DNA of 64,000 bases from Arthrobacter sp. NEB 688 (GTDB taxonomy: Bacteria > Actinomycetota > Actinomycetes > Actinomycetales > Dermatophilaceae): positions 744,001 through 808,000 of the forward strand of contig NZ_CP053707.1 in NCBI RefSeq assembly GCF_013201035.1. The letters are read 5' to 3'. The notes under the pieces are model-generated. The model saw nothing but the letters and a program-made list of their open reading frames with translations. It searched no databases and was not told the DNA's origin. Shown here piece by piece: positions 1-64,000 of this stretch. Position 1 is the first letter of the stretch, and the number at the start of each line of letters is the position of its first letter. A program made the position numbers and the translations under genes.

Positions 1-870
1 GGCGTCCCGCACCACACCGACACCTCGGTCATCCTCTACAACAAGGCCCTGCTGGAGTCGGCCGGCGTCACCGAGGTGCCGACCCGCCTCGAGGACGCGT
101 GGACCTGGCAGGAGTTCGAGGCCGTCGCGAAGCGGCTGCGCGAGAACCTGCCCGACGACAAGTGGCCCTTCGCCTACAACTGGCAGGGCAACGGCGTCAC
201 GCGCTGGCTCAGCTGGCTCTTCGAGGCCGACGGCCGCTTCCTCACCGACGACCTGACGGCGGCCGCCATCGACTCCGACGCCGGCCGGGCCGCGGTGGAG
301 TTCACGCAGGGCTTCTTCCGCCAGAACCTGGTGCCGCAGAACAGCTCGGTGAAGTCGTCGACCTACGCCGCGGACCTCTGGTACTCCGGCACGACGGCGA
401 TGAACTTCGGCGGCGCCTTCCTCGTCCCGGACGCCACGAGCACGGTCGACTTCGAGTGGGGCGTCACCTTCCCGCCGCGCGACGCCCGGTCCGCGGGTGA
501 CTTCGGCGGCAATGCGCTCGTCGCGACGAAGGGCGTCGAGGACCCCGCGCTCGTGGCGAAGTTCCTGGACCACGTGACCCAGAAGCAGCCGATGGCCGAC
601 TTCTGCGCCGGCGCCTCGCTCCTGCCCACGCGCGCCGACCTCGTGCAGGAGGGCATCGAGTTCACGGTCCGCCCCGAGCTCTCGCCCGTCTTCGTCGCCC
701 AGGCCGGTGCGGTGCTGCCGCAGGACTCCGGCCAGGTCGCCTCGCCCTCGATGTCGGCGATCATCACCGTCCTCAAGGACCAGCTCGAGGAGGCGTTCGT
801 CGGCGACCAGGACGCCGCGACCACCGTGCGCAACCTCGCCGACGGCATCGGCGCCGCCGTCGCGCGGTGA
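1..870 (+). CDS. Sugar ABC transporter substrate-binding protein (5' end outside window)
   Basis: The reading frame is open from base 1 and encodes 289 residues of the C-terminal part of a family 1 extracellular solute-binding protein. Such lipoproteins capture sugars outside the membrane and deliver them to a MalF/MalG-type permease. The fold is recognisable from the HTDTSVILYNKALLESAG hinge stretch, followed by WTWQEFEAVAKRL and a later PPRDARSAGDFGGNALV segment. The signal peptide and lipobox lie to the left of the window. The stop codon overlaps the GTG of the next gene, so this is the first visible gene of a three-gene sugar uptake operon. No ATPase gene is visible; such systems often share an MsiK-type ATPase. 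The substrate cannot be told. Confidence 0.88.
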   Translation, partial: GVPHHTDTSVILYNKALLESAGVTEVPTRLEDAWTWQEFEAVAKRLRENLPDDKWPFAYNWQGNGVTRWLSWLFEADGRFLTDDLTAAAIDSDAGRAAVEFTQGFFRQNLVPQNSSVKSSTYAADLWYSGTTAMNFGGAFLVPDATSTVDFEWGVTFPPRDARSAGDFGGNALVATKGVEDPALVAKFLDHVTQKQPMADFCAGASLLPTRADLVQEGIEFTVRPELSPVFVAQAGAVLPQDSGQVASPSMSAIITVLKDQLEEAFVGDQDAATTVRNLADGIGAAVAR

Positions 871-1829
871 GCGCCGTCCCCGCCGCCACCGCGGCCGCCA
901 CGCCCCCCGGCGTCAGCACCCCCGAGCCACCACGCCGGGGCCGGCGGGGGCCCCGGCGCGGCGCCGTGACCGAGGCGCTGGCCGCCTACGGCTTCCTCGC
1001 GCCGGGGCTGGCGCTCCTCGCGACGTTCGTCTTCGTGCCGCTCGCCGGCGCCGCGGCCCTCAGCCTCCAGCGCACCAACGGGTTCGGCGACGGTGTCTGG
1101 GTCGGCCTCGACAACTACGCGCGGCTGTTCACCGACCCGGTCTTCTGGCGGGCGACGCTCAACACCGTCCTGTTCACCCTCGTCGTGACGCCGGGGTCGA
1201 TGGCGCTCGGGCTCGGGGCGGCCGTGCTCCTCAACTCGGTGCTCCCGGCGCGCGGTCTGTTCCGGTCGGTGCTCATCCTCCCGATGGCGGTCAGCGGCGT
1301 GGCGACCGCGCTCATCGGCGTCCTCGTCTTCGACCAGAACAGCGGCTTCGCCAACGCCGTCCTGCGCGCCCTCGGCCTGCCCGGGGTCGACTGGCAGTCC
1401 GGCGGCACCGCGGCGTTCGTCACGGTCGTGCTCGTGACGCTCTGGTGGAGAACCGGTTTCAACATGCTCATCTACCTCGCCGGGCTCCAGGGCGTGGGGC
1501 GCGAGATGATCGAGGCGGCCACCCTCGACGGCGCCGGCCCGTGGCAGCGCTTCCGGTACGTCATCGTGCCGATGCTCGGGCCGTCGTCCTTCTTCCTCGT
1601 CATCATGAACGTCATCTACTCGTTCCAGGTGTTCGACATCGTCTTCGTCCTCACCGGCGGGGGTCCGCGCAACGCGACGACCGTGCTCGTCACCTACGCG
1701 TACGACAACGGCTTCGTCACCCGCGACCAGGGGTACGCCGCGACCATCGGCGTCTTCCTCCTCGTCGTCAGCCTCGTCTTCACCGCGCTGCGCTGGCGCA
1801 CGAGCCGGACCCGGGACCTGGTCGGATGA
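867..1829 (+). CDS. Carbohydrate ABC transporter permease, MalF type
   Basis: A 320-residue inner-membrane permease subunit that pairs with the next gene product. A Pro/Arg-rich cytoplasmic N-terminus (about 1-35) is followed by six hydrophobic segments. The EAA loop that docks on the ATPase is REMIEAATLDGAGPWQRF around residues 212-229. The GTG start overlaps the upstream stop by 3 bases and the 3' end overlaps the MalG gene, so the subunits are translationally coupled. Family assignment is firm; the transported sugar is unknown. Confidence 0.9.
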   Translation: MSAVPAATAAATPPGVSTPEPPRRGRRGPRRGAVTEALAAYGFLAPGLALLATFVFVPLAGAAALSLQRTNGFGDGVWVGLDNYARLFTDPVFWRATLNTVLFTLVVTPGSMALGLGAAVLLNSVLPARGLFRSVLILPMAVSGVATALIGVLVFDQNSGFANAVLRALGLPGVDWQSGGTAAFVTVVLVTLWWRTGFNMLIYLAGLQGVGREMIEAATLDGAGPWQRFRYVIVPMLGPSSFFLVIMNVIYSFQVFDIVFVLTGGGPRNATTVLVTYAYDNGFVTRDQGYAATIGVFLLVVSLVFTALRWRTSRTRDLVG

Positions 1830-2689
1830 GCGCCGCCCCCGCCCCTGCTCCCGGCCGGGCCGCACGTCGCCGTCGCCGTGACCGTTGGATGCCGGCGCGC
1901 CTGGCCGCGGCCGTCGTCGTCTCGCTCGTCACGCTCTTCCCCCTCTACTGGATGGTCGTCGTCGCGCTCACCTCCCGCTCGGAGCTGCTCGGCGGCACCC
2001 TTCGCCTCGTCCCGCGGGAGCTGACGCTCGATAACTTCCGGCGCGTCCTCGACGCCTTCCCCGTCGCCGCCTGGGTCGGCAACTCGGTCGCCATCTCGCT
2101 CACCGTGTCGCTGCTCTCGGTGACCGTGAGCATGCTGGCCGGGTACGCGTTCGCGCAGCTGCGCTTCCCGGGCTCGACCGCGCTGTTCCTGCTCACTGTC
2201 GCCACGGTGATGATCCCGCTGCAGGTGATCATGGTGCCGCTGTTCCGGGTCGTCACGTCGATGGGGCTGTTCGGCAGCTACTGGGCCGTGATCCTGCCGA
2301 CGGCGGCCAGCGGGTTCGGCGCCTTCCTCGCGCGCCAGTTCGTCCTGGCCATCCCGCGCGAGCTCATCGACGCCGCCCGCGTCGACGGCGCCGGGCACCT
2401 GCGCATCTTCCGGTCGATCGTCCTGCCGCTCAGCCGCCCGCTGCTCGCGGTGCTCTTCTTCATGACGCTGCTCTCGTCGTGGAACGACCTCGCCTGGCCG
2501 CTGGTCGCCCTGCAGGACAACGCCCTCTACACGCTGCCCATCGGCCTGCTCTACCTGCAGGGGCAGCTCGGGTCCGACTACGGCGGCACGATGGCCTTCG
2601 CCATCATCACGGTCGCGCCGATGGTCGCGCTCTTCCTCGTGGCCCAGCGCTACTTCGTCGAGGGGTTCGCCCGCACCGGCATCCGCTGA
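1826..2689 (+). CDS. Carbohydrate ABC transporter permease, MalG type
   Basis: A 287-residue second permease subunit of the sugar importer. The start is the ATG that overlaps the MalF stop (ATGA); the frame is open further upstream, but that part is the antisense-like shadow of malF. A basic N-terminus leads to TM1 around residues 27-45 (SLVTLFPLYWMVVVALT). The EAA loop is RELIDAARVDGAGHLRIF around residues 175-192, and the C-terminus (YFVEGFARTGIR) is typical of MalG-like proteins. It is the last gene of the operon and ends 3 bases before the convergent aminoglycoside phosphotransferase-like gene. Confidence 0.9.
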   Translation: MSAAPAPAPGRAARRRRRDRWMPARLAAAVVVSLVTLFPLYWMVVVALTSRSELLGGTLRLVPRELTLDNFRRVLDAFPVAAWVGNSVAISLTVSLLSVTVSMLAGYAFAQLRFPGSTALFLLTVATVMIPLQVIMVPLFRVVTSMGLFGSYWAVILPTAASGFGAFLARQFVLAIPRELIDAARVDGAGHLRIFRSIVLPLSRPLLAVLFFMTLLSSWNDLAWPLVALQDNALYTLPIGLLYLQGQLGSDYGGTMAFAIITVAPMVALFLVAQRYFVEGFARTGIR

Positions 2690-2692
2690 CGC

Positions 2693-3550
2693 TCAGGCGA
2701 CCTCGTCGAGCAGCTCGCGCAGGGCGCGCTGCTGGACGAGGTGATGGGGACCGTCCGGGTCGGTGACCAGCGCCTTCCACAGCGCCCAGCCGCGGGCGCG
2801 CTCCCAGACGTCGTCGGGGAGGTCGACCGCCTCGCGGAAGACCCGTCGTTCCGTGGCGTCGAAGAGCGTCCACGCGACGACGAGGTCGCACGCGGGGTCC
2901 CCGACCGCGCAGGTGCCGAAGTCGATGAGCGCCGACAGCCGCCCGTCGTGCACGAGGAGGTTGCCGACCGCGACGTCACCGTGCACCCACACGGGGTCGG
3001 CCGACCAGGTCGAGCCCGTCGCCCGCTGCCACACCGCCCGGCAGGTCGCCGGGTCGACATCCCCTGGTCGCTCCGCCAGCACGTCCTCGACCTCGTGGGC
3101 GTAGACCCGCAGGTCGCCGCCGCGGTGGAACGAGTGCTCTCCGGCCGGGGGGCCTGCGGCGGCCGGCACCTCCCGCAGCCGGCGCAGGACCGTGCCGAGG
3201 TCGGCGGCGAGGAGCATCCGGTCCAGGGCGTCGACGTGGTCGGGGGTCTCGCCCTCGAGCCACCGGCGCACCGACCACGGGAACGGGAAGCCCTCCCCGG
3301 GACGGCCGGTCGCGACGGGCACCGGCACCGCGACCGGTAGGTGCGCCGCGAGGTGCGGCAGGACGGCGTCCTCCTTGGCGATGCCCGCGACGTAGCGCTC
3401 GTGCGACGGCAGTCGGACCGCGAGGTCGTCCCCGAGCCGGAAGGTGCGGTTGTCGTGGCCCTGCCGGGGGACCGCCCGCACGGGGAGCCCGGCCCACGGC
3501 GGCAGCTGGGCGTCCACGAGCCGGCGCACCAGCGCCTCGGTGATCTCCAC
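2693..3550 (-). CDS. Aminoglycoside phosphotransferase-family (APH) kinase
   Basis: A 285-residue protein kinase-like small-molecule phosphotransferase. The catalytic loop is HGDVAVGNLLV (around residues 190-200), with the metal-binding IDFGTCAVGDPACDL downstream. The GTG at 3550 is chosen because homology-like sequence (VEITEALVRRLVD) begins there and upstream residues are low complexity. Such APH-fold proteins phosphorylate aminoglycosides, macrolides, choline or homoserine-like substrates, and the sequence does not show which. The gene lies 52 bases after the FAD monooxygenase on the same strand, so it may be read from the same message. Confidence 0.8.
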   Translation of the reverse strand: MEITEALVRRLVDAQLPPWAGLPVRAVPRQGHDNRTFRLGDDLAVRLPSHERYVAGIAKEDAVLPHLAAHLPVAVPVPVATGRPGEGFPFPWSVRRWLEGETPDHVDALDRMLLAADLGTVLRRLREVPAAAGPPAGEHSFHRGGDLRVYAHEVEDVLAERPGDVDPATCRAVWQRATGSTWSADPVWVHGDVAVGNLLVHDGRLSALIDFGTCAVGDPACDLVVAWTLFDATERRVFREAVDLPDDVWERARGWALWKALVTDPDGPHHLVQQRALRELLDEVA

Positions 3551-3602
3551 GCGGGCCAGTCTGTGCGGCGGACCCGTTCGGCGCCAGCCGTTTCCGCTCG
3601 TG

Positions 3603-4778
3603 TCAGCTCGGCGGGAGCCAGCCGAGCGGGGCGAGCAGCTCGTCCTGCGCCGACAGCGAGGCGCCGGCCACGAGCTGGGCGTCACGGACGTCGCGCCACG
3701 GCCCGTCGGGCACGTGGAGGGTCGCCGCGAGGTGACGGGAGGCGACCTGGGCCTGGGCGGCGCGCGGCGCCCGCAGCCGGCTGTAGCCGGCGAGGCGGTC
3801 GACGACCCCGGCGGACCCCGGCGCCCCGAGGCAGCGGCCGAGCACCCAGGCGTCCTCGAGACCCTGGTTCACGCCCTGCGCGGCGAAGGGGAGCATCGGG
3901 TGCGCGGCGTCCCCGATGAGGACGACCCGCCCGTCGGCGAGGCGGTGCAGCGGCTCGCGGTCGTGCAGCGCCCAGGCGCTCGTGGCACCGACGCGGGCGA
4001 CGATCCCGGCCAGGAGGTCGTCCCAGCCGAGATAGGCGGCGAGCAGCTCGTCGACCGGTGCCGGGGCGGTCCAGTCCTCCCCTCCACGGCTGGAGGGCAC
4101 GACGGCCACGATGTTGAGCATCTCGCCACCGCGGATCGGGTAGACGACGGCGTGCGAGCCGGCGCCCACCCAGATGCGCACGACGGGCTGCGCGGCCTCG
4201 GGCGGGCAGAGCATCGTGGGGACCAGGGCCCGGTAGGCCGCGAGTCCGCTCGCGACGGGCGCGTCCGGGGCGAAGACCCCGCGGACCGTCGAGCGGATGC
4301 CGTCCGCCCCGACGACGAGGGACCCCTCCTCGACGGTGTCGTCGTCGAGCGTCACCCGGGCCCCCTCGGCCCCGGTCCCGACCGCCGTCACGCACGCCCC
4401 GAGCCGGAGGGTGTCGTCCGGGACGGCCGTGAGCAGCGCGTGCTGGAGGTCGGCCCGGTGCACCGCGAGGTAGGGCGCGCCGTAGCGGTCCTCGCAGGTG
4501 TCGCCGAGCTCGGTGCGGCTGATGACCTCGCCGCGCCAGGACCGCACCTCGCGGTAGGACACCGCGACCGCGCGCTCGAGCACCTCGTTGAGGACGCCGG
4601 TCTGCCGCAGCAGGTTGACCGAGCGCGGGGAGAGCTGGACCCCGGCGCCGATCTCGTCGAGCGACGACGCCCGCTCGAGGACGGTGCTGCGGTGGCCGAG
4701 CCCGCCGAGGGTGGCCGCCAGCATGAGGCCGGCCATCCCCCCACCGACGACGACGGGGTGCGGTGCGCGCGTGGTCAT
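3603..4778 (-). CDS. FAD-dependent aromatic-type monooxygenase
   Basis: A 391-residue class A flavoprotein hydroxylase of the salicylate/3-hydroxybenzoate hydroxylase type. The N-terminal dinucleotide-binding motif is VVGGGMAGLMLAATLGGLG, the mid-protein DG motif is VVGADGIRSTV, and the FAD ribityl-binding GD motif is VLIGDAAHPMLPFAAQG near residues 280-300. The ATG at 4778 lies one base after the regulator's stop codon, so the gene is probably co-transcribed and coupled to the LuxR-type regulator of the thiopeptide-like cluster. It is a candidate tailoring oxygenase, but a separate aromatic catabolic role is equally compatible with the sequence. Confidence 0.82.
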   Translation of the reverse strand: MTTRAPHPVVVGGGMAGLMLAATLGGLGHRSTVLERASSLDEIGAGVQLSPRSVNLLRQTGVLNEVLERAVAVSYREVRSWRGEVISRTELGDTCEDRYGAPYLAVHRADLQHALLTAVPDDTLRLGACVTAVGTGAEGARVTLDDDTVEEGSLVVGADGIRSTVRGVFAPDAPVASGLAAYRALVPTMLCPPEAAQPVVRIWVGAGSHAVVYPIRGGEMLNIVAVVPSSRGGEDWTAPAPVDELLAAYLGWDDLLAGIVARVGATSAWALHDREPLHRLADGRVVLIGDAAHPMLPFAAQGVNQGLEDAWVLGRCLGAPGSAGVVDRLAGYSRLRAPRAAQAQVASRHLAATLHVPDGPWRDVRDAQLVAGASLSAQDELLAPLGWLPPS

Positions 4779-4779
4779 C

Positions 4780-5529
4780 TCAGAGCCACCCCTTGTCGTG
4801 TGCCTGCCGGGCGGCCTCGTAGCGGTTGCGGGCGCCGAGCTTGCGGATGGCGGAGGAGCTGATGTTGCGGACGGTCCCGCCGGTGAGGAAGAGCCGGGTG
4901 GCGATCTCCTTGACCGGCAGACCCTCGGTCGTCAGGAGGAGCACGTCGCGCTCCCGCGGGGTCAGGGTGCAGCCGGCGGCGTCGTCGCCGGTGGGGGCGA
5001 ACGAGGTGTCGATGGTCGGGCAGCCCATCGCCGTGCCGCGGACCGCGTGGAGCAGGTGCGCGAGGCCGGCCTGGTGGCTCAGGAGGCTGATGTTGCCCTG
5101 GCGCAGCGCCGTGTCGACGGCGGCGCGGGAGGGCTCGGTCGCGACGACCACGACCCCGCAGCGGTGGGTGGCGGCGATCTCCTTCGCCATCTCGAGCTGC
5201 GGCTGGCCGGCCACGCCGGCCAGCAGGACGACGTGCGGCCGCCACTGGGCGACCACGTCGCTGACCTGCTCCAGGCCGTGGACGAGCTTGATGGCCGCGA
5301 AGTCCCCGGAACCACCGAGGCTCTGGGCCAGGACCTCGCCGGTGAGGCGGCACGGGTGGCCGACGACGAGGCGCAGGACGGCCTGCGGCTTCTGCCCGCC
5401 GGTGGCGGGGGCGGTCGACCCGGCGCGCACGGCCTCGGGTCCCGGTGTGGGGTAGGGGTGCTCGGGCGCCAGGGTGGCGGTGGGCTTGAGCGTCGGGGCG
5501 GTCGGCACCCGGTGGGTCGTGATGGTCAT
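4780..5529 (-). CDS. LuxR-family cluster-situated regulator with degenerate receiver domain
   Basis: A 249-residue DNA-binding protein. Residues 1-50 are disordered. Residues about 51-165 look like a response-regulator receiver fold, but the strand that normally ends in the phospho-acceptor Asp reads HVVLLAGVAG, with Ala104 at the expected position, so phosphorylation is unlikely. Residues 187-249 form a LuxR-type HTH (LTPRERDVLLLTTEGLPVKE). The ATG at 5529 is preceded by GGAGG and overlaps the stop of a 24-codon sORF (ATGA). The gene is probably the activator of the adjacent peptide cluster, and the TGAC-N4-GTCA palindromes are proposed as its operators. Family is clear; the role is inferred from position. 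Confidence 0.82.
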   Translation of the reverse strand: MTITTHRVPTAPTLKPTATLAPEHPYPTPGPEAVRAGSTAPATGGQKPQAVLRLVVGHPCRLTGEVLAQSLGGSGDFAAIKLVHGLEQVSDVVAQWRPHVVLLAGVAGQPQLEMAKEIAATHRCGVVVVATEPSRAAVDTALRQGNISLLSHQAGLAHLLHAVRGTAMGCPTIDTSFAPTGDDAAGCTLTPRERDVLLLTTEGLPVKEIATRLFLTGGTVRNISSSAIRKLGARNRYEAARQAHDKGWL

Positions 5530-5600
5530 GAGCGCATGCCTCCGGTGCCTCGTGCTGCGCTCGCCGGGATGGTCTGGCGAGCGGTCGTGGTGTCCTCCAT
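5526..5600 (-). CDS. Possible 24-residue leader ORF coupled to the LuxR gene
   Basis: A short reading frame starts at the ATG at 5600, has GAGGAG six bases upstream, and stops at TGA 5526-5528, overlapping the LuxR start codon. The product would begin MEDTTTARQTIP and end GGMRS. It is Thr/Ala/Gly-rich with no Cys or membrane segment, and no family is recognised. The strong ribosome site and exact coupling suggest it is translated, either as a leader that couples translation into the regulator or as a small peptide of the cluster. It may also be only the 5' leader of the regulator. Confidence 0.35.
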   Translation of the reverse strand: MEDTTTARQTIPASAARGTGGMRS

Positions 5601-5710
5601 GGCCGTCTCCTCGGGATGGTCGGGGCCGGTGGTCGGTCGTTCCTCCGGCATGCCCCGACTCTTCCCCGACCGGCGCGCGGGCGGCAGTGTGCACGACCAC
5701 GACTGCCCGA

Positions 5711-5722
5711 TGACTGCGGTCA
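5711..5722. promoter_or_regulatory. Candidate cluster operator 1 (TGAC-N4-GTCA)
   Basis: The palindrome TGACTGCGGTCA, in the context GATGAC....GTCACC, sits about 110 bases upstream of the sORF and 180 upstream of the LuxR start. It matches three other sites in front of the other transcription units of the cluster. Proposed to bind the cluster's LuxR-type regulator (inference). Confidence 0.45.
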
Positions 5723-5828
5723 CCGCGCGCGCCGCCTCGCGACACCCCGGCCGCCGGCGCCGGTCATCCCCCCCCGGTCCCCGCTCGGGCGAGCAGGACG
5801 GGCCGGCATCCGCGCCCGGGCAGCACGA

Positions 5829-5860
5829 CAGGACCCACCCGGTGCACCGGGTGGGTCCTG
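5829..5860 (-). terminator. Terminator behind the precursor-peptide gene
   Basis: An almost uninterrupted hairpin, CAGGACCCACCCGGTG paired with CACCGGGTGGGTCCTG, extends outward with one bulge (AGCACGA/TCGTGCT). It begins 26 bases beyond the precursor stop codon. A terminator directly after a RiPP precursor is expected because the precursor is usually made in excess over the enzymes. Confidence 0.8.
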
Positions 5861-5885
5861 TGGTCGTGCTGCGCGTGAACGGTGT

Positions 5886-6044
5886 TCAGCAGGCGGAGCA
5901 GGTCGAGCTCGAGGAGGACGAGGTGCCGATCGAGCCGCTCGACGCGCCCATCTCGGGGAGGGCGGTGCCGTCGGCGGCCTCGAGGACCTCGACGTCCTGG
6001 ACGTCGAAGCTGTCGAACGTGATGTCCTGGGTGTCCTTGCTCAT
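5886..6044 (-). CDS. Thiopeptide/TOMM-type precursor peptide
   Basis: A 52-residue peptide with an acidic leader (MSKDTQDITFDSFDVQDVEV...) ending TALPEMGA, then an 18-residue core SSGSIGTSSSSSSTCSAC. The LPE.GA|S junction is the signature of thiazolylpeptide precursors; the lactazole precursor has VALPENGAS at the same place. The core has only two Cys, at positions 15 and 18, while eleven Ser and two Thr could be dehydrated or cyclised to (methyl)oxazoles. The ATG at 6044 is preceded by AAGGAG. The gene is monocistronic, with its own terminator. Cleavage after Ala34 and modification of the core are inferred from family knowledge. Confidence 0.85.
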   Translation of the reverse strand: MSKDTQDITFDSFDVQDVEVLEAADGTALPEMGASSGSIGTSSSSSSTCSAC

Positions 6045-6075
6045 GATGTGTCTCCTTCGAATGGTGTGGTGATCC

Positions 6076-6104
6076 GGAAATCCGGCGCTTACCACCGGAT
6101 TTCC
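6076..6104 (-). promoter_or_regulatory. Perfect inverted repeat in the precursor 5' leader
   Basis: GGAAATCCGG and CCGGATTTCC form a perfect 10-bp stem around a 9-base loop, ending 31 bases before the precursor ATG. It could be a protein-binding operator or an mRNA hairpin in the untranslated leader that stabilises a highly expressed precursor message. No other copy was noticed in the window. Confidence 0.5.
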
Positions 6105-6197
6105 AGCGGCTCACTTGCGCCACAACGAAGGTATGACGGGGAACGCCTGCGGCAGAAGGGGACTGCAACCAGCACGGGGCCCTCGTCACCCGCGGGA

Positions 6198-6209
6198 TGA
6201 CCCACGTCA
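6198..6209. promoter_or_regulatory. Candidate cluster operator 2 (TGAC-N4-GTCA)
   Basis: TGACCCACGTCA in the context GGATGAC....GTCAC lies about 155 bases upstream of the precursor start codon. It is the second of four matching palindromes in the cluster. Confidence 0.45.
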
Positions 6210-6331
6210 CGCCGCCCCGGGGCCGCATCGGTGCTCACCCTTCGACCGGCAAGTCTTCCAAAAATATTGCGGTACAACGTTTCTGCGAGATCTCGCGCGG
6301 CTCAGGGCCGAGGTCGGCGAGCCGGGGACGT

Positions 6332-6482
6332 CTCGCCGTGCCGGGGTGCCATGACGTTGCGGCAGGGCGACATCGGGGCGGCAGGACGGGACCAGGCCGG
6401 CGAGGCGACGTCGGGCCGGCGAGGCGAGCGCAGGGTGACCTCGCAGTGCCGGGGTGGGCTCGCCGTGCCGGGGTGCCATGAC
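6332..6482 (+). repeat. Intergenic GC-rich repeat family (copy set 1)
   Basis: A 24-base direct repeat beginning CTCGCCGTGCCGGGGTGC occurs at 6332-6355 and 6459-6482. Just upstream of the second copy, GGTGACCTCGCAGTGCCGGG (6434-6453) matches with one change the reverse complement of the two 69-base repeats at 56981-57049 and 57108-57176, and the match continues imperfectly into CGTGCCGGGGTG. A GGCGAGGCGACGTCGGGCCG unit is also duplicated near 6399 and 6488. This is therefore a dispersed noncoding repeat of this genome. Confidence 0.65.
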
Positions 6483-6613
6483 AGGGCGGCGAGGCGACGT
6501 CGGGCCGGGCGAGCGAGCTCGTCGCTTCCCTGGCACCCGTGTCGCGTGCGCCCTCGCGCGGGCGCGCGGGGGAGGGAGAGCCCCCCGGGGCGCCGAGGCG
6601 GTCACGGCGCGGA

Positions 6614-6625
6614 TGACGGCTGTCA
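6614..6625. promoter_or_regulatory. Candidate cluster operator 3 (TGAC-N4-GTCA)
   Basis: TGACGGCTGTCA in the context GGATGAC....GTCACC lies about 91 bases upstream of the first gene of the biosynthetic operon. It is the third of the four matching palindromes. Confidence 0.45.
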
Positions 6626-6715
6626 CCACCTGGCCCGCCGACCCTCCCGGCGACCCCCTCGCCCGTGAGACCACAGAGGCAGCACGAACCAGCGCACGAC
6701 CGAACGGAGCACCCG

Positions 6716-7816
6716 ATGACCGCCACGACGACCCCCGTCACCCCCCGCCGGGAGGTGGTGGGCCTGCGCGTCCACACCCACGGCGAGGTCACCCCGACGT
6801 GGGTCCGTGACTGCGTGCTCCCCGTGTGGGAGGAGGCGCGCCGGGGTGGCCGGCAGCTCGTGCGGATGCGCCGCGGCTGGGTCGGCGGCCCGCACGCCGA
6901 CGTCGTCGCCCTCGGCCCCGCCGCCCCCGCCGGGACCTGGGCGGCCCTCGCCCGGACCGTCGACGCCGGCCCGGCCCCGACCACGCCGCTCGACCCGGCG
7001 GAGTACCTCGACCGGGCCCGCGTCCGCGGCCGCCTCGAGCACGTCCCGCCTCCCTACCTCCCGCTCCGCGAGCACGGCGCGACCCTCCTCCTCGACGAGA
7101 CCGCGGCGACTCCGACCGGCCCGACCGCGCCCCTGCGCTCGCTCGCCGACGCGGTGCTCGCCCCGGCCGTCGCCCGGAGCGTCCGCACCGTGGCGGACGA
7201 CGCGGACCGCCTGCCCGCGACCCTCGTCGACGTCCTCACCGTCATCGCCGACGCCCACGTGATGGGCCCCGGCTTCGGCACCTTCTCGCTGCGCTCCCAC
7301 GCCGAGGCGCTGCTCGCGGCCTGGTCGCCCCGCGGCGACCTGCGGCCCGAGTTCGTCGCGCGCTACGCGGCGCAGCGCCCCGCCGTCACCGCCCGCGTCG
7401 AGACCCTGCTCGCCGGGGACGGCGGCGGCGACGTCACCGCCTGGCGCACCGCCCTCGCCTACACCCGGGGTGTCCTCGACGAGTCGGTGCGCCGCGGCGA
7501 GCTGACCAACGCCATGGTCGACGCGGCCGCCGCCCCGACGGCGACCGCACGCCCCGCGACCGGGGACGACCACCCGGACACCGACTTCCACCGCACGGTC
7601 TACGGCTCGGGCGCGACCGACGGCGCCGGCGAGTGGTTCGCGGCCTACCGCGTGCTCGTCAACTGCGTCTACGGGCAGCTCCCGCTGCTCGGCGTCGCGC
7701 CGCTGCACCGCGCGTGGGGATGCTTCGCCGTCGCCGAGGCCGTCGACGACGTGCTCGGCCAGACGTGGACCGACCGGCTGGCCACCGCCGGCACGCACCA
7801 GGAGGAGACCCGATGA
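6716..7816 (+). CDS. SpaB_C-like thiopeptide biosynthesis protein, candidate pyridine synthase
   Basis: A 366-residue protein starting at an ATG with GGAG upstream. It has the layout of the split LanB C-terminal (SpaB_C) family: an N-terminal GLRVHTHGEVTPTWVRDCVL stretch, a central HVPPPYLPLREHGATLL segment, GFGTFSLRSHAEALLAAW near residue 185, and a helical C-terminus ending LGVAPLHRAWGCFAVAEAV. Thiopeptide clusters carry two such proteins, one eliminating glutamate from Ser/Thr (TbtC-like) and one catalysing the [4+2] macrocyclisation (TbtD/LazC/TclM). The gene at 15409 is the better TbtC match, so this divergent one is assigned as the likely pyridine synthase. Overlap of the stop with the dehydratase start shows coupling. 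Confidence 0.62.
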   Translation: MTATTTPVTPRREVVGLRVHTHGEVTPTWVRDCVLPVWEEARRGGRQLVRMRRGWVGGPHADVVALGPAAPAGTWAALARTVDAGPAPTTPLDPAEYLDRARVRGRLEHVPPPYLPLREHGATLLLDETAATPTGPTAPLRSLADAVLAPAVARSVRTVADDADRLPATLVDVLTVIADAHVMGPGFGTFSLRSHAEALLAAWSPRGDLRPEFVARYAAQRPAVTARVETLLAGDGGGDVTAWRTALAYTRGVLDESVRRGELTNAMVDAAAAPTATARPATGDDHPDTDFHRTVYGSGATDGAGEWFAAYRVLVNCVYGQLPLLGVAPLHRAWGCFAVAEAVDDVLGQTWTDRLATAGTHQEETR

Positions 7817-10407
7817 CCGACCTCGCCGCCCGCCCCGCCCCGAGCACCGCGTCGCCCGTCGACGCCGGGCCCGTCTGGTTCCACCGGGTCAACCCCTTCA
7901 CCCGGGCCCGCCTCGCGGACGCCCACCTGACCGACGCGGTCGCCGCCGTGCTGGCCGCCGAGCAGGAGGTCGCGCGGGCTGCGGACGCCGCCGGCGCCGC
8001 GCTCCACGTCCTCGTCGGCGAGGCCACCGACCCGGACGCCCGCAAGGCCCTCCTCGCGACGAGCCGGGCCCTGCGCCGCGGCAAGCAGCTCCCCGCGGGC
8101 GAGCACCCGGCCGAGGTCGACGCCTGGCTGGCCGCCACCGCGCGGCGCGACACCGCCCTCGCCGCCCTGCGCGCCGACCACGACGACGCCCTCGCCCGCG
8201 AGCGCCGCGAGCTGGCCCGCCAGCTGACCGACCCCGACCTGCGTGCCTCCCTCGAGCTCGTGGCCCCGGAGGTCGCCAAGCAGGCCGGGCGCTACGTCGA
8301 CGCCGTCGCCCCCACCGGGCGGGCCGCCAGCCGGGTGCTCAAGTCCGAGCGCGGGCTCGTCCAGTACGTGATGCGCGCCGCCGTCCGCACGAGCCCTCTC
8401 TCGCGCCTCACCGCCGTCGGGCTGACCCACTCCGAGCCGGGCGGCGCGCACCCCGACCGCCCGGTCGTCCTCGGTGAGCGCAGCGTCTGCTCCCTCGACC
8501 GCGTCATGCTCGACCACGTCGTCGGCGGCGCGCTCGAGCGTGACGGCGTCCTCGGCCCGGACCCGTACATCGGCATCCCGCCGACCGGGGCGACCGACGG
8601 CGAGCGCCTCTACGTCCTGCGGCCCACCGCCGAGGGCTGGCAGCGCGTCGGGGTGCCGCTGGCATCGCCGCTGCGCCAGCTCGTCGAGGGGGTCGCGACG
8701 GGGCCGGCGCCCCTGTCGGTCGTCGTCGACCACCTCGTCGACACGGTCGGCACCACCCACGCGGACGAGCACCTGCGCGAGCGCCTGGAGCAGTTCGTCC
8801 GGACGGCGGCCGAGCGCGGCCTCGTCTGCACCCTCGCCCCGAGCACCGACGACGACCTCGCCGACCTCACCCCGCGCGGCTCGGGCCTGCTGGCCCGCCA
8901 CCTGCCGGGCGTCGCCGCCGACCTCGCCGCGCTGGGGGAGGCCCCGGCCCACGAGCGCCGTGCCGTCCTCGACCGCCTCGACTCCACCCTCGGCGACCTG
9001 AGCCGGGCCGCCGGCCGACCCGCGCGCATCGGGGTGACCGAGGACCGGTTCGTCGAGCTCGCACCCGTGGACGACGCCCACTGGCGGCCCGCGCTCGACG
9101 ACCTCGGCCCGGCCGTCGACCTCCTCGCCACCTTCGACTGGCTGGCCGACGTCGCCGTCGCGCTCGGCGAGGCGTTCGTCGCCCGCCACGGCGCCGGCGC
9201 CACGGTGCGCCTCGTCGACGACGCCCCGGCCCTCGTCGCCGCCGTCACCGAGGCCGCCGGGCGGATGACCCGCGTCTACGCCGAGGCCGCCGACGACCCG
9301 TCGGTGCTCGACACCATCGGCGGCGCCGACTCCACCCTCGCCCGCCTCTACGCGGTGCGCCGTGGGGTCGAGGACGCCGTCGGTGCGGCGGTCGACGACG
9401 CCCTGGCCCGCGGCCTCGACGAGGTCGTCCTCACGCACGCCGACGTCGACCGGCTCCTCGCCGGGATGCCCGAGCGGCTGCGCGAGCGCCCGCTCGGCTA
9501 CGGGGTCCTCGTGCAGTCCCTCGGCGGGCGCCTCGTCGTCAACGACGGGCTGCCCGGCCACGGGATGCTCTTCTCCCGCTTCCTCGGACCCGACCGCGCC
9601 CTCGGCGGCGACACCCTCGAGCGGCTGCGCGCCGGCCTCGAGGCGCGCTACGCCGAGCCGGGCAGCACCCTCGTCGAGGACCGCAGCCACCACGGGATGA
9701 ACGTCAACGTCCACCCGCCCGTCCTCGACGACGTGCTCGAGCCGCACGACTGGCAGCGCCTCGAGCTGCGCCACGACGCGGCGAGCGACCGTCTCGAGGT
9801 CCTGGACGGCGGGCGCCGGCTCAAGGTCCTGCCTGTCGGCGGCGGTCATCCCGGCCTGTACCCCCCGCCGCTGTCGGTGGCGTCCGGGCTCGTCATCGCC
9901 GGCCGCCTCTACAACGGTCTGCCCGACGCCTGGGCCGAGCGCGACGGTCGTGACCGCACGACCACCCGTCGCGTGCCCCGCGTGCTCGTCGGCGACGTCG
10001 TCGTCAGCCGGGCCCGCTGGTACCCGGGCGAGGACCTGACCGCCGCGCTCGCCGAGCCGGACGAGGCCGACCGCGTCCTCGCCGTCGCCCGCTGGTGCGC
10101 CACCCACGGCGTCCCGCGCGAGGTGGTCGTCAAGTCCGTCCCGGCCGACACCGGCCCCGCCTCGGTCGGCAGCCCGGACGCCCAGGCGGTCCGGTTCCGC
10201 AGCAAGCCCCAGTACGTCGACCTCGGCAGCGCCCTCTGCGTGCGGGTGCTGCCCCGGATGCTCGAGCGGCGCGGCGGCGAGGACGCCCCCGCCCTCTACC
10301 TCGAGGAGGCCGCCCCCGGGGTGGTCGACGGCACCCACGCCGCCGAGTGGGTGCTCGAGGTCTCCCGCCCCGCGGGGGGCCGGTTCAGCCACGGAGGAGA
10401 ACGATGA
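7813..10407 (+). CDS. Lantibiotic dehydratase N-terminal (glutamylation) protein, TbtB-like
   Basis: An 864-residue protein matching the N-terminal domain of LanB dehydratases. These transfer glutamate from glutamyl-tRNA to Ser/Thr side chains of the precursor. The diagnostic stretch is YVMRAAVRTSPLSRLTAVGL around residues 185-204. The ATG at 7813 overlaps the upstream stop (ATGA) and is preceded by GGAGGAG; the frame is open further upstream but that part is the shadow of the previous gene. The elimination domain is absent here and is supplied separately by the gene at 15409, the usual split arrangement of thiopeptide clusters. The core offers eleven Ser and two Thr as substrates. Confidence 0.85.
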   Translation: MTDLAARPAPSTASPVDAGPVWFHRVNPFTRARLADAHLTDAVAAVLAAEQEVARAADAAGAALHVLVGEATDPDARKALLATSRALRRGKQLPAGEHPAEVDAWLAATARRDTALAALRADHDDALARERRELARQLTDPDLRASLELVAPEVAKQAGRYVDAVAPTGRAASRVLKSERGLVQYVMRAAVRTSPLSRLTAVGLTHSEPGGAHPDRPVVLGERSVCSLDRVMLDHVVGGALERDGVLGPDPYIGIPPTGATDGERLYVLRPTAEGWQRVGVPLASPLRQLVEGVATGPAPLSVVVDHLVDTVGTTHADEHLRERLEQFVRTAAERGLVCTLAPSTDDDLADLTPRGSGLLARHLPGVAADLAALGEAPAHERRAVLDRLDSTLGDLSRAAGRPARIGVTEDRFVELAPVDDAHWRPALDDLGPAVDLLATFDWLADVAVALGEAFVARHGAGATVRLVDDAPALVAAVTEAAGRMTRVYAEAADDPSVLDTIGGADSTLARLYAVRRGVEDAVGAAVDDALARGLDEVVLTHADVDRLLAGMPERLRERPLGYGVLVQSLGGRLVVNDGLPGHGMLFSRFLGPDRALGGDTLERLRAGLEARYAEPGSTLVEDRSHHGMNVNVHPPVLDDVLEPHDWQRLELRHDAASDRLEVLDGGRRLKVLPVGGGHPGLYPPPLSVASGLVIAGRLYNGLPDAWAERDGRDRTTTRRVPRVLVGDVVVSRARWYPGEDLTAALAEPDEADRVLAVARWCATHGVPREVVVKSVPADTGPASVGSPDAQAVRFRSKPQYVDLGSALCVRVLPRMLERRGGEDAPALYLEEAAPGVVDGTHAAEWVLEVSRPAGGRFSHGGER

Positions 10408-13400
10408 GACTCAAGGCCCGCCCCGACCTGCACCACGCACCACTGCCCGACGGCGTCTACGTCAGCTCCGGCACGGGGGAGTTCGCGCTCTCCGGGTGGT
10501 CCGGCTTCGCCGACCTCATGGCGCGCTGCCTCCCGCTGCTCGGTGAGGGCGCCGACGAGGACGACCTCGTCGGGGCCATCGGCACCGAGAAGGCGCGGCC
10601 GGCGGTGCAGCACCTCCTCGGGCAGCTCGAGGCGCACGACATGGTGCTGCGGCTGGACCACCTCGTCCCCGACGCCCCGGTGGGCGCCGACCGCGAGCGC
10701 CACGCCGAGCTCCTCGCCTACCTCGAGTGCCGCTCGGCCCAGCCGTACGCGGCGTTCGAGGAGATCCTCTCGGCCCGCATCCTCCTCGTCGGCCCGGACG
10801 ACGCCCTGGCCGTCGCGGGCAGCGCGCTGCGCGGGCTCGGCATCGACGGCGACGTCGAGGACTCCGGCCGCGAGCACGACGTGGCGGTCACCGTCCTCCC
10901 GCGCGACCGTGTCGGGGACGTGCCGCCGCGCGCGAGCCGGGTCCTGCCCGTCGTCGTGGGCGAGCGGGCCTCTCTCGTGGGGCCGCTCGTCCACGACCTG
11001 CGCGGCTGGACGCGCTGGCGGACCCTCGTCGACCGGACGCTCGACCGCGAGGGACCGGTCGTCGACGAGGCCGCCGCGACCGCCGTCGCCGTGTCGTCCG
11101 CCGTGCACCTGCTGCTCCAGGACCTCGCCTCGGTCGCCGGCCCCGACGCCTACGTCGTCTCCGGTGACACCCTTGGCGTGCGGGCGCTCGACCTGCCGCC
11201 CGAGACCCCCCACGACGGCGCCGAGGCGACCCTCGGCACGGTCGACGACGAGGGTGCCGACGCCGACCTCGCCGGATGGCTCGCGCGGCTGACCGACCCC
11301 TGGCTCGGGCTCGTCGACCCCGACGACGAGGACGCCCTGCCGCAGATGCCCGTCGCGCTGCGCCGCCTGCGCACGGCCGACCGCGGCGTCGTCGTCGCGG
11401 AGGGCGTCGACCAGCAGCACGCCGCCGCCGCGGCGACCCTCTCGGTGGCCCGACGGGTCAGCGGCGGTGGCGCGGCCGGCACGACGGGACGGCGCTGGCT
11501 GCTCGACGGCGCCCTGCGCCTGCTCGCGGCCCGCGCCGCCGGCGGCGACCCGCTGGAGGTCGACGACCCCCGCGGCGTCCGGCTCGTCGACGCCCTGACG
11601 ACGGTCGGCGCGGCACCGCGCCTCACCGTCCACGGCCTGCCCGGCCTGGGCTGGGTGCTCGCCCGGTGCGCGCTGGCCGACGGCCGCGCGACGACGGCCT
11701 GGGGACCCGACGCGCAGGCGGCCGCCCTCGACGCGCTCTCGCGGGCCGTCGCCGTCCACACCCTGCCGGCCGAGGGCTCGATGCTGCTCGGCGCCCCCGG
11801 CACCGCGGCGCTGCGGACCGCGTCGGCCGCCGCCGTGGCGACGCTGGCCGACGACCTCGGCCGCTGGCTGGCCGTCCGCGGCTTCCGGCTCGTCGGGCGC
11901 GCCCACCCGGCCGACCCGCACCTGGGCCCGGCCCCGCTGCACGCCGGCCAGGTGCGCATCGTCGAGGAGCCCGACGCCCCCCGCGGCGCCGCCCGGACCG
12001 GCACCGTCGACGCCATCGCGGCGCAGCTGGGGTCCCGGACCGGTGCGGCGGTCGTCGCCACCGCCGGCTGGGACCACGACGCCCTCGAGCGCGCGCTCCA
12101 CACGGCCCGCGCCGGGGGCACCGCCCTCGTCCCGCTCCAGACGACGGCCGACGCCGTCGTCGCCGGGCCGGTCTGGTCGCCGACCTCGACGGCCGGCTGC
12201 CCCGCGTGCGCCGAGACCCGCCGACGCACCGTGCTCGACCACGTCCTCGGCACCGACCTGCGGGTCGCGACGACCCCCAGCGGACCGGCCCCGGCCAGCC
12301 TCCTGGAGCTCGCCGCCACGACGCTGCGGACCACGCGCCCGCTGCGCGAGGGCGAGGTCGTCGTCGTCTCGACCGACGGGGTGACCCGGCACGACGTGCT
12401 CCGCCACCCGACCTGCCCCTGGTGCGGTCCGACGACGGGGTCGGCACCGCCGGCCGGGCTGGCCCTCGTCGACGAGCCGGTCGACGCCGGTGACCCGACC
12501 CGCGTCGCCGCGGGCACCCCGCTGCTGCGGGCCGACCGGCTCGCGGCCGCCGTCGACGACCGGTACGGCCCGGTGCGCGGCATCCTGCGCGAGGAGGCCG
12601 TCCCCTACGCGATGAGCATGGCCGTGCTCGCCGGCGGTCCGGTGATGGGCCACGGCCGCGCCCTGTCCTTCGACCAGACCCGGTCGGTCGCGGTGCTCGA
12701 GGCGTACGAGCGGCTCGCCGGGTTCCCCTACGAGGCACCGATCGTCGAGGACCGCACCTACCGCGAGGTCGCCGCCGACGCCGTGGACCCGCTGCGGCTG
12801 GGGCGCTACTCCGCGGAGCAGCTGGCCCACCCCTCCTCGAAGGTCGAGGCGTACGGCCCGGACGTGCCCCTCGACTGGGCCTGGGGCGTCGACCTCGCGA
12901 CGGGGCGGCCCCGGCTCGTCCCGGCCGAGATCGGCTTCTACCAGTACGACCACGCCTTCAAGCGCGACCTGCGCCGCTCGCGAGCGGCGAGCCCCGAGCA
13001 GCGTCGGCGCCTGTTCCTCGAGTCCTCGAGCGGGTGCGCCCTCGGGTCGAGCCTGGCCGAGGCGACGGTGCACGCGCTCTTCGAGGTCGCCGAGCGCGAC
13101 GCCTTCCTCCTCTCGTGGCACCGCGCGGCCCCGCTGCCGCGCATCCCGGCGAGCGAGCTGGCCGACCCGGTGGTCGACGCGCTCGTGGCGCTCGTCGAGT
13201 CGCGCGGTCTCGACGTGCACTTCCTGCGGGCCACGCAGGACGTCGACCTGCCCGTCGTCTGGGTGCTGGCGGTCTCGCGGGACGGGTGCTTCCCCGCGTC
13301 GTTCACGAGCGCCGGCTCCGGGGCCGACCCCGTGTCGGCGGCCCGCTCGGGCCTGCGCGAGGTCGCGCAGCTCGCGACGATGCCGCTCGACTGGGACCAC

Positions 13401-13832
13401 GCCGACGCCCTCGCGCTCGTCGAGGACTCCTGGCGGGTGCGCGAGCTCGAGGACCACGTCCGCTGGTCCTCGGCGCCGGAGGTGCTCGACCGGGTGACGA
13501 CCGTCCTCGGCGGCCCGGACGTCTCGCTGGCCGAGGCCTTCCCCGGGTGGCCGGCGGCCCTCACGCCGGCCGACGGCAGCATCCTCACGACGCTCGGGCT
13601 CGTCGCGGACCGGTTCGGGGCCGCGGGCCTCGACGAGGTCGTCGTCGTCGACCAGTCGACGCGCGAGCACCGCGACCAGGGGCTGCACGTCGTCAAGACC
13701 GTCGTGCCGGGCACCGTCCCGATGGTGTTCGGGCAGGCGCACCAGCGCCTCCTCGGCATCCCCCGGCTCGAGGCCGCGCTCGCGGGCGGCGAGCCCGGGC
13801 CGCACCCCTTCGACCCGCACCCGTTCCCGTGA
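10404..13832 (+). CDS. Fused TOMM cyclodehydratase: RRE/ThiF-like partner plus YcaO
   Basis: A 1142-residue protein expected to bind the leader peptide and convert Cys/Ser/Thr of the core to azolines using ATP. Residues about 1-85 resemble a leader-binding winged-helix RRE. Residues about 125-235 are ThiF-like (ILLVGPDDALAVAGSALRGLG). Zinc-type CxxC pairs lie at C599-C602 (CPAC) and C671-C674 (CPWC). The YcaO domain occupies about 700-1142, with ATP/Mg-binding E873, E886, E894 and E897 in ESSSGCALGSSLAEA...FEVAERD and a second helix GSGADPVSAARSGLREVAQ. The C-terminus is Pro-rich (PHPFDPHPFP), as in active YcaO enzymes. Residues about 300-500 look like a decayed extra YcaO half. The ATG at 10404 overlaps the upstream stop. 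Confidence 0.85.
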   Translation: MRLKARPDLHHAPLPDGVYVSSGTGEFALSGWSGFADLMARCLPLLGEGADEDDLVGAIGTEKARPAVQHLLGQLEAHDMVLRLDHLVPDAPVGADRERHAELLAYLECRSAQPYAAFEEILSARILLVGPDDALAVAGSALRGLGIDGDVEDSGREHDVAVTVLPRDRVGDVPPRASRVLPVVVGERASLVGPLVHDLRGWTRWRTLVDRTLDREGPVVDEAAATAVAVSSAVHLLLQDLASVAGPDAYVVSGDTLGVRALDLPPETPHDGAEATLGTVDDEGADADLAGWLARLTDPWLGLVDPDDEDALPQMPVALRRLRTADRGVVVAEGVDQQHAAAAATLSVARRVSGGGAAGTTGRRWLLDGALRLLAARAAGGDPLEVDDPRGVRLVDALTTVGAAPRLTVHGLPGLGWVLARCALADGRATTAWGPDAQAAALDALSRAVAVHTLPAEGSMLLGAPGTAALRTASAAAVATLADDLGRWLAVRGFRLVGRAHPADPHLGPAPLHAGQVRIVEEPDAPRGAARTGTVDAIAAQLGSRTGAAVVATAGWDHDALERALHTARAGGTALVPLQTTADAVVAGPVWSPTSTAGCPACAETRRRTVLDHVLGTDLRVATTPSGPAPASLLELAATTLRTTRPLREGEVVVVSTDGVTRHDVLRHPTCPWCGPTTGSAPPAGLALVDEPVDAGDPTRVAAGTPLLRADRLAAAVDDRYGPVRGILREEAVPYAMSMAVLAGGPVMGHGRALSFDQTRSVAVLEAYERLAGFPYEAPIVEDRTYREVAADAVDPLRLGRYSAEQLAHPSSKVEAYGPDVPLDWAWGVDLATGRPRLVPAEIGFYQYDHAFKRDLRRSRAASPEQRRRLFLESSSGCALGSSLAEATVHALFEVAERDAFLLSWHRAAPLPRIPASELADPVVDALVALVESRGLDVHFLRATQDVDLPVVWVLAVSRDGCFPASFTSAGSGADPVSAARSGLREVAQLATMPLDWDHADALALVEDSWRVRELEDHVRWSSAPEVLDRVTTVLGGPDVSLAEAFPGWPAALTPADGSILTTLGLVADRFGAAGLDEVVVVDQSTREHRDQGLHVVKTVVPGTVPMVFGQAHQRLLGIPRLEAALAGGEPGPHPFDPHPFP

Positions 13833-15409
13833 GCGTCGCGGCGCCGCCCCTGGCGTGCGGACCCGGGTGGCTGTCGGGGTCCGCGCGCCAGGGCGCGGTG
13901 GACCGCGAGACCCTCTGGTACGACCACGCGCTCGGGGTCGACCGTCCGCAGCCGGCGCCCTGGGTCCTGCGCGGCGAGGCGGGCGACGCGTCGCCGCCGC
14001 CCCCCGAGCCGCTCTCGTCCCTCGTGGCGGGAGCGCCGACCACGCAGCCGTGGCCGCGCGGGCTGTGGGACGACGCACGGCGGACCACGTTCGGGGACAG
14101 CCCGACCGGGGATGCCCGGAGCACGCCGGCGGCCGGGCCGGACGCCCTCCTCCGGCTCGCCGCTCGGGCCGTCGCGGCCGTCCGGCGCGACCCGGACGAC
14201 CCCTACAACGACCACCGTGCCTACGCCTCACCGCGCTGCCTCTTCCCGGTCGTCGCGTCCGTCGTCGTCGACGGGGAGTGGCACGTCCTCGACCCGGACC
14301 GGCGCGCCGTGCTGGCCACCGGGGTCGCCGCCGACCCGGAGCACGCGGCCGGGGCCGTCGCCCTGACCGGCCGGTGGGACGCCGTGCCGTCGGGCTACGG
14401 GTGGTTCCGCGGCAGCCTCGTCGCCCTCGAGACCGGCATCCTCGTGCGGCACCTCGCGGCGCTCTCGCGGCTGGACTCCCTGCCCCTCACGCTGCACGCG
14501 CCCCGACCGGGTTGGGAGACAGGCGCACCCGCGCGGCTGTGGCGCGAGCCCGGGCGCTGGTCGCCGCCGTGGGTCCTGACCCCCACGGCGGCCACCACCC
14601 GACGGCCCGACGGGGTGCCACGGTCGGGACGATCCGCCGCGACCGACCTGTCCGCCGCGACCGACCCGTCCGTCCCGGCTGCCGGGCGACACCTCGACGA
14701 CGCCGCCGCCGACCTCGCCCGCGTCTACCGGTCGCACACCCTCGAGCGTCCGCCGGTCGCCGTCGCCCCCGGCCTGCCGGCCGACCACGACGACGGCACG
14801 GGCACCTGGGCCGACGTGCTCTGGCGCCGCAGCGCCGGCCGGATGCCCCGCGGCCTCTACGGGTTCCGCGTCGCCGACGCCCCCGTGTCCCTCGACGACG
14901 CGCAGGCGCTCGTCCGGTGGCCCCTCGCGCCGTCCCCGGTCGACGACGCGGTCGACGGCCTGCGCCTCCACGCGGTCGTGCGCGACGTGCCCGGGCTGGA
15001 GCCGGGCGTGCACGAGGTGCTCGACGGCTGCTTCCACCACCGGACGGACGTCCCGGACGACGCCGTGCAGCGGCTCGCCGGGTCCTACCTCTACGGCTCG
15101 GACGAGCTCTCCCGCAACGACATCGCCCGCGCCCCCCTCGTCCTCGTCGTCACCACGCGCCCGCGCGCATCGGTGGGGTGCGCCGGACCGGGCGCCTGGA
15201 CGGCGACCCACGTCGCGACCGGCTGGCGCGTCCACGGGCTCGGGCTCGGCGCCGCCGCCCGCCACCTCGTGGCCCGGCCGGTCCGGGCCCTCGACGAGCG
15301 CGACGTCGCCGACGCGCTCGCCCTCGATCCCGACGAGATGCCCGGCATCGCCGTCGTCGTGTCCCACCACGCCCCGCACGGCGGGCTGCAGATCGACCTC
15401 AGGAGCTGA
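13829..15409 (+). CDS. Tandem nitroreductase-fold protein, candidate azoline dehydrogenase
   Basis: A 526-residue protein starting at the GTG that overlaps the YcaO stop (GTGA). Two nitroreductase/SagB-like halves can be seen: about 1-250, with YASPRCLFPVVASVVVDGEW followed by a YGWFRGSLVALETGILVRHLAALSRL helix, and about 280-526, with RSAGRMPRGLYGF followed by ATHVATGWRVHGLGLGAAARHL. In thiopeptide clusters such FMN enzymes oxidise azolines to azoles. The typical PS.GaLYP motif is not well kept, so one half may be non-catalytic. It is distinct from the canonical SagB at 16436, so the cluster carries two dehydrogenase-type proteins. Confidence 0.6.
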   Translation: MSVAAPPLACGPGWLSGSARQGAVDRETLWYDHALGVDRPQPAPWVLRGEAGDASPPPPEPLSSLVAGAPTTQPWPRGLWDDARRTTFGDSPTGDARSTPAAGPDALLRLAARAVAAVRRDPDDPYNDHRAYASPRCLFPVVASVVVDGEWHVLDPDRRAVLATGVAADPEHAAGAVALTGRWDAVPSGYGWFRGSLVALETGILVRHLAALSRLDSLPLTLHAPRPGWETGAPARLWREPGRWSPPWVLTPTAATTRRPDGVPRSGRSAATDLSAATDPSVPAAGRHLDDAAADLARVYRSHTLERPPVAVAPGLPADHDDGTGTWADVLWRRSAGRMPRGLYGFRVADAPVSLDDAQALVRWPLAPSPVDDAVDGLRLHAVVRDVPGLEPGVHEVLDGCFHHRTDVPDDAVQRLAGSYLYGSDELSRNDIARAPLVLVVTTRPRASVGCAGPGAWTATHVATGWRVHGLGLGAAARHLVARPVRALDERDVADALALDPDEMPGIAVVVSHHAPHGGLQIDLRS

Positions 15410-16335
15410 TGACCGTGACCCGCTGGACCTCCCGCCACCTCCACCTCGCGACCGGGGCGGTGAGCGCGCTCGACCGCGTCGTCGAGCACGTCGTCGCCCC
15501 CGCGGCGGCCGAGACCGGCCGCCCGTGGTTCTTCGTCCGGTACTGGCAGGGCGGCCCCCACGTCCGCCTGCGGGTGCGCGACCTCGACGACGCCGCGGCC
15601 GCGCGCCTGACGGCCCGCCTCGAGGAGCTGCTGACGCACCACGGGGCACCCCGCCACGACGAGCCGCCCGTCGAGGCCGCGGCCTACGCGGCCGAGGCGG
15701 GGCGGCAGGCCCGCGGCGAGACCGGCGAGAACCGCCGCGTCGGGGCCCTGCGCCCGCCGGGCGTCCACGGCGCGGACTACGAGCCGGAGCTCGAGCGGTA
15801 CGGCGGCGCGGCGGTGATGGACGCCTCCGAGGAGCTGTTCGCGCGCTCGAGCGAGCTCGTCGTCCGGCTGCTGCCCCGCCTCCCCGACCTCGGGGCCCGG
15901 CGGCAGGCGGCGCTGCGGCTCACCGAGGCCGCCGCACGCTCGGTCGGGCCGGACGTCGCCCGCGCCGTGTTCCACGAGATCGGCCGGCGCTCGTGGGCCG
16001 CCTGGGCGGCCTCCTACGGGTACGAGCCCTCGCTCGTCGCCCGCGTCGCCGCGGTGGGTGCGGCCCCGTCCCCGGCGGCCTTCGCCGAGCTGCCCGGGTG
16101 GGCGCGGGGCTGGCACGACGACGTCGCGGGCCTCGTCGGCACGCTGACCACGGCCGGGGTTCCCCTGCCCGGCACGGTCGTCTCGTCCCACGTCCACATG
16201 ACGCACAACCGGCTCGGGCTGACCATCCTCGACGAGCTGCGCACCTACGCCGTGCTCGCGGCGACCTTCCCGGCGCCCGCCGGCAGCGTCCCGGACCTCG
16301 GCCTCCCGGTCCCGTCCTCCCTGGTCCCGGCCTGA
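15409..16335 (+). CDS. Thiopeptide-type bacteriocin biosynthesis protein, TbtC-like elimination protein
   Basis: A 308-residue stand-alone SpaB_C protein. Family hallmarks are WFFVRYWQGGPHVRLRVR near residues 40-57, YEPELERYGG near residue 124, and SSHVHMTHNRLGL near residue 263, the counterpart of the H.H...NR.G motif of LanB elimination domains. It should remove glutamate from glutamylated Ser/Thr to give dehydroalanine/dehydrobutyrine, working with the 7813-10407 protein. The ATG shares one base with the previous stop (TGATG). It is the last gene of the rightward operon and converges on the SagB gene 100 bases away. Confidence 0.85.
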   Translation: MTVTRWTSRHLHLATGAVSALDRVVEHVVAPAAAETGRPWFFVRYWQGGPHVRLRVRDLDDAAAARLTARLEELLTHHGAPRHDEPPVEAAAYAAEAGRQARGETGENRRVGALRPPGVHGADYEPELERYGGAAVMDASEELFARSSELVVRLLPRLPDLGARRQAALRLTEAAARSVGPDVARAVFHEIGRRSWAAWAASYGYEPSLVARVAAVGAAPSPAAFAELPGWARGWHDDVAGLVGTLTTAGVPLPGTVVSSHVHMTHNRLGLTILDELRTYAVLAATFPAPAGSVPDLGLPVPSSLVPA

Positions 16336-16435
16336 CCCCCCCGCCCCAACGTCCGGCCGGCGCGCGGCTCCGCACCGGCCCCCGGGCGGGCACCCCCGAC
16401 GGTCGCGCCCCTCCGACGCCCGTCCGGGGAGACGT

Positions 16436-17896
16436 TCAGGCGGTCGGCTCGTCGAGGACGGTCCAGCCGGCCATCGGCGCGCCCTCGACGACGTCGCGCG
16501 GGTCGCGGCGCCCGAGGACGAAGTCCCCGACCGACGACTCGCGCAGGTAGTCCAGCCCGAGCACGCGGGCGGCCAGGTCGGCGTCACCGTTGCCGAGCGC
16601 GCACGGGGCGAGGTCGAGATCGGTCGCGACGAGGTACATCGTCTGGTAGATCGCCCCCGTCGTGCGCAGGACGTTGGCGTAGGCGATGGACCGGTAGCGC
16701 CACGACATCCGCTGGAAGCGCGCGGTGAGCGTCACGAGCACGTCCGGGCTCGCGGGATGGCCCGTCGCGGCGGCGGCGACGGCGAGCATCGCGGCCCCCG
16801 ACCCCGGGTCGTCGGTGACGAGCTCGAGGCGGTGCCCGAGGGCGTCGTAGTGGTAGATCCCCGGCGCCAGCCCCTCGCACCGCCGCACGGTGAGGTAGAG
16901 CTCGTGCTCGTAGAGGCCGCCGCCGCTCGGGTAGGGCCGCGACACCTTCGACTCCTGCCCGGCGTCCGCCGGCGGGTCGAAGCGCGCCCGGTCGCGGAAG
17001 GAGCGGTGGAGGAAGGCGCCGAGCTCCTCGAGCGTCACCGGCGCGTGGGCGTAGTCGCGGATGGACCGCCGCCGCTCGACCGCCTCGGCGAGGCTCAGCC
17101 CGCCGGTCCAGGCCGCCGGGCGCGGCAGGTCGACGACCGCGAGGGCGTCAGCGCGCGGGGGGACGACCGCCGGCAGCGGGTCGATGCGGCCGCGGTGCGG
17201 GCTGAGGGCGCCGAGCGGCTCGTCGTGGCGGCCGGAGCGGCTGCGGCTGTGCATCAGGAGGTCGTGGAAGTCCCACTGGACGAGGGCCGGGTCGGTGTCC
17301 GTCGCGAAGCCGCCGTCCGGGCGGGCCCGCTCGACGAGGCCGGCACCCACCCAGTGACCGAGGACCTCGGCGGCCGCGTCCTCGCAGGCCGTGCCCGTCA
17401 CGAGGTCCCGGACCCGGCGGGGGGTGCCGAGGTCGCCGGCGAGGGCGCGGGCGAGGTCGGAGGTGAGGACGAAGCGGTGGGTGGCGCGCGGGCACTCGAG
17501 GACGAGGACGTCGCCCCGCGTGCGCAGCAGCGCGAACCGGTCGAGGCGCAGGACGTCGGTGTCCGTGAGGACCGCGGGCTCGTAGGCCGTCGAGCGGGTC
17601 GTCGACTCGTGGCGCATCACCTCGTGGGCGTCGCGGCGCAGCCGGGTCGTCGTCAGGTGCCCCATCCGCGCCAGCAGGCGCTCGGTGGCCTCGCGGACCG
17701 CCTCGCTCGCGTCCGGGCGGCCCTCGGCGAGGTGGCGGCGCAGGGCGTCGGGGATGCCGCGCAGCCGCGTCGTGCGTCCCTCGCCGGTGAGGACGAGGTC
17801 GGTGCCCTCGACCCGGGCGCTCACGCCGTCCCGCAGGCCGGGCCAGGCGGTGAGCACGGTCGTCGGGGCCTCGAGGAGACCGGTGTCCGGGGTCAC
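16436..17896 (-). CDS. SagB-type FMN-dependent azoline dehydrogenase
   Basis: A 486-residue protein. An N-terminal winged-helix-like region (about 1-235) precedes a SagB-type nitroreductase domain. Markers are AVERRRSIRDYAHAPVTLEELGAFLHRS near residues 260-290, then PYPSGGGLYEHELYLTVRR, the substrate/FMN loop of the family. GTG 17896 is taken as the start because it overlaps the stop of the upstream membrane-protein gene (GTGA). The enzyme should oxidise azolines made by the YcaO protein to aromatic azoles. It faces the main operon tail to tail, so the two oxidoreductases are on separate messages. Confidence 0.85.
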   Translation of the reverse strand: MTPDTGLLEAPTTVLTAWPGLRDGVSARVEGTDLVLTGEGRTTRLRGIPDALRRHLAEGRPDASEAVREATERLLARMGHLTTTRLRRDAHEVMRHESTTRSTAYEPAVLTDTDVLRLDRFALLRTRGDVLVLECPRATHRFVLTSDLARALAGDLGTPRRVRDLVTGTACEDAAAEVLGHWVGAGLVERARPDGGFATDTDPALVQWDFHDLLMHSRSRSGRHDEPLGALSPHRGRIDPLPAVVPPRADALAVVDLPRPAAWTGGLSLAEAVERRRSIRDYAHAPVTLEELGAFLHRSFRDRARFDPPADAGQESKVSRPYPSGGGLYEHELYLTVRRCEGLAPGIYHYDALGHRLELVTDDPGSGAAMLAVAAAATGHPASPDVLVTLTARFQRMSWRYRSIAYANVLRTTGAIYQTMYLVATDLDLAPCALGNGDADLAARVLGLDYLRESSVGDFVLGRRDPRDVVEGAPMAGWTVLDEPTA

Positions 17897-18486
17897 GACG
17901 CGACGCCGGGACGGACGGCGTCGAGCGCCATGAGCAGGAGCATGACGACGCCGGTGACGACCGCGGCGGCCGCCACGGGCACCGCCCCGGCGACGAGCCC
18001 GAGCAGCAGCCCGACGACGCCGATCGCGGCGAGCGACCAGCCGAGGGTTCCGAAGACCGGCGCCTCGAAGGCCCGGGCGAACGGCACGAAGTGCAGGCCG
18101 ACCGCGACGACGACGACGGCGGGCATCAGCTCCGGCCGGTCGACCGCGTCGAGGACGAGCCGCCCGACGGCGAAGCCGGCGAGCATCCCGACGACGGAGG
18201 CGCTGTAGACGAGCCCGGCGCCGGGCCGCGGGGGGCCGACGTCGCGCAGCCGCCGCGGGCGCAGCAGCACCGCCCAGGCGCACACCAGCAGCGCCCCGGC
18301 CCAGGCGAGCAGAGCCACCGTCGGCCACGCGCCGGGCAGGAGGTCCTTGTTGACGTGCACGAACGCGCTCGCGCCCGAGCCACCGATGATGACGCCGAGC
18401 ACCTGCGGGTGCAGGAGGTGCTGGATGCCGCGGTGCGGCCGGTCGGTCGGCACCCGGGCGGCCGACGGGTGGTGGGTCGTCGTCAT
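17893..18486 (-). CDS. Polytopic membrane protein of the peptide cluster, function unknown
   Basis: A 197-residue protein with about six hydrophobic segments (for example LLAWAGALLVCAWAVLL, LVYSASVVGMLAGFAVG, AVVVVAVGLHFVPFA, LAAIGVVGLLLGLVAG, AAAVVTGVVMLLLMAL). The ATG at 18486 follows a GAGAGGA-type ribosome site; an in-frame upstream extension is rejected as low complexity. The gene is first in the two-gene SagB operon. No transporter, protease or L11/ribosome-protection gene is found elsewhere in the cluster, so this is the only candidate visible for self-protection or export, but no motif supports a specific role. Confidence 0.7.
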   Translation of the reverse strand: MTTTHHPSAARVPTDRPHRGIQHLLHPQVLGVIIGGSGASAFVHVNKDLLPGAWPTVALLAWAGALLVCAWAVLLRPRRLRDVGPPRPGAGLVYSASVVGMLAGFAVGRLVLDAVDRPELMPAVVVVAVGLHFVPFARAFEAPVFGTLGWSLAAIGVVGLLLGLVAGAVPVAAAAVVTGVVMLLLMALDAVRPGVAS

Positions 18487-18564
18487 CGGACGGTCCTCTC
18501 TCGGTGGTCGGTCCAGCCTCGCCGCGGGACCGTCCGGGGGGCAGTGGCAGCCGCCACCGGTCGG

Positions 18565-18582
18565 GGATGACACCTGTCATCC
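18565..18582. promoter_or_regulatory. Candidate cluster operator 4, 18-bp palindrome
   Basis: GGATGACA-CC-TGTCATCC is a perfect 18-bp palindrome containing TGAC-N4-GTCA, centred 88 bases upstream of the membrane protein/sagB operon and about 125 bases upstream of egtB. It is the most symmetrical of the four sites and marks the right edge of the cluster. Its orientation cannot tell which divergent unit it controls. Confidence 0.55.
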
Positions 18583-18697
18583 GGGTGGACGGCGACGGTC
18601 GCCCCGATGACCGGTGCGTGCCGGGGGTGTCCGCTGTCGGTGCGGTGGGTAAGGATGGACGTCACGCCCGACCGGCCCGACCGAGAGGAGCGCCGCC

Positions 18698-20020
18698 ATG
18701 TCCACCTCGACGTGGGACGCCAGCACCCTGACCACCCGCTACGACGAGGTCCGCTCGCACACCGAGACCCTCGCGGCTCCTCTCTCCCCGGAGGACCAGA
18801 CCGTCCAGTCGATGCCGGACGTGTCGCCCACGAAGTGGCACCGCGCGCACGTCACGTGGTTCTTCGAGACCTTCCTGCTCAGCGAGCACGAGCAGGACTT
18901 CGCGCCCTTCCAGGACCGCTACTGGTTCCTCTTCAACAGCTACTACGAGAGCCTCGGCCCGCGCTTCTCCCGGGCCGACCGCGGCATCGTCACGCGCCCC
19001 GGCGCCCACGACGTCGGGGTCTACCGCGGCAACGTCGACGCGCGCGTGCGCGACCTCGTCCAGCGCCTCGACGAGGGCAGTCTCGAGAAGCTCGCGCCGA
19101 CCATCGAGCTCGGCTTCCACCACGAGCAGCAGCACCAGGAGCTGCTCCTCATGGACATCAAGCACGTCCTCTCCCGCAACCCGCTCGAGCCCGTCTACGG
19201 CGGCACGCGCCCCGACCTCGGTGAGCCCGACGCGCTCGGCTGGGTCGACGTCGAGGGCGGCCTCGTCGAGATCGGCCACGAGGGCGAGGGCTTCTCCTTC
19301 GACAACGAGCTGCCCCGGCACCGGCAGTGGCTCGAGCCCTACCGGCTCGCCGACCGCCTCGTGACCAACGGCGAGTGGCTCGAGTTCATGGCCGACGGCG
19401 GCTACGAGCGGCCCGAGCTGTGGCTCTCGGACGGCCTCGGCCGGGTGCGGGCCGAGGGCTGGCGCGCCCCGCTGTACTGGACCGAGCACGACGGCGTCTG
19501 GCTCGAGCACACCCTCCACGGCACCTGGCCGGTCAACCCCGCCCTGCCGGTCAGCCACGTCAGCTTCTACGAGGCCGACGCCTTCGCGGCGTGGGCCGGC
19601 AAGCGGCTGCCGAGCGAGGCGGAGTGGGAGCACGCCGTCGTCGTCGACGGCCAGGCGGACGCCGCGCACTCCGGCGGCAACCTCGCCGACCTGCGCCACT
19701 TCCACCCGACCGCGGCCCCCGAGCGGGACGGCGAGCACCGGCTGCGCCAGGTGTACGGAGACTGCTGGGAGTGGACCTCGTCCGCGTACCACCCCTACCC
19801 CGGCTTCCACCCCCCGGCGGGCGCCATCGGCGAGTACAACGGGAAGTTCATGTCCAACCAGATGGTCCTGCGCGGCGGCTGCGCGCTCACCCCGCCGGCC
19901 CACGCCCGGCTCACCTACCGCAACTTCTTCCCGCACGGCTCGCGGTGGGCGCTCTCCGGCGTCCGCCTCGCCGACGGCGGGGCGCCCCAGACCCGTCCGG
20001 CGACCGGAGCCGACGCGTGA
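18698..20020 (+). CDS. egtB: Ergothioneine biosynthesis protein EgtB
   Basis: A 440-residue iron-dependent sulfoxide synthase that joins hercynine to gamma-glutamylcysteine (or cysteine) with O2. The DinB-like N-terminal domain carries the iron-binding motif HHEQQHQ at residues 145-151 and HRAHVTWFFETF near 50. The C-terminal formylglycine-synthase-like domain ends with GDCWEWTSSAYHPYPGF and the RGGC segment. A GGAG site precedes the ATG. The stop overlaps the egtD GTG, so the two are coupled. The usual partners egtA, egtC and egtE are not in the window. Confidence 0.93.
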   Translation: MSTSTWDASTLTTRYDEVRSHTETLAAPLSPEDQTVQSMPDVSPTKWHRAHVTWFFETFLLSEHEQDFAPFQDRYWFLFNSYYESLGPRFSRADRGIVTRPGAHDVGVYRGNVDARVRDLVQRLDEGSLEKLAPTIELGFHHEQQHQELLLMDIKHVLSRNPLEPVYGGTRPDLGEPDALGWVDVEGGLVEIGHEGEGFSFDNELPRHRQWLEPYRLADRLVTNGEWLEFMADGGYERPELWLSDGLGRVRAEGWRAPLYWTEHDGVWLEHTLHGTWPVNPALPVSHVSFYEADAFAAWAGKRLPSEAEWEHAVVVDGQADAAHSGGNLADLRHFHPTAAPERDGEHRLRQVYGDCWEWTSSAYHPYPGFHPPAGAIGEYNGKFMSNQMVLRGGCALTPPAHARLTYRNFFPHGSRWALSGVRLADGGAPQTRPATGADA

Positions 20021-21009
20021 GCGGCGTCGTCGAGCCCCGCGTCCGGGTGCTGCTCGACCCCGACTGGGCCTCCGGGTCGCTCGTCGACGACGTGCGCCGC
20101 GGGCTCGGCGGCCGGCCGCGGCGGCTGCCCCCGAAATGGCTCTACGACCCGGTCGGCGCCGACCTCTTCGACGAGATCACCCGCCTGCCCGAGTACTACC
20201 CGACCGAAGCCGAGCGGGCCATCCTCACCGCGCACGCCGCTGAGATCGCGCAGGCCTGCGACGCCTCCACCCTCGTCGAGCTCGGCAGCGGCACGAGCGA
20301 CAAGACCCGCACGCTCCTCGACGCCTTCCGCTCCCCGGAGCGCCCGCACGGCCCGCTCGCGCGCTTCGTGCCGGTCGACGTCTCCGACGGCACGCTGCGC
20401 GACGCCGCGTCCATGCTCAGCGTCCGCTACCCGGGGATGGCCGTCGAGGCCGTCGTCGGCGACTTCACCCTCCACCTCGGCCAGCTGCCGCGCGGCGACC
20501 GCCGGATGGTCGCCTTCCTCGGCAGCACGATCGGCAACTTCTACCTCGAGGAGCGGGCCGCCTTCCTCGGCGCCCTCGCCGACTCCCTCGACAGCGGCGA
20601 GTGGCTGCTGCTCGGGACCGACCTCGTCAAGGGTGCCGACCGGCTCGTCGCCGCCTACGACGACGCCGCGGGCGTCACCGAGCGGTTCATCCGCAACTGC
20701 CTGCTCGTCGTCAACCGCGAGCTCGGGGCCGACTTCGACCCCGGGGCCTTCAGCTACGTCCCGTTCTGGGACCCGCGGATGGAGCGGATCGACATGCGGC
20801 TGCGCGCGGAGGAGCCGCAGACGGTCACCGTGCCGGGCGCCGACCTCGTCGTCGAGCTCGCCACCGGCGAGGAGATCTGCGTCGAGATCTCCACGAAGTT
20901 CCGCCGCGAGGGCATCGCCGCCGAGCTCGGCGAGGCCGGGTTCACCGTCGAGCGCACGTGGACCGACGACGCCGGCGACTTCGCCCTGACTCTCGCGCGG
21001 CGCGACTGA
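20017..21009 (+). CDS. egtD: L-histidine N(alpha)-methyltransferase EgtD
   Basis: A 330-residue SAM-dependent enzyme that trimethylates histidine to hercynine, the first step of ergothioneine synthesis. Key segments are PPKWLYDPVGADLFDEITRLPEYYPTEAE cut across residues about 31-60, the SAM loop LVELGSGTSDKTRTLL near residue 88, and the C-terminal ISTKFRREGI. GTG 20017 overlaps the egtB stop; the frame is open upstream but is only the egtB shadow. The length matches the family. Confidence 0.95.
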   Translation: MSGVVEPRVRVLLDPDWASGSLVDDVRRGLGGRPRRLPPKWLYDPVGADLFDEITRLPEYYPTEAERAILTAHAAEIAQACDASTLVELGSGTSDKTRTLLDAFRSPERPHGPLARFVPVDVSDGTLRDAASMLSVRYPGMAVEAVVGDFTLHLGQLPRGDRRMVAFLGSTIGNFYLEERAAFLGALADSLDSGEWLLLGTDLVKGADRLVAAYDDAAGVTERFIRNCLLVVNRELGADFDPGAFSYVPFWDPRMERIDMRLRAEEPQTVTVPGADLVVELATGEEICVEISTKFRREGIAAELGEAGFTVERTWTDDAGDFALTLARRD

Positions 21010-21124
21010 CGGCCCGCCCCCCCGCGGGCGCCGTCGGGTGCCCGCGGGGCCGCACGTTCCACACCGACCACGACCGGTCGGGCGCGCTGTCGCCCGCCCC
21101 CACGACGTCACGGAGACTGGGCAG

Positions 21125-21910
21125 ATGCGACTCCACGGGGCCCACGTCCTGCTCACCGGGGCCACCGGGACGATCGGCACCCGCCTGGCCGAGGGCCTCG
21201 CCGCGCGCGGCGCCCGGGTCACCGTCACCGCCCGCGGCCGGGACGCACTCGACGCCCTCGCCGCGCGGACGGGCGCCCACCCCGTCGTCGCCGACCTGGC
21301 CACGCCCGGCGGCCCGGCCGAGCTGCTCGCCGCCAGCGCCTCCGCCCACGGCCCGCCCGACGTCCTCGTCCACAACGCCGCGGTCGAGCTCGTCGGGCGC
21401 CTCGACGACCTCGACGCCTCCGCCCTGGCGGACGCCGTCGCGCTCAACCTCCGCGCCCCGCTCGAGCTGACCCGCCTGGCCCTCCCGGGGATGCGCGCCC
21501 GCCGCCGAGGCCACCTCGTGTGGGTGTCCTCCCTCGCCGGGGTCGCGACCTTCCCCGGGCTCGGCCCCTACGGCGCCACGAAGGCCGGGCTGACCCGGGC
21601 TGCGGCCGGCCTGCGCCTGGAGCTGCGTGGCTCGGGCATCGGCACCACCGTCGCCGAGCTCGGGCCGGTCGACTCCTCGATGATGGACCGCGCCCGCCGG
21701 CACGCACCGGCCGAGGCGGCCTTCGCCCGGGCCCGTCGGCTGCGGGTCCTGCGCGACCTCGACCCGGCCGCGACCGCCGAGGCCCTGCTCGACGCCGTCG
21801 ATGCCGGTCGGCCGCACGTCCGGCTGCCCCGGCGCGCGGCGCCCTTCGCGGCCCTCGCTGCGGCTCCGGGCCTCGCGGTCCGGCTCGCGCTCACCGGGAT
21901 CCGCGGATGA
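21125..21910 (+). CDS. Short-chain dehydrogenase/reductase
   Basis: A 261-residue NAD(P)-dependent oxidoreductase. The cofactor motif TGATGTIG is near residue 12, with NAA at about 84. The catalytic Ser lies in VSSLAG, and the Tyr/Lys pair in YGATK. The ATG at 21125 is chosen by where homology starts, after a 115-base gap from egtD. The stop overlaps the start of the acyltransferase-like gene, so the two products probably act together. Substrate unknown. Confidence 0.88.
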   Translation: MRLHGAHVLLTGATGTIGTRLAEGLAARGARVTVTARGRDALDALAARTGAHPVVADLATPGGPAELLAASASAHGPPDVLVHNAAVELVGRLDDLDASALADAVALNLRAPLELTRLALPGMRARRRGHLVWVSSLAGVATFPGLGPYGATKAGLTRAAAGLRLELRGSGIGTTVAELGPVDSSMMDRARRHAPAEAAFARARRLRVLRDLDPAATAEALLDAVDAGRPHVRLPRRAAPFAALAAAPGLAVRLALTGIRG

Positions 21911-22698
21911 GCATCCGGTCGACCCGCCGCAAGATCGCCGTCGCCACGTGGCGCCCGCCGGCCGAGGGACGCATCCAGGCCCGCACCGAGCTCGACGTCA
22001 GCGCGGCCCTCGCGCACCTCGAGCACCTGCGCGAGACCACCGGCGTGCGCGTCACGCTGACCCACCTCGTCGGCGCGGCCCTGGCCCGCGGGCTGCGCGA
22101 GGTCCCCGAGGCCCGGGCGCGCGTCGTGCTCGGGCGCCTGCACCCCATCGAGGACTGCACCATCGCTTTCGCCGTCGACATCGAGGAGGGGGTCGACCTC
22201 GCGCCGGTGCGCGTCGAGCACGCCGACCGGCTGACCCCGGTCGAGGTCGCGACCCGCGTCCACGAGGCCGTGGGCGCGGTCCGGGCCCGGCGCGACCGCC
22301 ACCACCGCCGCACCAACGGGCTCGTGCGCATCGCCCCGTGGTTCGTCATGCGGCCCGTCATGGCGACGGCGAGCCTGCTCGTCGGCGGCCTCGGCCTGCC
22401 GGCGTTCGGCCAGCCCGGGCGACCCCTCGGCACCGGCTTCGTCTCCAACGTCGGGCCGCTGGGGCTCGACGAGGCCTACCTCGCGCCGGCCCCGTTCGCC
22501 CGCACGCCGGTCTACCTGTCGGTCGGGGCCGTCCGCGAGCGCCCGGTCGCCGTCGACGGGCAGGTCGAGGTCCGTCCGGTCGCCGTGCTCGTCGCGACGG
22601 CCGACCACCGCATCGTCGACGGCGCGCACGCCGGCCGCCTGCAGTCGACCGTCGTCGACCTGCTCACCCATCCCGAACGGATGGACACCCCCGCCTGA
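21907..22698 (+). CDS. Stand-alone 2-oxoacid dehydrogenase E2-type acyltransferase domain protein
   Basis: A 263-residue protein with only the catalytic core of dihydrolipoamide acyltransferases, which is related to chloramphenicol acetyltransferase. The active-site motif is ADHRIVDGAHAGRL near residues 235-248 (DHRxxDG, with His and Asp). No lipoyl or subunit-binding domain is present, so it cannot be a normal E2. The ATG overlaps the SDR stop (ATGA). A hydrophobic stretch MATASLLVGGLGLPAF sits mid-protein. It may be a free acyl-CoA acyltransferase on the product of the SDR (inference). Confidence 0.75.
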   Translation: MSIRSTRRKIAVATWRPPAEGRIQARTELDVSAALAHLEHLRETTGVRVTLTHLVGAALARGLREVPEARARVVLGRLHPIEDCTIAFAVDIEEGVDLAPVRVEHADRLTPVEVATRVHEAVGAVRARRDRHHRRTNGLVRIAPWFVMRPVMATASLLVGGLGLPAFGQPGRPLGTGFVSNVGPLGLDEAYLAPAPFARTPVYLSVGAVRERPVAVDGQVEVRPVAVLVATADHRIVDGAHAGRLQSTVVDLLTHPERMDTPA

Positions 22699-22708
22699 CC
22701 CCGACTTC

Positions 22709-22767
22709 TTGCGAGTTCTGCCGGTCGACGCGCCGGTCCGGCGCGGGTCCAGCGGCGGAACTCGCAA
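22709..22767. terminator. Bidirectional hairpin between convergent genes
   Basis: TTGCGAGTTCTGCCG pairs with CGGCGGAACTCGCAA (one G-T type mismatch), with an inner CGCCGG/CCGGCG stem. It lies midway between the ends of the acyltransferase-like gene and bfr and probably terminates both. Its arms differ from the GCGAACGTGTGTGA hairpin family at 39-45 kb. Confidence 0.6.
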
Positions 22768-22796
22768 CCAGTGGGAGGGAAGCGGACGGGGTCAGG

Positions 22797-23291
22797 TCAC
22801 TCGGGCGTGGGCCCGGTGCCCGCCTGCATGTGCTGGGCGAGGTACTGCTGGATGCTGATCCGCTCGATCGCCTCGAGCTGCGACTCGAAGAAGTCGGCGT
22901 GCCGCTCCTCGTCGCGCACCATCTCCTCGAAGATCGACGCCGAGCCGTGGTCGCCGAGGGCGTGGCACTCCTTGGCCGCCGCGTTGAACTGCGCGATGGC
23001 CTCGAGCTCGGAGGCGTGCGCGAGGCGCAGCATCTCCTCGGCGGTCTCGCCGACGCGGATGGCCCCGAGCTTCTGGACGTTCGGGTGCCCCTCGAAGAAG
23101 AGGATCCGGTTGATGAGGGCGTCGGCGTCCTTCATCTCGTCGATGGACAGGTCGTAGAAGACCTTGCCGAGCTTGGTGAACCCCCAGTTGTCGAGCATCC
23201 GCGCGTGGAGGAAGTAGGTGTTCGTGACGGTGAGCTCGAAGGTCAGCGCCTCGTTGAAGAGGTCGACGACCCGGCGGTCAACTGGCTGCAC
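22797..23291 (-). CDS. Bacterioferritin-family protein
   Basis: A 164-residue four-helix ferritin that stores iron as a heme-containing 24-mer in its family. Helix A has NEALTFELTVTNTYFLHARM with the ferroxidase Glu. SIDEMKDADALI contains the second Glu and the heme-binding Met. The later SELEAI Glu and the RDEERHADF Glu/His are present. At the position of the ferroxidase His (E. coli Bfr His54, in EMKHAD) this protein has Asp, which is unusual and confirmed in the DNA. The GTG start at 23291 overlaps the bfd gene by 14 bases. The IdeR-like box upstream of bfd would control both. Confidence 0.88.
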   Translation of the reverse strand: MQPVDRRVVDLFNEALTFELTVTNTYFLHARMLDNWGFTKLGKVFYDLSIDEMKDADALINRILFFEGHPNVQKLGAIRVGETAEEMLRLAHASELEAIAQFNAAAKECHALGDHGSASIFEEMVRDEERHADFFESQLEAIERISIQQYLAQHMQAGTGPTPE

Positions 23292-23529
23292 GGAGGTCCT
23301 CCTGGTCGGGGATGGCGGCCCGGCCGACGGTCAGGTGGTGCAGGTCGTCCATCGTGCGGGCCGTGAGGACGTCATGCTCGCAGACGAGGGCCTTGACGGT
23401 GAAGACGCAGCCCCCGCAGTCCGTCCCCGCGCCCGTCGTGCGGCAGACCTCGGCGAGCGTCGTGGCGCCGGCCTCGACGGCGGCGTGCACCGCCGTGTCG
23501 CTGACCACGCGGCACTGGCAGATGATCAC
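23278..23529 (-). CDS. bfd: Bacterioferritin-associated ferredoxin, Bfd-like
   Basis: An 83-residue [2Fe-2S] protein that delivers electrons to bacterioferritin for iron release. The cluster ligands are the CQC near the N-terminus and DCGGC about 35 residues later, the CxC-x(n)-CxxC pattern of Bfd. GTG 23529 is selected because GGAGGAG lies five bases upstream and the product then starts VIICQC, as in the family. It overlaps bfr, so the ferredoxin and its partner are made together. Confidence 0.87.
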   Translation of the reverse strand: MIICQCRVVSDTAVHAAVEAGATTLAEVCRTTGAGTDCGGCVFTVKALVCEHDVLTARTMDDLHHLTVGRAAIPDQEDLRAAS

Positions 23530-23570
23530 CGCTGCTCCTCCTGGTTCCCGGCCCACGGGCTCCCGTGGTC

Positions 23571-23607
23571 AGGTATACCTAACCACATGAAGGTGAGGCT
23601 TACCTAA
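23571..23607 (-). promoter_or_regulatory. IdeR/DtxR-like iron box upstream of bfd-bfr
   Basis: Read on the minus strand, TTAGGTAAGCCTCACCTTCA (23588-23607) is close to the IdeR/DtxR consensus TTAGGTTAGGCTAACCTAA. An adjoining TTAGGTATACCT forms a second half-box nearer the gene. The box lies 60-80 bases upstream of the bfd start. In mycobacteria IdeR activates ferritin genes in iron excess; the same direction is inferred here. Confidence 0.75.
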
Positions 23608-23711
23608 GCGTCCGCTGGGTGGGCGGACCCGGCCCGCTCCCATCGTCCCGCCGCAGCAGGCCGTCGGCGGCGCCCCGTGGCCACCGTCACCCCTGGCGCG
23701 ACCACGGTCTC

Positions 23712-23761
23712 GGCTACACCGCAGTCAGTGTCGTTGTGGCAGCACTGACTGCGGTGTAGCC
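23712..23761. repeat. 19-bp perfect hairpin between bfd and GNAT genes
   Basis: GGCTACACCGCAGTCAGTG and its exact reverse complement enclose a 12-base loop. The element lies 60 bases upstream of the acetyltransferase start and about 180 upstream of bfd, so it sits between divergent genes where no terminator is expected. It resembles a palindromic interspersed element; no second copy was seen in the window. Confidence 0.6.
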
Positions 23762-23820
23762 CGCACCGGGGTCGAGGAGGGGCGAGCGCCTTCCGGCGGA
23801 GGGCGGCCTACGGTGGATGC

Positions 23821-24447
23821 GTGCCGCCGCCGACCCGCCCCGACGTCCCGCGGATGCGTCGCGCGACCCCGGACGACGCCGCCGACCTGCGCCGGGTCTG
23901 CCTGCGGACCGGCGCGGCCGGCCGCGACGCCGCCGCCCTGCACGCCGACCCCGACGTGCTCGGCGAGGTCTGGGCGCAGCCCTACCTCCACGGCCCGGGA
24001 TGCCTCGCGCTCGTCGTCGAGGACCGCCTCGGGGTCGCCGGGTACTGCGTCGCGGCCGCCGACACCGCCGCCTTCGAGGACTGGCTGGACGCGCGCTGGT
24101 GGCCGGCGCTGCGCGAGCGCCACCCGCGCGGCAGCGGCGCGACCCCGGCGGACGCGGCCGTCGTCGAGCGCATCCACACCGGCCCGCGCACCGACCCCGC
24201 GCTGCTCGCCACGCACCCGGCCCACCTGCACGTCGACCTCCTGCCGCGCCTCCAGGGCGGCGGATGGGGGCGCCGGCTCGTCGAGGCCGTCCTCGACGAG
24301 CTGGCGGGCGCCGGCGTCCCCGGGCTGCACCTCGGCGTCGACCCGCGCAACCCCGGCGCGATCGCGTTCTACCGCCGGCTCGGCCTGCGGCCCCTCGGCG
24401 GCGACGAGGGCGTCACCCTTCTCGGCGTCGACCTGCCGCGCCCTTAG
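23821..24447 (+). CDS. GNAT-family N-acetyltransferase
   Basis: A 208-residue acetyl-CoA-dependent transferase. Residues about 12-40 form the N-terminal GNAT helix (MRRATPDDAADLRRVCLRTG). The acetyl-CoA loop is LQGGGWGRRLVEAVLDEL near residue 148, followed by LHLGVDPRNPGAIAFYRRLGL, the usual motif B. The GTG at 23821 is the only reasonable start. Its 3' end overlaps the convergent condensation-domain gene by 4 bases. Acceptor unknown. Confidence 0.85.
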   Translation: MPPPTRPDVPRMRRATPDDAADLRRVCLRTGAAGRDAAALHADPDVLGEVWAQPYLHGPGCLALVVEDRLGVAGYCVAAADTAAFEDWLDARWWPALRERHPRGSGATPADAAVVERIHTGPRTDPALLATHPAHLHVDLLPRLQGGGWGRRLVEAVLDELAGAGVPGLHLGVDPRNPGAIAFYRRLGLRPLGGDEGVTLLGVDLPRP

Positions 24448-25769
24448 GGCTGGGCACTCGGGCCGGCCGCACCGGCGACGTCGGACCGCAGCCCGGCCTC
24501 GACGGCGTCCAGCCAGCGGGTGACGTTCTCGCGGGCCTGCGGCGTGTCCGGGTACCGGCAGCGCAGGTGCAGCCCGGAGCCGTTGACGACGAACCAGACC
24601 ATCACCCCGTCGGTGCGGATGCGCGCCGAGACGTACTGCAGCTCCAGCGCGGGGTCGAGCTCGACCGGCAGCCGGCGGGTGTCGAGCCACGAGACGGCGA
24701 ACATCCCCGGCGCCTGCGGCATCCCGCCCCACGGCGCGAGGATCGGGGCGAGCGGCCAGGACCCGAGCGACAGCGCCTCGCGCACGGCGGTGGCGCAGGC
24801 GGCCGGCTCGGGGTCGAACGACTCGAGCACCGCGTTGGTGATGAACCAGCCGCAGGCGTCGTGCCACCGCTCCTCGTAGCGGCTGTGCACCGGGAAGACC
24901 GCCCGCAGCGGCCTCCCGGCCAGCTCGCGCGAGGCCCGGGTGAGCGCCGAGGTGGCCATCGCGACGATGCGGACGCCGTCGGCCCGGGCCCGCGCGGTCA
25001 GCCGGTCGACCCCGTCGGCATCGAGCACGTCACGGACCTCGACGACCTCGGGCAGCGGCCGTGAGACGTCGCCGAGCGGCAGCGGGAACAGCGGCATGAC
25101 CCCGCCCTCGGCCTCGAGGACGTCGGCCCACCGGCGGCGGACCTCCCCGGGGGCGGGCGGGCGGTCCGCGAGCGCCGCCGTGTGCTCGGCGAAGGCCGGC
25201 GCGTCCGGCAGCCCGGCGCCGACCGGGCGACCCGCGACGACGTCGTCGAGGCAGGTGAGCAGGTCGCGGACGAGGACGACGAGGCTCCACATGTCGACGT
25301 GCGCGTGCTCGGCCGCGACGACGAGCACCGGGCGCGTCCCGTCGTCCGGCTCGACCAGGCAGATGCGGTGCGCCGGAGCCGCGTACGAGCGGCAGGTCGC
25401 GTCGAGGACCTCACGCAGCACCTCCCGTGCCGGTCGGCCGTCCGGCGCGTGCTCGACCCACGACCCCGGCAGCACCTCGACCTCGTGCAGCCCGACCTCG
25501 CCGGAGTCGTTGCGCGAGAACACCGTCCGCAGCGTGCCGTGCCGCCTGACGACGGCCCACCACGCCTCCCCGAGGGCGTCCGGGTCGACAGCCCCCGGCA
25601 GCCGGACCGCCACCGCCATCCACGAGCCGGGCCGGTCACCCTCGCCGACGTGGCGCCCCTGGTCGAACGAGACGGGCAGCGCCCGTCCGCGCGAGGGCGG
25701 CACGACCACGCCGAGGCTGCGGACGCGCCCGTCGGGGAGGGCCATCTGCGCGACGTTGGTCAGGCGCAT
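24444..25769 (-). CDS. Condensation-domain superfamily acyltransferase, stand-alone
   Basis: A 441-residue protein resembling a single NRPS condensation domain or PapA-type acyltransferase. The catalytic motif appears as EHAHVDMWS near residues 155-165, so the normal HHxxxDG is HAHVDMW. The stretch PAVSFDQGRH-like near the N-terminus (ALPVSFDQGRHVGEGDR) and DACGWFITNAVLES near residue 325 are condensation-type landmarks. Two ATGs are possible, at 25790 and 25769. The second is chosen because TAGAGT lies eight bases before it, as in leaderless actinobacterial promoters. No adenylation or carrier domain is nearby. Confidence 0.7.
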   Translation of the reverse strand: MRLTNVAQMALPDGRVRSLGVVVPPSRGRALPVSFDQGRHVGEGDRPGSWMAVAVRLPGAVDPDALGEAWWAVVRRHGTLRTVFSRNDSGEVGLHEVEVLPGSWVEHAPDGRPAREVLREVLDATCRSYAAPAHRICLVEPDDGTRPVLVVAAEHAHVDMWSLVVLVRDLLTCLDDVVAGRPVGAGLPDAPAFAEHTAALADRPPAPGEVRRRWADVLEAEGGVMPLFPLPLGDVSRPLPEVVEVRDVLDADGVDRLTARARADGVRIVAMATSALTRASRELAGRPLRAVFPVHSRYEERWHDACGWFITNAVLESFDPEPAACATAVREALSLGSWPLAPILAPWGGMPQAPGMFAVSWLDTRRLPVELDPALELQYVSARIRTDGVMVWFVVNGSGLHLRCRYPDTPQARENVTRWLDAVEAGLRSDVAGAAGPSAQP

Positions 25770-25819
25770 GCCGCCGTACTCTAGGCGCATCCCCGACGAC
25801 GGACGGCCCTGGAGGCGCG

Positions 25820-26623
25820 GTGCCCACGTTCGAGCTCGACGGCGCGACGCTCGACCACGACGTCGCCGGTGACGACGGCCCCCTCGTCGTGCAGCTGCAC
25901 GGCCTGACCTCCTGCCGCGAGCGCGACGAGCGGATGGGGCTCGACCTCGCCCGCGCCCTGCGCCACCACCGGGTGCTGCGCTACGACGCGCGCGGCCACG
26001 GGCGCTCCACGGGCGACCGGCACCCCGCGTCCTACGCCTGGCACCACCTGGCCGAGGACCTCCTGGCGCTCCTCGACCACGTCGCCCCCGGCGAGACGGT
26101 GCACGGCCTCGGCCCGTCGATGGGCGCGGCGACGCTGCTGCACGCGGCCGTCCGCGACCCCGGCCGCTTCGCCAGCCTCACGCTCGCCGTGCCGCCGACG
26201 GCCTGGACGACCCGCCGCGCGCAGTCCGCGGCCTACCTCGCGAGCGCCGAGCTCGTCGAGCGCGAGGGCCTGGCCGCGTTCGTCGCCCGCGCGGCCACGA
26301 CCGGTCCGCCCCCCGCGATGGCCGACGCGCCCCTGACCGAGCCCGCCGTATCGGAGCACCTGCTGCCGAGCGTCCTGCGCGGTGCGGCCTCCACCGACCT
26401 GCCGCCGGCCGAGGCGCTGACCGCCATCGACGTCCCCACCCTCGTCCTCGCGTGGAGCGACGACCCGGGCCATCCCCTGAGCACCGCGGCCCTCCTGCAC
26501 GAGCTCGTCGACGACAGCCGGCTCGTCGTCGCCCGCACGCCCTACGGGATCATGGCGTGGCCCGGGCTCGTCGCCGACCACGTGGCCTCGCACGCGCGAA
26601 GGGCCCGTCACCCCCTGCGGTGA
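25820..26623 (+). CDS. Alpha/beta-hydrolase
   Basis: A 267-residue hydrolase. The oxyanion region is LHGLTSCRERD, the nucleophile elbow GLGPSMGAAT (Ser in GPSMG), and an acid-bearing strand LVLAWSDDPGHPL follows. The C-terminal catalytic His may lie near residue 255 but is not certain. The gene starts at GTG 25820, 50 bases from the divergently read condensation-domain gene. The terminator hairpin forms within its last codons. Substrate not evident. Confidence 0.85.
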   Translation: MPTFELDGATLDHDVAGDDGPLVVQLHGLTSCRERDERMGLDLARALRHHRVLRYDARGHGRSTGDRHPASYAWHHLAEDLLALLDHVAPGETVHGLGPSMGAATLLHAAVRDPGRFASLTLAVPPTAWTTRRAQSAAYLASAELVEREGLAAFVARAATTGPPPAMADAPLTEPAVSEHLLPSVLRGAASTDLPPAEALTAIDVPTLVLAWSDDPGHPLSTAALLHELVDDSRLVVARTPYGIMAWPGLVADHVASHARRARHPLR

Positions 26624-26630
26624 CGGGCCC
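26601..26630. terminator. Bidirectional terminator overlapping the hydrolase stop
   Basis: GGGCCCGTCACC-CCCTGC-GGTGACGGGCCC is a perfect 12-bp stem with a 6-base loop. It contains the hydrolase TGA stop (26621-26623) and serves the convergent csbD gene too. Confidence 0.85.
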
Positions 26631-26651
26631 TCCGGCGTGGTGCGGCGAGGA

Positions 26652-26822
26652 TCAGGAGAGCGTGTCCTTGATGTTCTCGCCGGCCTTCTTGGTCTTGGCC
26701 TCGGCCTGGTCGGCCTTGCCCTCGGCCTCGAGACGCTCGTTGTTCGTCGCCTCGCCGATGACCTCCTTGGCCTTGCCGGTGAGGTCCTGCGCGGCGTTCT
26801 TGGCCTTGTCAGCGATACCCAT
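26652..26822 (-). CDS. CsbD-family stress protein
   Basis: A 56-residue, highly charged, Lys/Glu/Ala-rich protein: MGIADKAKNAAQDLTGKAKE at the start, then a VIGEATNNERLEAEGKADQA-type second half. This is the CsbD pattern, small general-stress proteins of unknown biochemical activity. AGAGAGGAAACC precedes the ATG at 26822. It is the last gene of the leftward envelope-stress block, 62 bases after amaP. Confidence 0.85.
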   Translation of the reverse strand: MGIADKAKNAAQDLTGKAKEVIGEATNNERLEAEGKADQAEAKTKKAGENIKDTLS

Positions 26823-26884
26823 GATGGTTTCCTCTCTCTGGTGGTGATGGTTCGGTCGGGGTGGTGCGGGGTGACCCGGACGGG

Positions 26885-27448
26885 TCAGGTCGTGGCGGCG
26901 TTCCGCGGCGGACGGTGCACCTTCACGAGGTAGCGGACCGGCACGGCGCCACCGGTGGCGGTGGCCACCTCGGCGTCGACGGCCGCGAGGTCACGGCGCA
27001 GCTCGGTGAGCGAGGCGTCGTGGCGGGCGGTGACGGTGACCTCGACGAGCCCGGCGTCGGTGCCGGAACCCACGGATCCGGAGGCCGACTCGGTGGCCAG
27101 CCGGGTCTCCGCCGAGGCGGCGACGACGTCGGCGAGGGCGCCGAGGCGCAGGCGCAGGCGCCCGTCCTCACCGCTGCCCGGGAGCGAGATGGCCCGGATG
27201 CCGACGCGCTTGAGGTGCGCCGAGAGCCAGGACAGGCCCGCGAGGACGAGGACGACGCCGACGACGGCGACGAGCCAGGTCCACCAGGACGCGGCGGCCC
27301 AGGAGCCGGCGGCCGGGACGGCCAGGGTGTCGGCCGAGGGGGCGAGCACGCCCGCCCACCACAGGCCCAGGGCCACGCCGCCCGCGAGGAGCAGCAGGCC
27401 GACGACGAAGGTCAGGGTGCGGTCGAGCCGCATCGCGGAGCGGGTCAT
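26885..27448 (-). CDS. Alkaline-shock membrane anchor protein, AmaP-like
   Basis: A 187-residue protein with two N-terminal membrane helices (FVVGLLLLAGGVALGLWWAG and TWLVAVVGVVLVLAGLSWL) and a cytoplasmic alpha/beta tail. This is the AmaP arrangement, in which the protein tethers Asp23 to the membrane. The ATG overlaps the stop of the DUF6286 gene (ATGA), placing it in the same operon. Confidence 0.75.
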   Translation of the reverse strand: MTRSAMRLDRTLTFVVGLLLLAGGVALGLWWAGVLAPSADTLAVPAAGSWAAASWWTWLVAVVGVVLVLAGLSWLSAHLKRVGIRAISLPGSGEDGRLRLRLGALADVVAASAETRLATESASGSVGSGTDAGLVEVTVTARHDASLTELRRDLAAVDAEVATATGGAVPVRYLVKVHRPPRNAATT

Positions 27449-28056
27449 CGCTTGCCTCCCAGGGTCGAGACCTTGACGGACACGCGCGGGGTGGGGTCCA
27501 GGCCCTCGAGGGCGTCGCGGACGGCGTCCTGGACGGCGCCCTTCGCGCCGTCACGGGCGGTGTCGACGACGGTCACGCGCAGCTTGACGGAGCGCTTGGC
27601 GGCGCGGGAGCGGACGGTGACGACGCCGTCGACGTCCGAGGCCGCGATGTCGGCGACGCGGGCGACGTCGCGCGGCTCGAGCCACGCGTTCGTCCCGTCC
27701 CCGAGGGAGACCGCGGTGCGCGGCCGGCGGCCGAAGGCCCGCAGCACGAGCCAGAGACCGACGAGGGCCACGAGCACGGCGACCACGAGCACCCAGACGT
27801 CCTTGCCGACGCCGTCGGCGAGCCAGCTCGCGGCGGGCTCGAGCCACGACGGGCCGGGGACCCAGCCGAGCGCGACGAGCGCGTCACGGACGGCGACCAC
27901 ACCGAGCGCCACGAGGACGAGCGAGATGACGACTCCGGTCGCGGTGGCCGGGGGCGCCCCGGCCGGGGCGTCGACGGCAGGCGTCGTGACCTGCGCGTCG
28001 CGGGAGGTCCGGGCCGGCTCCGTCCGGGAGACCGGCAGGGTCTCGGTGGTGCTCAT
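27445..28056 (-). CDS. DUF6286-type membrane protein of the Asp23 operon
   Basis: A 203-residue protein: a disordered N-terminus to about 40, two membrane segments (VVISLVLVALGVVAVRDALVAL and VWVLVVAVLVALVGLWLVL), then a soluble domain RDVARVADIAASDVDGVVTV resembling the Asp23 fold. It overlaps its neighbours on both sides (ATGA), so it is a regular subunit of the envelope-stress operon. Biochemical role unknown. Confidence 0.75.
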   Translation of the reverse strand: MSTTETLPVSRTEPARTSRDAQVTTPAVDAPAGAPPATATGVVISLVLVALGVVAVRDALVALGWVPGPSWLEPAASWLADGVGKDVWVLVVAVLVALVGLWLVLRAFGRRPRTAVSLGDGTNAWLEPRDVARVADIAASDVDGVVTVRSRAAKRSVKLRVTVVDTARDGAKGAVQDAVRDALEGLDPTPRVSVKVSTLGGKR

Positions 28057-28403
28057 CGGTGCCTCCTGTCCTGGGGTTCGAGGTGGGTGACGGTCACGTC
28101 GACCGCGTCCACGGTGGAGCCGGTCACGCGGGTCAGCGTGTCGGCGACGGCGTCACGGACGGCCGCGGTCGCGGTGTCGAGCGGCGTGGGCCACGCGAGG
28201 GCGACGTCGAGGCGGACGCGCACGTGGTCGTCGCTGCGCCGGACCTCCACGCGGGGGAGCGAGCGCCCGACGAGCGCACCGGCGCCGCGGTGCTCGACCA
28301 CGTCACGCGCGGCGAGGGTCGCGGCCCGTGCCGTCCGCTCGTAGACCCGGTCGTCGATGACGGTGCGTCCACGCGTGGCGGCCGGGGCGAGCCCGTCAGC
28401 CAC
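28053..28403 (-). CDS. Asp23/Gls24 envelope-stress protein (small)
   Basis: A 116-residue Asp23/Gls24-family protein. The core begins GRTVIDDRVYERTARAATLA, followed by GRSLPRVEVRRSDDHVRVRLD and the C-terminal VRDAVADTLTRVTGSTVDAVDV helix/strand. The GTG at 28403 is chosen over further upstream codons because it gives an 8-base overlap with the preceding small gene and a normal family N-terminus. Confidence 0.8.
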   Translation of the reverse strand: MADGLAPAATRGRTVIDDRVYERTARAATLAARDVVEHRGAGALVGRSLPRVEVRRSDDHVRVRLDVALAWPTPLDTATAAVRDAVADTLTRVTGSTVDAVDVTVTHLEPQDRRHR

Positions 28404-28575
28404 GGTTCCGGTTCGGGACGAGGGCCCCGAGGTCGACCGAGCCGTCGCGCTGCGCACCGAGCAGGAAGCCGGCGCCGCCGAGGACGATCGCGAGGAGGAA
28501 GCCGCCGAAGCCTCCGGTGGTCGCCGCGAGGGCGAGGAGGAGACCGGCGATGAGGCCGATGACGGGAGTGTTCAT
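28396..28575 (-). CDS. DUF2273-like small membrane protein
   Basis: A 59-residue protein starting MNTPVIGLIAGLLLALAATT and made of two hydrophobic, Gly-rich helices with a short charged tail (RDGSVDLG...). Proteins of this size and kind (DUF2273) accompany AmaP and Asp23 in many Gram-positives. The ATG shares one base with the preceding stop (TGATG), with AGGAGCT upstream. Confidence 0.8.
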   Translation of the reverse strand: MNTPVIGLIAGLLLALAATTGGFGGFLLAIVLGGAGFLLGAQRDGSVDLGALVPNRNRG

Positions 28576-28922
28576 CAGGAGCTCCGTTCGGGGAGGGGGT
28601 CGTGGGTGTTCTCGGGGGCCGGGGTGGTGGGCGGGTCGTCGGGGGCGTCCTGGACGACGTCCTCGACGACGACGGTCACCGGGCCGGGGCGGACGGCGGC
28701 GACGGCCTTGCGGACGTCGTCGGCGACCGTGCGGATGGCGGACTCGTGCTCGACGGCGAGGTGCACCTCGACGTGGTCGTCGGCGATGCGCAGCCCGGCG
28801 ACGCGGCGCCCCGGCAGGAGCGTCACGGCCTCGCCGAGCGCACCCGCGTGGAGGTCGACCACGCCGGGGACGGCGCGCACCGCGGTCGCGATGCCGTCGA
28901 CGAGCTCGTCGCGCTCGGTCAC
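28575..28922 (-). CDS. Asp23-like small protein of the envelope-stress operon
   Basis: A 115-residue protein: MTERDELVDGIATAVRAVPG, a beta-rich middle (GLRIADDHVEVHLAVEHESAI) and a Pro-rich acidic tail. The alternating strand pattern and the helix AIRTVADDVRKAVAAV resemble a minimal Asp23/Gls24 fold. It starts with GTG overlapping the previous stop. Confidence 0.7.
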   Translation of the reverse strand: MTERDELVDGIATAVRAVPGVVDLHAGALGEAVTLLPGRRVAGLRIADDHVEVHLAVEHESAIRTVADDVRKAVAAVRPGPVTVVVEDVVQDAPDDPPTTPAPENTHDPLPERSS

Positions 28923-29461
28923 TGGACCCGCTCGGAGGTCTCGTCGGCGTCGTCGTCGAGCGCCACGTCGTGGACGGTGATGTTGACCTCGGTGACCTGG
29001 AGGCCGGTCATCCGCTCGACCGCCGAGATGACGTTGGTGCGGATGGCCTCGGCGAGGTCGGAGATCGCGACGCCGTACTCGGCGACGATGTCGACGTCGA
29101 CGGCGGCCTGCTTCTCGCCGACCTCGACGCTCACGCCCTGGGTGTTGTCGACGCCCACACCCGAGATGCGCTCACGGATGGCGCCGACGGCGCGGGCGGC
29201 GCCGCGGCCGAGGTCGGCCACGCCGGAGACCTCACGGGTGGCGATGCCGGCGATCTTGAGGACGACGGTGTCGGCGATGACGGTGCGGCCGTGCGAGGTC
29301 TCGACGGAGCCCTTGTCGCTCGTCGTGAGGTCCTTCGCGGTGTCCTTGGCGTCCTTCGCCAGGTCCTTGGCGGTGTCCTTCGCGTCGTGCGCGAGGTCCT
29401 TGGTCGAGAACGAGCCGGCGGGGGTGCTGCCGGACTGGGGGGTGGCGGTGGTGTCGGTCAT
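28919..29461 (-). CDS. Asp23/Gls24 family envelope-stress response protein
   Basis: A 180-residue protein, first gene of the leftward operon. Residues about 20-48 hold a repeat of KDLAHDAKDTA-type heptads (amphipathic helix). The Asp23 domain follows: GRTVIADTVVLKIAGIATREV, then GVSVEVGEKQAAVDVDIVAEYG and AVERMTGLQVTEVNITV. Asp23 proteins coat the inner membrane face and counter cell-wall stress. The gene faces the ECF sigma gene across a 190-base divergent region, suggesting control by that sigma factor. Confidence 0.88.
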   Translation of the reverse strand: MTDTTATPQSGSTPAGSFSTKDLAHDAKDTAKDLAKDAKDTAKDLTTSDKGSVETSHGRTVIADTVVLKIAGIATREVSGVADLGRGAARAVGAIRERISGVGVDNTQGVSVEVGEKQAAVDVDIVAEYGVAISDLAEAIRTNVISAVERMTGLQVTEVNITVHDVALDDDADETSERVQ

Positions 29462-29572
29462 GACGTCAGCTCCTGGTGAGGTGGTCCGTTGTCGTTCACA
29501 CCCTCAGTCGCGGTGGGGGCACGGATCCGCACGCGGACGTCGGTGTGAGCCGTGTCACATCCGCTCCGAGCG

Positions 29573-29601
29573 GGTAACCCTTGTGTCATAGAGCAGCGTT
29601 G
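29573..29601 (+). promoter_or_regulatory. ECF-type promoter upstream of the sigma factor gene
   Basis: GGTAACC at 29573-29579 and CGTTG at 29597-29601 are spaced like the GGAAC-N16/17-CGTT promoters used by SigE/SigH-group ECF sigma factors. The predicted start would be near 29608-29610, consistent with an autoregulated sigma gene. No equally good match was found for the divergent asp23 operon. Confidence 0.5.
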
Positions 29602-29652
29602 TCGCAGGTGAGACGGCCGATGGGGCCGCCCGAGACGGAGGTACCGAGCCGC

Positions 29653-30237
29653 GTGACCGCGACCCTGCAGGGTGCGGCGACCTCGTCGCCCCCCGGCACC
29701 TCCCGCGACGAGGACCTCGCGCTGGCCCGCGCCGCCGCGCTCGGCGACCGGCGGGCCTTCGAGACCATCGTCGCCCGGCACGGCCCGGCCCTCACCCGCT
29801 ACGCGCTGCGCGCCACGCCGGACCGCGGCGAGGCCGAGGACCTCGTGCAGGACGCGCTCGTCGCGGCGTGGCAGTCGCTCGACCGCTTCGACGGCCGCTC
29901 GGCCCTGCGGACCTGGCTGTTCGGCATCCTCGTGCACAAGGTGCAGAGCTCGCGCCGGCGCCGCAAGGCCGTCCCCGTGACCGACGAGGTCCTCGACCGG
30001 CCCGACGACGCCGACCCGGTGCAGGCCGCCTCGGACCTCGAGCTGCGCGACGCGCTCGAGGCCGCGCTGCGGGCCCTCCCGGAGCGCCAGCGCTCGGTCT
30101 GGGTCCTCGTCGAGGTCGAGGGCCTGAGCCAGGCCGAGGTCGCCGAGGTGCTGCACACCACCCCGGACACGGTCCGGGGCCAGCTGTTCCGCGCACGACG
30201 CGCGCTCGCGGAGGGGATGAAAGAGTGGCGGGCATGA
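29653..30237 (+). CDS. ECF-family RNA polymerase sigma factor
   Basis: A 194-residue sigma-70 family ECF factor. Region 2 includes AFETIVARHGPALTRYALR and DRGEAEDLVQDALVAAWQSLDRFDG; region 4 is RALPERQRSVWVLVEVEGLSQ followed by AEVLHTTPDTVRGQLFRARR. GTG 29653 follows GGAGG at 11 bases; ATG 29620 would add 11 residues and is the alternative. No anti-sigma gene follows. Instead the next overlapping gene is an Asp23-like protein, so the factor is probably tied to the envelope-stress block. Confidence 0.85.
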   Translation: MTATLQGAATSSPPGTSRDEDLALARAAALGDRRAFETIVARHGPALTRYALRATPDRGEAEDLVQDALVAAWQSLDRFDGRSALRTWLFGILVHKVQSSRRRRKAVPVTDEVLDRPDDADPVQAASDLELRDALEAALRALPERQRSVWVLVEVEGLSQAEVAEVLHTTPDTVRGQLFRARRALAEGMKEWRA

Positions 30238-30716
30238 CGGGCACGGACCCGGCGGCGGAGCGGCCGCTGACGACGGACGAGGAGGCCTTCCTCGCCCGGT
30301 CCGCGCGCCTGCTCGCGTCCGAGGACCCGGAGTCGTTCATCGACGTCTCGGCGCGCGTGCGCTCCACCGTGCGCGCCACGACCCGCCGCTCGCGGCCGGT
30401 CCACGCGACCTTCCCCTCGCCCGCCGGGGACGACGACGTGCTCGTCGTGCGCGAGTGGGTGCTCGTCGGGGTCCTGCGCGAGGCGGTGTCGGCTCTCGTC
30501 GGCGTGACCCCCACGCAGATCCGCGTCGGCCTCGAGGACGACCGCTGCACCTCGGTGGCCGTGCACGTCACCGCCACGTACGGCGCGATCCTCGCGGATG
30601 CCGCGAGCGCCGTCCGCACGACCGTCGCGCGCGCGGTCGTCGAGACGCTCGGGGCGGACGCGCTGGCGTCAGACGGTGTCCCGGTCGAGGTCACCATCGA
30701 CGACGTCATCGTCTGA
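30234..30716 (+). CDS. Asp23-like protein coupled to the sigma factor
   Basis: A 160-residue protein whose ATG overlaps the sigma-factor stop (ATGA). An N-terminal segment (ERPLTTDEEAFLARSARLLASED) precedes a Gls24/Asp23-like beta-alpha fold with REWVLVGVLREAVSALVGVTP and VAVHVTATYGAILADAASAV. Its place right after an ECF factor is where an anti-sigma factor is usually found, but no zinc motif or membrane helix is present. It might sense or titrate the sigma factor (inference). Confidence 0.65.
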   Translation: MTGTDPAAERPLTTDEEAFLARSARLLASEDPESFIDVSARVRSTVRATTRRSRPVHATFPSPAGDDDVLVVREWVLVGVLREAVSALVGVTPTQIRVGLEDDRCTSVAVHVTATYGAILADAASAVRTTVARAVVETLGADALASDGVPVEVTIDDVIV

Positions 30717-30740
30717 CCGACTCCCGGCACGACCGCCGGC

Positions 30741-31138
30741 GTGCAGGATTCGACACATTCGACGAAAGATGCACGCCCGCCCGCCCGACCGCCGGCGTGC
30801 AGGATTCGACACATTCGACGAAAGATGCACGCCCGCCCGCCCGACCGACGGCGTGCAGAAATCGACGCTTTCGACCATTGATGCACACCCACCCGACCGC
30901 AGGCGTGCAGCATCTGACGCTGTCGACGATCGATGCACACACCGGAGCTCCCGGAGCCGGGCGAGGCTCCGACCGTGGCGCCGCTCCTGGCGCCGGATGT
31001 GGGGTGATCACCCCACGTCGGACGCCACCACCCGCACCACGACCGACGGCGTGCAGACATCGACACCGTCGACGATTGATGCACACACCCACCCGACCGC
31101 CGGCGTGCACAAACTGACGCTTTCGACGATCGGTGCAC
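30741..31138. repeat. Six 34-base units bounded by GTGCA...TGCAC
   Basis: The 433-base gap between convergent genes holds six units of exactly 34 bases, each beginning GTGCA and ending TGCAC: 30741-30774, 30797-30830, 30853-30886, 30905-30938, 31051-31084 and 31105-31138. The first two are identical; the others keep a T(C/G)GAC...TCGACGAT(C/T)G-type interior. Linkers are Pro-codon-like CCCGCCCGAC/CACCCGAC runs. Between units 4 and 5 lies an 18-bp perfect palindrome, GTGGGGTGATCACCCCAC (30999-31016). Nothing codes here convincingly. Confidence 0.85.
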
Positions 31139-31149
31139 GCTTGCGGTCG

Positions 31150-32589
31150 TCAGGGACCGGTCGTGTCGGCAGCGTCGTCGGCGGGCTCGGCGGGCTGCCA
31201 GACCGGCGGGTCGGCCGGCGTGAGGGCGCGGTCGTCCTCGGCGAAGGTGCGGATGCGGCCGACCTCGGTGTTGGGCCCCTCGAACCGGACGGTGACGCGG
31301 CCGACCCCGCTGCCCTGCACCCACCCCCGGCCGTGCTCGGCGTGCTCGACGTCCTGGCCGGGACGCCACGGCGAGCGGACCGCCGGCCCCTCGGTGTCCA
31401 CCTCGCCCCTGGCCACCGGCGGCTCGTCGACGGGCAGCGCACCGCCCCCGGCATCCGGCCGGACGAACTCGTCGTCGTCCTCGACGGTGCTCGTGCGGAC
31501 AGGCGTGGGGCGGTCGTCGAGCAGGCCGTCGAGCAGGTCCGGCTGCGTGTAGAGCGACAGGCCCGAGACGCCGACCCCGAGCAGGCGCAGGCCGTCGGCG
31601 ACGTCGAGGCCGTCGAGCAGCCGCAGCGCCTGCCGGGCCACGACCGAGTCCGCGTCGGTCGGCTGGTCGAGGGTCGTCGAGCGGGTGAGGGTGCTGAAGT
31701 CGTGGCGCCGCGCCTTGAGGACGACGGTGCGCCCCGAGAGCCCGTCGGCGCGCAGCCGCTCCCCGACCCGGTCGGTCAGCCGGCGGACGTGCTCGGCGAG
31801 GCGGACCCGGTCGGTGACGTCGGTCTCGAACGTCGACTCGGCCGAGACCGACTTGGCCGCGCGCTCGGTCACCACCTCGCGGTCGTCCTCACCCCGGGCG
31901 AACGCGTGCAGCTGCGTGCCGTGCGCCTTGCCGAGCAGCGCGACGACCTCGTCGAGCTCGAGCGCCGCGAGCCGCCCCACCGTCGCGATGCCGTGCGCCG
32001 TCAGCCGCGCCGCGGTCGCCGGGCCGACCCCCGGGATGGCGCGCACGGCCATCGGGGCGAGGCGCTCGGCCTCCTCGCCGGGCGGGACGACGATCTGGCC
32101 GTCGGGCTTGGCGAGGTCGGAGTGGATCTTGGCGACGAGCTTGCTCGTGCCGGCGCCCACCGACGCGGTCAGCCCCGTGCGGGCGTGGATGCGGGCGCGC
32201 AGCCCCTCGACGAGCTCGCCGACGAGGGCGACGTCGGCCTGCGGGTGCTCGGGCGTGAGGTCGAGGTAGGCCTCGTCGATGGAGACCTGCTCGACGAGGG
32301 GCGTCAGCTCGCGGACGAGATCCATCACGGCGTGCGAGGCGTCGCGGTAGGCCTCGAAGCGCGGGCTGAGGAAGGCGGCGTTCGGGCAGCGGCGGCGCGC
32401 CTCGGCGGTCGGCATCGCCGAGCGGAGGCCGAAGACGCGCGCCTCGTAGGACGCCGTCGAGACGACACCACGCCCGCGGACCCCGCCGACGACCACGGGC
32501 TTGCCGCGCAGCGAGGGCTTGTGCAGCTGCTCGACGGCCGTGAAGAACGCGTCGAGGTCCAGGTGGAGGATCACCGGACGCGCGCGCAC
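31150..32589 (-). CDS. dinB: DNA polymerase IV, DinB
   Basis: A 479-residue Y-family translesion polymerase. Catalytic carboxylates are in ILHLDLDAFFTAVEQ near residue 7 and SIDEAYLDL near residue 103. The helix-hairpin-helix region is VRAIPGVGPATAARL and the little-finger domain follows to about 360. The C-terminal ~100 residues are acidic, then end in a compact WRPGQDVEHAEHGRGWVQGS unit related to the UvrD-tail type DNA/RNA-polymerase-binding fold, an extension seen in several actinobacterial DinBs. GTG 32589 is chosen by the conserved N-terminus. No LexA box was identified. Confidence 0.9.
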   Translation of the reverse strand: MRARPVILHLDLDAFFTAVEQLHKPSLRGKPVVVGGVRGRGVVSTASYEARVFGLRSAMPTAEARRRCPNAAFLSPRFEAYRDASHAVMDLVRELTPLVEQVSIDEAYLDLTPEHPQADVALVGELVEGLRARIHARTGLTASVGAGTSKLVAKIHSDLAKPDGQIVVPPGEEAERLAPMAVRAIPGVGPATAARLTAHGIATVGRLAALELDEVVALLGKAHGTQLHAFARGEDDREVVTERAAKSVSAESTFETDVTDRVRLAEHVRRLTDRVGERLRADGLSGRTVVLKARRHDFSTLTRSTTLDQPTDADSVVARQALRLLDGLDVADGLRLLGVGVSGLSLYTQPDLLDGLLDDRPTPVRTSTVEDDDEFVRPDAGGGALPVDEPPVARGEVDTEGPAVRSPWRPGQDVEHAEHGRGWVQGSGVGRVTVRFEGPNTEVGRIRTFAEDDRALTPADPPVWQPAEPADDAADTTGP

Positions 32590-32675
32590 GCCCCCAGTCT
32601 GCCTCCGCCCACCGACGCCGACCGGCCGGGCCACCGGGCCACCGGGGCGCCCGGCCCGGCGCCGGTCGGTCGGGG

Positions 32676-33131
32676 TCAGTCGCGGGCGAGGCGCTTCTGG
32701 CGGCGGGAGTCGCCGGCGTACAGGGCCCAGGCCATGAGCGCCGGCTGGAAGGCGAGGCGGGCCAGGCGCTTCTCGTCGGTGTCCAGCCCGAAGCCGTCCT
32801 TGCGCTCGAGCCACTGCGCGACGTTGCCCGGGAAGACGGCGAGGAAGAACAGCGCACCGACGCGGCCCATCGTGGCGCGCGACGGCTGCCGCCACGTGAG
32901 GAGGGTCGCGGCGCCGAGCGCGATCTCGGCGTAGCCCGACCACACGACGACGTCGTCCGGGTCGAGCGGCATCCACTCGGGCACCTGGGCCTGGAACTCC
33001 TCGCGCTTGCTCGTGAGGTGCGCGGTGCCGGCCCCCACGAGCGCGGCGCCGAGCGCGATCTTGCCGATCGCGCGCAGCGTGCGGCCGGTCGCCTCGCGCC
33101 GGGTGGGGGTCTCGTCGTCGTGGTGCGTCAT
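32676..33131 (-). CDS. DoxX-like small membrane protein
   Basis: A 151-residue protein with four hydrophobic segments (RAIGKIALGAALVGAGTAHLTS, VVWSGYAEIALGAATLL, GRVGALFFLAVFPGNVAQWL and a last AFQPALMAWALY). This is the DoxX/DoxD-like topology. ATG 33131 is preferred over an upstream in-frame extension of low complexity. Role unknown, possibly membrane redox. Confidence 0.7.
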   Translation of the reverse strand: MTHHDDETPTRREATGRTLRAIGKIALGAALVGAGTAHLTSKREEFQAQVPEWMPLDPDDVVVWSGYAEIALGAATLLTWRQPSRATMGRVGALFFLAVFPGNVAQWLERKDGFGLDTDEKRLARLAFQPALMAWALYAGDSRRQKRLARD

Positions 33132-33262
33132 CCCCCCAGTGTGGGAGGTCGGCGGCCCGCGCGGGGGCGACGGTGCCGGTGGGGTCGGTCTCCACACGAC
33201 CTCCACACGACCTCCGCCGGCTCGCCCCACGCCCCGGCCGGCCCGGCGGTCAGGATGGGGGC

Positions 33263-33799
33263 ATGGCACCGGGGGATGACGAGGTGGGGGACCGGGCGCA
33301 GGCGCGCCCGCGCGACACGACCGTCGTCGGATGGCTCGTGCTCGTCGGCGGGCTGCTGTGGATGGTGGTCGTGGGGTGTGCGGCCGCGCCGTTCTGGGGG
33401 TTCTTCCTCGCCGAGCCGTCGTGCCTGGCGGCGGCCGCCTGCACCCGCGGGGACCTCGGGCAGCACCAGCAGGAGGCCTGGGCCGCGCTCGGGCCGCCGA
33501 TCCTGCTCGCGGTCGTCGGCGCGGCGCTCGTCCTCGGGGGAGCGCTCGGCACGGGTCGGCCGGTCCTCGACCGCGACCGTGGGACCTTCTGGCTCGTGCA
33601 CCGCACCGTGCTCGTCACCGTCGGCGTGCTCGCCGTGGCGGCGATCCCGCTGTTCGCCGTGACGGTCGTGGCCGCGCCCCTCGGCGCCGCGGGGCTGGCG
33701 GTCGTCCTGACGCTCCTCGGAGTGGCCCTGCACGCCGCCCTGCGACCCCGGCCCCCGCGGCCGCACACGGGCGTCAGCCGCGAACACCCCACGCGCTGA
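33263..33799 (+). CDS. Hypothetical membrane protein
   Basis: A 178-residue protein with four predicted membrane segments (VVGWLVLVGGLLWMVVVG, ALGPPILLAVVGAALVLGGAL, TVLVTVGVLAVAAIPLFAVTVV, AAGLAVVLTLLGVALHAAL). Between TM1 and TM2, a loop with two Cys (CLAAAACTRGD) may form a disulfide outside the membrane. It is not recognised as a known family. Its 3' end overlaps the convergent glycerate kinase gene by 26 bases. Confidence 0.65.
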   Translation: MAPGDDEVGDRAQARPRDTTVVGWLVLVGGLLWMVVVGCAAAPFWGFFLAEPSCLAAAACTRGDLGQHQQEAWAALGPPILLAVVGAALVLGGALGTGRPVLDRDRGTFWLVHRTVLVTVGVLAVAAIPLFAVTVVAAPLGAAGLAVVLTLLGVALHAALRPRPPRPHTGVSREHPTR

Positions 33800-34937
33800 G
33801 GGACGCCGCGAGCATCCGGGCGGTGCGCTCGAGGTCGGCCGCGGTGGTCGAGAGCGCCCGGTCGAGGGGTCGCGGCCCGTCGCCCACGGGCCAGACCGCC
33901 ACGAGGTCGTCGAGCACGCGCTCGTGGCCCGGCCCGAGTGCCCCGACGAGCGCGACCGTCGGCACCCCGGCGCGCGCGGCCACCCGGGCGACGCCCACCG
34001 GCACCTTGCCCGATGCCGTCTGCCCGTCGAGCCGGCCCTCCCCGGTGATGACCAGCCGGGCTCCGGCACAGGCGCTCTCGAGACCCACCGCGTCCGCCAC
34101 CAGGTCGACCCCGGACGTCAGCCGGCCCCCGAGGACGGCCTGCACCGCGTAACCGATGCCCCCGGCCGCGCCCGCCCCCGGCTGCTCCGGGTCGCCCCCG
34201 ACGAGCGCGGCGAACCGGGCCAGGACCGCGTCGAGGGCCTCGACGTCGGCCGGGCGCGCGCCCTTCTGCGGGCCGAAGACCGCTGCGGCGCCGGCCGGCC
34301 CGGTGAGCGGGTTGGTCACGTCGCACGCGACGTCGAGGCGCACCTCGCGCAGCCGGGGGTGCAGACCCGTGACGTCGACGGAGGCCACGTCCCGCAGCCC
34401 ATGGGGCGTCGCCGGGACGGGCGCGCCCTCCGCGTCGAGGAGCGCGACCCCGAGCGCGGCGAGCATCCCGGCGCCCCCGTCGGTCGTCGCGCTGCCGCCG
34501 AGCCCGAGCACGACCTCGTCGGCGCCCGCGTCGAGCGCGTGCCGCAGGAGCACCCCCGTGCCCGCGCTCGAGGCCCGCCACGGGTCGAGCTCGCGGCGCG
34601 TGAGGCGCTCGAGCCCCGACGCGGTCGCGACGTCGAGCGCCACCCGCACCCGCCCGGAGCCGTCCGGCCCCAGCACGCCGTAGCCCGCCGCGACCGGGCG
34701 GCCGAGCGGGTCCGGCGCCTCGACCTCGATCCACCGACCGCCGGTGGCCGCGACCATCGTCCGGGCCGTGCCCTCGCCGCCGTCGGCCATCGGCACCTCG
34801 CGGATCTCGCTGTCCGGCAGCGCCGTCCGCCATCCGCTCGCGACGGCCGCCGCCACCTCGGCCGCCGCGAGCGCGCCCTTGAACGAGTCCGGCGCCACGA
34901 CGACGACCGGGCCGGAGGGCTGGGACGGCGAGGTCAC
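33774..34937 (-). CDS. Glycerate kinase (type 1 family)
   Basis: A 387-residue enzyme of the GckA/GlxK family that phosphorylates D-glycerate with ATP. Family signatures are VVVAPDSFKGALAAAEVA at the N-terminus, VPMADGGEGTARTMV, VLGLGGSATTDGGAGML near residue 133, and the C-terminal ITGEGRLDGQTASGKVPVGVA. GTG 34937 is chosen by the conserved start. The gene is monocistronic, facing the lipoprotein gene. Confidence 0.9.
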   Translation of the reverse strand: MTSPSQPSGPVVVVAPDSFKGALAAAEVAAAVASGWRTALPDSEIREVPMADGGEGTARTMVAATGGRWIEVEAPDPLGRPVAAGYGVLGPDGSGRVRVALDVATASGLERLTRRELDPWRASSAGTGVLLRHALDAGADEVVLGLGGSATTDGGAGMLAALGVALLDAEGAPVPATPHGLRDVASVDVTGLHPRLREVRLDVACDVTNPLTGPAGAAAVFGPQKGARPADVEALDAVLARFAALVGGDPEQPGAGAAGGIGYAVQAVLGGRLTSGVDLVADAVGLESACAGARLVITGEGRLDGQTASGKVPVGVARVAARAGVPTVALVGALGPGHERVLDDLVAVWPVGDGPRPLDRALSTTAADLERTARMLAASLSAWGVRG

Positions 34938-35065
34938 GCCCCCACCCTGCCGCAGGGGGACACGTCCGGCCACCGCCGTCACCGACGGTCGGCTCCAGCA
35001 GATCTCCACATCCCCCGCACCCGCTCGCCACGCGGCCCGGGCGGGACGCCCGGCACGATGGGCAC

Positions 35066-36382
35066 ATGACGCCGTGGGGGAGAGTCGCGACGACGGTCGG
35101 CGCCGTCGTCGCGCTGTCGACGGCCGGGGGGTGCGCGGCGCTCGGGACGGACCCGGTGGACGGTGTCGCGCTCGACTCCCTGACGCACGGGCTCGACCGG
35201 GCGCTGGCCGGCCTCGAGGTCCGCGACGCTCGCGCCGTCGAGGCCCTCGTCCGGGACGCGCGGCCCACCGTCGTCGACCCGGAGCGCACCGACAGCGGTG
35301 TGGGCCAGGTCGAGTACGCGACCTACGGCGCCGCCCGCCACTCCGCCGACGCACCGGTCGCGGTCGTCGTGTGGCACCGCACCGTGGGCGGCGGTCCGTT
35401 CGTCGACGACGGCGGTGTCTGGCACGTCGTCTGCGCCCGCCTGTCGCTCGACCGCTCACGCGCGGCGTTCGCCGCCGAGCCGGTCGGGTGCCCCGGCGGC
35501 GTCGAGGACGAGCCGAGCCCGCCGGTCGACGACGCGGCCGCCCCGCACCTGGACCTCGAGGCCCGCGACGACGCGGACCTCGTCGTCGGCACCCCACCGC
35601 GGCGGGGCAGCCCGGCCGCGGTCCTGCGAGCCACGGCCCCGGGCGAGGCCGACCCCTGCGCCGCCGAGGACCTCGACCTCGCTCTCGGTCCCCCGCAGCG
35701 CCTCACGGGCGTCGACGCCGTGCCGCTGCGCGTCGTCAACACCGGCGTCCTGCCCTGCCGCCTCGCGCCGGTGACCGGCCTCTCCCTCACCGGGGACGAC
35801 CCCGAGGTGCCCGTCCGCCCGCCCGCCGCGGACGGCACCGTGGTCCTCGCCCCACGCGCGTCGACGCGCGCCCTCCTCACGTGGCGGCCGAGCGAGGCGG
35901 TCGACCGCGGCGTCGTCCAGCGGGTCTCCCTCACGGGCCCCGCGGGTGACCTGCCGCTCGTCGTCCGGCACGGCTCGCCGGGCGGGCCCGTCGTGATGAC
36001 CCCGGCCCCCGGCGCCGGCGTCACCGTCTCCCGGTGGCAGCGGCCCGGCTACGGCGTCGAGGCCGGCGACGACCCCGTGCGGCCGGACCTCGCCACGTCC
36101 TGCGGTCCCGACGAGCTCGCGGTGACGAGCGAGCGCGCCGAGCCGTTCTCCGGGTCGCCCGCCCCGCCCTCGGTGGAGGTCCGGACGACCGGCGTCACGC
36201 CGTGCCTGCTCGTCCCGAGCGTGGTCGCGCTCCCCGCTGGCGTACCGGACGCCGTCGACGGCCCGCCGGTGCTGCTGGCGCCGGGGGAGTCGACGCCGGT
36301 CACGACCGTGGCCGCCGGACCGGACCGGCCGGGGCAGGTGCTCGTCGCCGACCGGTGGGTGGCGGTCGGGCGCACGTCCTGA
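35066..36382 (+). CDS. Putative lipoprotein with tandem DUF4232-like domains
   Basis: A 438-residue secreted protein with a signal peptide (VATTVGAVVALSTAGGC) whose Cys23 would be lipidated (AGGC lipobox). The mature part has paired Cys in each of two related modules: PCAAEDLDL...LPCRLAP and SCGPDELAV...TPCLLVP, the pattern of DUF4232 domains, each with a tilted beta sandwich. Function unknown; probably a cell-envelope binding protein. Confidence 0.7.
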   Translation: MTPWGRVATTVGAVVALSTAGGCAALGTDPVDGVALDSLTHGLDRALAGLEVRDARAVEALVRDARPTVVDPERTDSGVGQVEYATYGAARHSADAPVAVVVWHRTVGGGPFVDDGGVWHVVCARLSLDRSRAAFAAEPVGCPGGVEDEPSPPVDDAAAPHLDLEARDDADLVVGTPPRRGSPAAVLRATAPGEADPCAAEDLDLALGPPQRLTGVDAVPLRVVNTGVLPCRLAPVTGLSLTGDDPEVPVRPPAADGTVVLAPRASTRALLTWRPSEAVDRGVVQRVSLTGPAGDLPLVVRHGSPGGPVVMTPAPGAGVTVSRWQRPGYGVEAGDDPVRPDLATSCGPDELAVTSERAEPFSGSPAPPSVEVRTTGVTPCLLVPSVVALPAGVPDAVDGPPVLLAPGESTPVTTVAAGPDRPGQVLVADRWVAVGRTS

Positions 36383-36444
36383 GCGTGGCTAAACCCTCGT
36401 CCGCTCCTCCTGACAACGCGGTTACCGGTCGGTACGGTGACCGG

Positions 36445-37638
36445 GTGAAGCGGCCCGACCTCACCGTCCTCGCCATCCCCGCGTTCGTCGGGGCGATGGC
36501 GGCCGAGTACTGGTGGCAGAAGCGCCACCCCGCACCGGCCGGGACGACGCGCGCCGGCGACTACGAGCTCGCCGACACCGTGGCCAGCCTGACGATGGGC
36601 GTCGGCAGCCTGCTCGCGCCCTTCGTCGCGCAGCGCCTCCTCGACCCGGTGACCCCCGGGAAGGGCCGGGGCGCCCGGTGGCTGATGGGCACGGCCGTCG
36701 CCGCGAGCGCCGCCACGACCGTGCTCGACGTCGTGCGTCGGCACCGGGCCGAGGGCGGCCTGCCGGCGGCGGGGAGCATCCCCGAGGAGGCCCGGCAGGT
36801 GCGCCGCACCGGCGACGCGTCCGACGCAGGCCCCGACGCCGTCCCCGTGCTGCGCCGCGTCACCGGCGGGACGGCCGTCGCCGCCGTCGCGGCCACCGCG
36901 CTGACGGTCGCGACGACCTGGTCGGCGCAGACCAGCGGCACCCGGCTGTTCGCCACGAACCGCCGCGACCTCGGCACCGGGCTGCTGGCCAACGCGGTGG
37001 CGCTGCTCGGCTGGGACGCCATCTACTACTGGAACCACCGCTTCAACCACGAGAGCCGCTGGCTCTGGGCGATGCACGTCGTCCACCACAGCAGCGAGCG
37101 CTACAACCTCTCGACCGCGCTGCGGCAGCCGGTCGCCGAGGGCGTGACGATGAGCGTGCCGTACGGCCTGCTCGCGCTCGCCGGGGTGCGGCCGAGCGTG
37201 ATCGAGAACGCCCGCGCGCTCAACCTCATCTACCAGTTCTGGATCCACACCGAGGCGGTCCGCTCGATCGGGTGGCTCGAGAAGGTCCTCAACACCCCGT
37301 CGCACCACCGGGTGCACCACGGCTCCAACTCGCGCTACCTCGACCGCAACCACGGCAGCATCCTCATCGTGTGGGACAAGCTGTTCGGCACGTTCGAGGA
37401 GGAGGACGAGCCGGTCGTCTACGGGCTGACGAAGAACATCGGGACCTACGACCCGGTCGTCATCGCCACCCACGAGTGGCGCGACATCGCGCACGACGTC
37501 GCGGGGTCGCAGACCTGGCGCGACCGCTGGTCCTTCCTGCTGCGCGGGCCCGGCTGGGCCTACGACCGGCACCGCGCCCTGGCCGCCGCGGGCGACCCGG
37601 CGATGGAGCCGGCGCCGCCCGCCCCCGTGGCCGCCTGA
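36445..37638 (+). CDS. Sterol desaturase/fatty acid hydroxylase family protein
   Basis: A 397-residue membrane di-iron oxygenase of the FA_hydroxylase superfamily. Three His clusters are visible: HRFNHES, HVVHHSS and HRVHHGSN, plus a late ATHEW. Hydrophobic segments flank them. The GTG at 36445 is preceded at six bases by TACGGT, consistent with a leaderless message. In actinobacteria such proteins hydroxylate or desaturate membrane lipids or carotenoids; the substrate is not evident here. Confidence 0.82.
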   Translation: MKRPDLTVLAIPAFVGAMAAEYWWQKRHPAPAGTTRAGDYELADTVASLTMGVGSLLAPFVAQRLLDPVTPGKGRGARWLMGTAVAASAATTVLDVVRRHRAEGGLPAAGSIPEEARQVRRTGDASDAGPDAVPVLRRVTGGTAVAAVAATALTVATTWSAQTSGTRLFATNRRDLGTGLLANAVALLGWDAIYYWNHRFNHESRWLWAMHVVHHSSERYNLSTALRQPVAEGVTMSVPYGLLALAGVRPSVIENARALNLIYQFWIHTEAVRSIGWLEKVLNTPSHHRVHHGSNSRYLDRNHGSILIVWDKLFGTFEEEDEPVVYGLTKNIGTYDPVVIATHEWRDIAHDVAGSQTWRDRWSFLLRGPGWAYDRHRALAAAGDPAMEPAPPAPVAA

Positions 37639-37668
37639 GCCGCGGTCGGGGGCAGGGCGACCCGTCGC

Positions 37669-38043
37669 TCAGAAGGCGTACGCGCCGAACCGGCCCCACG
37701 CGACGAACGCGGCCAGGAGCAGCAGCACGACGTTGATGCCGATCATCTGCGTCTCCCCGCGCCGGCCGTGGACGACCGCGGCACCGAGCATGGTCAGCGC
37801 CAGGCCGGTGGCCGCGAGCGGGACGAGCACCGGCGCGATGCCGGTGACGGCGGGCAGGACGAGGCCGAGCGCGCCGAGCACCTCGACGGCGCCGATGCCC
37901 TTGACCGCGCCGGGCGAGAAGTCCTCGACCCAGGCGAGGCCGGACTCGGCGAGCGCCGCCTTCGGGCGGGTGAGCTTCATGGCGCCGGCGGCGAGGAAGG
38001 CGAGGGCGAGCACGACGGCGACGACCCAGAGCACGATGTTCAC
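37669..38043 (-). CDS. DoxX-family protein
   Basis: A 124-residue four-helix membrane protein: NIVLWVVAVVLALAFLAAGAM, GIGAVEVLGALGLVLPAVTGI, VLVPLAATGLALTMLGAAVVHGR, MIGINVVLLLLAAFVAWGR. DoxX-like genes paired with MarR/HxlR regulators often respond to quinones or thiol-reactive compounds. It starts at GTG with GGAGG upstream and lies divergent from a MarR gene across a short operator region. Confidence 0.85.
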   Translation of the reverse strand: MNIVLWVVAVVLALAFLAAGAMKLTRPKAALAESGLAWVEDFSPGAVKGIGAVEVLGALGLVLPAVTGIAPVLVPLAATGLALTMLGAAVVHGRRGETQMIGINVVLLLLAAFVAWGRFGAYAF

Positions 38044-38068
38044 GGTGGTTCCTCCAGTGATGGCTTTC

Positions 38069-38084
38069 AGTTCATGCTTGAACT
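38069..38084. promoter_or_regulatory. Candidate MarR operator between doxX and marR genes
   Basis: AGTTCA-TGCT-TGAACT is a perfect inverted repeat in the 108-base divergent region, an AT-richer patch in otherwise GC-rich sequence. Position and spacing fit an operator through which the MarR protein controls itself and the DoxX gene. Confidence 0.6.
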
Positions 38085-38151
38085 AACGACCAGCATGGGG
38101 CATTCCCCCTCGGCCCGTCAAACACTTGCGGGATGAAGTAACGTGCCGCGC

Positions 38152-38655
38152 ATGGTCGACGACGCACCCCGCTGGCTGGACGCCGACGAGCAGCGCGCCT
38201 GGGTGCTCCTGTCGCAGATGACGATGCGCCTGCCGAGCGCCCTCGAGAGCCGGATGCAGGCCGTCGCCGGGCTCGGCTACTTCGAGTACCTCGTGCTCTC
38301 GGGCCTGTCGATGGCCCCCGGCCGGCGGATGCACCTCAAGGACGTCGCCCGCTTCAGCGGCAGCTCGCTCTCGCGCCTGTCCAACACCGTCCGGCGCTTC
38401 GAGGAGCGCGGCTGGGCCCGGCGCGAGACCGACCCCGACGACGGCCGCTCGACGTACGGGGTGCTCACCGATGCCGGCCTCGAGGTCGTGCGCCGGGCCG
38501 CGCCGCTGCACGTCGAGGAGGTGCGCCGGCTCGTCCTCGACCCCCTGACCGCCCGCCAGCTCAGCGTGCTCGGCGAGGCGTCGCGGCGGATCCTCACGGC
38601 CGTGGACCCGGGCGGCCCGATGCTCCCGCAGCCCACCCACCCCGACCCGGAGTGA
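38152..38655 (+). CDS. MarR-family transcriptional regulator
   Basis: A 167-residue winged-helix repressor. The recognition region is MHLKDVARFSGSSLSRLSNTVRRFEERG and the wing RRETDPDDGRSTYGVLTDAG, typical of MarR. ATG 38152 is used; a GTG nine bases upstream is possible. It is read away from the DoxX gene and probably represses it. Confidence 0.88.
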   Translation: MVDDAPRWLDADEQRAWVLLSQMTMRLPSALESRMQAVAGLGYFEYLVLSGLSMAPGRRMHLKDVARFSGSSLSRLSNTVRRFEERGWARRETDPDDGRSTYGVLTDAGLEVVRRAAPLHVEEVRRLVLDPLTARQLSVLGEASRRILTAVDPGGPMLPQPTHPDPE

Positions 38656-38758
38656 CCGGCGTCACGTCACCCGCGGCGTGCGGATCGGCCGGCCCCTCGC
38701 GACTCAGCAGGTGAACAGGGACCGCACCGGTCCCCATCCCGACCACGAGGAGGCCCTC

Positions 38759-38878
38759 ATGGCCAGCAGCAAGAAGTCCGCGTACACCGCCCTCGGCTGG
38801 GTCGCCTGGCAGGCGCTCGCCAAGGTCGGCGTGCCGCTCGCCAAGCGCAAGGTGTCCAAGCGCCGCCACCCGCGCTGA
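38759..38878 (+). CDS. Small basic conserved protein (39 residues)
   Basis: A 39-residue protein: MASSKKSAYTALGWVAWQAL, then a basic tail KRKVSKRRHPR. A short amphipathic helix is flanked by Lys/Arg. GAGGAGG precedes the ATG and a terminator follows 64 bases later, so it looks like a real single gene. Similar short basic peptides are seen in other actinobacteria; function unknown. Confidence 0.6.
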   Translation: MASSKKSAYTALGWVAWQALAKVGVPLAKRKVSKRRHPR

Positions 38879-38941
38879 CGCCCGCGTCACCCGTAGCGCC
38901 CACCACGGGCGCGGCCACCCGCGCTGACGACAGCGCACCCC

Positions 38942-38972
38942 GAGGACCCGCCGGTGCACCCGGCGGGTCCTC
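38942..38972 (+). terminator. Terminator behind the small basic protein gene
   Basis: GAGGACCCGCCGG and CCGGCGGGTCCTC form a 13-bp stem with a five-base loop. Confidence 0.8.
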
Positions 38973-39013
38973 GCGCGTCCCACCCCCTCACGCCCCCCTT
39001 CCTCCCGCTCTTC

Positions 39014-39067
39014 CGCGAACGTGTGTGAGCTCGCCGGGGTTCACCGGCGTGTTCACACACGTTCGCG
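39014..39067. repeat. GCGAACGTGTGTGA hairpin, copy A
   Basis: CGCGAACGTGTGTGA (39014-39028) and its exact complement TCACACACGTTCGCG (39053-39067) flank an inner CGCCGG/CCGGCG stem. The same 14-base arms recur at 41196-41249 and 44933-44986 with different loops. This is a palindromic repeat family, possibly also acting as a terminator. Here no direct neighbour gene ends close by. Confidence 0.8.
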
Positions 39068-39096
39068 CGGTGGCGGGGGACAGCGCGCGATTTCAT

Positions 39097-39120
39097 CCCT
39101 ACCCTGACGTGAGGGTAGGG
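39097..39120. promoter_or_regulatory. MerR-type operator upstream of the MerR gene
   Basis: CCCTACCCT-GACGTG-AGGGTAGGG is a perfect 9-bp inverted repeat starting 59 bases before the MerR gene. ACGTGAGGGT-type palindromes in long-spacer promoters are typical MerR-family sites; autoregulation is inferred. Confidence 0.65.
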
Positions 39121-39155
39121 TTTGCCCGGTCCCGCCCCCGACCGGAAGTCCTCCC

Positions 39156-39554
39156 GTGCCGCCCACCGAGCCCACCCCCGACCTGCAGATCGGCGACGTC
39201 GCCGAGCGCACCGGGCTGAGCCTCAGGACGATCCGGCACTACGAGGAGGTCGGGCTGCTGCCCGAGTCCCGCCGCAGCCCCGGCGGCTTCCGCCTCTACG
39301 GCGAGCCCGCCGTGCGCCGGCTCCTGCTCATCATGCAGATGAAGCCGCTCGGCTTCTCGCTCGAGGAGATGGCCGACATCATCGCGCTCCGCGAGCGCCT
39401 CGCCTCGCCCCGCCTCTCCGAGCGCACCCGCGCCGGCGTCGTCGAGCAGCTCGCCGCCTACCAGGCCCTCGCCGACGACAAGCTCGCCGACCTGCGCCGC
39501 CGCGTCGACAGCGCCGAGCGGTTCGCCCGCGAGCTGCAGCACCCCCTCGCCTGA
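39156..39554 (+). CDS. MerR-family transcriptional regulator
   Basis: A 132-residue regulator: HTH LQIGDVAERTGLSLRTIRHYEEVGLLPESR, wing GGFRLYGEPAVRRLLLIMQMK, then a dimerisation coiled coil to about residue 125. No Cys pair or metal-binding motif is seen, so the effector is unknown. It starts at GTG. It lies 108 bases upstream of the SulP transporter on the same strand and probably controls it. Confidence 0.88.
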   Translation: MPPTEPTPDLQIGDVAERTGLSLRTIRHYEEVGLLPESRRSPGGFRLYGEPAVRRLLLIMQMKPLGFSLEEMADIIALRERLASPRLSERTRAGVVEQLAAYQALADDKLADLRRRVDSAERFARELQHPLA

Positions 39555-39662
39555 CCCCAGCCCCATCCCCGCCGGCCGCGCCGGCCCCCGACCACACCCG
39601 GTCGACGACGCCCGGGATCCCCGCCCGCCGCCCCGCGGGCCGACCGCCGAAGGCCATCCACC

Positions 39663-41171
39663 GTGTCCGACACCCTCGCCCCGCCGCGCCCCGCCGGCGA
39701 CGTCACCTCCGTCCGCGCCGCCCTGCGCTCACCCCGCCGCCTGCGCACCGAGGTGCTCGCCGGCCTCGTCGTCGCCCTGGCCCTCATCCCCGAGGCCATC
39801 GCGTTCTCGATCATCGCCGGCGTCGACCCGCGGGTCGGCCTCTTCGCCTCGTTCACGATGGCCGTCTCGATCGCCTTCCTCGGCGGCCGCCCGGCGATGA
39901 TCTCCGCCGCCACCGGCGCGGTCGCGCTCGTCATCGCCCCCGTCGTGCGCGAGCACGGGATGGACTACCTGCTCGCGACCGTCGTGCTCGGCGGCGTCAT
40001 CCAGGTCGTCCTCGGGCTGCTCGGCGTCGCCCGGCTCATGCGGTTCGTGCCGCGCTCGGTGATGGTCGGCTTCGTCAACGCGCTGGCCATCCTCATCTTC
40101 CTGTCGCAGGTGCCGCACCTGCTCGGGGTGCCGTGGGCGGTCTACCCGCTCGTGGCCGCCGGGCTCGTCGTCATGGTCGCGCTGCCGCGGCTGACGACCG
40201 CCGTCCCCGCCCCGCTCGTCGCCATCGTCGGGCTGACCGTCGTCACGGTCGGCTTCGCCATCGCCGTCCCCACCGTCGGCGACGAGGGCCGCCTGCCCGA
40301 CAGCCTGCCCTCGCTCGTCCTGCCCGACGTCCCGCTCACCCTCGAGACGCTGCGCATCATCGGACCGTACGCGCTCGGGATGGCGCTCGTCGGGCTCATG
40401 GAGTCGCTGATGACCGCGACCCTCGTCGACGACGTCACCGACACCCGTTCGGACAAGACCCGCGAGTCGTGGGGCCAGGGCGTCGCCAACGTCATCACCG
40501 GCTTCTTCGGGGGCATGGGCGGCTGCGCGATGATCGGCCAGACGATGATCAACGTCAAGGCGTCCGGCGCCCGCACGCGGATCTCGACCTTCCTCGCCGG
40601 CACCTTCCTGCTCGTCCTCGTCGTGGGGCTCGGCGACCTCGTCGGCATCATCCCGATGGCCGCGCTCGTCGCCGTCATGGTCATGGTCTCCGTCGGCACG
40701 ATGGACTGGCACAGCATCCGGCCCTCGACGCTGCGCCGGATGCCGCGCAGCGAGACCGCCGTCATGGTCGTCACCGTCGCGGTCGTCGTCGCCACGCACA
40801 ACCTGGCCATCGGCGTCGTCGTCGGGGTGCTCGTGGCGATGGCGCTCTTCGCCCGCCGGGTCGCGCACCTCGTCCGGGTCGTCGAGGTCGAGCAGCCGGA
40901 CGCCGACACGCGCGTCTACGCCGTCGAGGGCGAGCTCTTCTTCGCCTCGAGCAACGACCTCGTCGGCCAGTTCGACTACGCCGACGCCCCCCGCCACGTC
41001 GTCGTCGACCTCAGCCGCGCCCACGTCTGGGACGCCTCGACCGTCGCCACCCTCGACGCCATCGAGACGAAGTACGCCGCGCGCGGCACCGAGGTCACCT
41101 TCCGCGGCCTCGACGCCGTGAGCGCCGCCCGGCACGAGCGCCTCAGCGGGAAGCTCACCGCCGGCCACTGA
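39663..41171 (+). CDS. SulP-family anion transporter with STAS domain
   Basis: A 502-residue membrane transporter of the SLC26/SulP family (sulfate, bicarbonate or other anions). The signature follows VLAGLVVALALIPEAIAFSI and FTMAVSIAFLGGRPAMISAATGAVA near residue 70. About eleven or more hydrophobic segments extend to residue 395. A C-terminal STAS domain (about 410-495) has DLSRAHVWDASTVATLDAIE. It starts at GTG. The ion is not determinable; the MerR gene upstream suggests inducible expression. Confidence 0.9.
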   Translation: MSDTLAPPRPAGDVTSVRAALRSPRRLRTEVLAGLVVALALIPEAIAFSIIAGVDPRVGLFASFTMAVSIAFLGGRPAMISAATGAVALVIAPVVREHGMDYLLATVVLGGVIQVVLGLLGVARLMRFVPRSVMVGFVNALAILIFLSQVPHLLGVPWAVYPLVAAGLVVMVALPRLTTAVPAPLVAIVGLTVVTVGFAIAVPTVGDEGRLPDSLPSLVLPDVPLTLETLRIIGPYALGMALVGLMESLMTATLVDDVTDTRSDKTRESWGQGVANVITGFFGGMGGCAMIGQTMINVKASGARTRISTFLAGTFLLVLVVGLGDLVGIIPMAALVAVMVMVSVGTMDWHSIRPSTLRRMPRSETAVMVVTVAVVVATHNLAIGVVVGVLVAMALFARRVAHLVRVVEVEQPDADTRVYAVEGELFFASSNDLVGQFDYADAPRHVVVDLSRAHVWDASTVATLDAIETKYAARGTEVTFRGLDAVSAARHERLSGKLTAGH

Positions 41172-41195
41172 CCCGTCCCCGCCCCGCCCCTTCCT

Positions 41196-41327
41196 GCGAA
41201 CGTGTGTGAAGAACGTCGGTCACCCCGCGGGGCGCTCACACACGTTCGCGAAAGGGGTGCAGTCCCCCGGAACGAGGACGACCCCGACCAGAACCCGGTC
41301 GGGGTCGAGCTCGTGCTGTGCGCAAGG
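41196..41327. repeat. Direct repeat copy 1: hairpin, tRNA terminator, tRNA-Leu 3' tip relic
   Basis: These 132 bases are about 92% identical to 44933-45063. In order they hold hairpin B (GCGAACGTGTGTGA arms at 41196-41209 and 41236-41249), the terminator CGACCCCGACC/GGTCGGGGTCG (41279-41307), and GTGCGCAAGG, the last eight bases of the tRNA-Leu gene. Identity stops right there, so there is a tRNA 3' end with no tRNA. It forms the left border of a 3.7-kb segment. Confidence 0.85.
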
Positions 41328-42306
41328 ACGGATCACCACACGCTTCCGTGGGAGATCTCCCCGAATCCGTCTGCTGGTCAGGTGCGTCCATGCTTCGTCC
41401 CGCATCGCGCCCGGGCCCGGCTGCCCCAGTCCTCCTGTGGCTTTCCCGGTCAAGGAGGCGATCCAGCGTGACCTCACCCACCTCGTCGACCGGCTCGCGG
41501 CGGCGCTGCCCCATCTGCGCCGGGACGAGCTGAACCTGCGCCACGCGGCGGTGCTCGGCGCCGTGGGCGCGGTCGCCACCGGTGGCCTCGCACCGGCCGC
41601 GGGCCCGCTGGCCCCGGCCTCGGTCGACATGCTCGTCGCCTGGGTGGTCGGTGGCCTGCGCGCCCCGGGCGCGGCCGGCACCTCCTGACGGCGTCGGGGT
41701 CCCGGACCTCCGCGACGTCCCGAGCAGGACGGCCGCGACGACCACCACCCCGACGACGACCAGGGCCACGACCCACCACGGCAGCTGCGGCCGCCATCCT
41801 CCGGCCGCCCGTCCGGCGACGTACCCCGCCGCGACCTCGGCGCCGGCCCAGAGCGACCCGGCGACCGCGCTGGCCGCCGCCACCCGGGCCCGGGACACCC
41901 CGGCCGCCCCGGCCAGGTGCGGGACGAGGGTCCGGGCCACCGGCACGAAGCGGGCGACGAGGACGGCGAGCGCGCCGTGCGCGGCGAGGACGCCCTCCGC
42001 GCGGTCCCACACCGCCGGCCCGACCCGGCGGCCGAGGCGCGACGTCCGCAGCCGGGGGCCGAGGACCCGGCCGGTCGCGAGACCGAGCTGGTCACCGACG
42101 ACCACGGCGAGCACGAGGCTCGGCAGCAGGACCCCGACGTGCAGGACGCCGGCGGCCGCGAGCGCACCAGCGGCGAGCACCACGGACAGCGAGGGCAGGA
42201 CGGTCCCCACGAGCAGCGCCGACTCGCCCCCGACGACGAGCACCACGACGAGGTGGACGGCGACGGGTGGGAGGTCGCGGACGAGCTCCAGCAGGCGGTC
42301 GGTCAC
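41236..42306 (-). CDS. DedA-family membrane protein with unusual C-terminal run-on
   Basis: A 356-residue frame, of which about 1-215 is a DedA/SNARE-associated (VTT) domain: LVVVLVVGGESALLVGTVLP, VGDQLGLATGRVLGPRL, and the signature ARFVPVARTLVPHLAGAAGVSR near residue 115. DedA proteins handle membrane lipid (undecaprenyl phosphate/PE) translocation. After the last membrane helix no stop codon occurs for about 140 codons. The tail is Arg/Gly/Pro-rich, runs antisense through a small ORF, and ends inside repeat copy 1. The natural 3' end was probably lost at this junction. GTG 42306 overlaps the methyltransferase stop. Confidence 0.75.
   Translation of the reverse strand: MTDRLLELVRDLPPVAVHLVVVLVVGGESALLVGTVLPSLSVVLAAGALAAAGVLHVGVLLPSLVLAVVVGDQLGLATGRVLGPRLRTSRLGRRVGPAVWDRAEGVLAAHGALAVLVARFVPVARTLVPHLAGAAGVSRARVAAASAVAGSLWAGAEVAAGYVAGRAAGGWRPQLPWWVVALVVVGVVVVAAVLLGTSRRSGTPTPSGGAGRARGAQATDHPGDEHVDRGRGQRARGRCEATGGDRAHGAEHRRVAQVQLVPAQMGQRRREPVDEVGEVTLDRLLDRESHRRTGAAGPGRDAGRSMDAPDQQTDSGRSPTEACGDPSLRTARARPRPGSGRGRPRSGGLHPFRERV
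41437..41688 (+). CDS. Hypothetical small protein, uncertain
   Basis: An 83-residue frame from a GTG: FPVKEAIQRDLTHLVDRLAA, then an amphipathic helix and a hydrophobic, Ala/Gly-rich stretch (HAAVLGAVGAVATGGLAPAAGPL) near residue 50, possibly one membrane segment. No good ribosome site precedes the GTG. It lies antisense to the run-on of the DedA gene, so at most one of the two overlapping readings is real. The better codon-third-position GC and helix pattern favour this one slightly. Confidence 0.35.
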   Translation: MAFPVKEAIQRDLTHLVDRLAAALPHLRRDELNLRHAAVLGAVGAVATGGLAPAAGPLAPASVDMLVAWVVGGLRAPGAAGTS

Positions 42307-43013
42307 GACGCGCTCCGCGACGCGGCGCCCGGCACACAGCCAGCCCCGGGACGCGCGACGGGCTCCTCGACGTGGTGCACGCGCGCCGGAGGAAGGTTGC
42401 GCCACACCGTGGTCGACGAGGTCTGGCGACCACGATGGTGCGCTGCGAGTACCCGGGCAACTTCCCGGTGACGCCGCACCTCCTGCGGCGACGACGTCAC
42501 GCGGCGCAGCATCCCGGTCCCCCGGTAGGCGAAGTACGCGAGCCGCCCGGACGGCCGCAGCCACGCCGAGTAGAGGCCGAGGATGTGCTCGACGTCCGCG
42601 GGCTCGAAGTTGGTGAACGGCAGGGCCGAGACGACGTGGTCGTAGGACGCGTCGTGGCGCAGGTCCTGGACCCGTCCGCAGACCACCCGGACCTCGACGT
42701 CCCCCCCGGCTGCGGCCACGAGCCGGCCGAGGTGCGCGGCGAAGCGCGGGTTGGCCTCCACGACGTCGAGGTGGCTCCCGGCCGGCAGCCCGCGGCACAG
42801 AGCCCCGGTCACCCGCCCGCTGCCTGCGCCGACCTCGAGCACGCGCACCGGACGACGCGCCGCCAGGGCCGGTCGGCTCAGGGCGTCGACGAGCGCGGCC
42901 CCGCTGGGGGCGACGGCGCCGGTGGCGGCGGGGTCGCGCAGCGCCTCGCGCAGGAACAGGCGCAGCTCGCCGAGGGGACGCGGCGTGGTGGTCGGGCCAG
43001 AGGACGGGGTCAT
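42303..43013 (-). CDS. Class I SAM methyltransferase, PmtA-like
   Basis: A 236-residue methyltransferase. GAVAPSGAALVDAL near residue 32 is the phospholipid N-methyltransferase-type entry motif. Motif I is VRVLEVGAGSGRVTGALCRGL, the acidic strand end is HLDVVEANPRFAAHL, and the SALPFTNFEP loop follows. It is coupled by GTGA overlap to the DedA gene, so a membrane-lipid role is plausible. The last ~40 residues are basic and low complexity. Confidence 0.75.
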   Translation of the reverse strand: MTPSSGPTTTPRPLGELRLFLREALRDPAATGAVAPSGAALVDALSRPALAARRPVRVLEVGAGSGRVTGALCRGLPAGSHLDVVEANPRFAAHLGRLVAAAGGDVEVRVVCGRVQDLRHDASYDHVVSALPFTNFEPADVEHILGLYSAWLRPSGRLAYFAYRGTGMLRRVTSSPQEVRRHREVARVLAAHHRGRQTSSTTVWRNLPPARVHHVEEPVARPGAGCVPGAASRSAS

Positions 43014-43121
43014 GCCTCGACGCTAGGAACGCCGGCGCCCGGGCGGACCCCTCCTTCGGCGACGCGCACCCCCGACGAAAGTCGGATCACGGGGGTGCGG
43101 CGGCACGCCTACGCTCGTCAG

Positions 43122-44267
43122 GTGCAGCCCCCGCGTCGACGCCTCCCCACCGCGCTCGTGCGCGGCGGGCTCGTCCTCGCCGCCGGGTGGACGGCCGCGC
43201 TCAACACCGCCGCCGTCGCCGGGGGGAGCTTCGCCACCGCCGGGTCGGCGGCCGCCGTCGCGACGAGCGCGGCGCTGCTGGTGCCCCGCGTCCCGTGGTG
43301 GGCCCCGCCGGCGGTGGCCGCCGCGGCTGCCGGATGGTTCGGATGGCCCTTCCTCTTCCTCCTCGTCATCGCCGTCGTCGACCTCGCCGGCCGCCGTCGC
43401 GTCGCCTGGGCCGTGGGGCTCGGCGTCGCGGCCCTCGCCCTGAGCGCCGTCGTCGGTGGTCCGGCCACGCTCTGGGTGCCGCAGCAGTTCGGCTCGCCCC
43501 TCGTCCTCGTCCTCGGCATCGTCGTCGGCCTGTGGTCGGGCAGCCGCCGCCGGCTCATCACCGCCCTCGAGCAGCAGGTCACCCAGCGCGACGTCGAGCG
43601 GGGCCTGCGCGAGGAGCAGGCGCGGGCGTCCGAGCGCGCGCGCATCGCCGCCGAGATGCACGACGTGCTCGCCCACCGGCTGAGCCTCATCGCGCTGCAC
43701 ACCGGTGTGCTGGAGGCGACCTCGAACTCGTTGCCGCCCAAGGTCGCCGAACGGGCGGCCCTGCTGCGCACCGCGTCCACGGAGGCGCTCGACGACCTGC
43801 GCTCGGTGCTCACCGTCCTGCGCGAGCCGGACCCGACCGAGGTCGAGCCGCCGACCACCGGCGACCTCGACGAGCTCGTCGCGGCTGCCCGTGCGGCCGG
43901 TCAGGAAGTCCGGCTCGTGGTCACCGGGGAGGCGGCGCTCGTCCCGGCCGCGCACCGGCTCGCCGTCCACCGCGTCGTCCGCGAGGGGCTGACGAACGTC
44001 CGCAAGCACGCGGGCGGGGCGACCAGCGCGGTCGAGGTGACCTACGGACCGCCCCTGACGACGGCCACCGTGCGCAGCCCCCTCCGCAGCGGGTCGGCCT
44101 CTCCCGCAGCCGATCCCGGCTTCGGCATCGTCGGCCTGCGCGAGCGCGTCCACGCCGTCGGGGGGACGCTCGACGTCGGTGCCCGCCACGGCGAGTGGGT
44201 CCTCGGCCTCCACCTGCCGACCCCCGAGCACCGGAGCGCCCCCGGGACCGGCGCGGTGGTCCGATGA
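43122..44267 (+). CDS. NarL-type sensor histidine kinase
   Basis: A 381-residue kinase with four or five N-terminal membrane segments (to about 150), a HisKA_3 dimerisation helix with the phospho-His in AAEMHDVLAHRLSLIALH near residue 185, and an HATPase domain with the N box EGLTNVRKHAGG and G box FGIVGLRERV. GTG 43122 follows TACGCT by six bases, which fits a leaderless message. It partners the overlapping response regulator. The signal is unknown; the methyltransferase/DedA pair is divergent. Confidence 0.88.
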   Translation: MQPPRRRLPTALVRGGLVLAAGWTAALNTAAVAGGSFATAGSAAAVATSAALLVPRVPWWAPPAVAAAAAGWFGWPFLFLLVIAVVDLAGRRRVAWAVGLGVAALALSAVVGGPATLWVPQQFGSPLVLVLGIVVGLWSGSRRRLITALEQQVTQRDVERGLREEQARASERARIAAEMHDVLAHRLSLIALHTGVLEATSNSLPPKVAERAALLRTASTEALDDLRSVLTVLREPDPTEVEPPTTGDLDELVAAARAAGQEVRLVVTGEAALVPAAHRLAVHRVVREGLTNVRKHAGGATSAVEVTYGPPLTTATVRSPLRSGSASPAADPGFGIVGLRERVHAVGGTLDVGARHGEWVLGLHLPTPEHRSAPGTGAVVR

Positions 44268-44917
44268 TCCGCGTCATGGTCGTCGACGACGACGCCCTCG
44301 TGCGGATGGGGCTCGTCGACCTCCTCGGGACCGACCCGGACCTTGAGGTCGTCGCCGAGGCGGCTGACGGGCGTCAGGCCCTCGACGCCGCAGCGGCGCA
44401 ACGCGTCGACGTCGCCCTCGTCGACGTGCGGATGCCGGTGATGAACGGCATCGCGGCGACCGCCCGGCTGCGCGCCCTGCCGCGGCCCCCGCGAGTCGTC
44501 GTCCTCACGACCTTCGACGTCGACGAGTACGTCTACCGGGCGCTGGCCGCCGGCGCGGACGGCTTCCTGCTCAAGGACACCGAGCCGCGCGAGATCCTCC
44601 GAGCCGTGCACGTCGTGGCGTCGGGGTCGGCCATCCTCCATCCCTCGGCCGCCCGGACCGTCATCGACCGCTTCCACACCGGTGGCGGACCGGCCGCCCT
44701 CGAGGCGCAGACGCGCGTGCGACGCCTGACGCCGCGCGAGACGCAGGTCCTCGCTCTCGTGGGTCGCGGCGCGACGAACGCCGAGGTCGCCGACGAGCTC
44801 GGGATGCGCGAGGCGACGGTCAAGGCGCACGTCAGCCGGATCCTCGAGGCGCTCCACGTGACCAACCGGGTCCAGGCCGCGCTGGTGGCCCGCGACGCCG
44901 GCCTGGGCAGCCCCTGA
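44264..44917 (+). CDS. NarL/LuxR-type response regulator
   Basis: A 217-residue regulator. The receiver domain begins IRVMVVDDDALVRMGLVDLL with phospho-Asp in DVALVDVRMPVMNG (residue about 54) and Lys in GFLLKDTEP. The C-terminal LuxR HTH is LTPRETQVLALVGRGATN, then GMREATVKAHVSRILEAL. ATG 44264 overlaps the kinase stop (ATGA). Unlike the regulator at 4780, its acidic pocket is intact. Confidence 0.9.
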   Translation: MIRVMVVDDDALVRMGLVDLLGTDPDLEVVAEAADGRQALDAAAAQRVDVALVDVRMPVMNGIAATARLRALPRPPRVVVLTTFDVDEYVYRALAAGADGFLLKDTEPREILRAVHVVASGSAILHPSAARTVIDRFHTGGGPAALEAQTRVRRLTPRETQVLALVGRGATNAEVADELGMREATVKAHVSRILEALHVTNRVQAALVARDAGLGSP

Positions 44918-44932
44918 CCCCGGCACCGTCCC

Positions 44933-45063
44933 GCGAACGTGTGTGAAGACCGTCGGTCCCCCCGCGGGGCGCTCACACACGTTCGCAAGGGCGTGGGGAC
45001 CCCCGGAACGAGGACGACCCCGACCAGAACCTGGTCGGGGTCGAGCTCGTGCTGTGCGCAAGG
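44933..45063. repeat. Direct repeat copy 2: hairpin, tRNA terminator, tRNA-Leu 3' tip
   Basis: Right-hand partner of 41196-41327. Hairpin C has arms at 44933-44946 and 44973-44986 (GCGAACGTGTGTGA), followed by the terminator and the 3'-terminal eight bases of the intact tRNA-Leu. The repeats enclose DedA, methyltransferase and a two-component system. Confidence 0.85.
45015..45043 (-). terminator. tRNA-Leu terminator
   Basis: CGACCCCGACC and GGTCGGGGTCG make a perfect 11-bp stem with a seven-base loop, 12 bases past the tRNA 3' end. Confidence 0.8.
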
Positions 45064-45137
45064 GGGGATTTGAACCCCCACGCCCGTAAGGACACTGCCA
45101 CCTGAAGACAGCGCGTCTGCCGTTCCGCCACTTGCGC
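45055..45137 (-). tRNA. tRNA-Leu (CAG anticodon)
   Basis: The acceptor stem GCGCAAG pairs with CTTGCGC. The anticodon arm CTGTC-TTCAGGT-GGCAG gives anticodon CAG. A long variable arm (GTCCTTACGGGC type) marks a class II tRNA, and the T arm is GGGGGTTCAAATCCCCC. The 3' CCA is not encoded. From memory, M. tuberculosis also has a leucine tRNA beside fhaA, so this location is probably ancestral. Confidence 0.95.
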
Positions 45138-45235
45138 GTGGTGCTCGGATGAGCCGTCTTAGTGTGCCCGATGGATGCCCGATCGACCAAAGTGGCCCCC
45201 CACGACACCCGCCGACGCCCGCCACGGCGCACGGG

Positions 45236-46246
45236 TCAGGACATCGGCGGGGCCTCCGCCGAGGCTGCAGCGGCCTCGGGCGGGCGCCGGTTTCCCCGCG
45301 AGCGCAGCCGCACGCCGGGCAGCGCGGGCGCCGGGATGCGGGCGACGTCGCCCTCGTAGCCCTCGACCCGTCCGAAGCGGCCGACCGACCCGTCGGCCCC
45401 GGCCTCCCACGCCTCGCGGGCGGCGGCGACCTCGTCGTGCGAGCGCCCGACGAAGTTCCACCACATGACGACCTCCTCGCCGAAGGGCTCGCCGGCCAGC
45501 ACGAGCACCCGCGCCCCGTCGTCGCCGGCCGCGAGCACGAGCGAGCGCCCGTCCTTCACCCCGTCGGACCCGTCACCGGACGACCCGGCCTCCACGACCC
45601 CGAGCTCCGTGGCGGCGACCGGCGCCCCGGCGAACACCACCGACCCCCGGTCGACGAGCACGCCCACCTCGAACCCGTCCGGCACGGGCAGCGCGACCGA
45701 CGCCCCCGCCTCGAGCACGACCTCCACCCCGAGCAGCGCCGTCTCGACCCGCACCGGCGAGCGCGACCCCCACAGCGCGCCGACGAACACCCGCGCCTCG
45801 ACCCCCGGCGCGGGATGCACCGCCTCGGGCACGTGGTGCTCGAAGCGGGGCTCGACCGACGCCGCGGCCGACGGCAGCACGACCCAGAGCTGCGCCCCGT
45901 GGAGCACGCGCGTCGCCGGCGTCGAGACCTCCGAGTGCGAGATGCCCCGGCCGGCGGTCATGAGGTTGACCTCGCCAGGGCGCACGACCGCCACCGTGCC
46001 GAGCGAGTCGCGGTGCTCGACCTCGCCGGAGAACAGCCACGAGACGGTCGCCAGCCCGCAGTGCGGGTGGGGCGCGACGTCCATCCCGCCGCTGACCGAG
46101 ACGTCGTCGGGCCCGTAGTGGTCGGCGAAGCACCAGGCCCCGACGAAGGAGCGCTCCCGGGCCGGGAGGGTCCGCCGCACGGTCATCGCGCGCGGCCCCC
46201 CGAGCGGCACCTCGCGTGGTCCGAGCACCTGCACCTGGGGCGTCAT
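45236..46246 (-). CDS. Pirin-family protein
   Basis: A 336-residue bicupin. The N-terminal cupin holds the metal-binding HPHCGLATVSWLFSGEVEHRDS (His-x-His and the second His/Glu) and GRGISHSE, characteristic of pirins with possible quercetinase activity. The C-terminal domain spans about 170-300 (LLGVEVVLEAGASVALPVP), then a Pro/Ala tail. ATG 46246; the long upstream frame is a shadow. Function in bacteria mostly unknown. Confidence 0.88.
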   Translation of the reverse strand: MTPQVQVLGPREVPLGGPRAMTVRRTLPARERSFVGAWCFADHYGPDDVSVSGGMDVAPHPHCGLATVSWLFSGEVEHRDSLGTVAVVRPGEVNLMTAGRGISHSEVSTPATRVLHGAQLWVVLPSAAASVEPRFEHHVPEAVHPAPGVEARVFVGALWGSRSPVRVETALLGVEVVLEAGASVALPVPDGFEVGVLVDRGSVVFAGAPVAATELGVVEAGSSGDGSDGVKDGRSLVLAAGDDGARVLVLAGEPFGEEVVMWWNFVGRSHDEVAAAREAWEAGADGSVGRFGRVEGYEGDVARIPAPALPGVRLRSRGNRRPPEAAAASAEAPPMS

Positions 46247-46447
46247 CCCCCCACGGTACGGCGAGGACCGACACGCCCGAAGTCCCGCTGACCTCCGCGA
46301 ACGCCCTACGCTGGTCGACGGCCACCGGGGGCGTCGGGACGCCCCACGGACCGCCGCGACGGCACCGGCCCCGCGGTCCGGTCGCCGAGGATGCCCGGGC
46401 CCCCGCCCGCCACCGACCACGACGACGACCCCCGAGGAGCACGTCCC

Positions 46448-48181
46448 TTGCCGCAGGTCCTGCATGCCGTCGCGCTCGTCGCGGCGCTGCTCGGCCTCCT
46501 CCTGTGGACCCGGCGGCGCACCACCCTCGACCCCGCCACGGTGCCGGTCGTCGTGCTCTGCGGCGCCGGCCTCGTCGTCTTCCTCGGCGGGCTGCTGGGC
46601 CGGCTCGAGCCCGCCGCCTGGACGGTCGTCGGCCTCGGCCTGCTCGCCCTGCTCCACGAGCTCGTCCGCCACCTGCGGACCTCGTGGCGCACCGCCCGGC
46701 ACCCGGTGACCCTCGGGACCGTCGCGCTCGTCGGCGGGCTGGTCCTCTACCTGCGCGGCCTCGAGTTCGCGCACTACGACAACTTCAGCCACTGGGCGCT
46801 CGTCGTGCGGGTGATGCTCGAGCAGGACGCGTTTCCCACCCCCGCGCAGCCGGTCATCACCTTCACGAGCTACCCGCTGGGCAGCGCGAGCGTCGCCTAC
46901 GCCACCACGCGCCTGCTCGGCGGGCTGGAGTGGCAGTCGATGCTCGGCCAGGCGACCCTCGTCGTCGCCGCGCTGACGAGCGTCGCGGCCTTCGCGCGCC
47001 GCCACCGCTGGCTCGGGCTGCTCGTCGTCCCGGTGCTCTACCTCGCGGTGCTCTCCACGACCAACCAGGCGACGACCCTGCTCGTCGACGGCCTCGTCGC
47101 GGCCCTCGGCGGCGCGGCGGTCCTCCTCGCCGTGCGCCACCGGCGCCGGATGCGCGTCGCGCTCCTCCCGCTGGCGGTCGTCCTGTCCTTCCTCGGGGTC
47201 GTCAAGGCGAGCGGGCTGTTCTTCGTCGTCGCCGTGCAGCTGCTGGCCGTGGTCCTCACCGTCGCCCACGCCCCGCGGCCGCGCCGGCGCCCGCACTGGC
47301 CGATCACCTGGCGGATGCTCGTGACGCTGGGGCTGCCCTGGCTCGTCTACGGCGCGTGGACGTGGCACGTCGCCGCCACCTTCCCGGACGGCGCCAGCTC
47401 GCCGCACAGCCTCGACGCGAGCCGCCTCGAGGAGGTCGGCGCCGAGAAGACCCCGGCGGTCCGCGAGCAGATCACCCGCCTCGTCCTCGACGCCCTGCGC
47501 GCCGACGTGGCGCTGCGCGTCACCCTCGTGGCCGGGGTGGTCGTGCTCCTGCTCCTGTGGCGCCGCCGGCTCGTCGGCGGCCGGGGCACCCTCGCCGCGC
47601 TCCTCGCCACGGCCCTCGGCACCGCCGCCTACCTCGCCGGCGTCCTCGCCACCTACCTGCTGTCGATGAAGACGAGCGAGGCGCTGCACCTGGCCGGCTT
47701 CAACCGGTACTCGGGCACCGGCATCCTCGTCCTGCTCGTCCTCGTCGTCGCCGCGCTCCTCGCGCTCGTCGACCCGCTGCGCCACCTGCCGGCCCGGCTC
47801 GCCGGGACGCTCGTCGTGCTGGGCCTGCTCACCGTCTTCGTCGGGCCGCTCGGCCAGCCCGAGAACCTGCCCCGGGGCAACCTCGTCAGCGCGCTGCGGC
47901 ACGACGCGGACGAGGCCGTCGCGGGCGCGAGCATCCCGGTGAACGGCAGCGTGTGCCTCGTCCAGGAGGAGACCGACGCGAGCTACCGGCGCTTCATGGT
48001 CCGCTACCTCCTGCTCACCCCCGACGTCGACGTCCGCCGGATCACCCCCGAGACCTCGAAGAACCTCCTGACCACCTGCCGCCACGTCGTCCTCCTCTCC
48101 CGCAACGACCGCGCCGCCGAGATGCTCGCCGAGCTCGGCTCGCCCCTCCCGCACCCCCCTCCCGTGATGGTGACCCGATGA
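46448..48181 (+). CDS. Large polytopic membrane protein, GT-C glycosyltransferase-like
   Basis: A 577-residue protein with about 11-12 membrane helices to residue 490 and an extracytoplasmic C-terminal domain (ETDASYRRFMVRYLLLTPDV). The first periplasmic loop has GLEFAHYDNFSHWALVVRVM, an acidic/aromatic loop as expected in GT-C enzymes. TTG 46448 is chosen because GAGGAG lies eight bases upstream; GTG/ATG starts further up lack one. The stop overlaps the GT2/GtrA gene, which fits a polyprenyl-phosphate-sugar pathway. Exact family not identified. Confidence 0.6.
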   Translation: MPQVLHAVALVAALLGLLLWTRRRTTLDPATVPVVVLCGAGLVVFLGGLLGRLEPAAWTVVGLGLLALLHELVRHLRTSWRTARHPVTLGTVALVGGLVLYLRGLEFAHYDNFSHWALVVRVMLEQDAFPTPAQPVITFTSYPLGSASVAYATTRLLGGLEWQSMLGQATLVVAALTSVAAFARRHRWLGLLVVPVLYLAVLSTTNQATTLLVDGLVAALGGAAVLLAVRHRRRMRVALLPLAVVLSFLGVVKASGLFFVVAVQLLAVVLTVAHAPRPRRRPHWPITWRMLVTLGLPWLVYGAWTWHVAATFPDGASSPHSLDASRLEEVGAEKTPAVREQITRLVLDALRADVALRVTLVAGVVVLLLLWRRRLVGGRGTLAALLATALGTAAYLAGVLATYLLSMKTSEALHLAGFNRYSGTGILVLLVLVVAALLALVDPLRHLPARLAGTLVVLGLLTVFVGPLGQPENLPRGNLVSALRHDADEAVAGASIPVNGSVCLVQEETDASYRRFMVRYLLLTPDVDVRRITPETSKNLLTTCRHVVLLSRNDRAAEMLAELGSPLPHPPPVMVTR

Positions 48182-49341
48182 CGCTGCCCGCCACCCCCCG
48201 CGACGCCGAGCCCTCCGGGACACCGGCCACGCCGCCCAACCCGCTGGCCGGCATCGTCGTCGGCATCCCCTCGTTCCACCCGAGCGAGGCGCTGCTCGAG
48301 ACCGTCCGCGCCGTCCAGGCGGTCGGGCTGCACGAGGTCGTCGTCGTCGACGACGGGTCCGGGACCGAGTTCGGCTCGCTCTTCGACGAGGTCGAGGAGC
48401 TGCCCGGCGTCGTCGTCCTGCGCCACCCGGAGAACCTCGGCAAGGGCACCGCCCTCAAGACCCTCTTCGCGCACTGCCAGGCCCGCGAGGACGTGCGCGG
48501 CGTCGTGACCGCGGACGCCGACGGCCAGCACCTCGCCGAGGACGTCCTCAAGGTCGCGATCTCGCTGGCCGGCCACCTCGTCGAGCGCGACAGCGACGTC
48601 GCCGTGCTCGGCGTGCGCGACTTCACCCTCCCGGACCTGCCGACCCGCAGCCGCCTCGGCAACCGGCTGACGACCGGCGTCGTCCGCCTCCTCTACGGGC
48701 AGGACATCCCCGACACCCAGACCGGGCTGCGGGGCTTCTCGCACGGCCTGCTCGACACCCTGCTCGAGGTGCGCGGCGCCCGCTTCGAGTACGAGATGAA
48801 TGCCCTGAGCCACCTGCTGACCTACCACGTGCGGCTCTTCCAGGTCCCGATCGAGACGGTCTACCACGACCACGAGAACAGCCAGTCGCACTTCCGGCCG
48901 GTGCGCGACTCGGTGATGATCTACCGCGGCATCATCCGGCAGTTCGTCAAGTTCGTCGGCGCCTCGCTGCTCGGCGCGCTCGTCGACGTCGCCGTGTTCA
49001 CGCTCGTCATCGACGCCTTCTACGACGGCCGCGCGGCCCTCGGGGCGGTCGGGGGCGCCGCGCTCGTCGCGCGGCTGGTGTCCTCGCTGGTCAACTACGG
49101 TCTCAACCGGCAGGCGGTCTTCGAGATCCGGCGCCCCGTCGGGCACTCGTTGCCGCGCTACGTCGTCCTCGCCGTGGGCGTCTTCCTGCTCTCCGCGCTC
49201 CTCACGAGCGGGCTCGGCACGCTGTGGGACGGCCACGTCGTGCGCGCCAAGATCGTCGTCGACACGCTGCTGTTCTTCCTCAGCTACCTGCTGCAGAAGC
49301 GCTGGGTCTTCACCCCGAGCCGGCACGCCGACCCGACCTGA
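48178..49341 (+). CDS. GT2 glycosyltransferase fused to a GtrA-like domain
   Basis: A 387-residue protein. Residues about 20-245 are GT-A/GT2: IVVGIPSFHPSEALLETVRAV, VVVDDGSGTEFG, and ENLGKGTALKTL with the metal-binding VTADADGQH. Residues about 255-380 form a GtrA-type four-helix membrane domain (FVKFVGASLLGALVDVAVFTLV, SLVNYGLNRQAVF, then KRWVF). Such fusions make or flip polyprenyl-phosphate sugars. Coupled by ATGA to the membrane protein upstream. Confidence 0.87.
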   Translation: MTLPATPRDAEPSGTPATPPNPLAGIVVGIPSFHPSEALLETVRAVQAVGLHEVVVVDDGSGTEFGSLFDEVEELPGVVVLRHPENLGKGTALKTLFAHCQAREDVRGVVTADADGQHLAEDVLKVAISLAGHLVERDSDVAVLGVRDFTLPDLPTRSRLGNRLTTGVVRLLYGQDIPDTQTGLRGFSHGLLDTLLEVRGARFEYEMNALSHLLTYHVRLFQVPIETVYHDHENSQSHFRPVRDSVMIYRGIIRQFVKFVGASLLGALVDVAVFTLVIDAFYDGRAALGAVGGAALVARLVSSLVNYGLNRQAVFEIRRPVGHSLPRYVVLAVGVFLLSALLTSGLGTLWDGHVVRAKIVVDTLLFFLSYLLQKRWVFTPSRHADPT

Positions 49342-49461
49342 GCCCACCCCGGCCCGCACGACCCGCCACCGCGACCGGCCGCACGCGTTCAGGGCTCGTC
49401 CAGCCCCGGCGGATAGGCTGGACGGACGTCTGCCGGCCCGAGACCGACGAGGAGGTGCGCC

Positions 49462-50301
49462 GTGGGACTGCTCGACCGCCTCGAGGCGGGCATCGAACGT
49501 GCCGTCCAGGGCACCTTCGCCAAGCACCTGCGCTCCGCCGTGCATCCCGTCGAGATCGCGAGCAACATGCGCCGCGCGATGGACGACCGTGCCGTCACCT
49601 CGTCGGGGCGCGCCATCGTCCCCAACGTCTTCGTCATCGAGTTGAGCCCGAGCGACTTCGACCGGCTGCAGCCCGACCTCAAGAGCGTCGAGGACGACCT
49701 CGTCGCCGCCGCCGAGGAGCACTGCGAGGGGCAGCACTACCAGCCGGCCGGGCCCTTCGACATCGTCTTCGAGGAGCACGACGACCTCGAGACGGGCGTC
49801 TTCCGGCTGCGCCCGAGCAAGGCCTCGCGCCCCCGGGCCACCGGCCTGACCGGCCAGCAACCGCGTCCTGCCGCCCCGCGCCCCTCGCCCGGTCCGGCGC
49901 AGGCCGCGGCCGCGGCGGCCGCCGCCCACGACGCCGACGAGGACCTGCCGACCCGACCGAACCAGCAGCAGGCACCCCCGGCCCGCCCCCGCCGCGTCAA
50001 CCCCGCCGACCGGCCGTGGCTCGACGTCGACGGCGAGCGCTACCCGCTCATGGGCGCGATGACGATCCTCGGCCGCGACGACAGCGCCGACATCATCCTC
50101 GACGACCCGGGCATCTCGCGCCGGCACAGCGAGCTGCGCGTCACGACCGACGGGCCGCACTTCGTCACGACGATCCGCGACCTCGGCTCGACCAACGGCA
50201 CGTTCGTCAACGGCGAGCGCATCACGAGCACGCACCTCGCCGACGGCGACCGCGTCACCGTCGGCCGCACCTCCGTCACCTTCCGCGCCGGGCGGCGGTG
50301 A
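49462..50301 (+). CDS. fhaA: FhaA: DUF3662 plus FHA-domain protein
   Basis: A 279-residue protein. The N-terminal DUF3662 (about 1-120) begins MGLLDRLEAGIERAVQGTFAK; an Ala/Pro linker follows, and the C-terminal FHA domain (about 190-275) holds GRDDSADIILDDPGISRRHSEL and TNGTFVNG. FHA domains bind phosphothreonine; in mycobacteria FhaA is a PknB substrate that binds MviN at the septum. GTG start with GAGGAGG upstream, after TAGGCT. First gene of the division block. Confidence 0.93.
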   Translation: MGLLDRLEAGIERAVQGTFAKHLRSAVHPVEIASNMRRAMDDRAVTSSGRAIVPNVFVIELSPSDFDRLQPDLKSVEDDLVAAAEEHCEGQHYQPAGPFDIVFEEHDDLETGVFRLRPSKASRPRATGLTGQQPRPAAPRPSPGPAQAAAAAAAAHDADEDLPTRPNQQQAPPARPRRVNPADRPWLDVDGERYPLMGAMTILGRDDSADIILDDPGISRRHSELRVTTDGPHFVTTIRDLGSTNGTFVNGERITSTHLADGDRVTVGRTSVTFRAGRR

Positions 50302-50308
50302 CCCCACG

Positions 50309-50809
50309 ATGCTGAGCGAGCTCACCCTCACCGTGCTTCGGCTCGGGCTGCTGGTCGCCCTCTGGGCGTTCGTCTTCGCGGTCGTCGGCGTCCTGCGCGG
50401 CGACCTCTACGGCACCCGCGTGCGCAAGCGGGCCGGCACGACGCCGGCCAAGAGCACCCCGGTGCCGCGCCGCGCCCGCCGCGAGCGCACCCCCAAGCCG
50501 CCGAAGGCGTCCAAGGGCCCGACCCGGCTCGTCGTCACCGCCGGCCCGCTGTCCGGCACGACGCTGCCGCTGCGCGCCTCGGGCACCCTCATCGGCCGCA
50601 GCCCCGAGTGCGCGCTCGTCCTCGACGACGACTACGCCTCCGGCCGGCACGCCCGCATCTTCGAGGGCGACGACGGCCGCTGGATGGTCGAGGACCTCCG
50701 CTCGACCAACGGCACCTACCTCGGCGCGACCCGGCTCACCGAGACGCGCGAGGTCGCCGCCGGCAGCGTCCTGCGGATCGGCCAGACGACGCTCGAGCTG
50801 CAGAGGTAG
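50309..50809 (+). CDS. fhaB: FhaB (FipA-type): membrane-anchored FHA protein
   Basis: A 166-residue protein with one N-terminal membrane helix (LTVLRLGLLVALWAFVFAVVGVL), a basic linker and an FHA domain with GRSPECALVLDDDYASGRHARI and STNGTYLG. The mycobacterial counterpart binds FtsZ and FtsQ during stress. It follows fhaA by 7 bases and precedes pstP by 3. Confidence 0.93.
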   Translation: MLSELTLTVLRLGLLVALWAFVFAVVGVLRGDLYGTRVRKRAGTTPAKSTPVPRRARRERTPKPPKASKGPTRLVVTAGPLSGTTLPLRASGTLIGRSPECALVLDDDYASGRHARIFEGDDGRWMVEDLRSTNGTYLGATRLTETREVAAGSVLRIGQTTLELQR

Positions 50810-50812
50810 CCG

Positions 50813-52219
50813 ATGCCGTTCGCCTTCCACTACGCGGCACGCTCCGACGTCGGCATGGTGCGGTCCAACAACGAGGACTCGGGCTACGCCGGACCCCACC
50901 TCCTCGCGATGGCCGACGGGATGGGCGGGCACGCCGGCGGCGACGTCGCGAGCTCGACCGTCGTCGCGGCCCTCGTCGCCCTCGACGGCGAGTCGCTGTC
51001 CGGGCGCGACGCCAGCCAGGCGCTGCTCGACCGCATCCACGAGGCCAACCGCGAGATCGGCGGCGCCGTCGACGACGACCCGCGCCTGGACGGGATGGGC
51101 ACGACGCTCATCGCGATGCTGCGCACCGGCGACCGGATCGCGCTGGCGCACATCGGCGACTCGCGCGCCTTCATGCTGCGCGACGGCGAGGTCACGCAGG
51201 TGACCAAGGACCACTCGTTCGTCCAGAACCTCGTCGACGAGGGCCGGATCACCGCCGACGAGGCCAAGACCCACCCGCAGCGCTCGCTCGTGACGCGGGT
51301 GCTCACCGGCAACGACGACGACGAGCCCGACCTCGTCGTGCGCCAGGGGCGCGCCGGCGACCGCTACCTCATCGCCTCCGACGGCCTGACCGACTACGTC
51401 GCGCGCGACACCATCGACGAGGTCCTGCGCGAGGCCCGCGAGCCCGGCGAGTGCGCCGAGCGGCTCGTCGCCCTCGCCCTGCGGGCCGGCGCCCCCGACA
51501 ACGTGACGGTCATCGTCGGCGACCTCGTCGACATCGCGAAGGTCGACGCCCCGCCCACGCAGCCGCAGGTCGTCGGGGCCGCCGCCGAGCGCCGGCGCGC
51601 CACCCGCCCCGTGCCGGTCACCCCGGCCGAGAAGGCCGCCGCCCTCACCAAGTCCGCGACCGGCGCCGACGACGCCGACGACGAGGGGGTCACCCTCGCC
51701 GAGGAGGGCCCGCGCACCCGCCGCGGCATCGTCCTGCGGGTCGTCGCCGCCCTCGTCGTCACGCTCGTCGTCCTCGCCGGCGGGTCGTACGCGGCGTACG
51801 CCTGGAGCCAGCAGCAGTACTACCTCGGCGAGCAGGACGGCGTCGTCACCGTCTTCCGCGGCGTCGACCAGGACCTCGGCCCGATCTCGCTGCACGCCCC
51901 GGAGTACGCGACGACCATCCCCGTCGACGAGCTGCCCGACTCCTACCAGCAGAACATCGAGGCCGGCATCGAGGCGAGCAGCCGGGCCGACGCCGACGTC
52001 CGCGTCGCCGAGCTGCGCCTGCAGGCCGAGGCGTGCCGCTACGCCCGCAGCCAGGGCGACGAGTGCCGCACCGTCGAGCCGGGATGGACGCCGCCGAGCC
52101 CCAGCCCGAGCCCGAGCGGGTCGGCGTCGTCCTCGGCCTCCCCGTCGCCGTCCGCCTCGCCGTCGGCGTCGTCCAGCGGCCTGCCGTCGTCCACCCCGAC
52201 CCTGCCGCCGCCCGCATGA
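50813..52219 (+). CDS. pstP: PstP-type PP2C serine/threonine phosphatase
   Basis: A 468-residue phosphatase. The PP2C domain (about 1-240) has metal ligands in NNEDSGYAG, ADGMGGHAGGDVAS, GDSRAFML, SDGLTDYV and PDNVTVIVGD. A single membrane helix (VVAALVVTLVVLAGGSYAAYAW, about 310-330) separates it from an extracytoplasmic part with a Ser/Pro tail. It reverses PknB phosphorylation. The stop overlaps rodA (ATGA). Confidence 0.94.
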   Translation: MPFAFHYAARSDVGMVRSNNEDSGYAGPHLLAMADGMGGHAGGDVASSTVVAALVALDGESLSGRDASQALLDRIHEANREIGGAVDDDPRLDGMGTTLIAMLRTGDRIALAHIGDSRAFMLRDGEVTQVTKDHSFVQNLVDEGRITADEAKTHPQRSLVTRVLTGNDDDEPDLVVRQGRAGDRYLIASDGLTDYVARDTIDEVLREAREPGECAERLVALALRAGAPDNVTVIVGDLVDIAKVDAPPTQPQVVGAAAERRRATRPVPVTPAEKAAALTKSATGADDADDEGVTLAEEGPRTRRGIVLRVVAALVVTLVVLAGGSYAAYAWSQQQYYLGEQDGVVTVFRGVDQDLGPISLHAPEYATTIPVDELPDSYQQNIEAGIEASSRADADVRVAELRLQAEACRYARSQGDECRTVEPGWTPPSPSPSPSGSASSSASPSPSASPSASSSGLPSSTPTLPPPA

Positions 52220-53598
52220 GCACCGTCTCGTCCGTGGCGCCGCGCTCCGGCCGCACCACCGAGCTCGTCCTCGTGCTCGGCGCGGTCGGCATCGTCGGGC
52301 TCGCCTACGTCAACCTCGGTCTCGCGACGACCGGCACGGTGCCGCCCGGCCTGGCCGCCCTCGGCCTGGGCTACCTCGGGGTCTCGCTCGCGTTCCACGT
52401 CGTCCTGCGCTGGCGGGCGAGGTACGCCGACCCGCTGCTCCTGCCGATCGTCACCCTCCTCAACGGCCTCGGCCTCGTGATGATCCACCGCGTCGACATC
52501 GCCCGCGGCCGCGACATCGCCGACGGGGTGGCCCTGCGCCAGCTGATGTGGAGCGCCCTGGCCGTCGCCATCGCCGCCGGGGTGCTCGTCGCGCTGCGCG
52601 ACCACCGCATCCTGCGCCGGTACACCTACGTCGCCGGGGTCGTCGGCTTCTCGCTGCTCCTGCTGCCGCTGCTGCCGGTCATCGGCACCTCCGAGTTCGG
52701 CTCGCGCATCTGGATCCGGCTGGGGCCGTTCTCGTTCCAGCCCGGCGAGATCGCGAAGATCTCGCTCGCGGTCTTCTTCGCCGGCTACCTCGTGCAGACG
52801 CGTGACGCGCTGTCGGTGGCCGGGCGCAAGATCCTCGGCCTCACGCTGCCCCGCGCCCGCGACCTCGGGCCCATCCTCATCGCGTGGCTGGCCAGCCTCA
52901 GCGTCCTCGTGTTCGAGCGCGACCTCGGCTCGTCGCTGCTCTTCTTCGGCCTCTTCGTCGCGATGCTCTACGTCGCGACCGAGCGGGTGTCCTGGATCGC
53001 CATCGGCCTCGGGCTCTTCGGGGCCGGCGCGTACGTCGCCTACCTCGCGTTCGCGCACGTCCAGGTCCGCGTCCTGCTGTGGCTGCACACCTTCAGCCCG
53101 GAGGCCCTGCAGACCTCCGACCAGCTCGCCAAGGGCCTCATGGGGATGGCCGCCGGCGGGATGGTCGGCACCGGGCTCGGTCGCGGTCGCCCGGACCTCA
53201 CCTACCTCGCGGAGTCGGACTTCATCATCCCGAGCTTCGGCGAGGAGCTCGGGCTCGTCGGGCTGTTCGCGATCCTCGTGCTCTACGCGCTGCTCGTCGA
53301 GCGCGGGCTGCGCACCTCGCTCGGCACCCGCGACGGCTTCGGCAAGCTGCTCGCCGCCGGCCTGTCGTTCTCGCTGGCCCTGCAGTGCTTCGTCGTCGTC
53401 GGCGGCGTCACCCGGGTCATCCCGCTGACCGGCCTCACCGCCCCCTTCCTCTCCTCGGGCGGCTCCTCGCTGCTCGCCAACTGGACGTTGCTCGCCATCC
53501 TCCTGCGCATCTCCGACCACGCCCGCCGCCCGCTGCCCGACGACTCCGCGACGAGCGCGGTCGGCGAGGCCCGCACCGAGGTGGTGAGGCTGTCGTGA
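52216..53598 (+). CDS. rodA: SEDS peptidoglycan polymerase RodA (FtsW/RodA family)
   Basis: A 460-residue polytopic protein. SEDS landmarks are WIRLGPFSFQPGEIAKISL, FERDLGSSLLFFGLF with the catalytic Asp region, DFIIPSFGEELG, and the C-terminal PLTGLTAPFLSSGGSSLL. It polymerises lipid II together with its class B PBP partner, encoded by the next overlapping gene (GTGA). ATG 52216 overlaps the pstP stop. Confidence 0.93.
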   Translation: MSTVSSVAPRSGRTTELVLVLGAVGIVGLAYVNLGLATTGTVPPGLAALGLGYLGVSLAFHVVLRWRARYADPLLLPIVTLLNGLGLVMIHRVDIARGRDIADGVALRQLMWSALAVAIAAGVLVALRDHRILRRYTYVAGVVGFSLLLLPLLPVIGTSEFGSRIWIRLGPFSFQPGEIAKISLAVFFAGYLVQTRDALSVAGRKILGLTLPRARDLGPILIAWLASLSVLVFERDLGSSLLFFGLFVAMLYVATERVSWIAIGLGLFGAGAYVAYLAFAHVQVRVLLWLHTFSPEALQTSDQLAKGLMGMAAGGMVGTGLGRGRPDLTYLAESDFIIPSFGEELGLVGLFAILVLYALLVERGLRTSLGTRDGFGKLLAAGLSFSLALQCFVVVGGVTRVIPLTGLTAPFLSSGGSSLLANWTLLAILLRISDHARRPLPDDSATSAVGEARTEVVRLS

Positions 53599-55049
53599 AC
53601 GCCCCCGTGCGCCGCCTCTCCTTCCTCGTCGCCGGCCTCTTCGCGGCCCTGCTCGTCTCGACGACGCTCATCCAGTACGTCTTCGCCGCCGACCTCAACG
53701 GCCGCCCCGACAACCGCCGCACGCTGCTCGCGACCTACGCGCGCGAGCGCGGCGAGATCCTCGTCGGGCAGACGCCCATCGCGAGGTCGGTGCCGACGGA
53801 CGACGAGTTCAAGTTCCAGCGGCAGTACGAGGACGCCGACCTCTTCGCGCACGTCACCGGCTTCTACTCGTTCTACGGCGCGGTCGGCGGGCTCGAGCAG
53901 TCCGAGAACGAGCTGCTGTCGGGCTCGAGCGACAAGCTGTTCTACCGGCAGATCTCCGACCTCTTCACCGGTCGCCGGCCCCAGGGCGCCACGGTCGAGA
54001 CGACGCTCGACGCCGCCGTGCAGAAGGCGGCCTCCGACGGCATCGGGGACGCCCGCGGCGCGGCGGTGGCCATCGACCCGAAGACCGGCGCCATCCTCGC
54101 GCTCGTCAGCCACCCCTCGTTCGACCCGAACGCGCTCGCCGGCCACGACCTCGGCAAGGTCGACGCCAACTACCAGGCCCTCCTCAAGAAGGAGGGCAGC
54201 CCGCTCGTCGACCGCGCCATCGCCGGCGACCTCTACCCGCCGGGCTCGGTCTTCAAGGTCGTCACGGCGGCCGCAGCGCTCTCGAGCGGCCAGTACACGG
54301 CCGACTCCGAGCTGCCCGGTGGCGCCTCGCTCGACCTGCCGCTCACCGACACCGACCTGCCGAACCATGACAACCAGCCGTGCAGCCCGACCGGCCGGAT
54401 CACGCTCAAGCAGGCGCTCGTCGTCTCGTGCAACCCCGCCTTCGGCGAGGCCGGGATGCAGATCGGCGCCGATGCGCTGCGCGAGCAGGCCGCGAAGTTC
54501 GGCTTCGGCGACGCCCCGACCATCCCGATGCGGGTGACGCCGAGCACCGTCCCGGCCGAGCTCAACGAGCCGCAGCTCGCGCAGTCCTCGATCGGGCAGT
54601 ACGACGTGCGCGTCACCCCGATGCAGATGGCGATGGTCGCGGCCGGCGTCGCGAACAAGGGCGTCGTCATGCAGCCCTACCTCGTGCAGTCGGTCATCGG
54701 CTCGGACCTCTCGGTCATCGAGTCCGCCGACCCGACCGAGCTGTCGGAGGCCGTGACCCCCGAGGTCGCCGCGACGCTCACCGACATGATGGTCGGCGTC
54801 GTCGACCAGGGCTCCGGCGTCCGGGCGCAGATCCCCGGCGTCAAGGTCGCGGGCAAGACCGGCACCGCGGAGCACGGCACGGGCCGGCGCGCGCACGCCT
54901 GGTTCATCTCGTTCGCCCCGGCGGACGACCCGAAGATCGCCGTCGCGGTCGTCGTCGAGGACGGCGGGACGGCCAACAGCGAGACCGGCGGTGGGGCGGT
55001 CGCCGCACCCATCGCGAAGGCGATGATGGAAGCACGGCTGAGCCGATGA
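53595..55049 (+). CDS. pbpA: Class B penicillin-binding protein PbpA
   Basis: A 484-residue transpeptidase with one N-terminal membrane anchor (LSFLVAGLFAALLVSTTLIQYV), a dimerisation module (about 40-155) and the penicillin-binding domain. Active-site motifs are SVFK in LYPPGSVFKVV, SCN in VVSCNPAF, and KTG in VAGKTGTAEHG. It pairs with RodA for cell-wall elongation/septation. GTG start overlaps rodA. The catalytic set is complete. Confidence 0.94.
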   Translation: MNAPVRRLSFLVAGLFAALLVSTTLIQYVFAADLNGRPDNRRTLLATYARERGEILVGQTPIARSVPTDDEFKFQRQYEDADLFAHVTGFYSFYGAVGGLEQSENELLSGSSDKLFYRQISDLFTGRRPQGATVETTLDAAVQKAASDGIGDARGAAVAIDPKTGAILALVSHPSFDPNALAGHDLGKVDANYQALLKKEGSPLVDRAIAGDLYPPGSVFKVVTAAAALSSGQYTADSELPGGASLDLPLTDTDLPNHDNQPCSPTGRITLKQALVVSCNPAFGEAGMQIGADALREQAAKFGFGDAPTIPMRVTPSTVPAELNEPQLAQSSIGQYDVRVTPMQMAMVAAGVANKGVVMQPYLVQSVIGSDLSVIESADPTELSEAVTPEVAATLTDMMVGVVDQGSGVRAQIPGVKVAGKTGTAEHGTGRRAHAWFISFAPADDPKIAVAVVVEDGGTANSETGGGAVAAPIAKAMMEARLSR

Positions 55050-55061
55050 GGAGTGCACGAC

Positions 55062-56909
<1,848 letters not shown>

Positions 56910-56980
56910 CCCCGCCGGGCGGGGTCACCCCGACGCCGCCCCGCCGACCCGACCTCGCCCAGCCGACCCGACCTCGCCCA

Positions 56981-57176
56981 GCCGGTGCGCCACGACACCC
57001 CGGCACGACGACACCACCCCGGCACCGCGAGGTCACCCCGACCCCGCCCCGCCGACCCGACCTCGTCCAGGCGACCCGACCTCGCCCTGCCGGTGCGATC
57101 TCGGCCGGCCGGTGCGCCACGACACCCCGGCACGACGACACCACCCCGGCACCGCGAGGTCACCCCGACCCCGCCC
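56981..57176. repeat. Two 69-base direct repeats between pknB and trpG/pabA
   Basis: The 349-base gap between convergent genes contains an exact 69-base duplication (56981-57049 and 57108-57176), beginning GCCGGTGCGCCACGACACCC. Flanks repeat CCGCCGACCCGACCTCG twice more. Part of its reverse complement recurs at 6434-6470 in front of the thiopeptide operon. The sequence is strongly strand-asymmetric (C-rich on plus). It shows no open frame with a start site. Confidence 0.85.
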
Positions 57177-57258
57177 AGGTCCTCGCCCCTCGGGAGGTAT
57201 TCCTTGCACCCCGGGAGCGATCCCTCCCACACCGGGAGGGAAACCTCCCGCGGTGCGG

Positions 57259-57915
57259 TCAGCCTGCGGCGACCATCCGCGCGACCCCGGCCGCGTCGTG
57301 CACGAGCGGCGAGAGCCCCACGGACCGCTCGACCGCGTCGTCCATCCCCGCGATGCGCAGCCAGTTCGCCAGCATGAGGTGCCCACCCTCGGTGAGCACG
57401 GACTCGGGGTGGAACTGCACCCCGTGCAGCGGCAGGGTCGCGTGCCGGACGGCCATGACGATGCCCGACTCCGTGTGCCCGTTCGGCACGAGCGTCTCCG
57501 GCATCGTCGCGGGGTCGATGGTCAGCGAGTGGTAGCGCGTCGCGGTGAAGGGCTGCGGCACGCCGGCCAGCACCCCGGACCCGTCGTGCAGCACGCTCGA
57601 GGTCTTGCCGTGCAGCAGCTCCGGCGCGCGCCCGACCGTCGCGCCCATGACGACACCCAGCGCCTGGTGCCCGAGGCACACCCCTAGCATCGGCTGCGCG
57701 CGCTCGGCGCAGGCCTCGATCATCGCCATCGAGACGCCGGCCTCCTCGGGCGTGCCCGGACCCGGTGAGACGAGGACGCCGTCGAAGTCCGCGGCGTCCG
57801 CGGGCCGCACGGCGTCGTTGCGGACGACCTCGCACTCGGCGCCGAGCTGCTCGAGGTAGCCGACGATCGTGAAGACGAAGCTGTCGTAGTTGTCGACGAC
57901 GAGGACGCGGGTCAT
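57259..57915 (-). CDS. Anthranilate/aminodeoxychorismate synthase glutamine amidotransferase (TrpG/PabA-like)
   Basis: A 218-residue class I glutamine amidotransferase. Catalytic Cys is in MLGVCLGHQALG (about 80), and the His/Glu pair in GVQFHPESVLTE (about 170). The N-terminus is VLVVDNYDSFVFTIVGYLEQ. It provides ammonia for anthranilate or p-aminobenzoate synthesis. This lone subunit gene lies beside pknB in many actinobacteria. Product choice (tryptophan versus folate) cannot be read from sequence alone. Confidence 0.9.
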   Translation of the reverse strand: MTRVLVVDNYDSFVFTIVGYLEQLGAECEVVRNDAVRPADAADFDGVLVSPGPGTPEEAGVSMAMIEACAERAQPMLGVCLGHQALGVVMGATVGRAPELLHGKTSSVLHDGSGVLAGVPQPFTATRYHSLTIDPATMPETLVPNGHTESGIVMAVRHATLPLHGVQFHPESVLTEGGHLMLANWLRIAGMDDAVERSVGLSPLVHDAAGVARMVAAG

Positions 57916-57995
57916 CCCCCTATGGTGCCCCGGCCCGGCGCGCCGACCCAGCCCGGTCCGCCGCACCGCCACCGCACCGGCCATCGGCCCGCCCG

Positions 57996-58151
57996 TCAGC
58001 CCACCGTGTTGGCGTTGAACGGCAGGACCTCGGCGAGCGCCGGGAACCCCCACTCGAAGAGCACGGCCACGACGGCCACCACGAGCACGACGCACACCAG
58101 GGCCCGGACCCACGCGGGGCCGGGCAACGATCGCCACAGGGCTGCGTACAT
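57996..58151 (-). CDS. Conserved small membrane protein next to sortase
   Basis: A 51-residue protein with one membrane helix: MYAALWRSLPGPAWVRALVC leads into VVLVVAVVAVLFEW, and the C-terminus is LPFNANTVG. It is one of a set of very similar short proteins found between the amidotransferase and class E sortase genes of actinobacteria, always ending in a PFND/N-type segment. The start is ATG 58151, 4 bases after the sortase stop. Function unknown. Confidence 0.8.
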   Translation of the reverse strand: MYAALWRSLPGPAWVRALVCVVLVVAVVAVLFEWGFPALAEVLPFNANTVG

Positions 58152-58155
58152 CCGG

Positions 58156-58833
58156 CTACCCCTCCACCGTCGACCAGTCGGCGAGCCGCCACTGCGCCCG
58201 CGGCACGCTCTTCACGAGTGTCCCGTGCGTGACGAACCGCTCGGTCGCGCTGTACTTCGGGTGGCAGGAGGTCATCGTGATCATCCGCTCCGTGGGCTTG
58301 GCGCCGGGCTCGTCCGGCACCGGCGCGATGACCTCGGTCTGCCACGGCCGCACGATCTCGCGCGCGGTGATCTCGTAGACGTACACCGTGGGCGCGGTCT
58401 CGACGATGACCCGGTCGCCGTCGCGCAGGGTGTCGATCTCGTGGAAGGGCCGGCCGTACGTCGTGCGGTGCCCGGCGACGGCGAAGTTGCCGACCGCCCC
58501 GGGGTCCGCCGAGCCCTCGTAGTGCCCGACCCCGAGCGCCAGCACCGGCCGCCCGACGCCCTGGATGACCGGCCGTGCGAAGTCCTCGCCGAACCGCGGC
58601 ACGCGGATGACGGCGAAGGCGTCGTCCGGCCCCAGCTGCGGGAAGGCGTCGTGCAGCGCCGCCCCGCCGTCCGCGCCGGCCGCAAACGACCGTTCGAGCG
58701 AGCGCACGATCTGCTCCTGGTCGCGGTTGCTCGTGACGTCGGTCCACCACAGCTGCCACGCGACGAAGAGCAGCACGAGCACGCCCGCCGTGATGAGCAG
58801 CTCGCCGACCCACCCGACGGCGCGACGGATCAC
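58156..58833 (-). CDS. Class E sortase
   Basis: A 225-residue transpeptidase with an N-terminal membrane helix (GELLITAGVLVLLFVAWQLWW). Catalytic residues are His in VAGHRTTYGRPF, Cys in TMTSCHPKYSATER (a TLxTC variant) and the following Arg. Class E sortases anchor LAxTG proteins, including pilins, in high-GC Gram-positives. GTG 58833 overlaps the DUF881 stop (GTGA). No sorted substrate is seen nearby. Confidence 0.92.
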   Translation of the reverse strand: MIRRAVGWVGELLITAGVLVLLFVAWQLWWTDVTSNRDQEQIVRSLERSFAAGADGGAALHDAFPQLGPDDAFAVIRVPRFGEDFARPVIQGVGRPVLALGVGHYEGSADPGAVGNFAVAGHRTTYGRPFHEIDTLRDGDRVIVETAPTVYVYEITAREIVRPWQTEVIAPVPDEPGAKPTERMITMTSCHPKYSATERFVTHGTLVKSVPRAQWRLADWSTVEG

Positions 58834-59612
58834 GACCCGGCCACCTCGGCGACGGTCGGGGTGATGCTGCCGGCGTACGCGGGCAGGGTCTGGGCGCCGG
58901 CGTCCTCGACGTCGTAGCCGAGCCCGAAGGCGATGGCGTACTGCCGGATGAGGTCGACGGCGCGGTCGTCCTGCAGCCGGGCCTTCATCGCGTCGGGGCT
59001 GCCGATCGCCGTCACCGTGTACGGCGGGGAGTAGACGCGGCCCTGGAGGATGAGGGTGTTGCCGACGCAGCGGACGGCGCTCGTGGAGATGATCCGCTGG
59101 TCCTGGACCATGATCGCCTCGGCGCCGCCGGCCCACAGGGCGTTGACGACCGCCTCGATGTCCTGCTGGTGGATGACGTAGTCGTCCGGGTCGCCGCCCT
59201 GGGGCACCTCGCCGCCGGGCAGCGGGGCGTCGGTGAGGGTGACGCGCACGGCCGGCCCGCGGACCTCGGTGCGCCCGGCGGCGGTCGCGACCTCGGCGGC
59301 CTGGCGCTCGAGGCGCTGGGTCGTGAGGTCGCCGGGGGCCAGGGCGGCCGTCGCGTCCTCGACCTCGGCGCGCAGCGCGTCGACCTTCTCGGCGCGGTCG
59401 GTGTTGACGCGCGTCTGCTCGCGGATGAGGTCGGGCAGGCGGGTGTAGCCGGTGCGCAGCTCCTCGCCGTCGGAGGCCCGGACGCTGCTCGCGAAGAGGG
59501 CCCCGGCGACGAGCGCGGCGACCGGGACGAGCCAGGGCCACGGCGAGGGACGGTCCACCCGGCCGGCGTGCCGCGAGGGTCGGTCGGGCCGACCGGCGTG
59601 CGTGCCCGGCAC
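58830..59612 (-). CDS. DUF881-family membrane protein
   Basis: A 260-residue protein. A basic N-terminus and one membrane helix (WPWLVPVAALVAGALFASSV) precede a coiled coil (LIREQTRVNTDRAEKVDALR) and a DUF881 domain (GPAVRVTLTDAPLP, YVIHQQDIEAVVNALWAGGA, IGSPDAMKARL). In M. tuberculosis the corresponding gene sits next to crgA. It is first gene of the sortase operon; GTG with GGGAGG upstream. Confidence 0.88.
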   Translation of the reverse strand: MPGTHAGRPDRPSRHAGRVDRPSPWPWLVPVAALVAGALFASSVRASDGEELRTGYTRLPDLIREQTRVNTDRAEKVDALRAEVEDATAALAPGDLTTQRLERQAAEVATAAGRTEVRGPAVRVTLTDAPLPGGEVPQGGDPDDYVIHQQDIEAVVNALWAGGAEAIMVQDQRIISTSAVRCVGNTLILQGRVYSPPYTVTAIGSPDAMKARLQDDRAVDLIRQYAIAFGLGYDVEDAGAQTLPAYAGSITPTVAEVAGS

Positions 59613-59683
59613 CCTGCCTCCCCTCTCTCGCTGACGTGACCTCTACGCTAGGGCACGAGTCTGAACGAACCGGAGGAGTTCCC

Positions 59684-59938
59684 GTGCCCGAGTCCAAGGG
59701 TCGCAAGAAGCCCGCCTACACCCCGCAGCGGACGGCGACGACCGCCCAGCAGGGCCCCAACGCGCGCTGGTTCGTCCCCGTGATGCTCACGCTCATGGTG
59801 CTGGGCCTGCTGTGGGTCGTCACCTTCTACATCTCGGGCGCCAACCAGCTGCCCGTCCCGGCCCTCGGCCGGTGGAACCTCGGCGTCGGCTTCGGCCTGA
59901 TGCTCTCCGGGTTCCTCATGACGACCCGCTGGCGCTGA
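59684..59938 (+). CDS. crgA: Cell division protein CrgA
   Basis: An 84-residue protein with a basic N-terminus (ESKGRKKPAYTPQRTATTAQ) and two membrane helices (FVPVMLTLMVLGLLWVVTFYI and WNLGVGFGLMLSGFLMTTRW). CrgA binds FtsZ, FtsI and FtsQ and stabilises the septum in actinobacteria. GTG 59684 with GGAGGAG six bases upstream. Confidence 0.94.
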   Translation: MPESKGRKKPAYTPQRTATTAQQGPNARWFVPVMLTLMVLGLLWVVTFYISGANQLPVPALGRWNLGVGFGLMLSGFLMTTRWR

Positions 59939-59946
59939 CGCCCGCC

Positions 59947-60221
59947 TCGTCCACAGGCACCACTCCCGGGACCCCGGGGCACCCCACGCCGCGCGTGGTG
60001 GAGCCCCGGGGTCCTGTGCATCCCGGCCCCGGAGGGCCCGTCGTCCACCGTCCGTCCACATCCCGTCCCCAGGATTCGGGGGTTCGTCCCCAGTTGTCCA
60101 CAGGGGTTGTCCCCATTGGGGATGAATGACACAGGTGTAATCCACATGGGGACAGCCTGTGGACAAGTGTGCGAACAACGCGTGGACACGCTGTGGACGC
60201 CTGTGGATGACCGGTGGACGA
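59947..60221. other. Dense cluster of DnaA-box-like 9-mers
   Basis: Two perfect actinobacterial DnaA boxes TTGTCCACA occur in opposite orientation (60094-60102 plus, 60158-60166 minus). Close variants (1-2 mismatches) lie at 59947, 60041, 60052, 60107, 60138, 60181, 60192, 60202 and 60213, so about eleven boxes in 275 bases. The stretch sits between the 3' ends of crgA and the rhomboid gene, where no promoter is needed. The dnaA gene itself is not in the window. Confidence 0.75.
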
Positions 60222-60257
60222 CGGCGACGCCCCGACCGTGGGGTCGGGGCGTCGCCG
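60222..60257 (-). terminator. Terminator behind the rhomboid gene
   Basis: CGGCGACGCCCCGACC pairs perfectly with GGTCGGGGCGTCGCCG around a four-base loop, 19 bases past the rhomboid stop. It abuts the DnaA-box cluster. Confidence 0.85.
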
Positions 60258-60275
60258 GTGCAGCTCGGGGTCGGG

Positions 60276-61181
60276 TCAGAGGGCGTACTTGGCCACCGAC
60301 AGCAGGACGAGGACGACGAAGATCGCGCCGAGCGCCACCCAGTGGATGCGCCGGTCGGCCGGCTTGAGCGGGTCCTTGGAGCGGCCGAGGTAGCCGATGG
60401 CCGCCGCGGCGAGCGCGCCGGTGACCAAACCGCCGAGGTGCGCCTGCCAGGCGATGTTCGGGATGACGAAGCCGATGACGGCGTTGATGCCGATGACGAC
60501 GTACATCCCGGCCGCGGAGCGACCGAGGCTGCGCTGCAGCACGAGGAACGCGCCGAACAGGCCGAAGACCGCTCCCGAGGCCCCGACCGCGGCGGTGAAC
60601 CACGACTCGTCGGCGAGCGTCACGACGCCGCCCGCCGGCTTCGAGGCCAGCAGCAGGATGCCGACCGAGCCGCCGAAGGCGCTCAGCAGGTAGAGGGCGA
60701 TGTACCGGGCGCGGCCCAGCATCGGCTCGAGGTACTGGCCCATGACGTAGAGCGCGTACATGTTGAACGCGACGTGGGTCAGGCCGCCGTGGGCGAAGCC
60801 GGAGGTGAGGAAGCGCCACGGCTGGGTGTCGCCGACGACCGGCGCGAACGCGATGTCGCGCGTGATCGAGGGCTGCACGGTCTGCAGCAGGTAGACCGCG
60901 ACGCAGATGCCGATGATCCAGAGGGTGACCTGGGGGCGGCCGTCGGTGAGGCTGCCGCCGAAGGTCGTCCGACCCTGGCGCACGGTCTTCGAGGCCTCGC
61001 GCACGCAGTCGACGCAGTGGATGCCGACCGCGGCGGGGCGCTGGCACTCGGGGCAGGTGGGCCGTCCGCAGCGCTGGCAGCGCACGTAGGACTCCCGGTC
61101 CGGGTGCCGCGGGCAGGTCGGGACCTGGCCCGCGGCCTCCGGGACGGGAGTCACCGGGGGGATCGGCGGTGGTTCGGACAC
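60276..61181 (-). CDS. Rhomboid-family intramembrane serine protease
   Basis: A 301-residue protein. An N-terminal zinc-binding B-box-like segment has about six Cys/His (CPRHPDRESYVRCQRC and CPEC...HCVDC). The rhomboid core has HVAFNMYALYVMGQYLE, the catalytic Ser in GASGAVFGLFGAF and the His in WQAHLGGLVTG, across six or seven helices. It cleaves membrane proteins within the bilayer; substrate unknown. GTG 61181 with GGGAGA upstream. It follows ppiA in the same direction. Confidence 0.92.
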   Translation of the reverse strand: MSEPPPIPPVTPVPEAAGQVPTCPRHPDRESYVRCQRCGRPTCPECQRPAAVGIHCVDCVREASKTVRQGRTTFGGSLTDGRPQVTLWIIGICVAVYLLQTVQPSITRDIAFAPVVGDTQPWRFLTSGFAHGGLTHVAFNMYALYVMGQYLEPMLGRARYIALYLLSAFGGSVGILLLASKPAGGVVTLADESWFTAAVGASGAVFGLFGAFLVLQRSLGRSAAGMYVVIGINAVIGFVIPNIAWQAHLGGLVTGALAAAAIGYLGRSKDPLKPADRRIHWVALGAIFVVLVLLSVAKYAL

Positions 61182-61212
61182 GTCGGTCTCCCGGGGTGGT
61201 GGTGCGTGGTGC

Positions 61213-61731
61213 TTACTGCTCGATCTCGACGCGCTCGATGACGACGTCGTCGACCGGGCGGTCCTGGGCGCCGGTGCGGACGGCGGCGATCTTGTCGACG
61301 ACCTCGCGGCTGGCGCCGTCGGCGACCTCACCGAAGATCGTGTGCTTGCCGTTGAGCCACGTGGTCGGCGCGACGGTGATGAAGAACTGCGAGCCGTTGG
61401 TGCCCTTGCCCATCCGCTTGCCGGCGTTGGCCATCGCGAGGAGGTAGGGGCGGTCGAACTGCTTGTCGGGGTGGATCTCGTCGTCGAACGCGTAGCCCGG
61501 GCCGCCCATGCCCTGGCCGAGCGGGCAGCCGCCCTGGATCATGAAGCCGGGGATGATGCGGTGGAAGACGAGGCCGTCGTAGAACGGGGTGGGGTTGGTG
61601 CGCCCCGCGTCGTCCTTGTACTCCTGCTCGCCCGTGGCGAGGCCGGTGAAGTTCTTGACCGTCTTCGGCGCCTCGTTGGAGAAGAGCTCGACGACGATCG
61701 GGCCGTGGTTGGTGTGCAGCGTTGCCTTCAT
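61213..61731 (-). CDS. ppiA: Peptidyl-prolyl cis-trans isomerase (cyclophilin)
   Basis: A 172-residue cytoplasmic cyclophilin without signal peptide: TNHGPIVVELFSNEAPKTVK, FHRIIPGFMIQGG with the catalytic Arg, GTNGSQFFITV, and WLNGKHTIFGEV. It catalyses prolyl isomerisation in folding. In M. tuberculosis ppiA also lies close to crgA and the PASTA kinase block, which supports the syntenic placement near the chromosomal origin. Confidence 0.94.
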   Translation of the reverse strand: MKATLHTNHGPIVVELFSNEAPKTVKNFTGLATGEQEYKDDAGRTNPTPFYDGLVFHRIIPGFMIQGGCPLGQGMGGPGYAFDDEIHPDKQFDRPYLLAMANAGKRMGKGTNGSQFFITVAPTTWLNGKHTIFGEVADGASREVVDKIAAVRTGAQDRPVDDVVIERVEIEQ

Positions 61732-61865
61732 GCTCCGATCCTCTCACGCGGCGCCGACGCTCCCGGGTGGGGCGGCTCACGGCATCACTCGTTGTCCTGA
61801 TGCGCCCCGAGCAGCGCAAACAGGGCAGGATGGACGGAAGAGATGTCCCATACCGAGGAGGACGC

Positions 61866-62927
61866 GTGTTCCGCAGCAAGAGCAGGACCGACCAGGCCGT
61901 GGATGCCGTGACGGATGCCGCCGACCGCGTGAGCGCGGCCACGCGCGACGCCGCCGAGCGCGCCACCGACACCGCCCACGACCTGCGCAAGAAGACGAAG
62001 TCCGAGATCAAGGACCTCCGCAAGAGCAGCAAGTCCGAGGCGAAGCACCTGCGCAAGCAGGGCAAGAAGGCTCGCAAGGAGGCCCTCGCGCAGTACGAGT
62101 CGGCCCGCGGGGCGGCCCACGACGCGAACAAGCAGGCGCACGACTACGCCGACACCGCGCGCGACTACGCCGCCTCCGTCGCGCCGAAGGTGCGCGAGGG
62201 CCGCGACCGCGCCCAGGACGCCGCCGAGACCACGCGCCAGAAGGCCGAGGAGGCGCTCGAGGCGCTGGCCCCGCGCGTCGAGCACGCGAAGAAGAGCGCC
62301 GAGCACGCCAAGGAGACCTTCTCCGACGACGTCCTCCCGAAGGTGATGGCGGCCCTCACGGCGATCGCCGCCGGCGCCGCGACCGCGCGCGAGCAGGCCG
62401 CCGAGGCCGCCGAGCGCGCCCCTGACGCCTACGCCGTCCTCAAGGGCGACGCCCGCGCGAAGAAGAGCCGCGGCAAGGGCCGCTGGGTGCTCCTCCTCGG
62501 TGCGGTCGCCGCCGGCGCTGCCGTCATGGCGTACCGCAAGAGCTCCGAGCGCCCCGACCCGTGGGCGAGCGCCGGCTCGTACACGCCGCCGTCCTCGGCC
62601 TCCACGAAGGCGTCCGACGCCGTCGAGACCGCCAAGGAGAAGGCGGGCGAGGTCCGCGAGAAGCTGGCCGAGACCGCCGGCGCCGCCTCCGACCGCGCGA
62701 GCGAGCTCAAGGACAAGGGCCTCGAGAAGGCCGGCGAGCTCAAGGACGCCGCCGCCTCCAAGGCCGAGGACGCCAAGGACGCTGCGTCGGACAAGGCCGA
62801 CGAGGCTGCCGCCACGTGGGAGGACGCCACGTCGGGCGACTCGACCATCCCGTCGACGAGCGGCACGTCCGAGGGCTCCGACCTCTCCACCCCGAACGTC
62901 GACGGCGGCTCGAACGACAAGAGCTGA
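61866..62927 (+). CDS. Alanine-rich coiled-coil protein with one membrane helix
   Basis: A 353-residue protein. Residues about 1-200 are a charged Ala/Lys/Glu coiled coil with apolipoprotein-like 11-mer repeats (RSKSRTDQAVDAVTDAADRV, EIKDLRKSSKSEAKHLRKQG). One membrane helix, WVLLLGAVAAGAAVMAYR, follows at about 205-222. A second coiled coil with EKAGEVREKLAETAG and KDAASDKADEAA repeats precedes a Ser/Thr tail. GTG 61866 follows GGAGG. It resembles DUF5324-type actinobacterial proteins; function unknown, possibly membrane-surface structural. Confidence 0.7.
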   Translation: MFRSKSRTDQAVDAVTDAADRVSAATRDAAERATDTAHDLRKKTKSEIKDLRKSSKSEAKHLRKQGKKARKEALAQYESARGAAHDANKQAHDYADTARDYAASVAPKVREGRDRAQDAAETTRQKAEEALEALAPRVEHAKKSAEHAKETFSDDVLPKVMAALTAIAAGAATAREQAAEAAERAPDAYAVLKGDARAKKSRGKGRWVLLLGAVAAGAAVMAYRKSSERPDPWASAGSYTPPSSASTKASDAVETAKEKAGEVREKLAETAGAASDRASELKDKGLEKAGELKDAAASKAEDAKDAASDKADEAAATWEDATSGDSTIPSTSGTSEGSDLSTPNVDGGSNDKS

Positions 62928-62943
62928 CCCACGACAGACGGAC

Positions 62944-62983
62944 CGGCGCCGGCCGCATCCCCCCGGGGGTGCGGCCGGCGCCG
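62944..62983 (+). terminator. Terminator behind the coiled-coil protein gene
   Basis: CGGCGCCGGCCGCA and TGCGGCCGGCGCCG, extended inward by CCCCC/GGGGG, form a very stable hairpin 17 bases past the stop. Confidence 0.85.
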
Positions 62984-63346
62984 TCGTGTCCGGACCGGGC
63001 GACCCCCTGTCGGCCGTCGGGTCCGGGTGGCGCACGCCCTGGATCGTGCGCGGCTGCGTTCGTGGATGGAGTTGTCCGGCCGGGACGCCCCGGGGCGATG
63101 GAGGGGGTCGCGACCAAGGTGCCGTCGCACCCGTCGCGTCACCGTCCCGGGACGTCGGCCGTGTCGGCTCGCAACCCCTTCGAGGCCCTGCCTGGAGTCG
63201 ACGAGCCCGAATGTAGACCTGCCGGAGATGACAGGGAATGGCCCGATGGGACTACTGTCGAACGTTCTGCGCGGGCCTGTCGGCAAAGCCGATGGTCAGG
63301 GCCGTTTCCGCGGTCCCATCACGATTTCGCCGGTGCTTGACGTCGG
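62984..63346. other. Gene-free stretch
   Basis: The 363 bases between the terminator and the end of the NERD-domain gene have lower GC than their surroundings, with no ribosome-site/ORF combination and no repeat found elsewhere in the window. No promoter or RNA structure could be assigned. Confidence 0.4.
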
Positions 63347-64000
63347 TCAGCTCGGGGGCAGCGCAGCGGCCAGGCGACGGTGGAGCGCGTCGATCGCGAC
63401 CGCATCCAGCGGACCAGCCTGCTGCAGGTGCTTGTAGAGCTTCTTCGGCCAGAGGACCTGCACGCCGCGGGTCGTGAAGTCACCGCCGAACAGTGGCCAG
63501 TCTGCGTCGAGGAAGCAGAGAGCGCCTTCGACCGGCACGCCCTCCCCGACGATGTCTCGCACCAGCGCGACCTGCTTGAGCACGCCGTCGACGAGCTTGC
63601 TGCAGTCCCGTGAGCCGATCATCAGCTTCTCGACCCGGGGTCGCAGGATGCCGCCCTCCACCCGCAGGGACGGCCGGCCCTTGTAGCGCTTGGCGTCGAT
63701 GACGACCACACCGTGCGCCGTCACGGCGATGTGGTCGATGTTGGCGCGCGTGCAGGGGATGCGGCGGTCGTGCAACAACCGGACGGTGTCGCCGGCCTGG
63801 CCGTCGAGCCCCTTGCCGAGAAGCTCCTCGCCAATGGCCCCGGTGTCCCACGCCCGCGTCGACTGCGGGTCGTCGGTCACCGCGAGGATGAGGCCGCCGA
63901 GTTTGGGGTGTCTCGTGCGGATGCCCTCCTCGCGCTTGGCCTTCCGCCGCTCGAACTCTCGGCGGGCGGATGCACCAGCGACTCCGCTGTCGACGACCTC
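63347..64000 (-). CDS. NERD (nuclease-related) domain protein, start beyond window
   Basis: The reverse-strand frame is open from the stop at 63347 to the window edge, giving at least 217 residues. An inner GTG at 63880 would start a 177-residue form, but in-frame sequence upstream (ARREFERRKAKREEGIRTRH then PKLGGLILAVTDDPQSTRAW) matches the usual N-terminal half of actinobacterial NERD proteins, so the true start is outside. The NERD core is NIDHIAVTAHGVVVIDAKRYKG, with the Asp/Asp-x-Lys pattern of nuclease-like folds. Activity on DNA is a family prediction only. Confidence 0.82.
   Translation of the reverse strand, partial: EVVDSGVAGASARREFERRKAKREEGIRTRHPKLGGLILAVTDDPQSTRAWDTGAIGEELLGKGLDGQAGDTVRLLHDRRIPCTRANIDHIAVTAHGVVVIDAKRYKGRPSLRVEGGILRPRVEKLMIGSRDCSKLVDGVLKQVALVRDIVGEGVPVEGALCFLDADWPLFGGDFTTRGVQVLWPKKLYKHLQQAGPLDAVAIDALHRRLAAALPPS

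Follow-up and report, generated by a model that had tools for sequence, protein, structure and literature searches.

A thiopeptide-type precursor with an identical core in four families is encoded beside genes for 3,4-AHBA

The window analysed here (the whole stretch of 64,000 nucleotides, from a genome that is presumably Phycicoccus and of the same genus as P. avicenniae, G267) encodes a 52-residue thiopeptide-type precursor, a set of thiopeptide enzymes and, just beyond its left edge, genes for 3-amino-4-hydroxybenzoate (3,4-AHBA, also AHBA below). Because the precursor cluster and the AHBA genes sit together, and because the 18-residue core SSGSIGTSSSSSSTCSAC is invariant, we consider it probable, with moderate confidence, that this conserved hybrid cluster makes a product in which a peptide of thiopeptide type is linked to an aminophenol derived from AHBA. 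Coordinates of the features are collected in table 1.

Table 1. Features of the precursor locus. Positions are those of the window unless given for the neighbouring stretch L129, in which the window starts at 11502.
Feature	Position	Strand	Basis or remark
Multicopper oxidase	L129 5466-6788
AMP-ligase	L129 6921-8336
DeoC-type aldolase	L129 8375-9127
AHBA synthase	L129 9177-10280		NF002625, NF041224
FAD-dependent monooxygenase, 3-hydroxybenzoate/salicylate hydroxylase type	3603-4778	-	NF006021
LuxR/response-regulator-type regulator	4780-5529 (start inferred)	-	PF00196
Strong stem-loop just 3′ of precursor stop	5820-5872 (limits approximate)	-	fold of 5885-5810
Thiopeptide-type precursor gene	5886-6044	-	52 aa; core codons 5942-5889
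TbtD/PbtD-like pyridine synthase	6716-7816	+	NF045556, PbtD 5w98, alignment
TbtB-like Glu-tRNA-dependent glutamylation enzyme	7813-10407	+	profile of 15 sequences
Leader-binding (RRE/E1-like) protein fused to YcaO cyclodehydratase	10404-13832	+	TIGR03882, TIGR03604, PF02624
Divergent nitroreductase-like protein	13826-15409 (start approximate)	+	PF00881
TbtC-like glutamate elimination enzyme	15406-16335	+	PF14028 (E 2.9e-34), TIGR03891
SagB/ThcOx-family azoline dehydrogenase	16436-18580	-	TIGR03605, PF22767

The precursor gene and its thiopeptide enzymes

The original prediction of a precursor at this place proved real, and the strand, which it did not state, is the minus strand: the gene reads from 6044 to 5886 as the leader MSKDTQDITFDSFDVQDVEVLEAADGTALPEMGA followed by the core and a stop codon, with a Shine-Dalgarno-like AAGGAG at 6057-6052 ahead of the ATG at 6044. 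The plus-strand reading of the same positions bears no relation to the precursor. Three precursor models recognize the protein above their cut-offs (NF033400, 52.6 bits against 30; TIGR03892, 33.6 against 25; PF19409, 41.4 against 23.5), so that the leader and Ser/Cys/Thr core typical of a thiopeptide precursor are both present, and these matches, together with the conserved context, rule out a chance ORF. A precursor search of the same genome returned the precursor itself as the sole match. Two further points of the prediction also held: the LPE.GAS junction recurs as LPENGAS in the lactazole-type clusters L044 and L045, and the would-be macrocycle is free of Cys, as the core has none ahead of residue 15. 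The stem-loop that follows the stop codon (−56.2 kcal/mol, z −7.1) is terminator-like without a T-run, and its central hairpin is the same in P. avicenniae (L008 9230-9330, compared by eye); its role may be to insulate a precursor transcript made at a high level. The LuxR-type regulator has in-frame homologues in 6/6 of the other groups compared.

The TbtB, TbtC, YcaO and SagB homologues that had been claimed as neighbours were all borne out by profile or family matches. The YcaO domain (PF02624, E 3.3e-67) comes with its leader-binding partner (TIGR03604 and TIGR03882, both over their cut-offs), and a split LanB is made up of the TbtC-like protein (PF14028) and the TbtB-like protein. As a single query, the latter matched nothing in Pfam or NCBIfam and nothing significantly in the PDB; a profile built from 15 sequences matched TbtB (6ec7, E 1.4e-40) and the goadsporin enzyme (9jhq, E 1.2e-31). 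PF04738 was detected in 10 of these 15 sequences, the window member not being among them. The clear SagB is the azoline dehydrogenase on the minus strand, which scored 169.3 bits against TIGR03605 (cut-off 78.4). The gene between YcaO and TbtC gave only a weak nitroreductase match: PF00881 was found in 9/9 members of its group (best value 1.6e-8), the window member standing at 0.0084, under the cut-off. All 11 identical-core clusters examined, that of the window among them, have a SagB-family dehydrogenase; none was found in the cluster stretches of G655 and G479, two genomes with the CC-type cores described below. We also observed a weak DUF7010-like match within the SagB-family ORF of P. avicenniae, in its N-terminal part (L099 1833-2006), and in several relatives a DUF7010-like gene adjoins the TbtD-like gene.

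Linkage to the 3,4-AHBA genes

A comparison of clusters across families yielded, as common genes beyond the thiopeptide set, an AHBA synthase, an aldolase, an AMP-ligase, a multicopper oxidase and a DrrA-like transporter. The 3,4-AHBA synthase of the window strain is of the DHQS-II type, and its gene stops 1.2 kb short of the window's left edge. The synthase scored 526 bits against NF002625 (cut-off 375) and 505.1 bits against NF041224, under the exception cut-off of 750; its counterpart in G763 scored 596.6 bits against BagC/FevH (exception cut-off 750). The aldolase is 63% identical to that of L081, a PF01791 match. Both a GriI-type aldolase and a GriH-type (DHQS II) synthase of the 3,4-AHBA pathway thus lie left of the window. 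The sections available of a published account assign roles in this pathway to GriI, GriH, an AMP-binding protein and an o-aminophenol oxidase (PMC10179220). According to the same sections, the grixazone (gri) and ahbamycin (ahb) clusters have, as here, the GriI-type aldolase, GriH-type synthase and AMP-binding ligase, with the o-aminophenol oxidase in gri, whereas the products described there include no ribosomal peptide, unlike the window cluster (PMC10179220).

The distance between precursor and AHBA synthase is at most 7.2 kb in 12/12 identical-core genomes other than P. jejuensis, where the two genes lie approximately 6.2 kb apart in the same locus. Among 10 genomes with CC-type cores (G655, G479, G857, G813, G826, G876, G896, G943, G696 and G752), eight have the synthase within 3.7 kb of the precursor; in G696 it sits on another contig, and G752 gave no match at E 1e-10. 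G235, a member of the window's genus that lacks the precursor, had no AHBA synthase match either. Across the 246 genomes of genus g126 (presumably Streptomyces), the synthase was found in 16 of the 20 with any precursor match, G791 being counted here although its core was left out of the reading, versus 31 of the 226 without (Fisher p 8e-10, relatedness ignored), and wherever both occur they are never more than 6.7 kb apart. The four precursor genomes without the synthase are G752, G911, G925 and G961, the precursor matches in the last two being weak.

Gene order was compared as well. In G422, G479 and G655, precursor, AMP-ligase, aldolase, AHBA synthase and FAD monooxygenase follow one another in that order on a single strand, while in Phycicoccus and G763 precursor and AHBA genes run in opposite directions. 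The multicopper oxidase is present in the window genome, in P. avicenniae, in G532 and in each of the six g126 clusters retrieved; it was not found in the cluster stretches of G422 (identical core), G655 and G479, and the P. jejuensis stretch begins too late to cover its position. The FAD monooxygenase (NF006021, E 1.4e-69, under the cut-off) was found in 8/8 identical-core clusters with both flanks covered, and in G422, G655, G479 and G876 its gene stands after that of the AHBA synthase; judged by sequence and position, it is a probable part of the AHBA module. Its match in G422, which is weak (41%), on a long branch and adjoins the AHBA synthase, may be a paralogue. In the window strain the AHBA genes and the FAD monooxygenase are some 4.8 kb apart, with sugar-transport genes in between; positions 1-3685 of the window hold genes for a sugar ABC transporter and for a phosphotransferase of the APH family. 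This APH-like gene (2693-3685) was rejected as part of the cluster, since P. jejuensis alone of the relatives compared gave a match, which spanned 27 residues. In P. avicenniae the corresponding gap is only about 0.6 kb.

These data bear on the reading that two separate pathways are simply neighbours, one for an ordinary thiopeptide and one for a free AHBA-derived small molecule such as a pigment or metal binder, with a common locus and perhaps common regulation. The AHBA synthase matches in g126 genomes without a precursor and the opposed gene directions in Phycicoccus and G763 are in keeping with it, as is the fact that no obvious coupling enzyme was found among the genes common to clusters across families. 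Tight linkage in 13/13 identical-core genomes from four families and in most CC-type-core genomes speaks against it, as does the fact that in G422, G479 and G655 the row of AHBA genes starts with the precursor, and we regard separate pathways as unlikely. A stand-alone Condensation-domain protein (24444-25790) has a 72% identical counterpart in P. avicenniae; as a coupling enzyme it is not supported because, among the groups compared, only P. avicenniae has a match.

Constancy of the core

The core occurs letter for letter in 13 genomes from four families, as 21 copies in 13 DNA versions: the window genome, P. jejuensis, P. avicenniae, G422, G532 and 8 of the 246 g126 genomes, where it comes in tandem pairs. 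Its Ser codons swap between TCN and AGY at six of the 18 positions with the residue unchanged, and the leaders vary (56% over the aligned part in G422). The enzymes, by contrast, have diverged. TbtD of the window is 96% identical to that of P. jejuensis NRRL B-24460, the closest named relative found; its distance to the nearest non-Phycicoccus entries is 1.71-1.92 substitutions per site, and that of TbtB 1.35-1.42. A core drifting at the TbtD rate would, by simple arithmetic, be expected to show approximately 30 changes in its 18 residues; the identical-core set shows none. Thiopeptide enzymes were found in 10 of the 12 other identical-core genomes, these ten being the ones checked (G753 and G871 were left out). 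The identical-core group was monophyletic in only 15% and 14% of 200 bootstrap trees. The precursor occurs in 2 of 396 genomes of the order (the window genome and G267), and any TbtD match in 21 of 394 genomes of the class.

The lone core variant found, T7 to I, belongs to an orphan precursor of G911 (L058, L083). This gene has no ATG at the usual place (by eye), neither TbtD nor AHBA synthase gave a match anywhere in the G911 genome, and no thiopeptide enzyme was found within the 20-kb stretch around it; the gene looks like a remnant. The related CC-type cores, encoded beside sister enzymes, vary even among the copies in one genome (SSGNALCC..., SSGDTSCC..., STGNTMCC..., SKGDFTCC...); therefore invariance is no general property of the precursor family. 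A C-terminal Cys is present in every identical-type and CC-type core read. The sister precursors were seen in L059-L064, L067, L068 and L092, with cores like SSGxxxCC(S)nCC, and a single genome can have as many as three that differ from one another; they mostly adjoin AHBA genes, and the ring sizes that they imply would be unusually large. A precursor pattern search in L038-L040 gave none, the precursors there lying outside those stretches.

The same core is already in print. It is given for thiopeptide BGC 18 (RS25565-25620) of Streptomyces venezuelae NRRL B-65442 in two papers (PMC9769785, PMC11256431), which in the portions available call the cluster a thiopeptide and do not mention a linkage to AHBA. 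A search of the open-access literature for the core fragments SSGSIGTSSSS, TSSSSSSTCS and SSGSIG returned only these two. The cluster is marked ND in one table, seen as an extract lacking its column heading. Presumably the same cluster is listed with Lsr2 binding sites in a further paper, as far as its accessible part goes (PMC6584129), and as 'BD-12, cutimycin' in another. Given its occurrence in 13 genomes, the core is not idiosyncratic to the window strain.

A candidate hybrid product and its alternatives

A route to the proposed hybrid can be sketched from the predicted enzymes. The RRE part of the YcaO fusion protein would bind the leader, and YcaO with one or both dehydrogenases would form azoles, probably at Cys15, Cys18, Thr14 and some Ser, other Ser residues being converted to dehydroalanine by the TbtB- and TbtC-like enzymes. 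The TbtD-like enzyme would then join residue 1 to a late Ser and expel the leader. In lactazole, Ser1 and Ser12 close the ring, beside oxazole 11 and thiazole 13, according to the part of the account available (PMC7210931); by analogy, closure between Ser1 and Ser13 is the most likely here, giving a 35-membered ring, although Ser11 or Ser12 could also serve. The aldolase and DHQS-II-type synthase of the same cluster would make 3,4-AHBA, the AMP-ligase might activate it and hand it to the peptide, and the FAD monooxygenase and multicopper oxidase could oxidize its ring. The altered core of the G911 orphan, in a genome where TbtD and AHBA synthase gave no match, fits this reading. Against it weigh the failure to find a coupling enzyme, which is its main gap, the CC-type precursors of G752 and G696 with no synthase linked to them, the opposed strands in Phycicoccus and the 4.8-kb gap in the window strain, the G422 stretches in which no multicopper oxidase was found, the ND mark on the S. 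venezuelae cluster, and the TbtD-like and AHBA synthase scores, which stay under the strict equivalog and exception cut-offs. If the whole core formed a lactazole-like macrocycle, four azoles and eight Dha would correspond to a calculated [M+H]+ of 1336.389, by a formula that reproduces lactazole A at m/z 701.20; AHBA bound as an amide or ester would add 135.032.

More tentatively, such a product may found a new hybrid class of ribosomal peptide, a thiopeptide-type macrocycle carrying an AHBA-derived aminophenol, possibly attached via the C-terminal Cys, with a core whose freezing across four families would fit one conserved receptor or metal and not a variable weapon. Known thiopeptides obtain side-groups from tryptophan-derived acids (indolic acid, quinaldic acid). 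If the proposal is true, a thiopeptide bearing AHBA would connect a ribosomal peptide to an aminophenol in a new way and bring in redox or metal-binding chemistry; a link between a thiopeptide or other ribosomal peptide and 3,4-AHBA is not described in the passages covered of the open-access papers PMC11213898, PMC10972967, PMC6395733, PMC10221052 and PMC11881777. The frozen core also raises the question of what keeps a secondary-metabolite peptide from varying, and it means that a single product can be tested for in parallel in several genera, S. venezuelae with its tractable genetics among the candidates.

Queried from 6719, without its first Met, the TbtD-like protein scored 120.8 bits against NF045556 (E 7.4e-35), well under the equivalog cut-off of 325, which leaves some room for a linear or otherwise cyclized azole/dehydroalanine peptide in which this enzyme does not form a pyridine. 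The CC-type cores point the same way: the position of their last Ser before the final Cys run ranges from residue 14 to residue 24, so that ring sizes would differ widely. However, PbtD/TbtD entries are the only PDB sequence matches of the protein (PbtD 5w98, E 6.5e-13), and in the alignment it retains the Tyr at which the PDB variant 8ejz differs, so we judge a product without a pyridine to be quite improbable. The simple linear azole peptide allowed by the original prediction is probably not made, because TbtB-, TbtC- and TbtD-like genes are present; goadsporin-type linear azole peptides are marked by the lack of a TbtD-type enzyme, and the window has a TbtD-like gene.

Berninamycin/sulfomycin-type thiopeptides have a Ser/Thr-rich core and a 35-membered ring and so resemble the window core with its predicted ring; set beside it by description and not by sequence, they are, to our knowledge, free of AHBA. 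That the locus makes an ordinary thiopeptide of lactazole or berninamycin type, its other genes being irrelevant, was the original view and agrees with the full enzyme set and the LPE.GAS junction, but it is very unlikely given the conserved AHBA module, an enzyme clade apart from the lactazole-type enzymes and a core that is invariant whereas related cores vary.

Known systems resemble the hybrid cluster in part. As far as the available text of its description goes, the lactazole cluster (laz, S. lactacystinaeus) has, like the window, a Ser at residue 1, a split YcaO, a split LanB and a pyridine synthase (in the window a TbtD-like candidate), and a further, predicted likeness is the oxazole-Dha-thiazole motif at the second ring residue; in contrast, its core reads SWGSCSCQ..SSSC and its elimination enzyme and dehydrogenase are fused (PMC7210931). 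The window has neither the SWGSC core nor that fusion, its TbtC and SagB genes being separate, and its TbtB and TbtD are only 28% and 25% identical to those of the lactazole-type L044; the core and these enzyme identities rule out lactazole itself. No AHBA module was found in the lactazole-type 20-kb stretches L044 and L045, nor in the accessible part of the lactazole account (PMC7210931). Dehydrazoles and carnazolamide carry dehydroalanine and azoles on a ribosomal peptide, as the proposed product would; in the portion of the source available, dehydrazoles depend on a LanM-type dehydratase (DUF4135) and on a leader resembling nitrile hydratase (PMC10676384). The family matches of the genes scanned here include neither. 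A dehydrazole is ruled out by the lack of a DUF4135 match among the proteins scanned with Pfam, the genes left of the window having been scanned with NCBIfam only.

The right side of the cluster is flanked by ergothioneine-type genes (18698-21009; EgtB-like and EgtD-like by family matches), and an EgtB-like gene flanks the P. avicenniae cluster as well.
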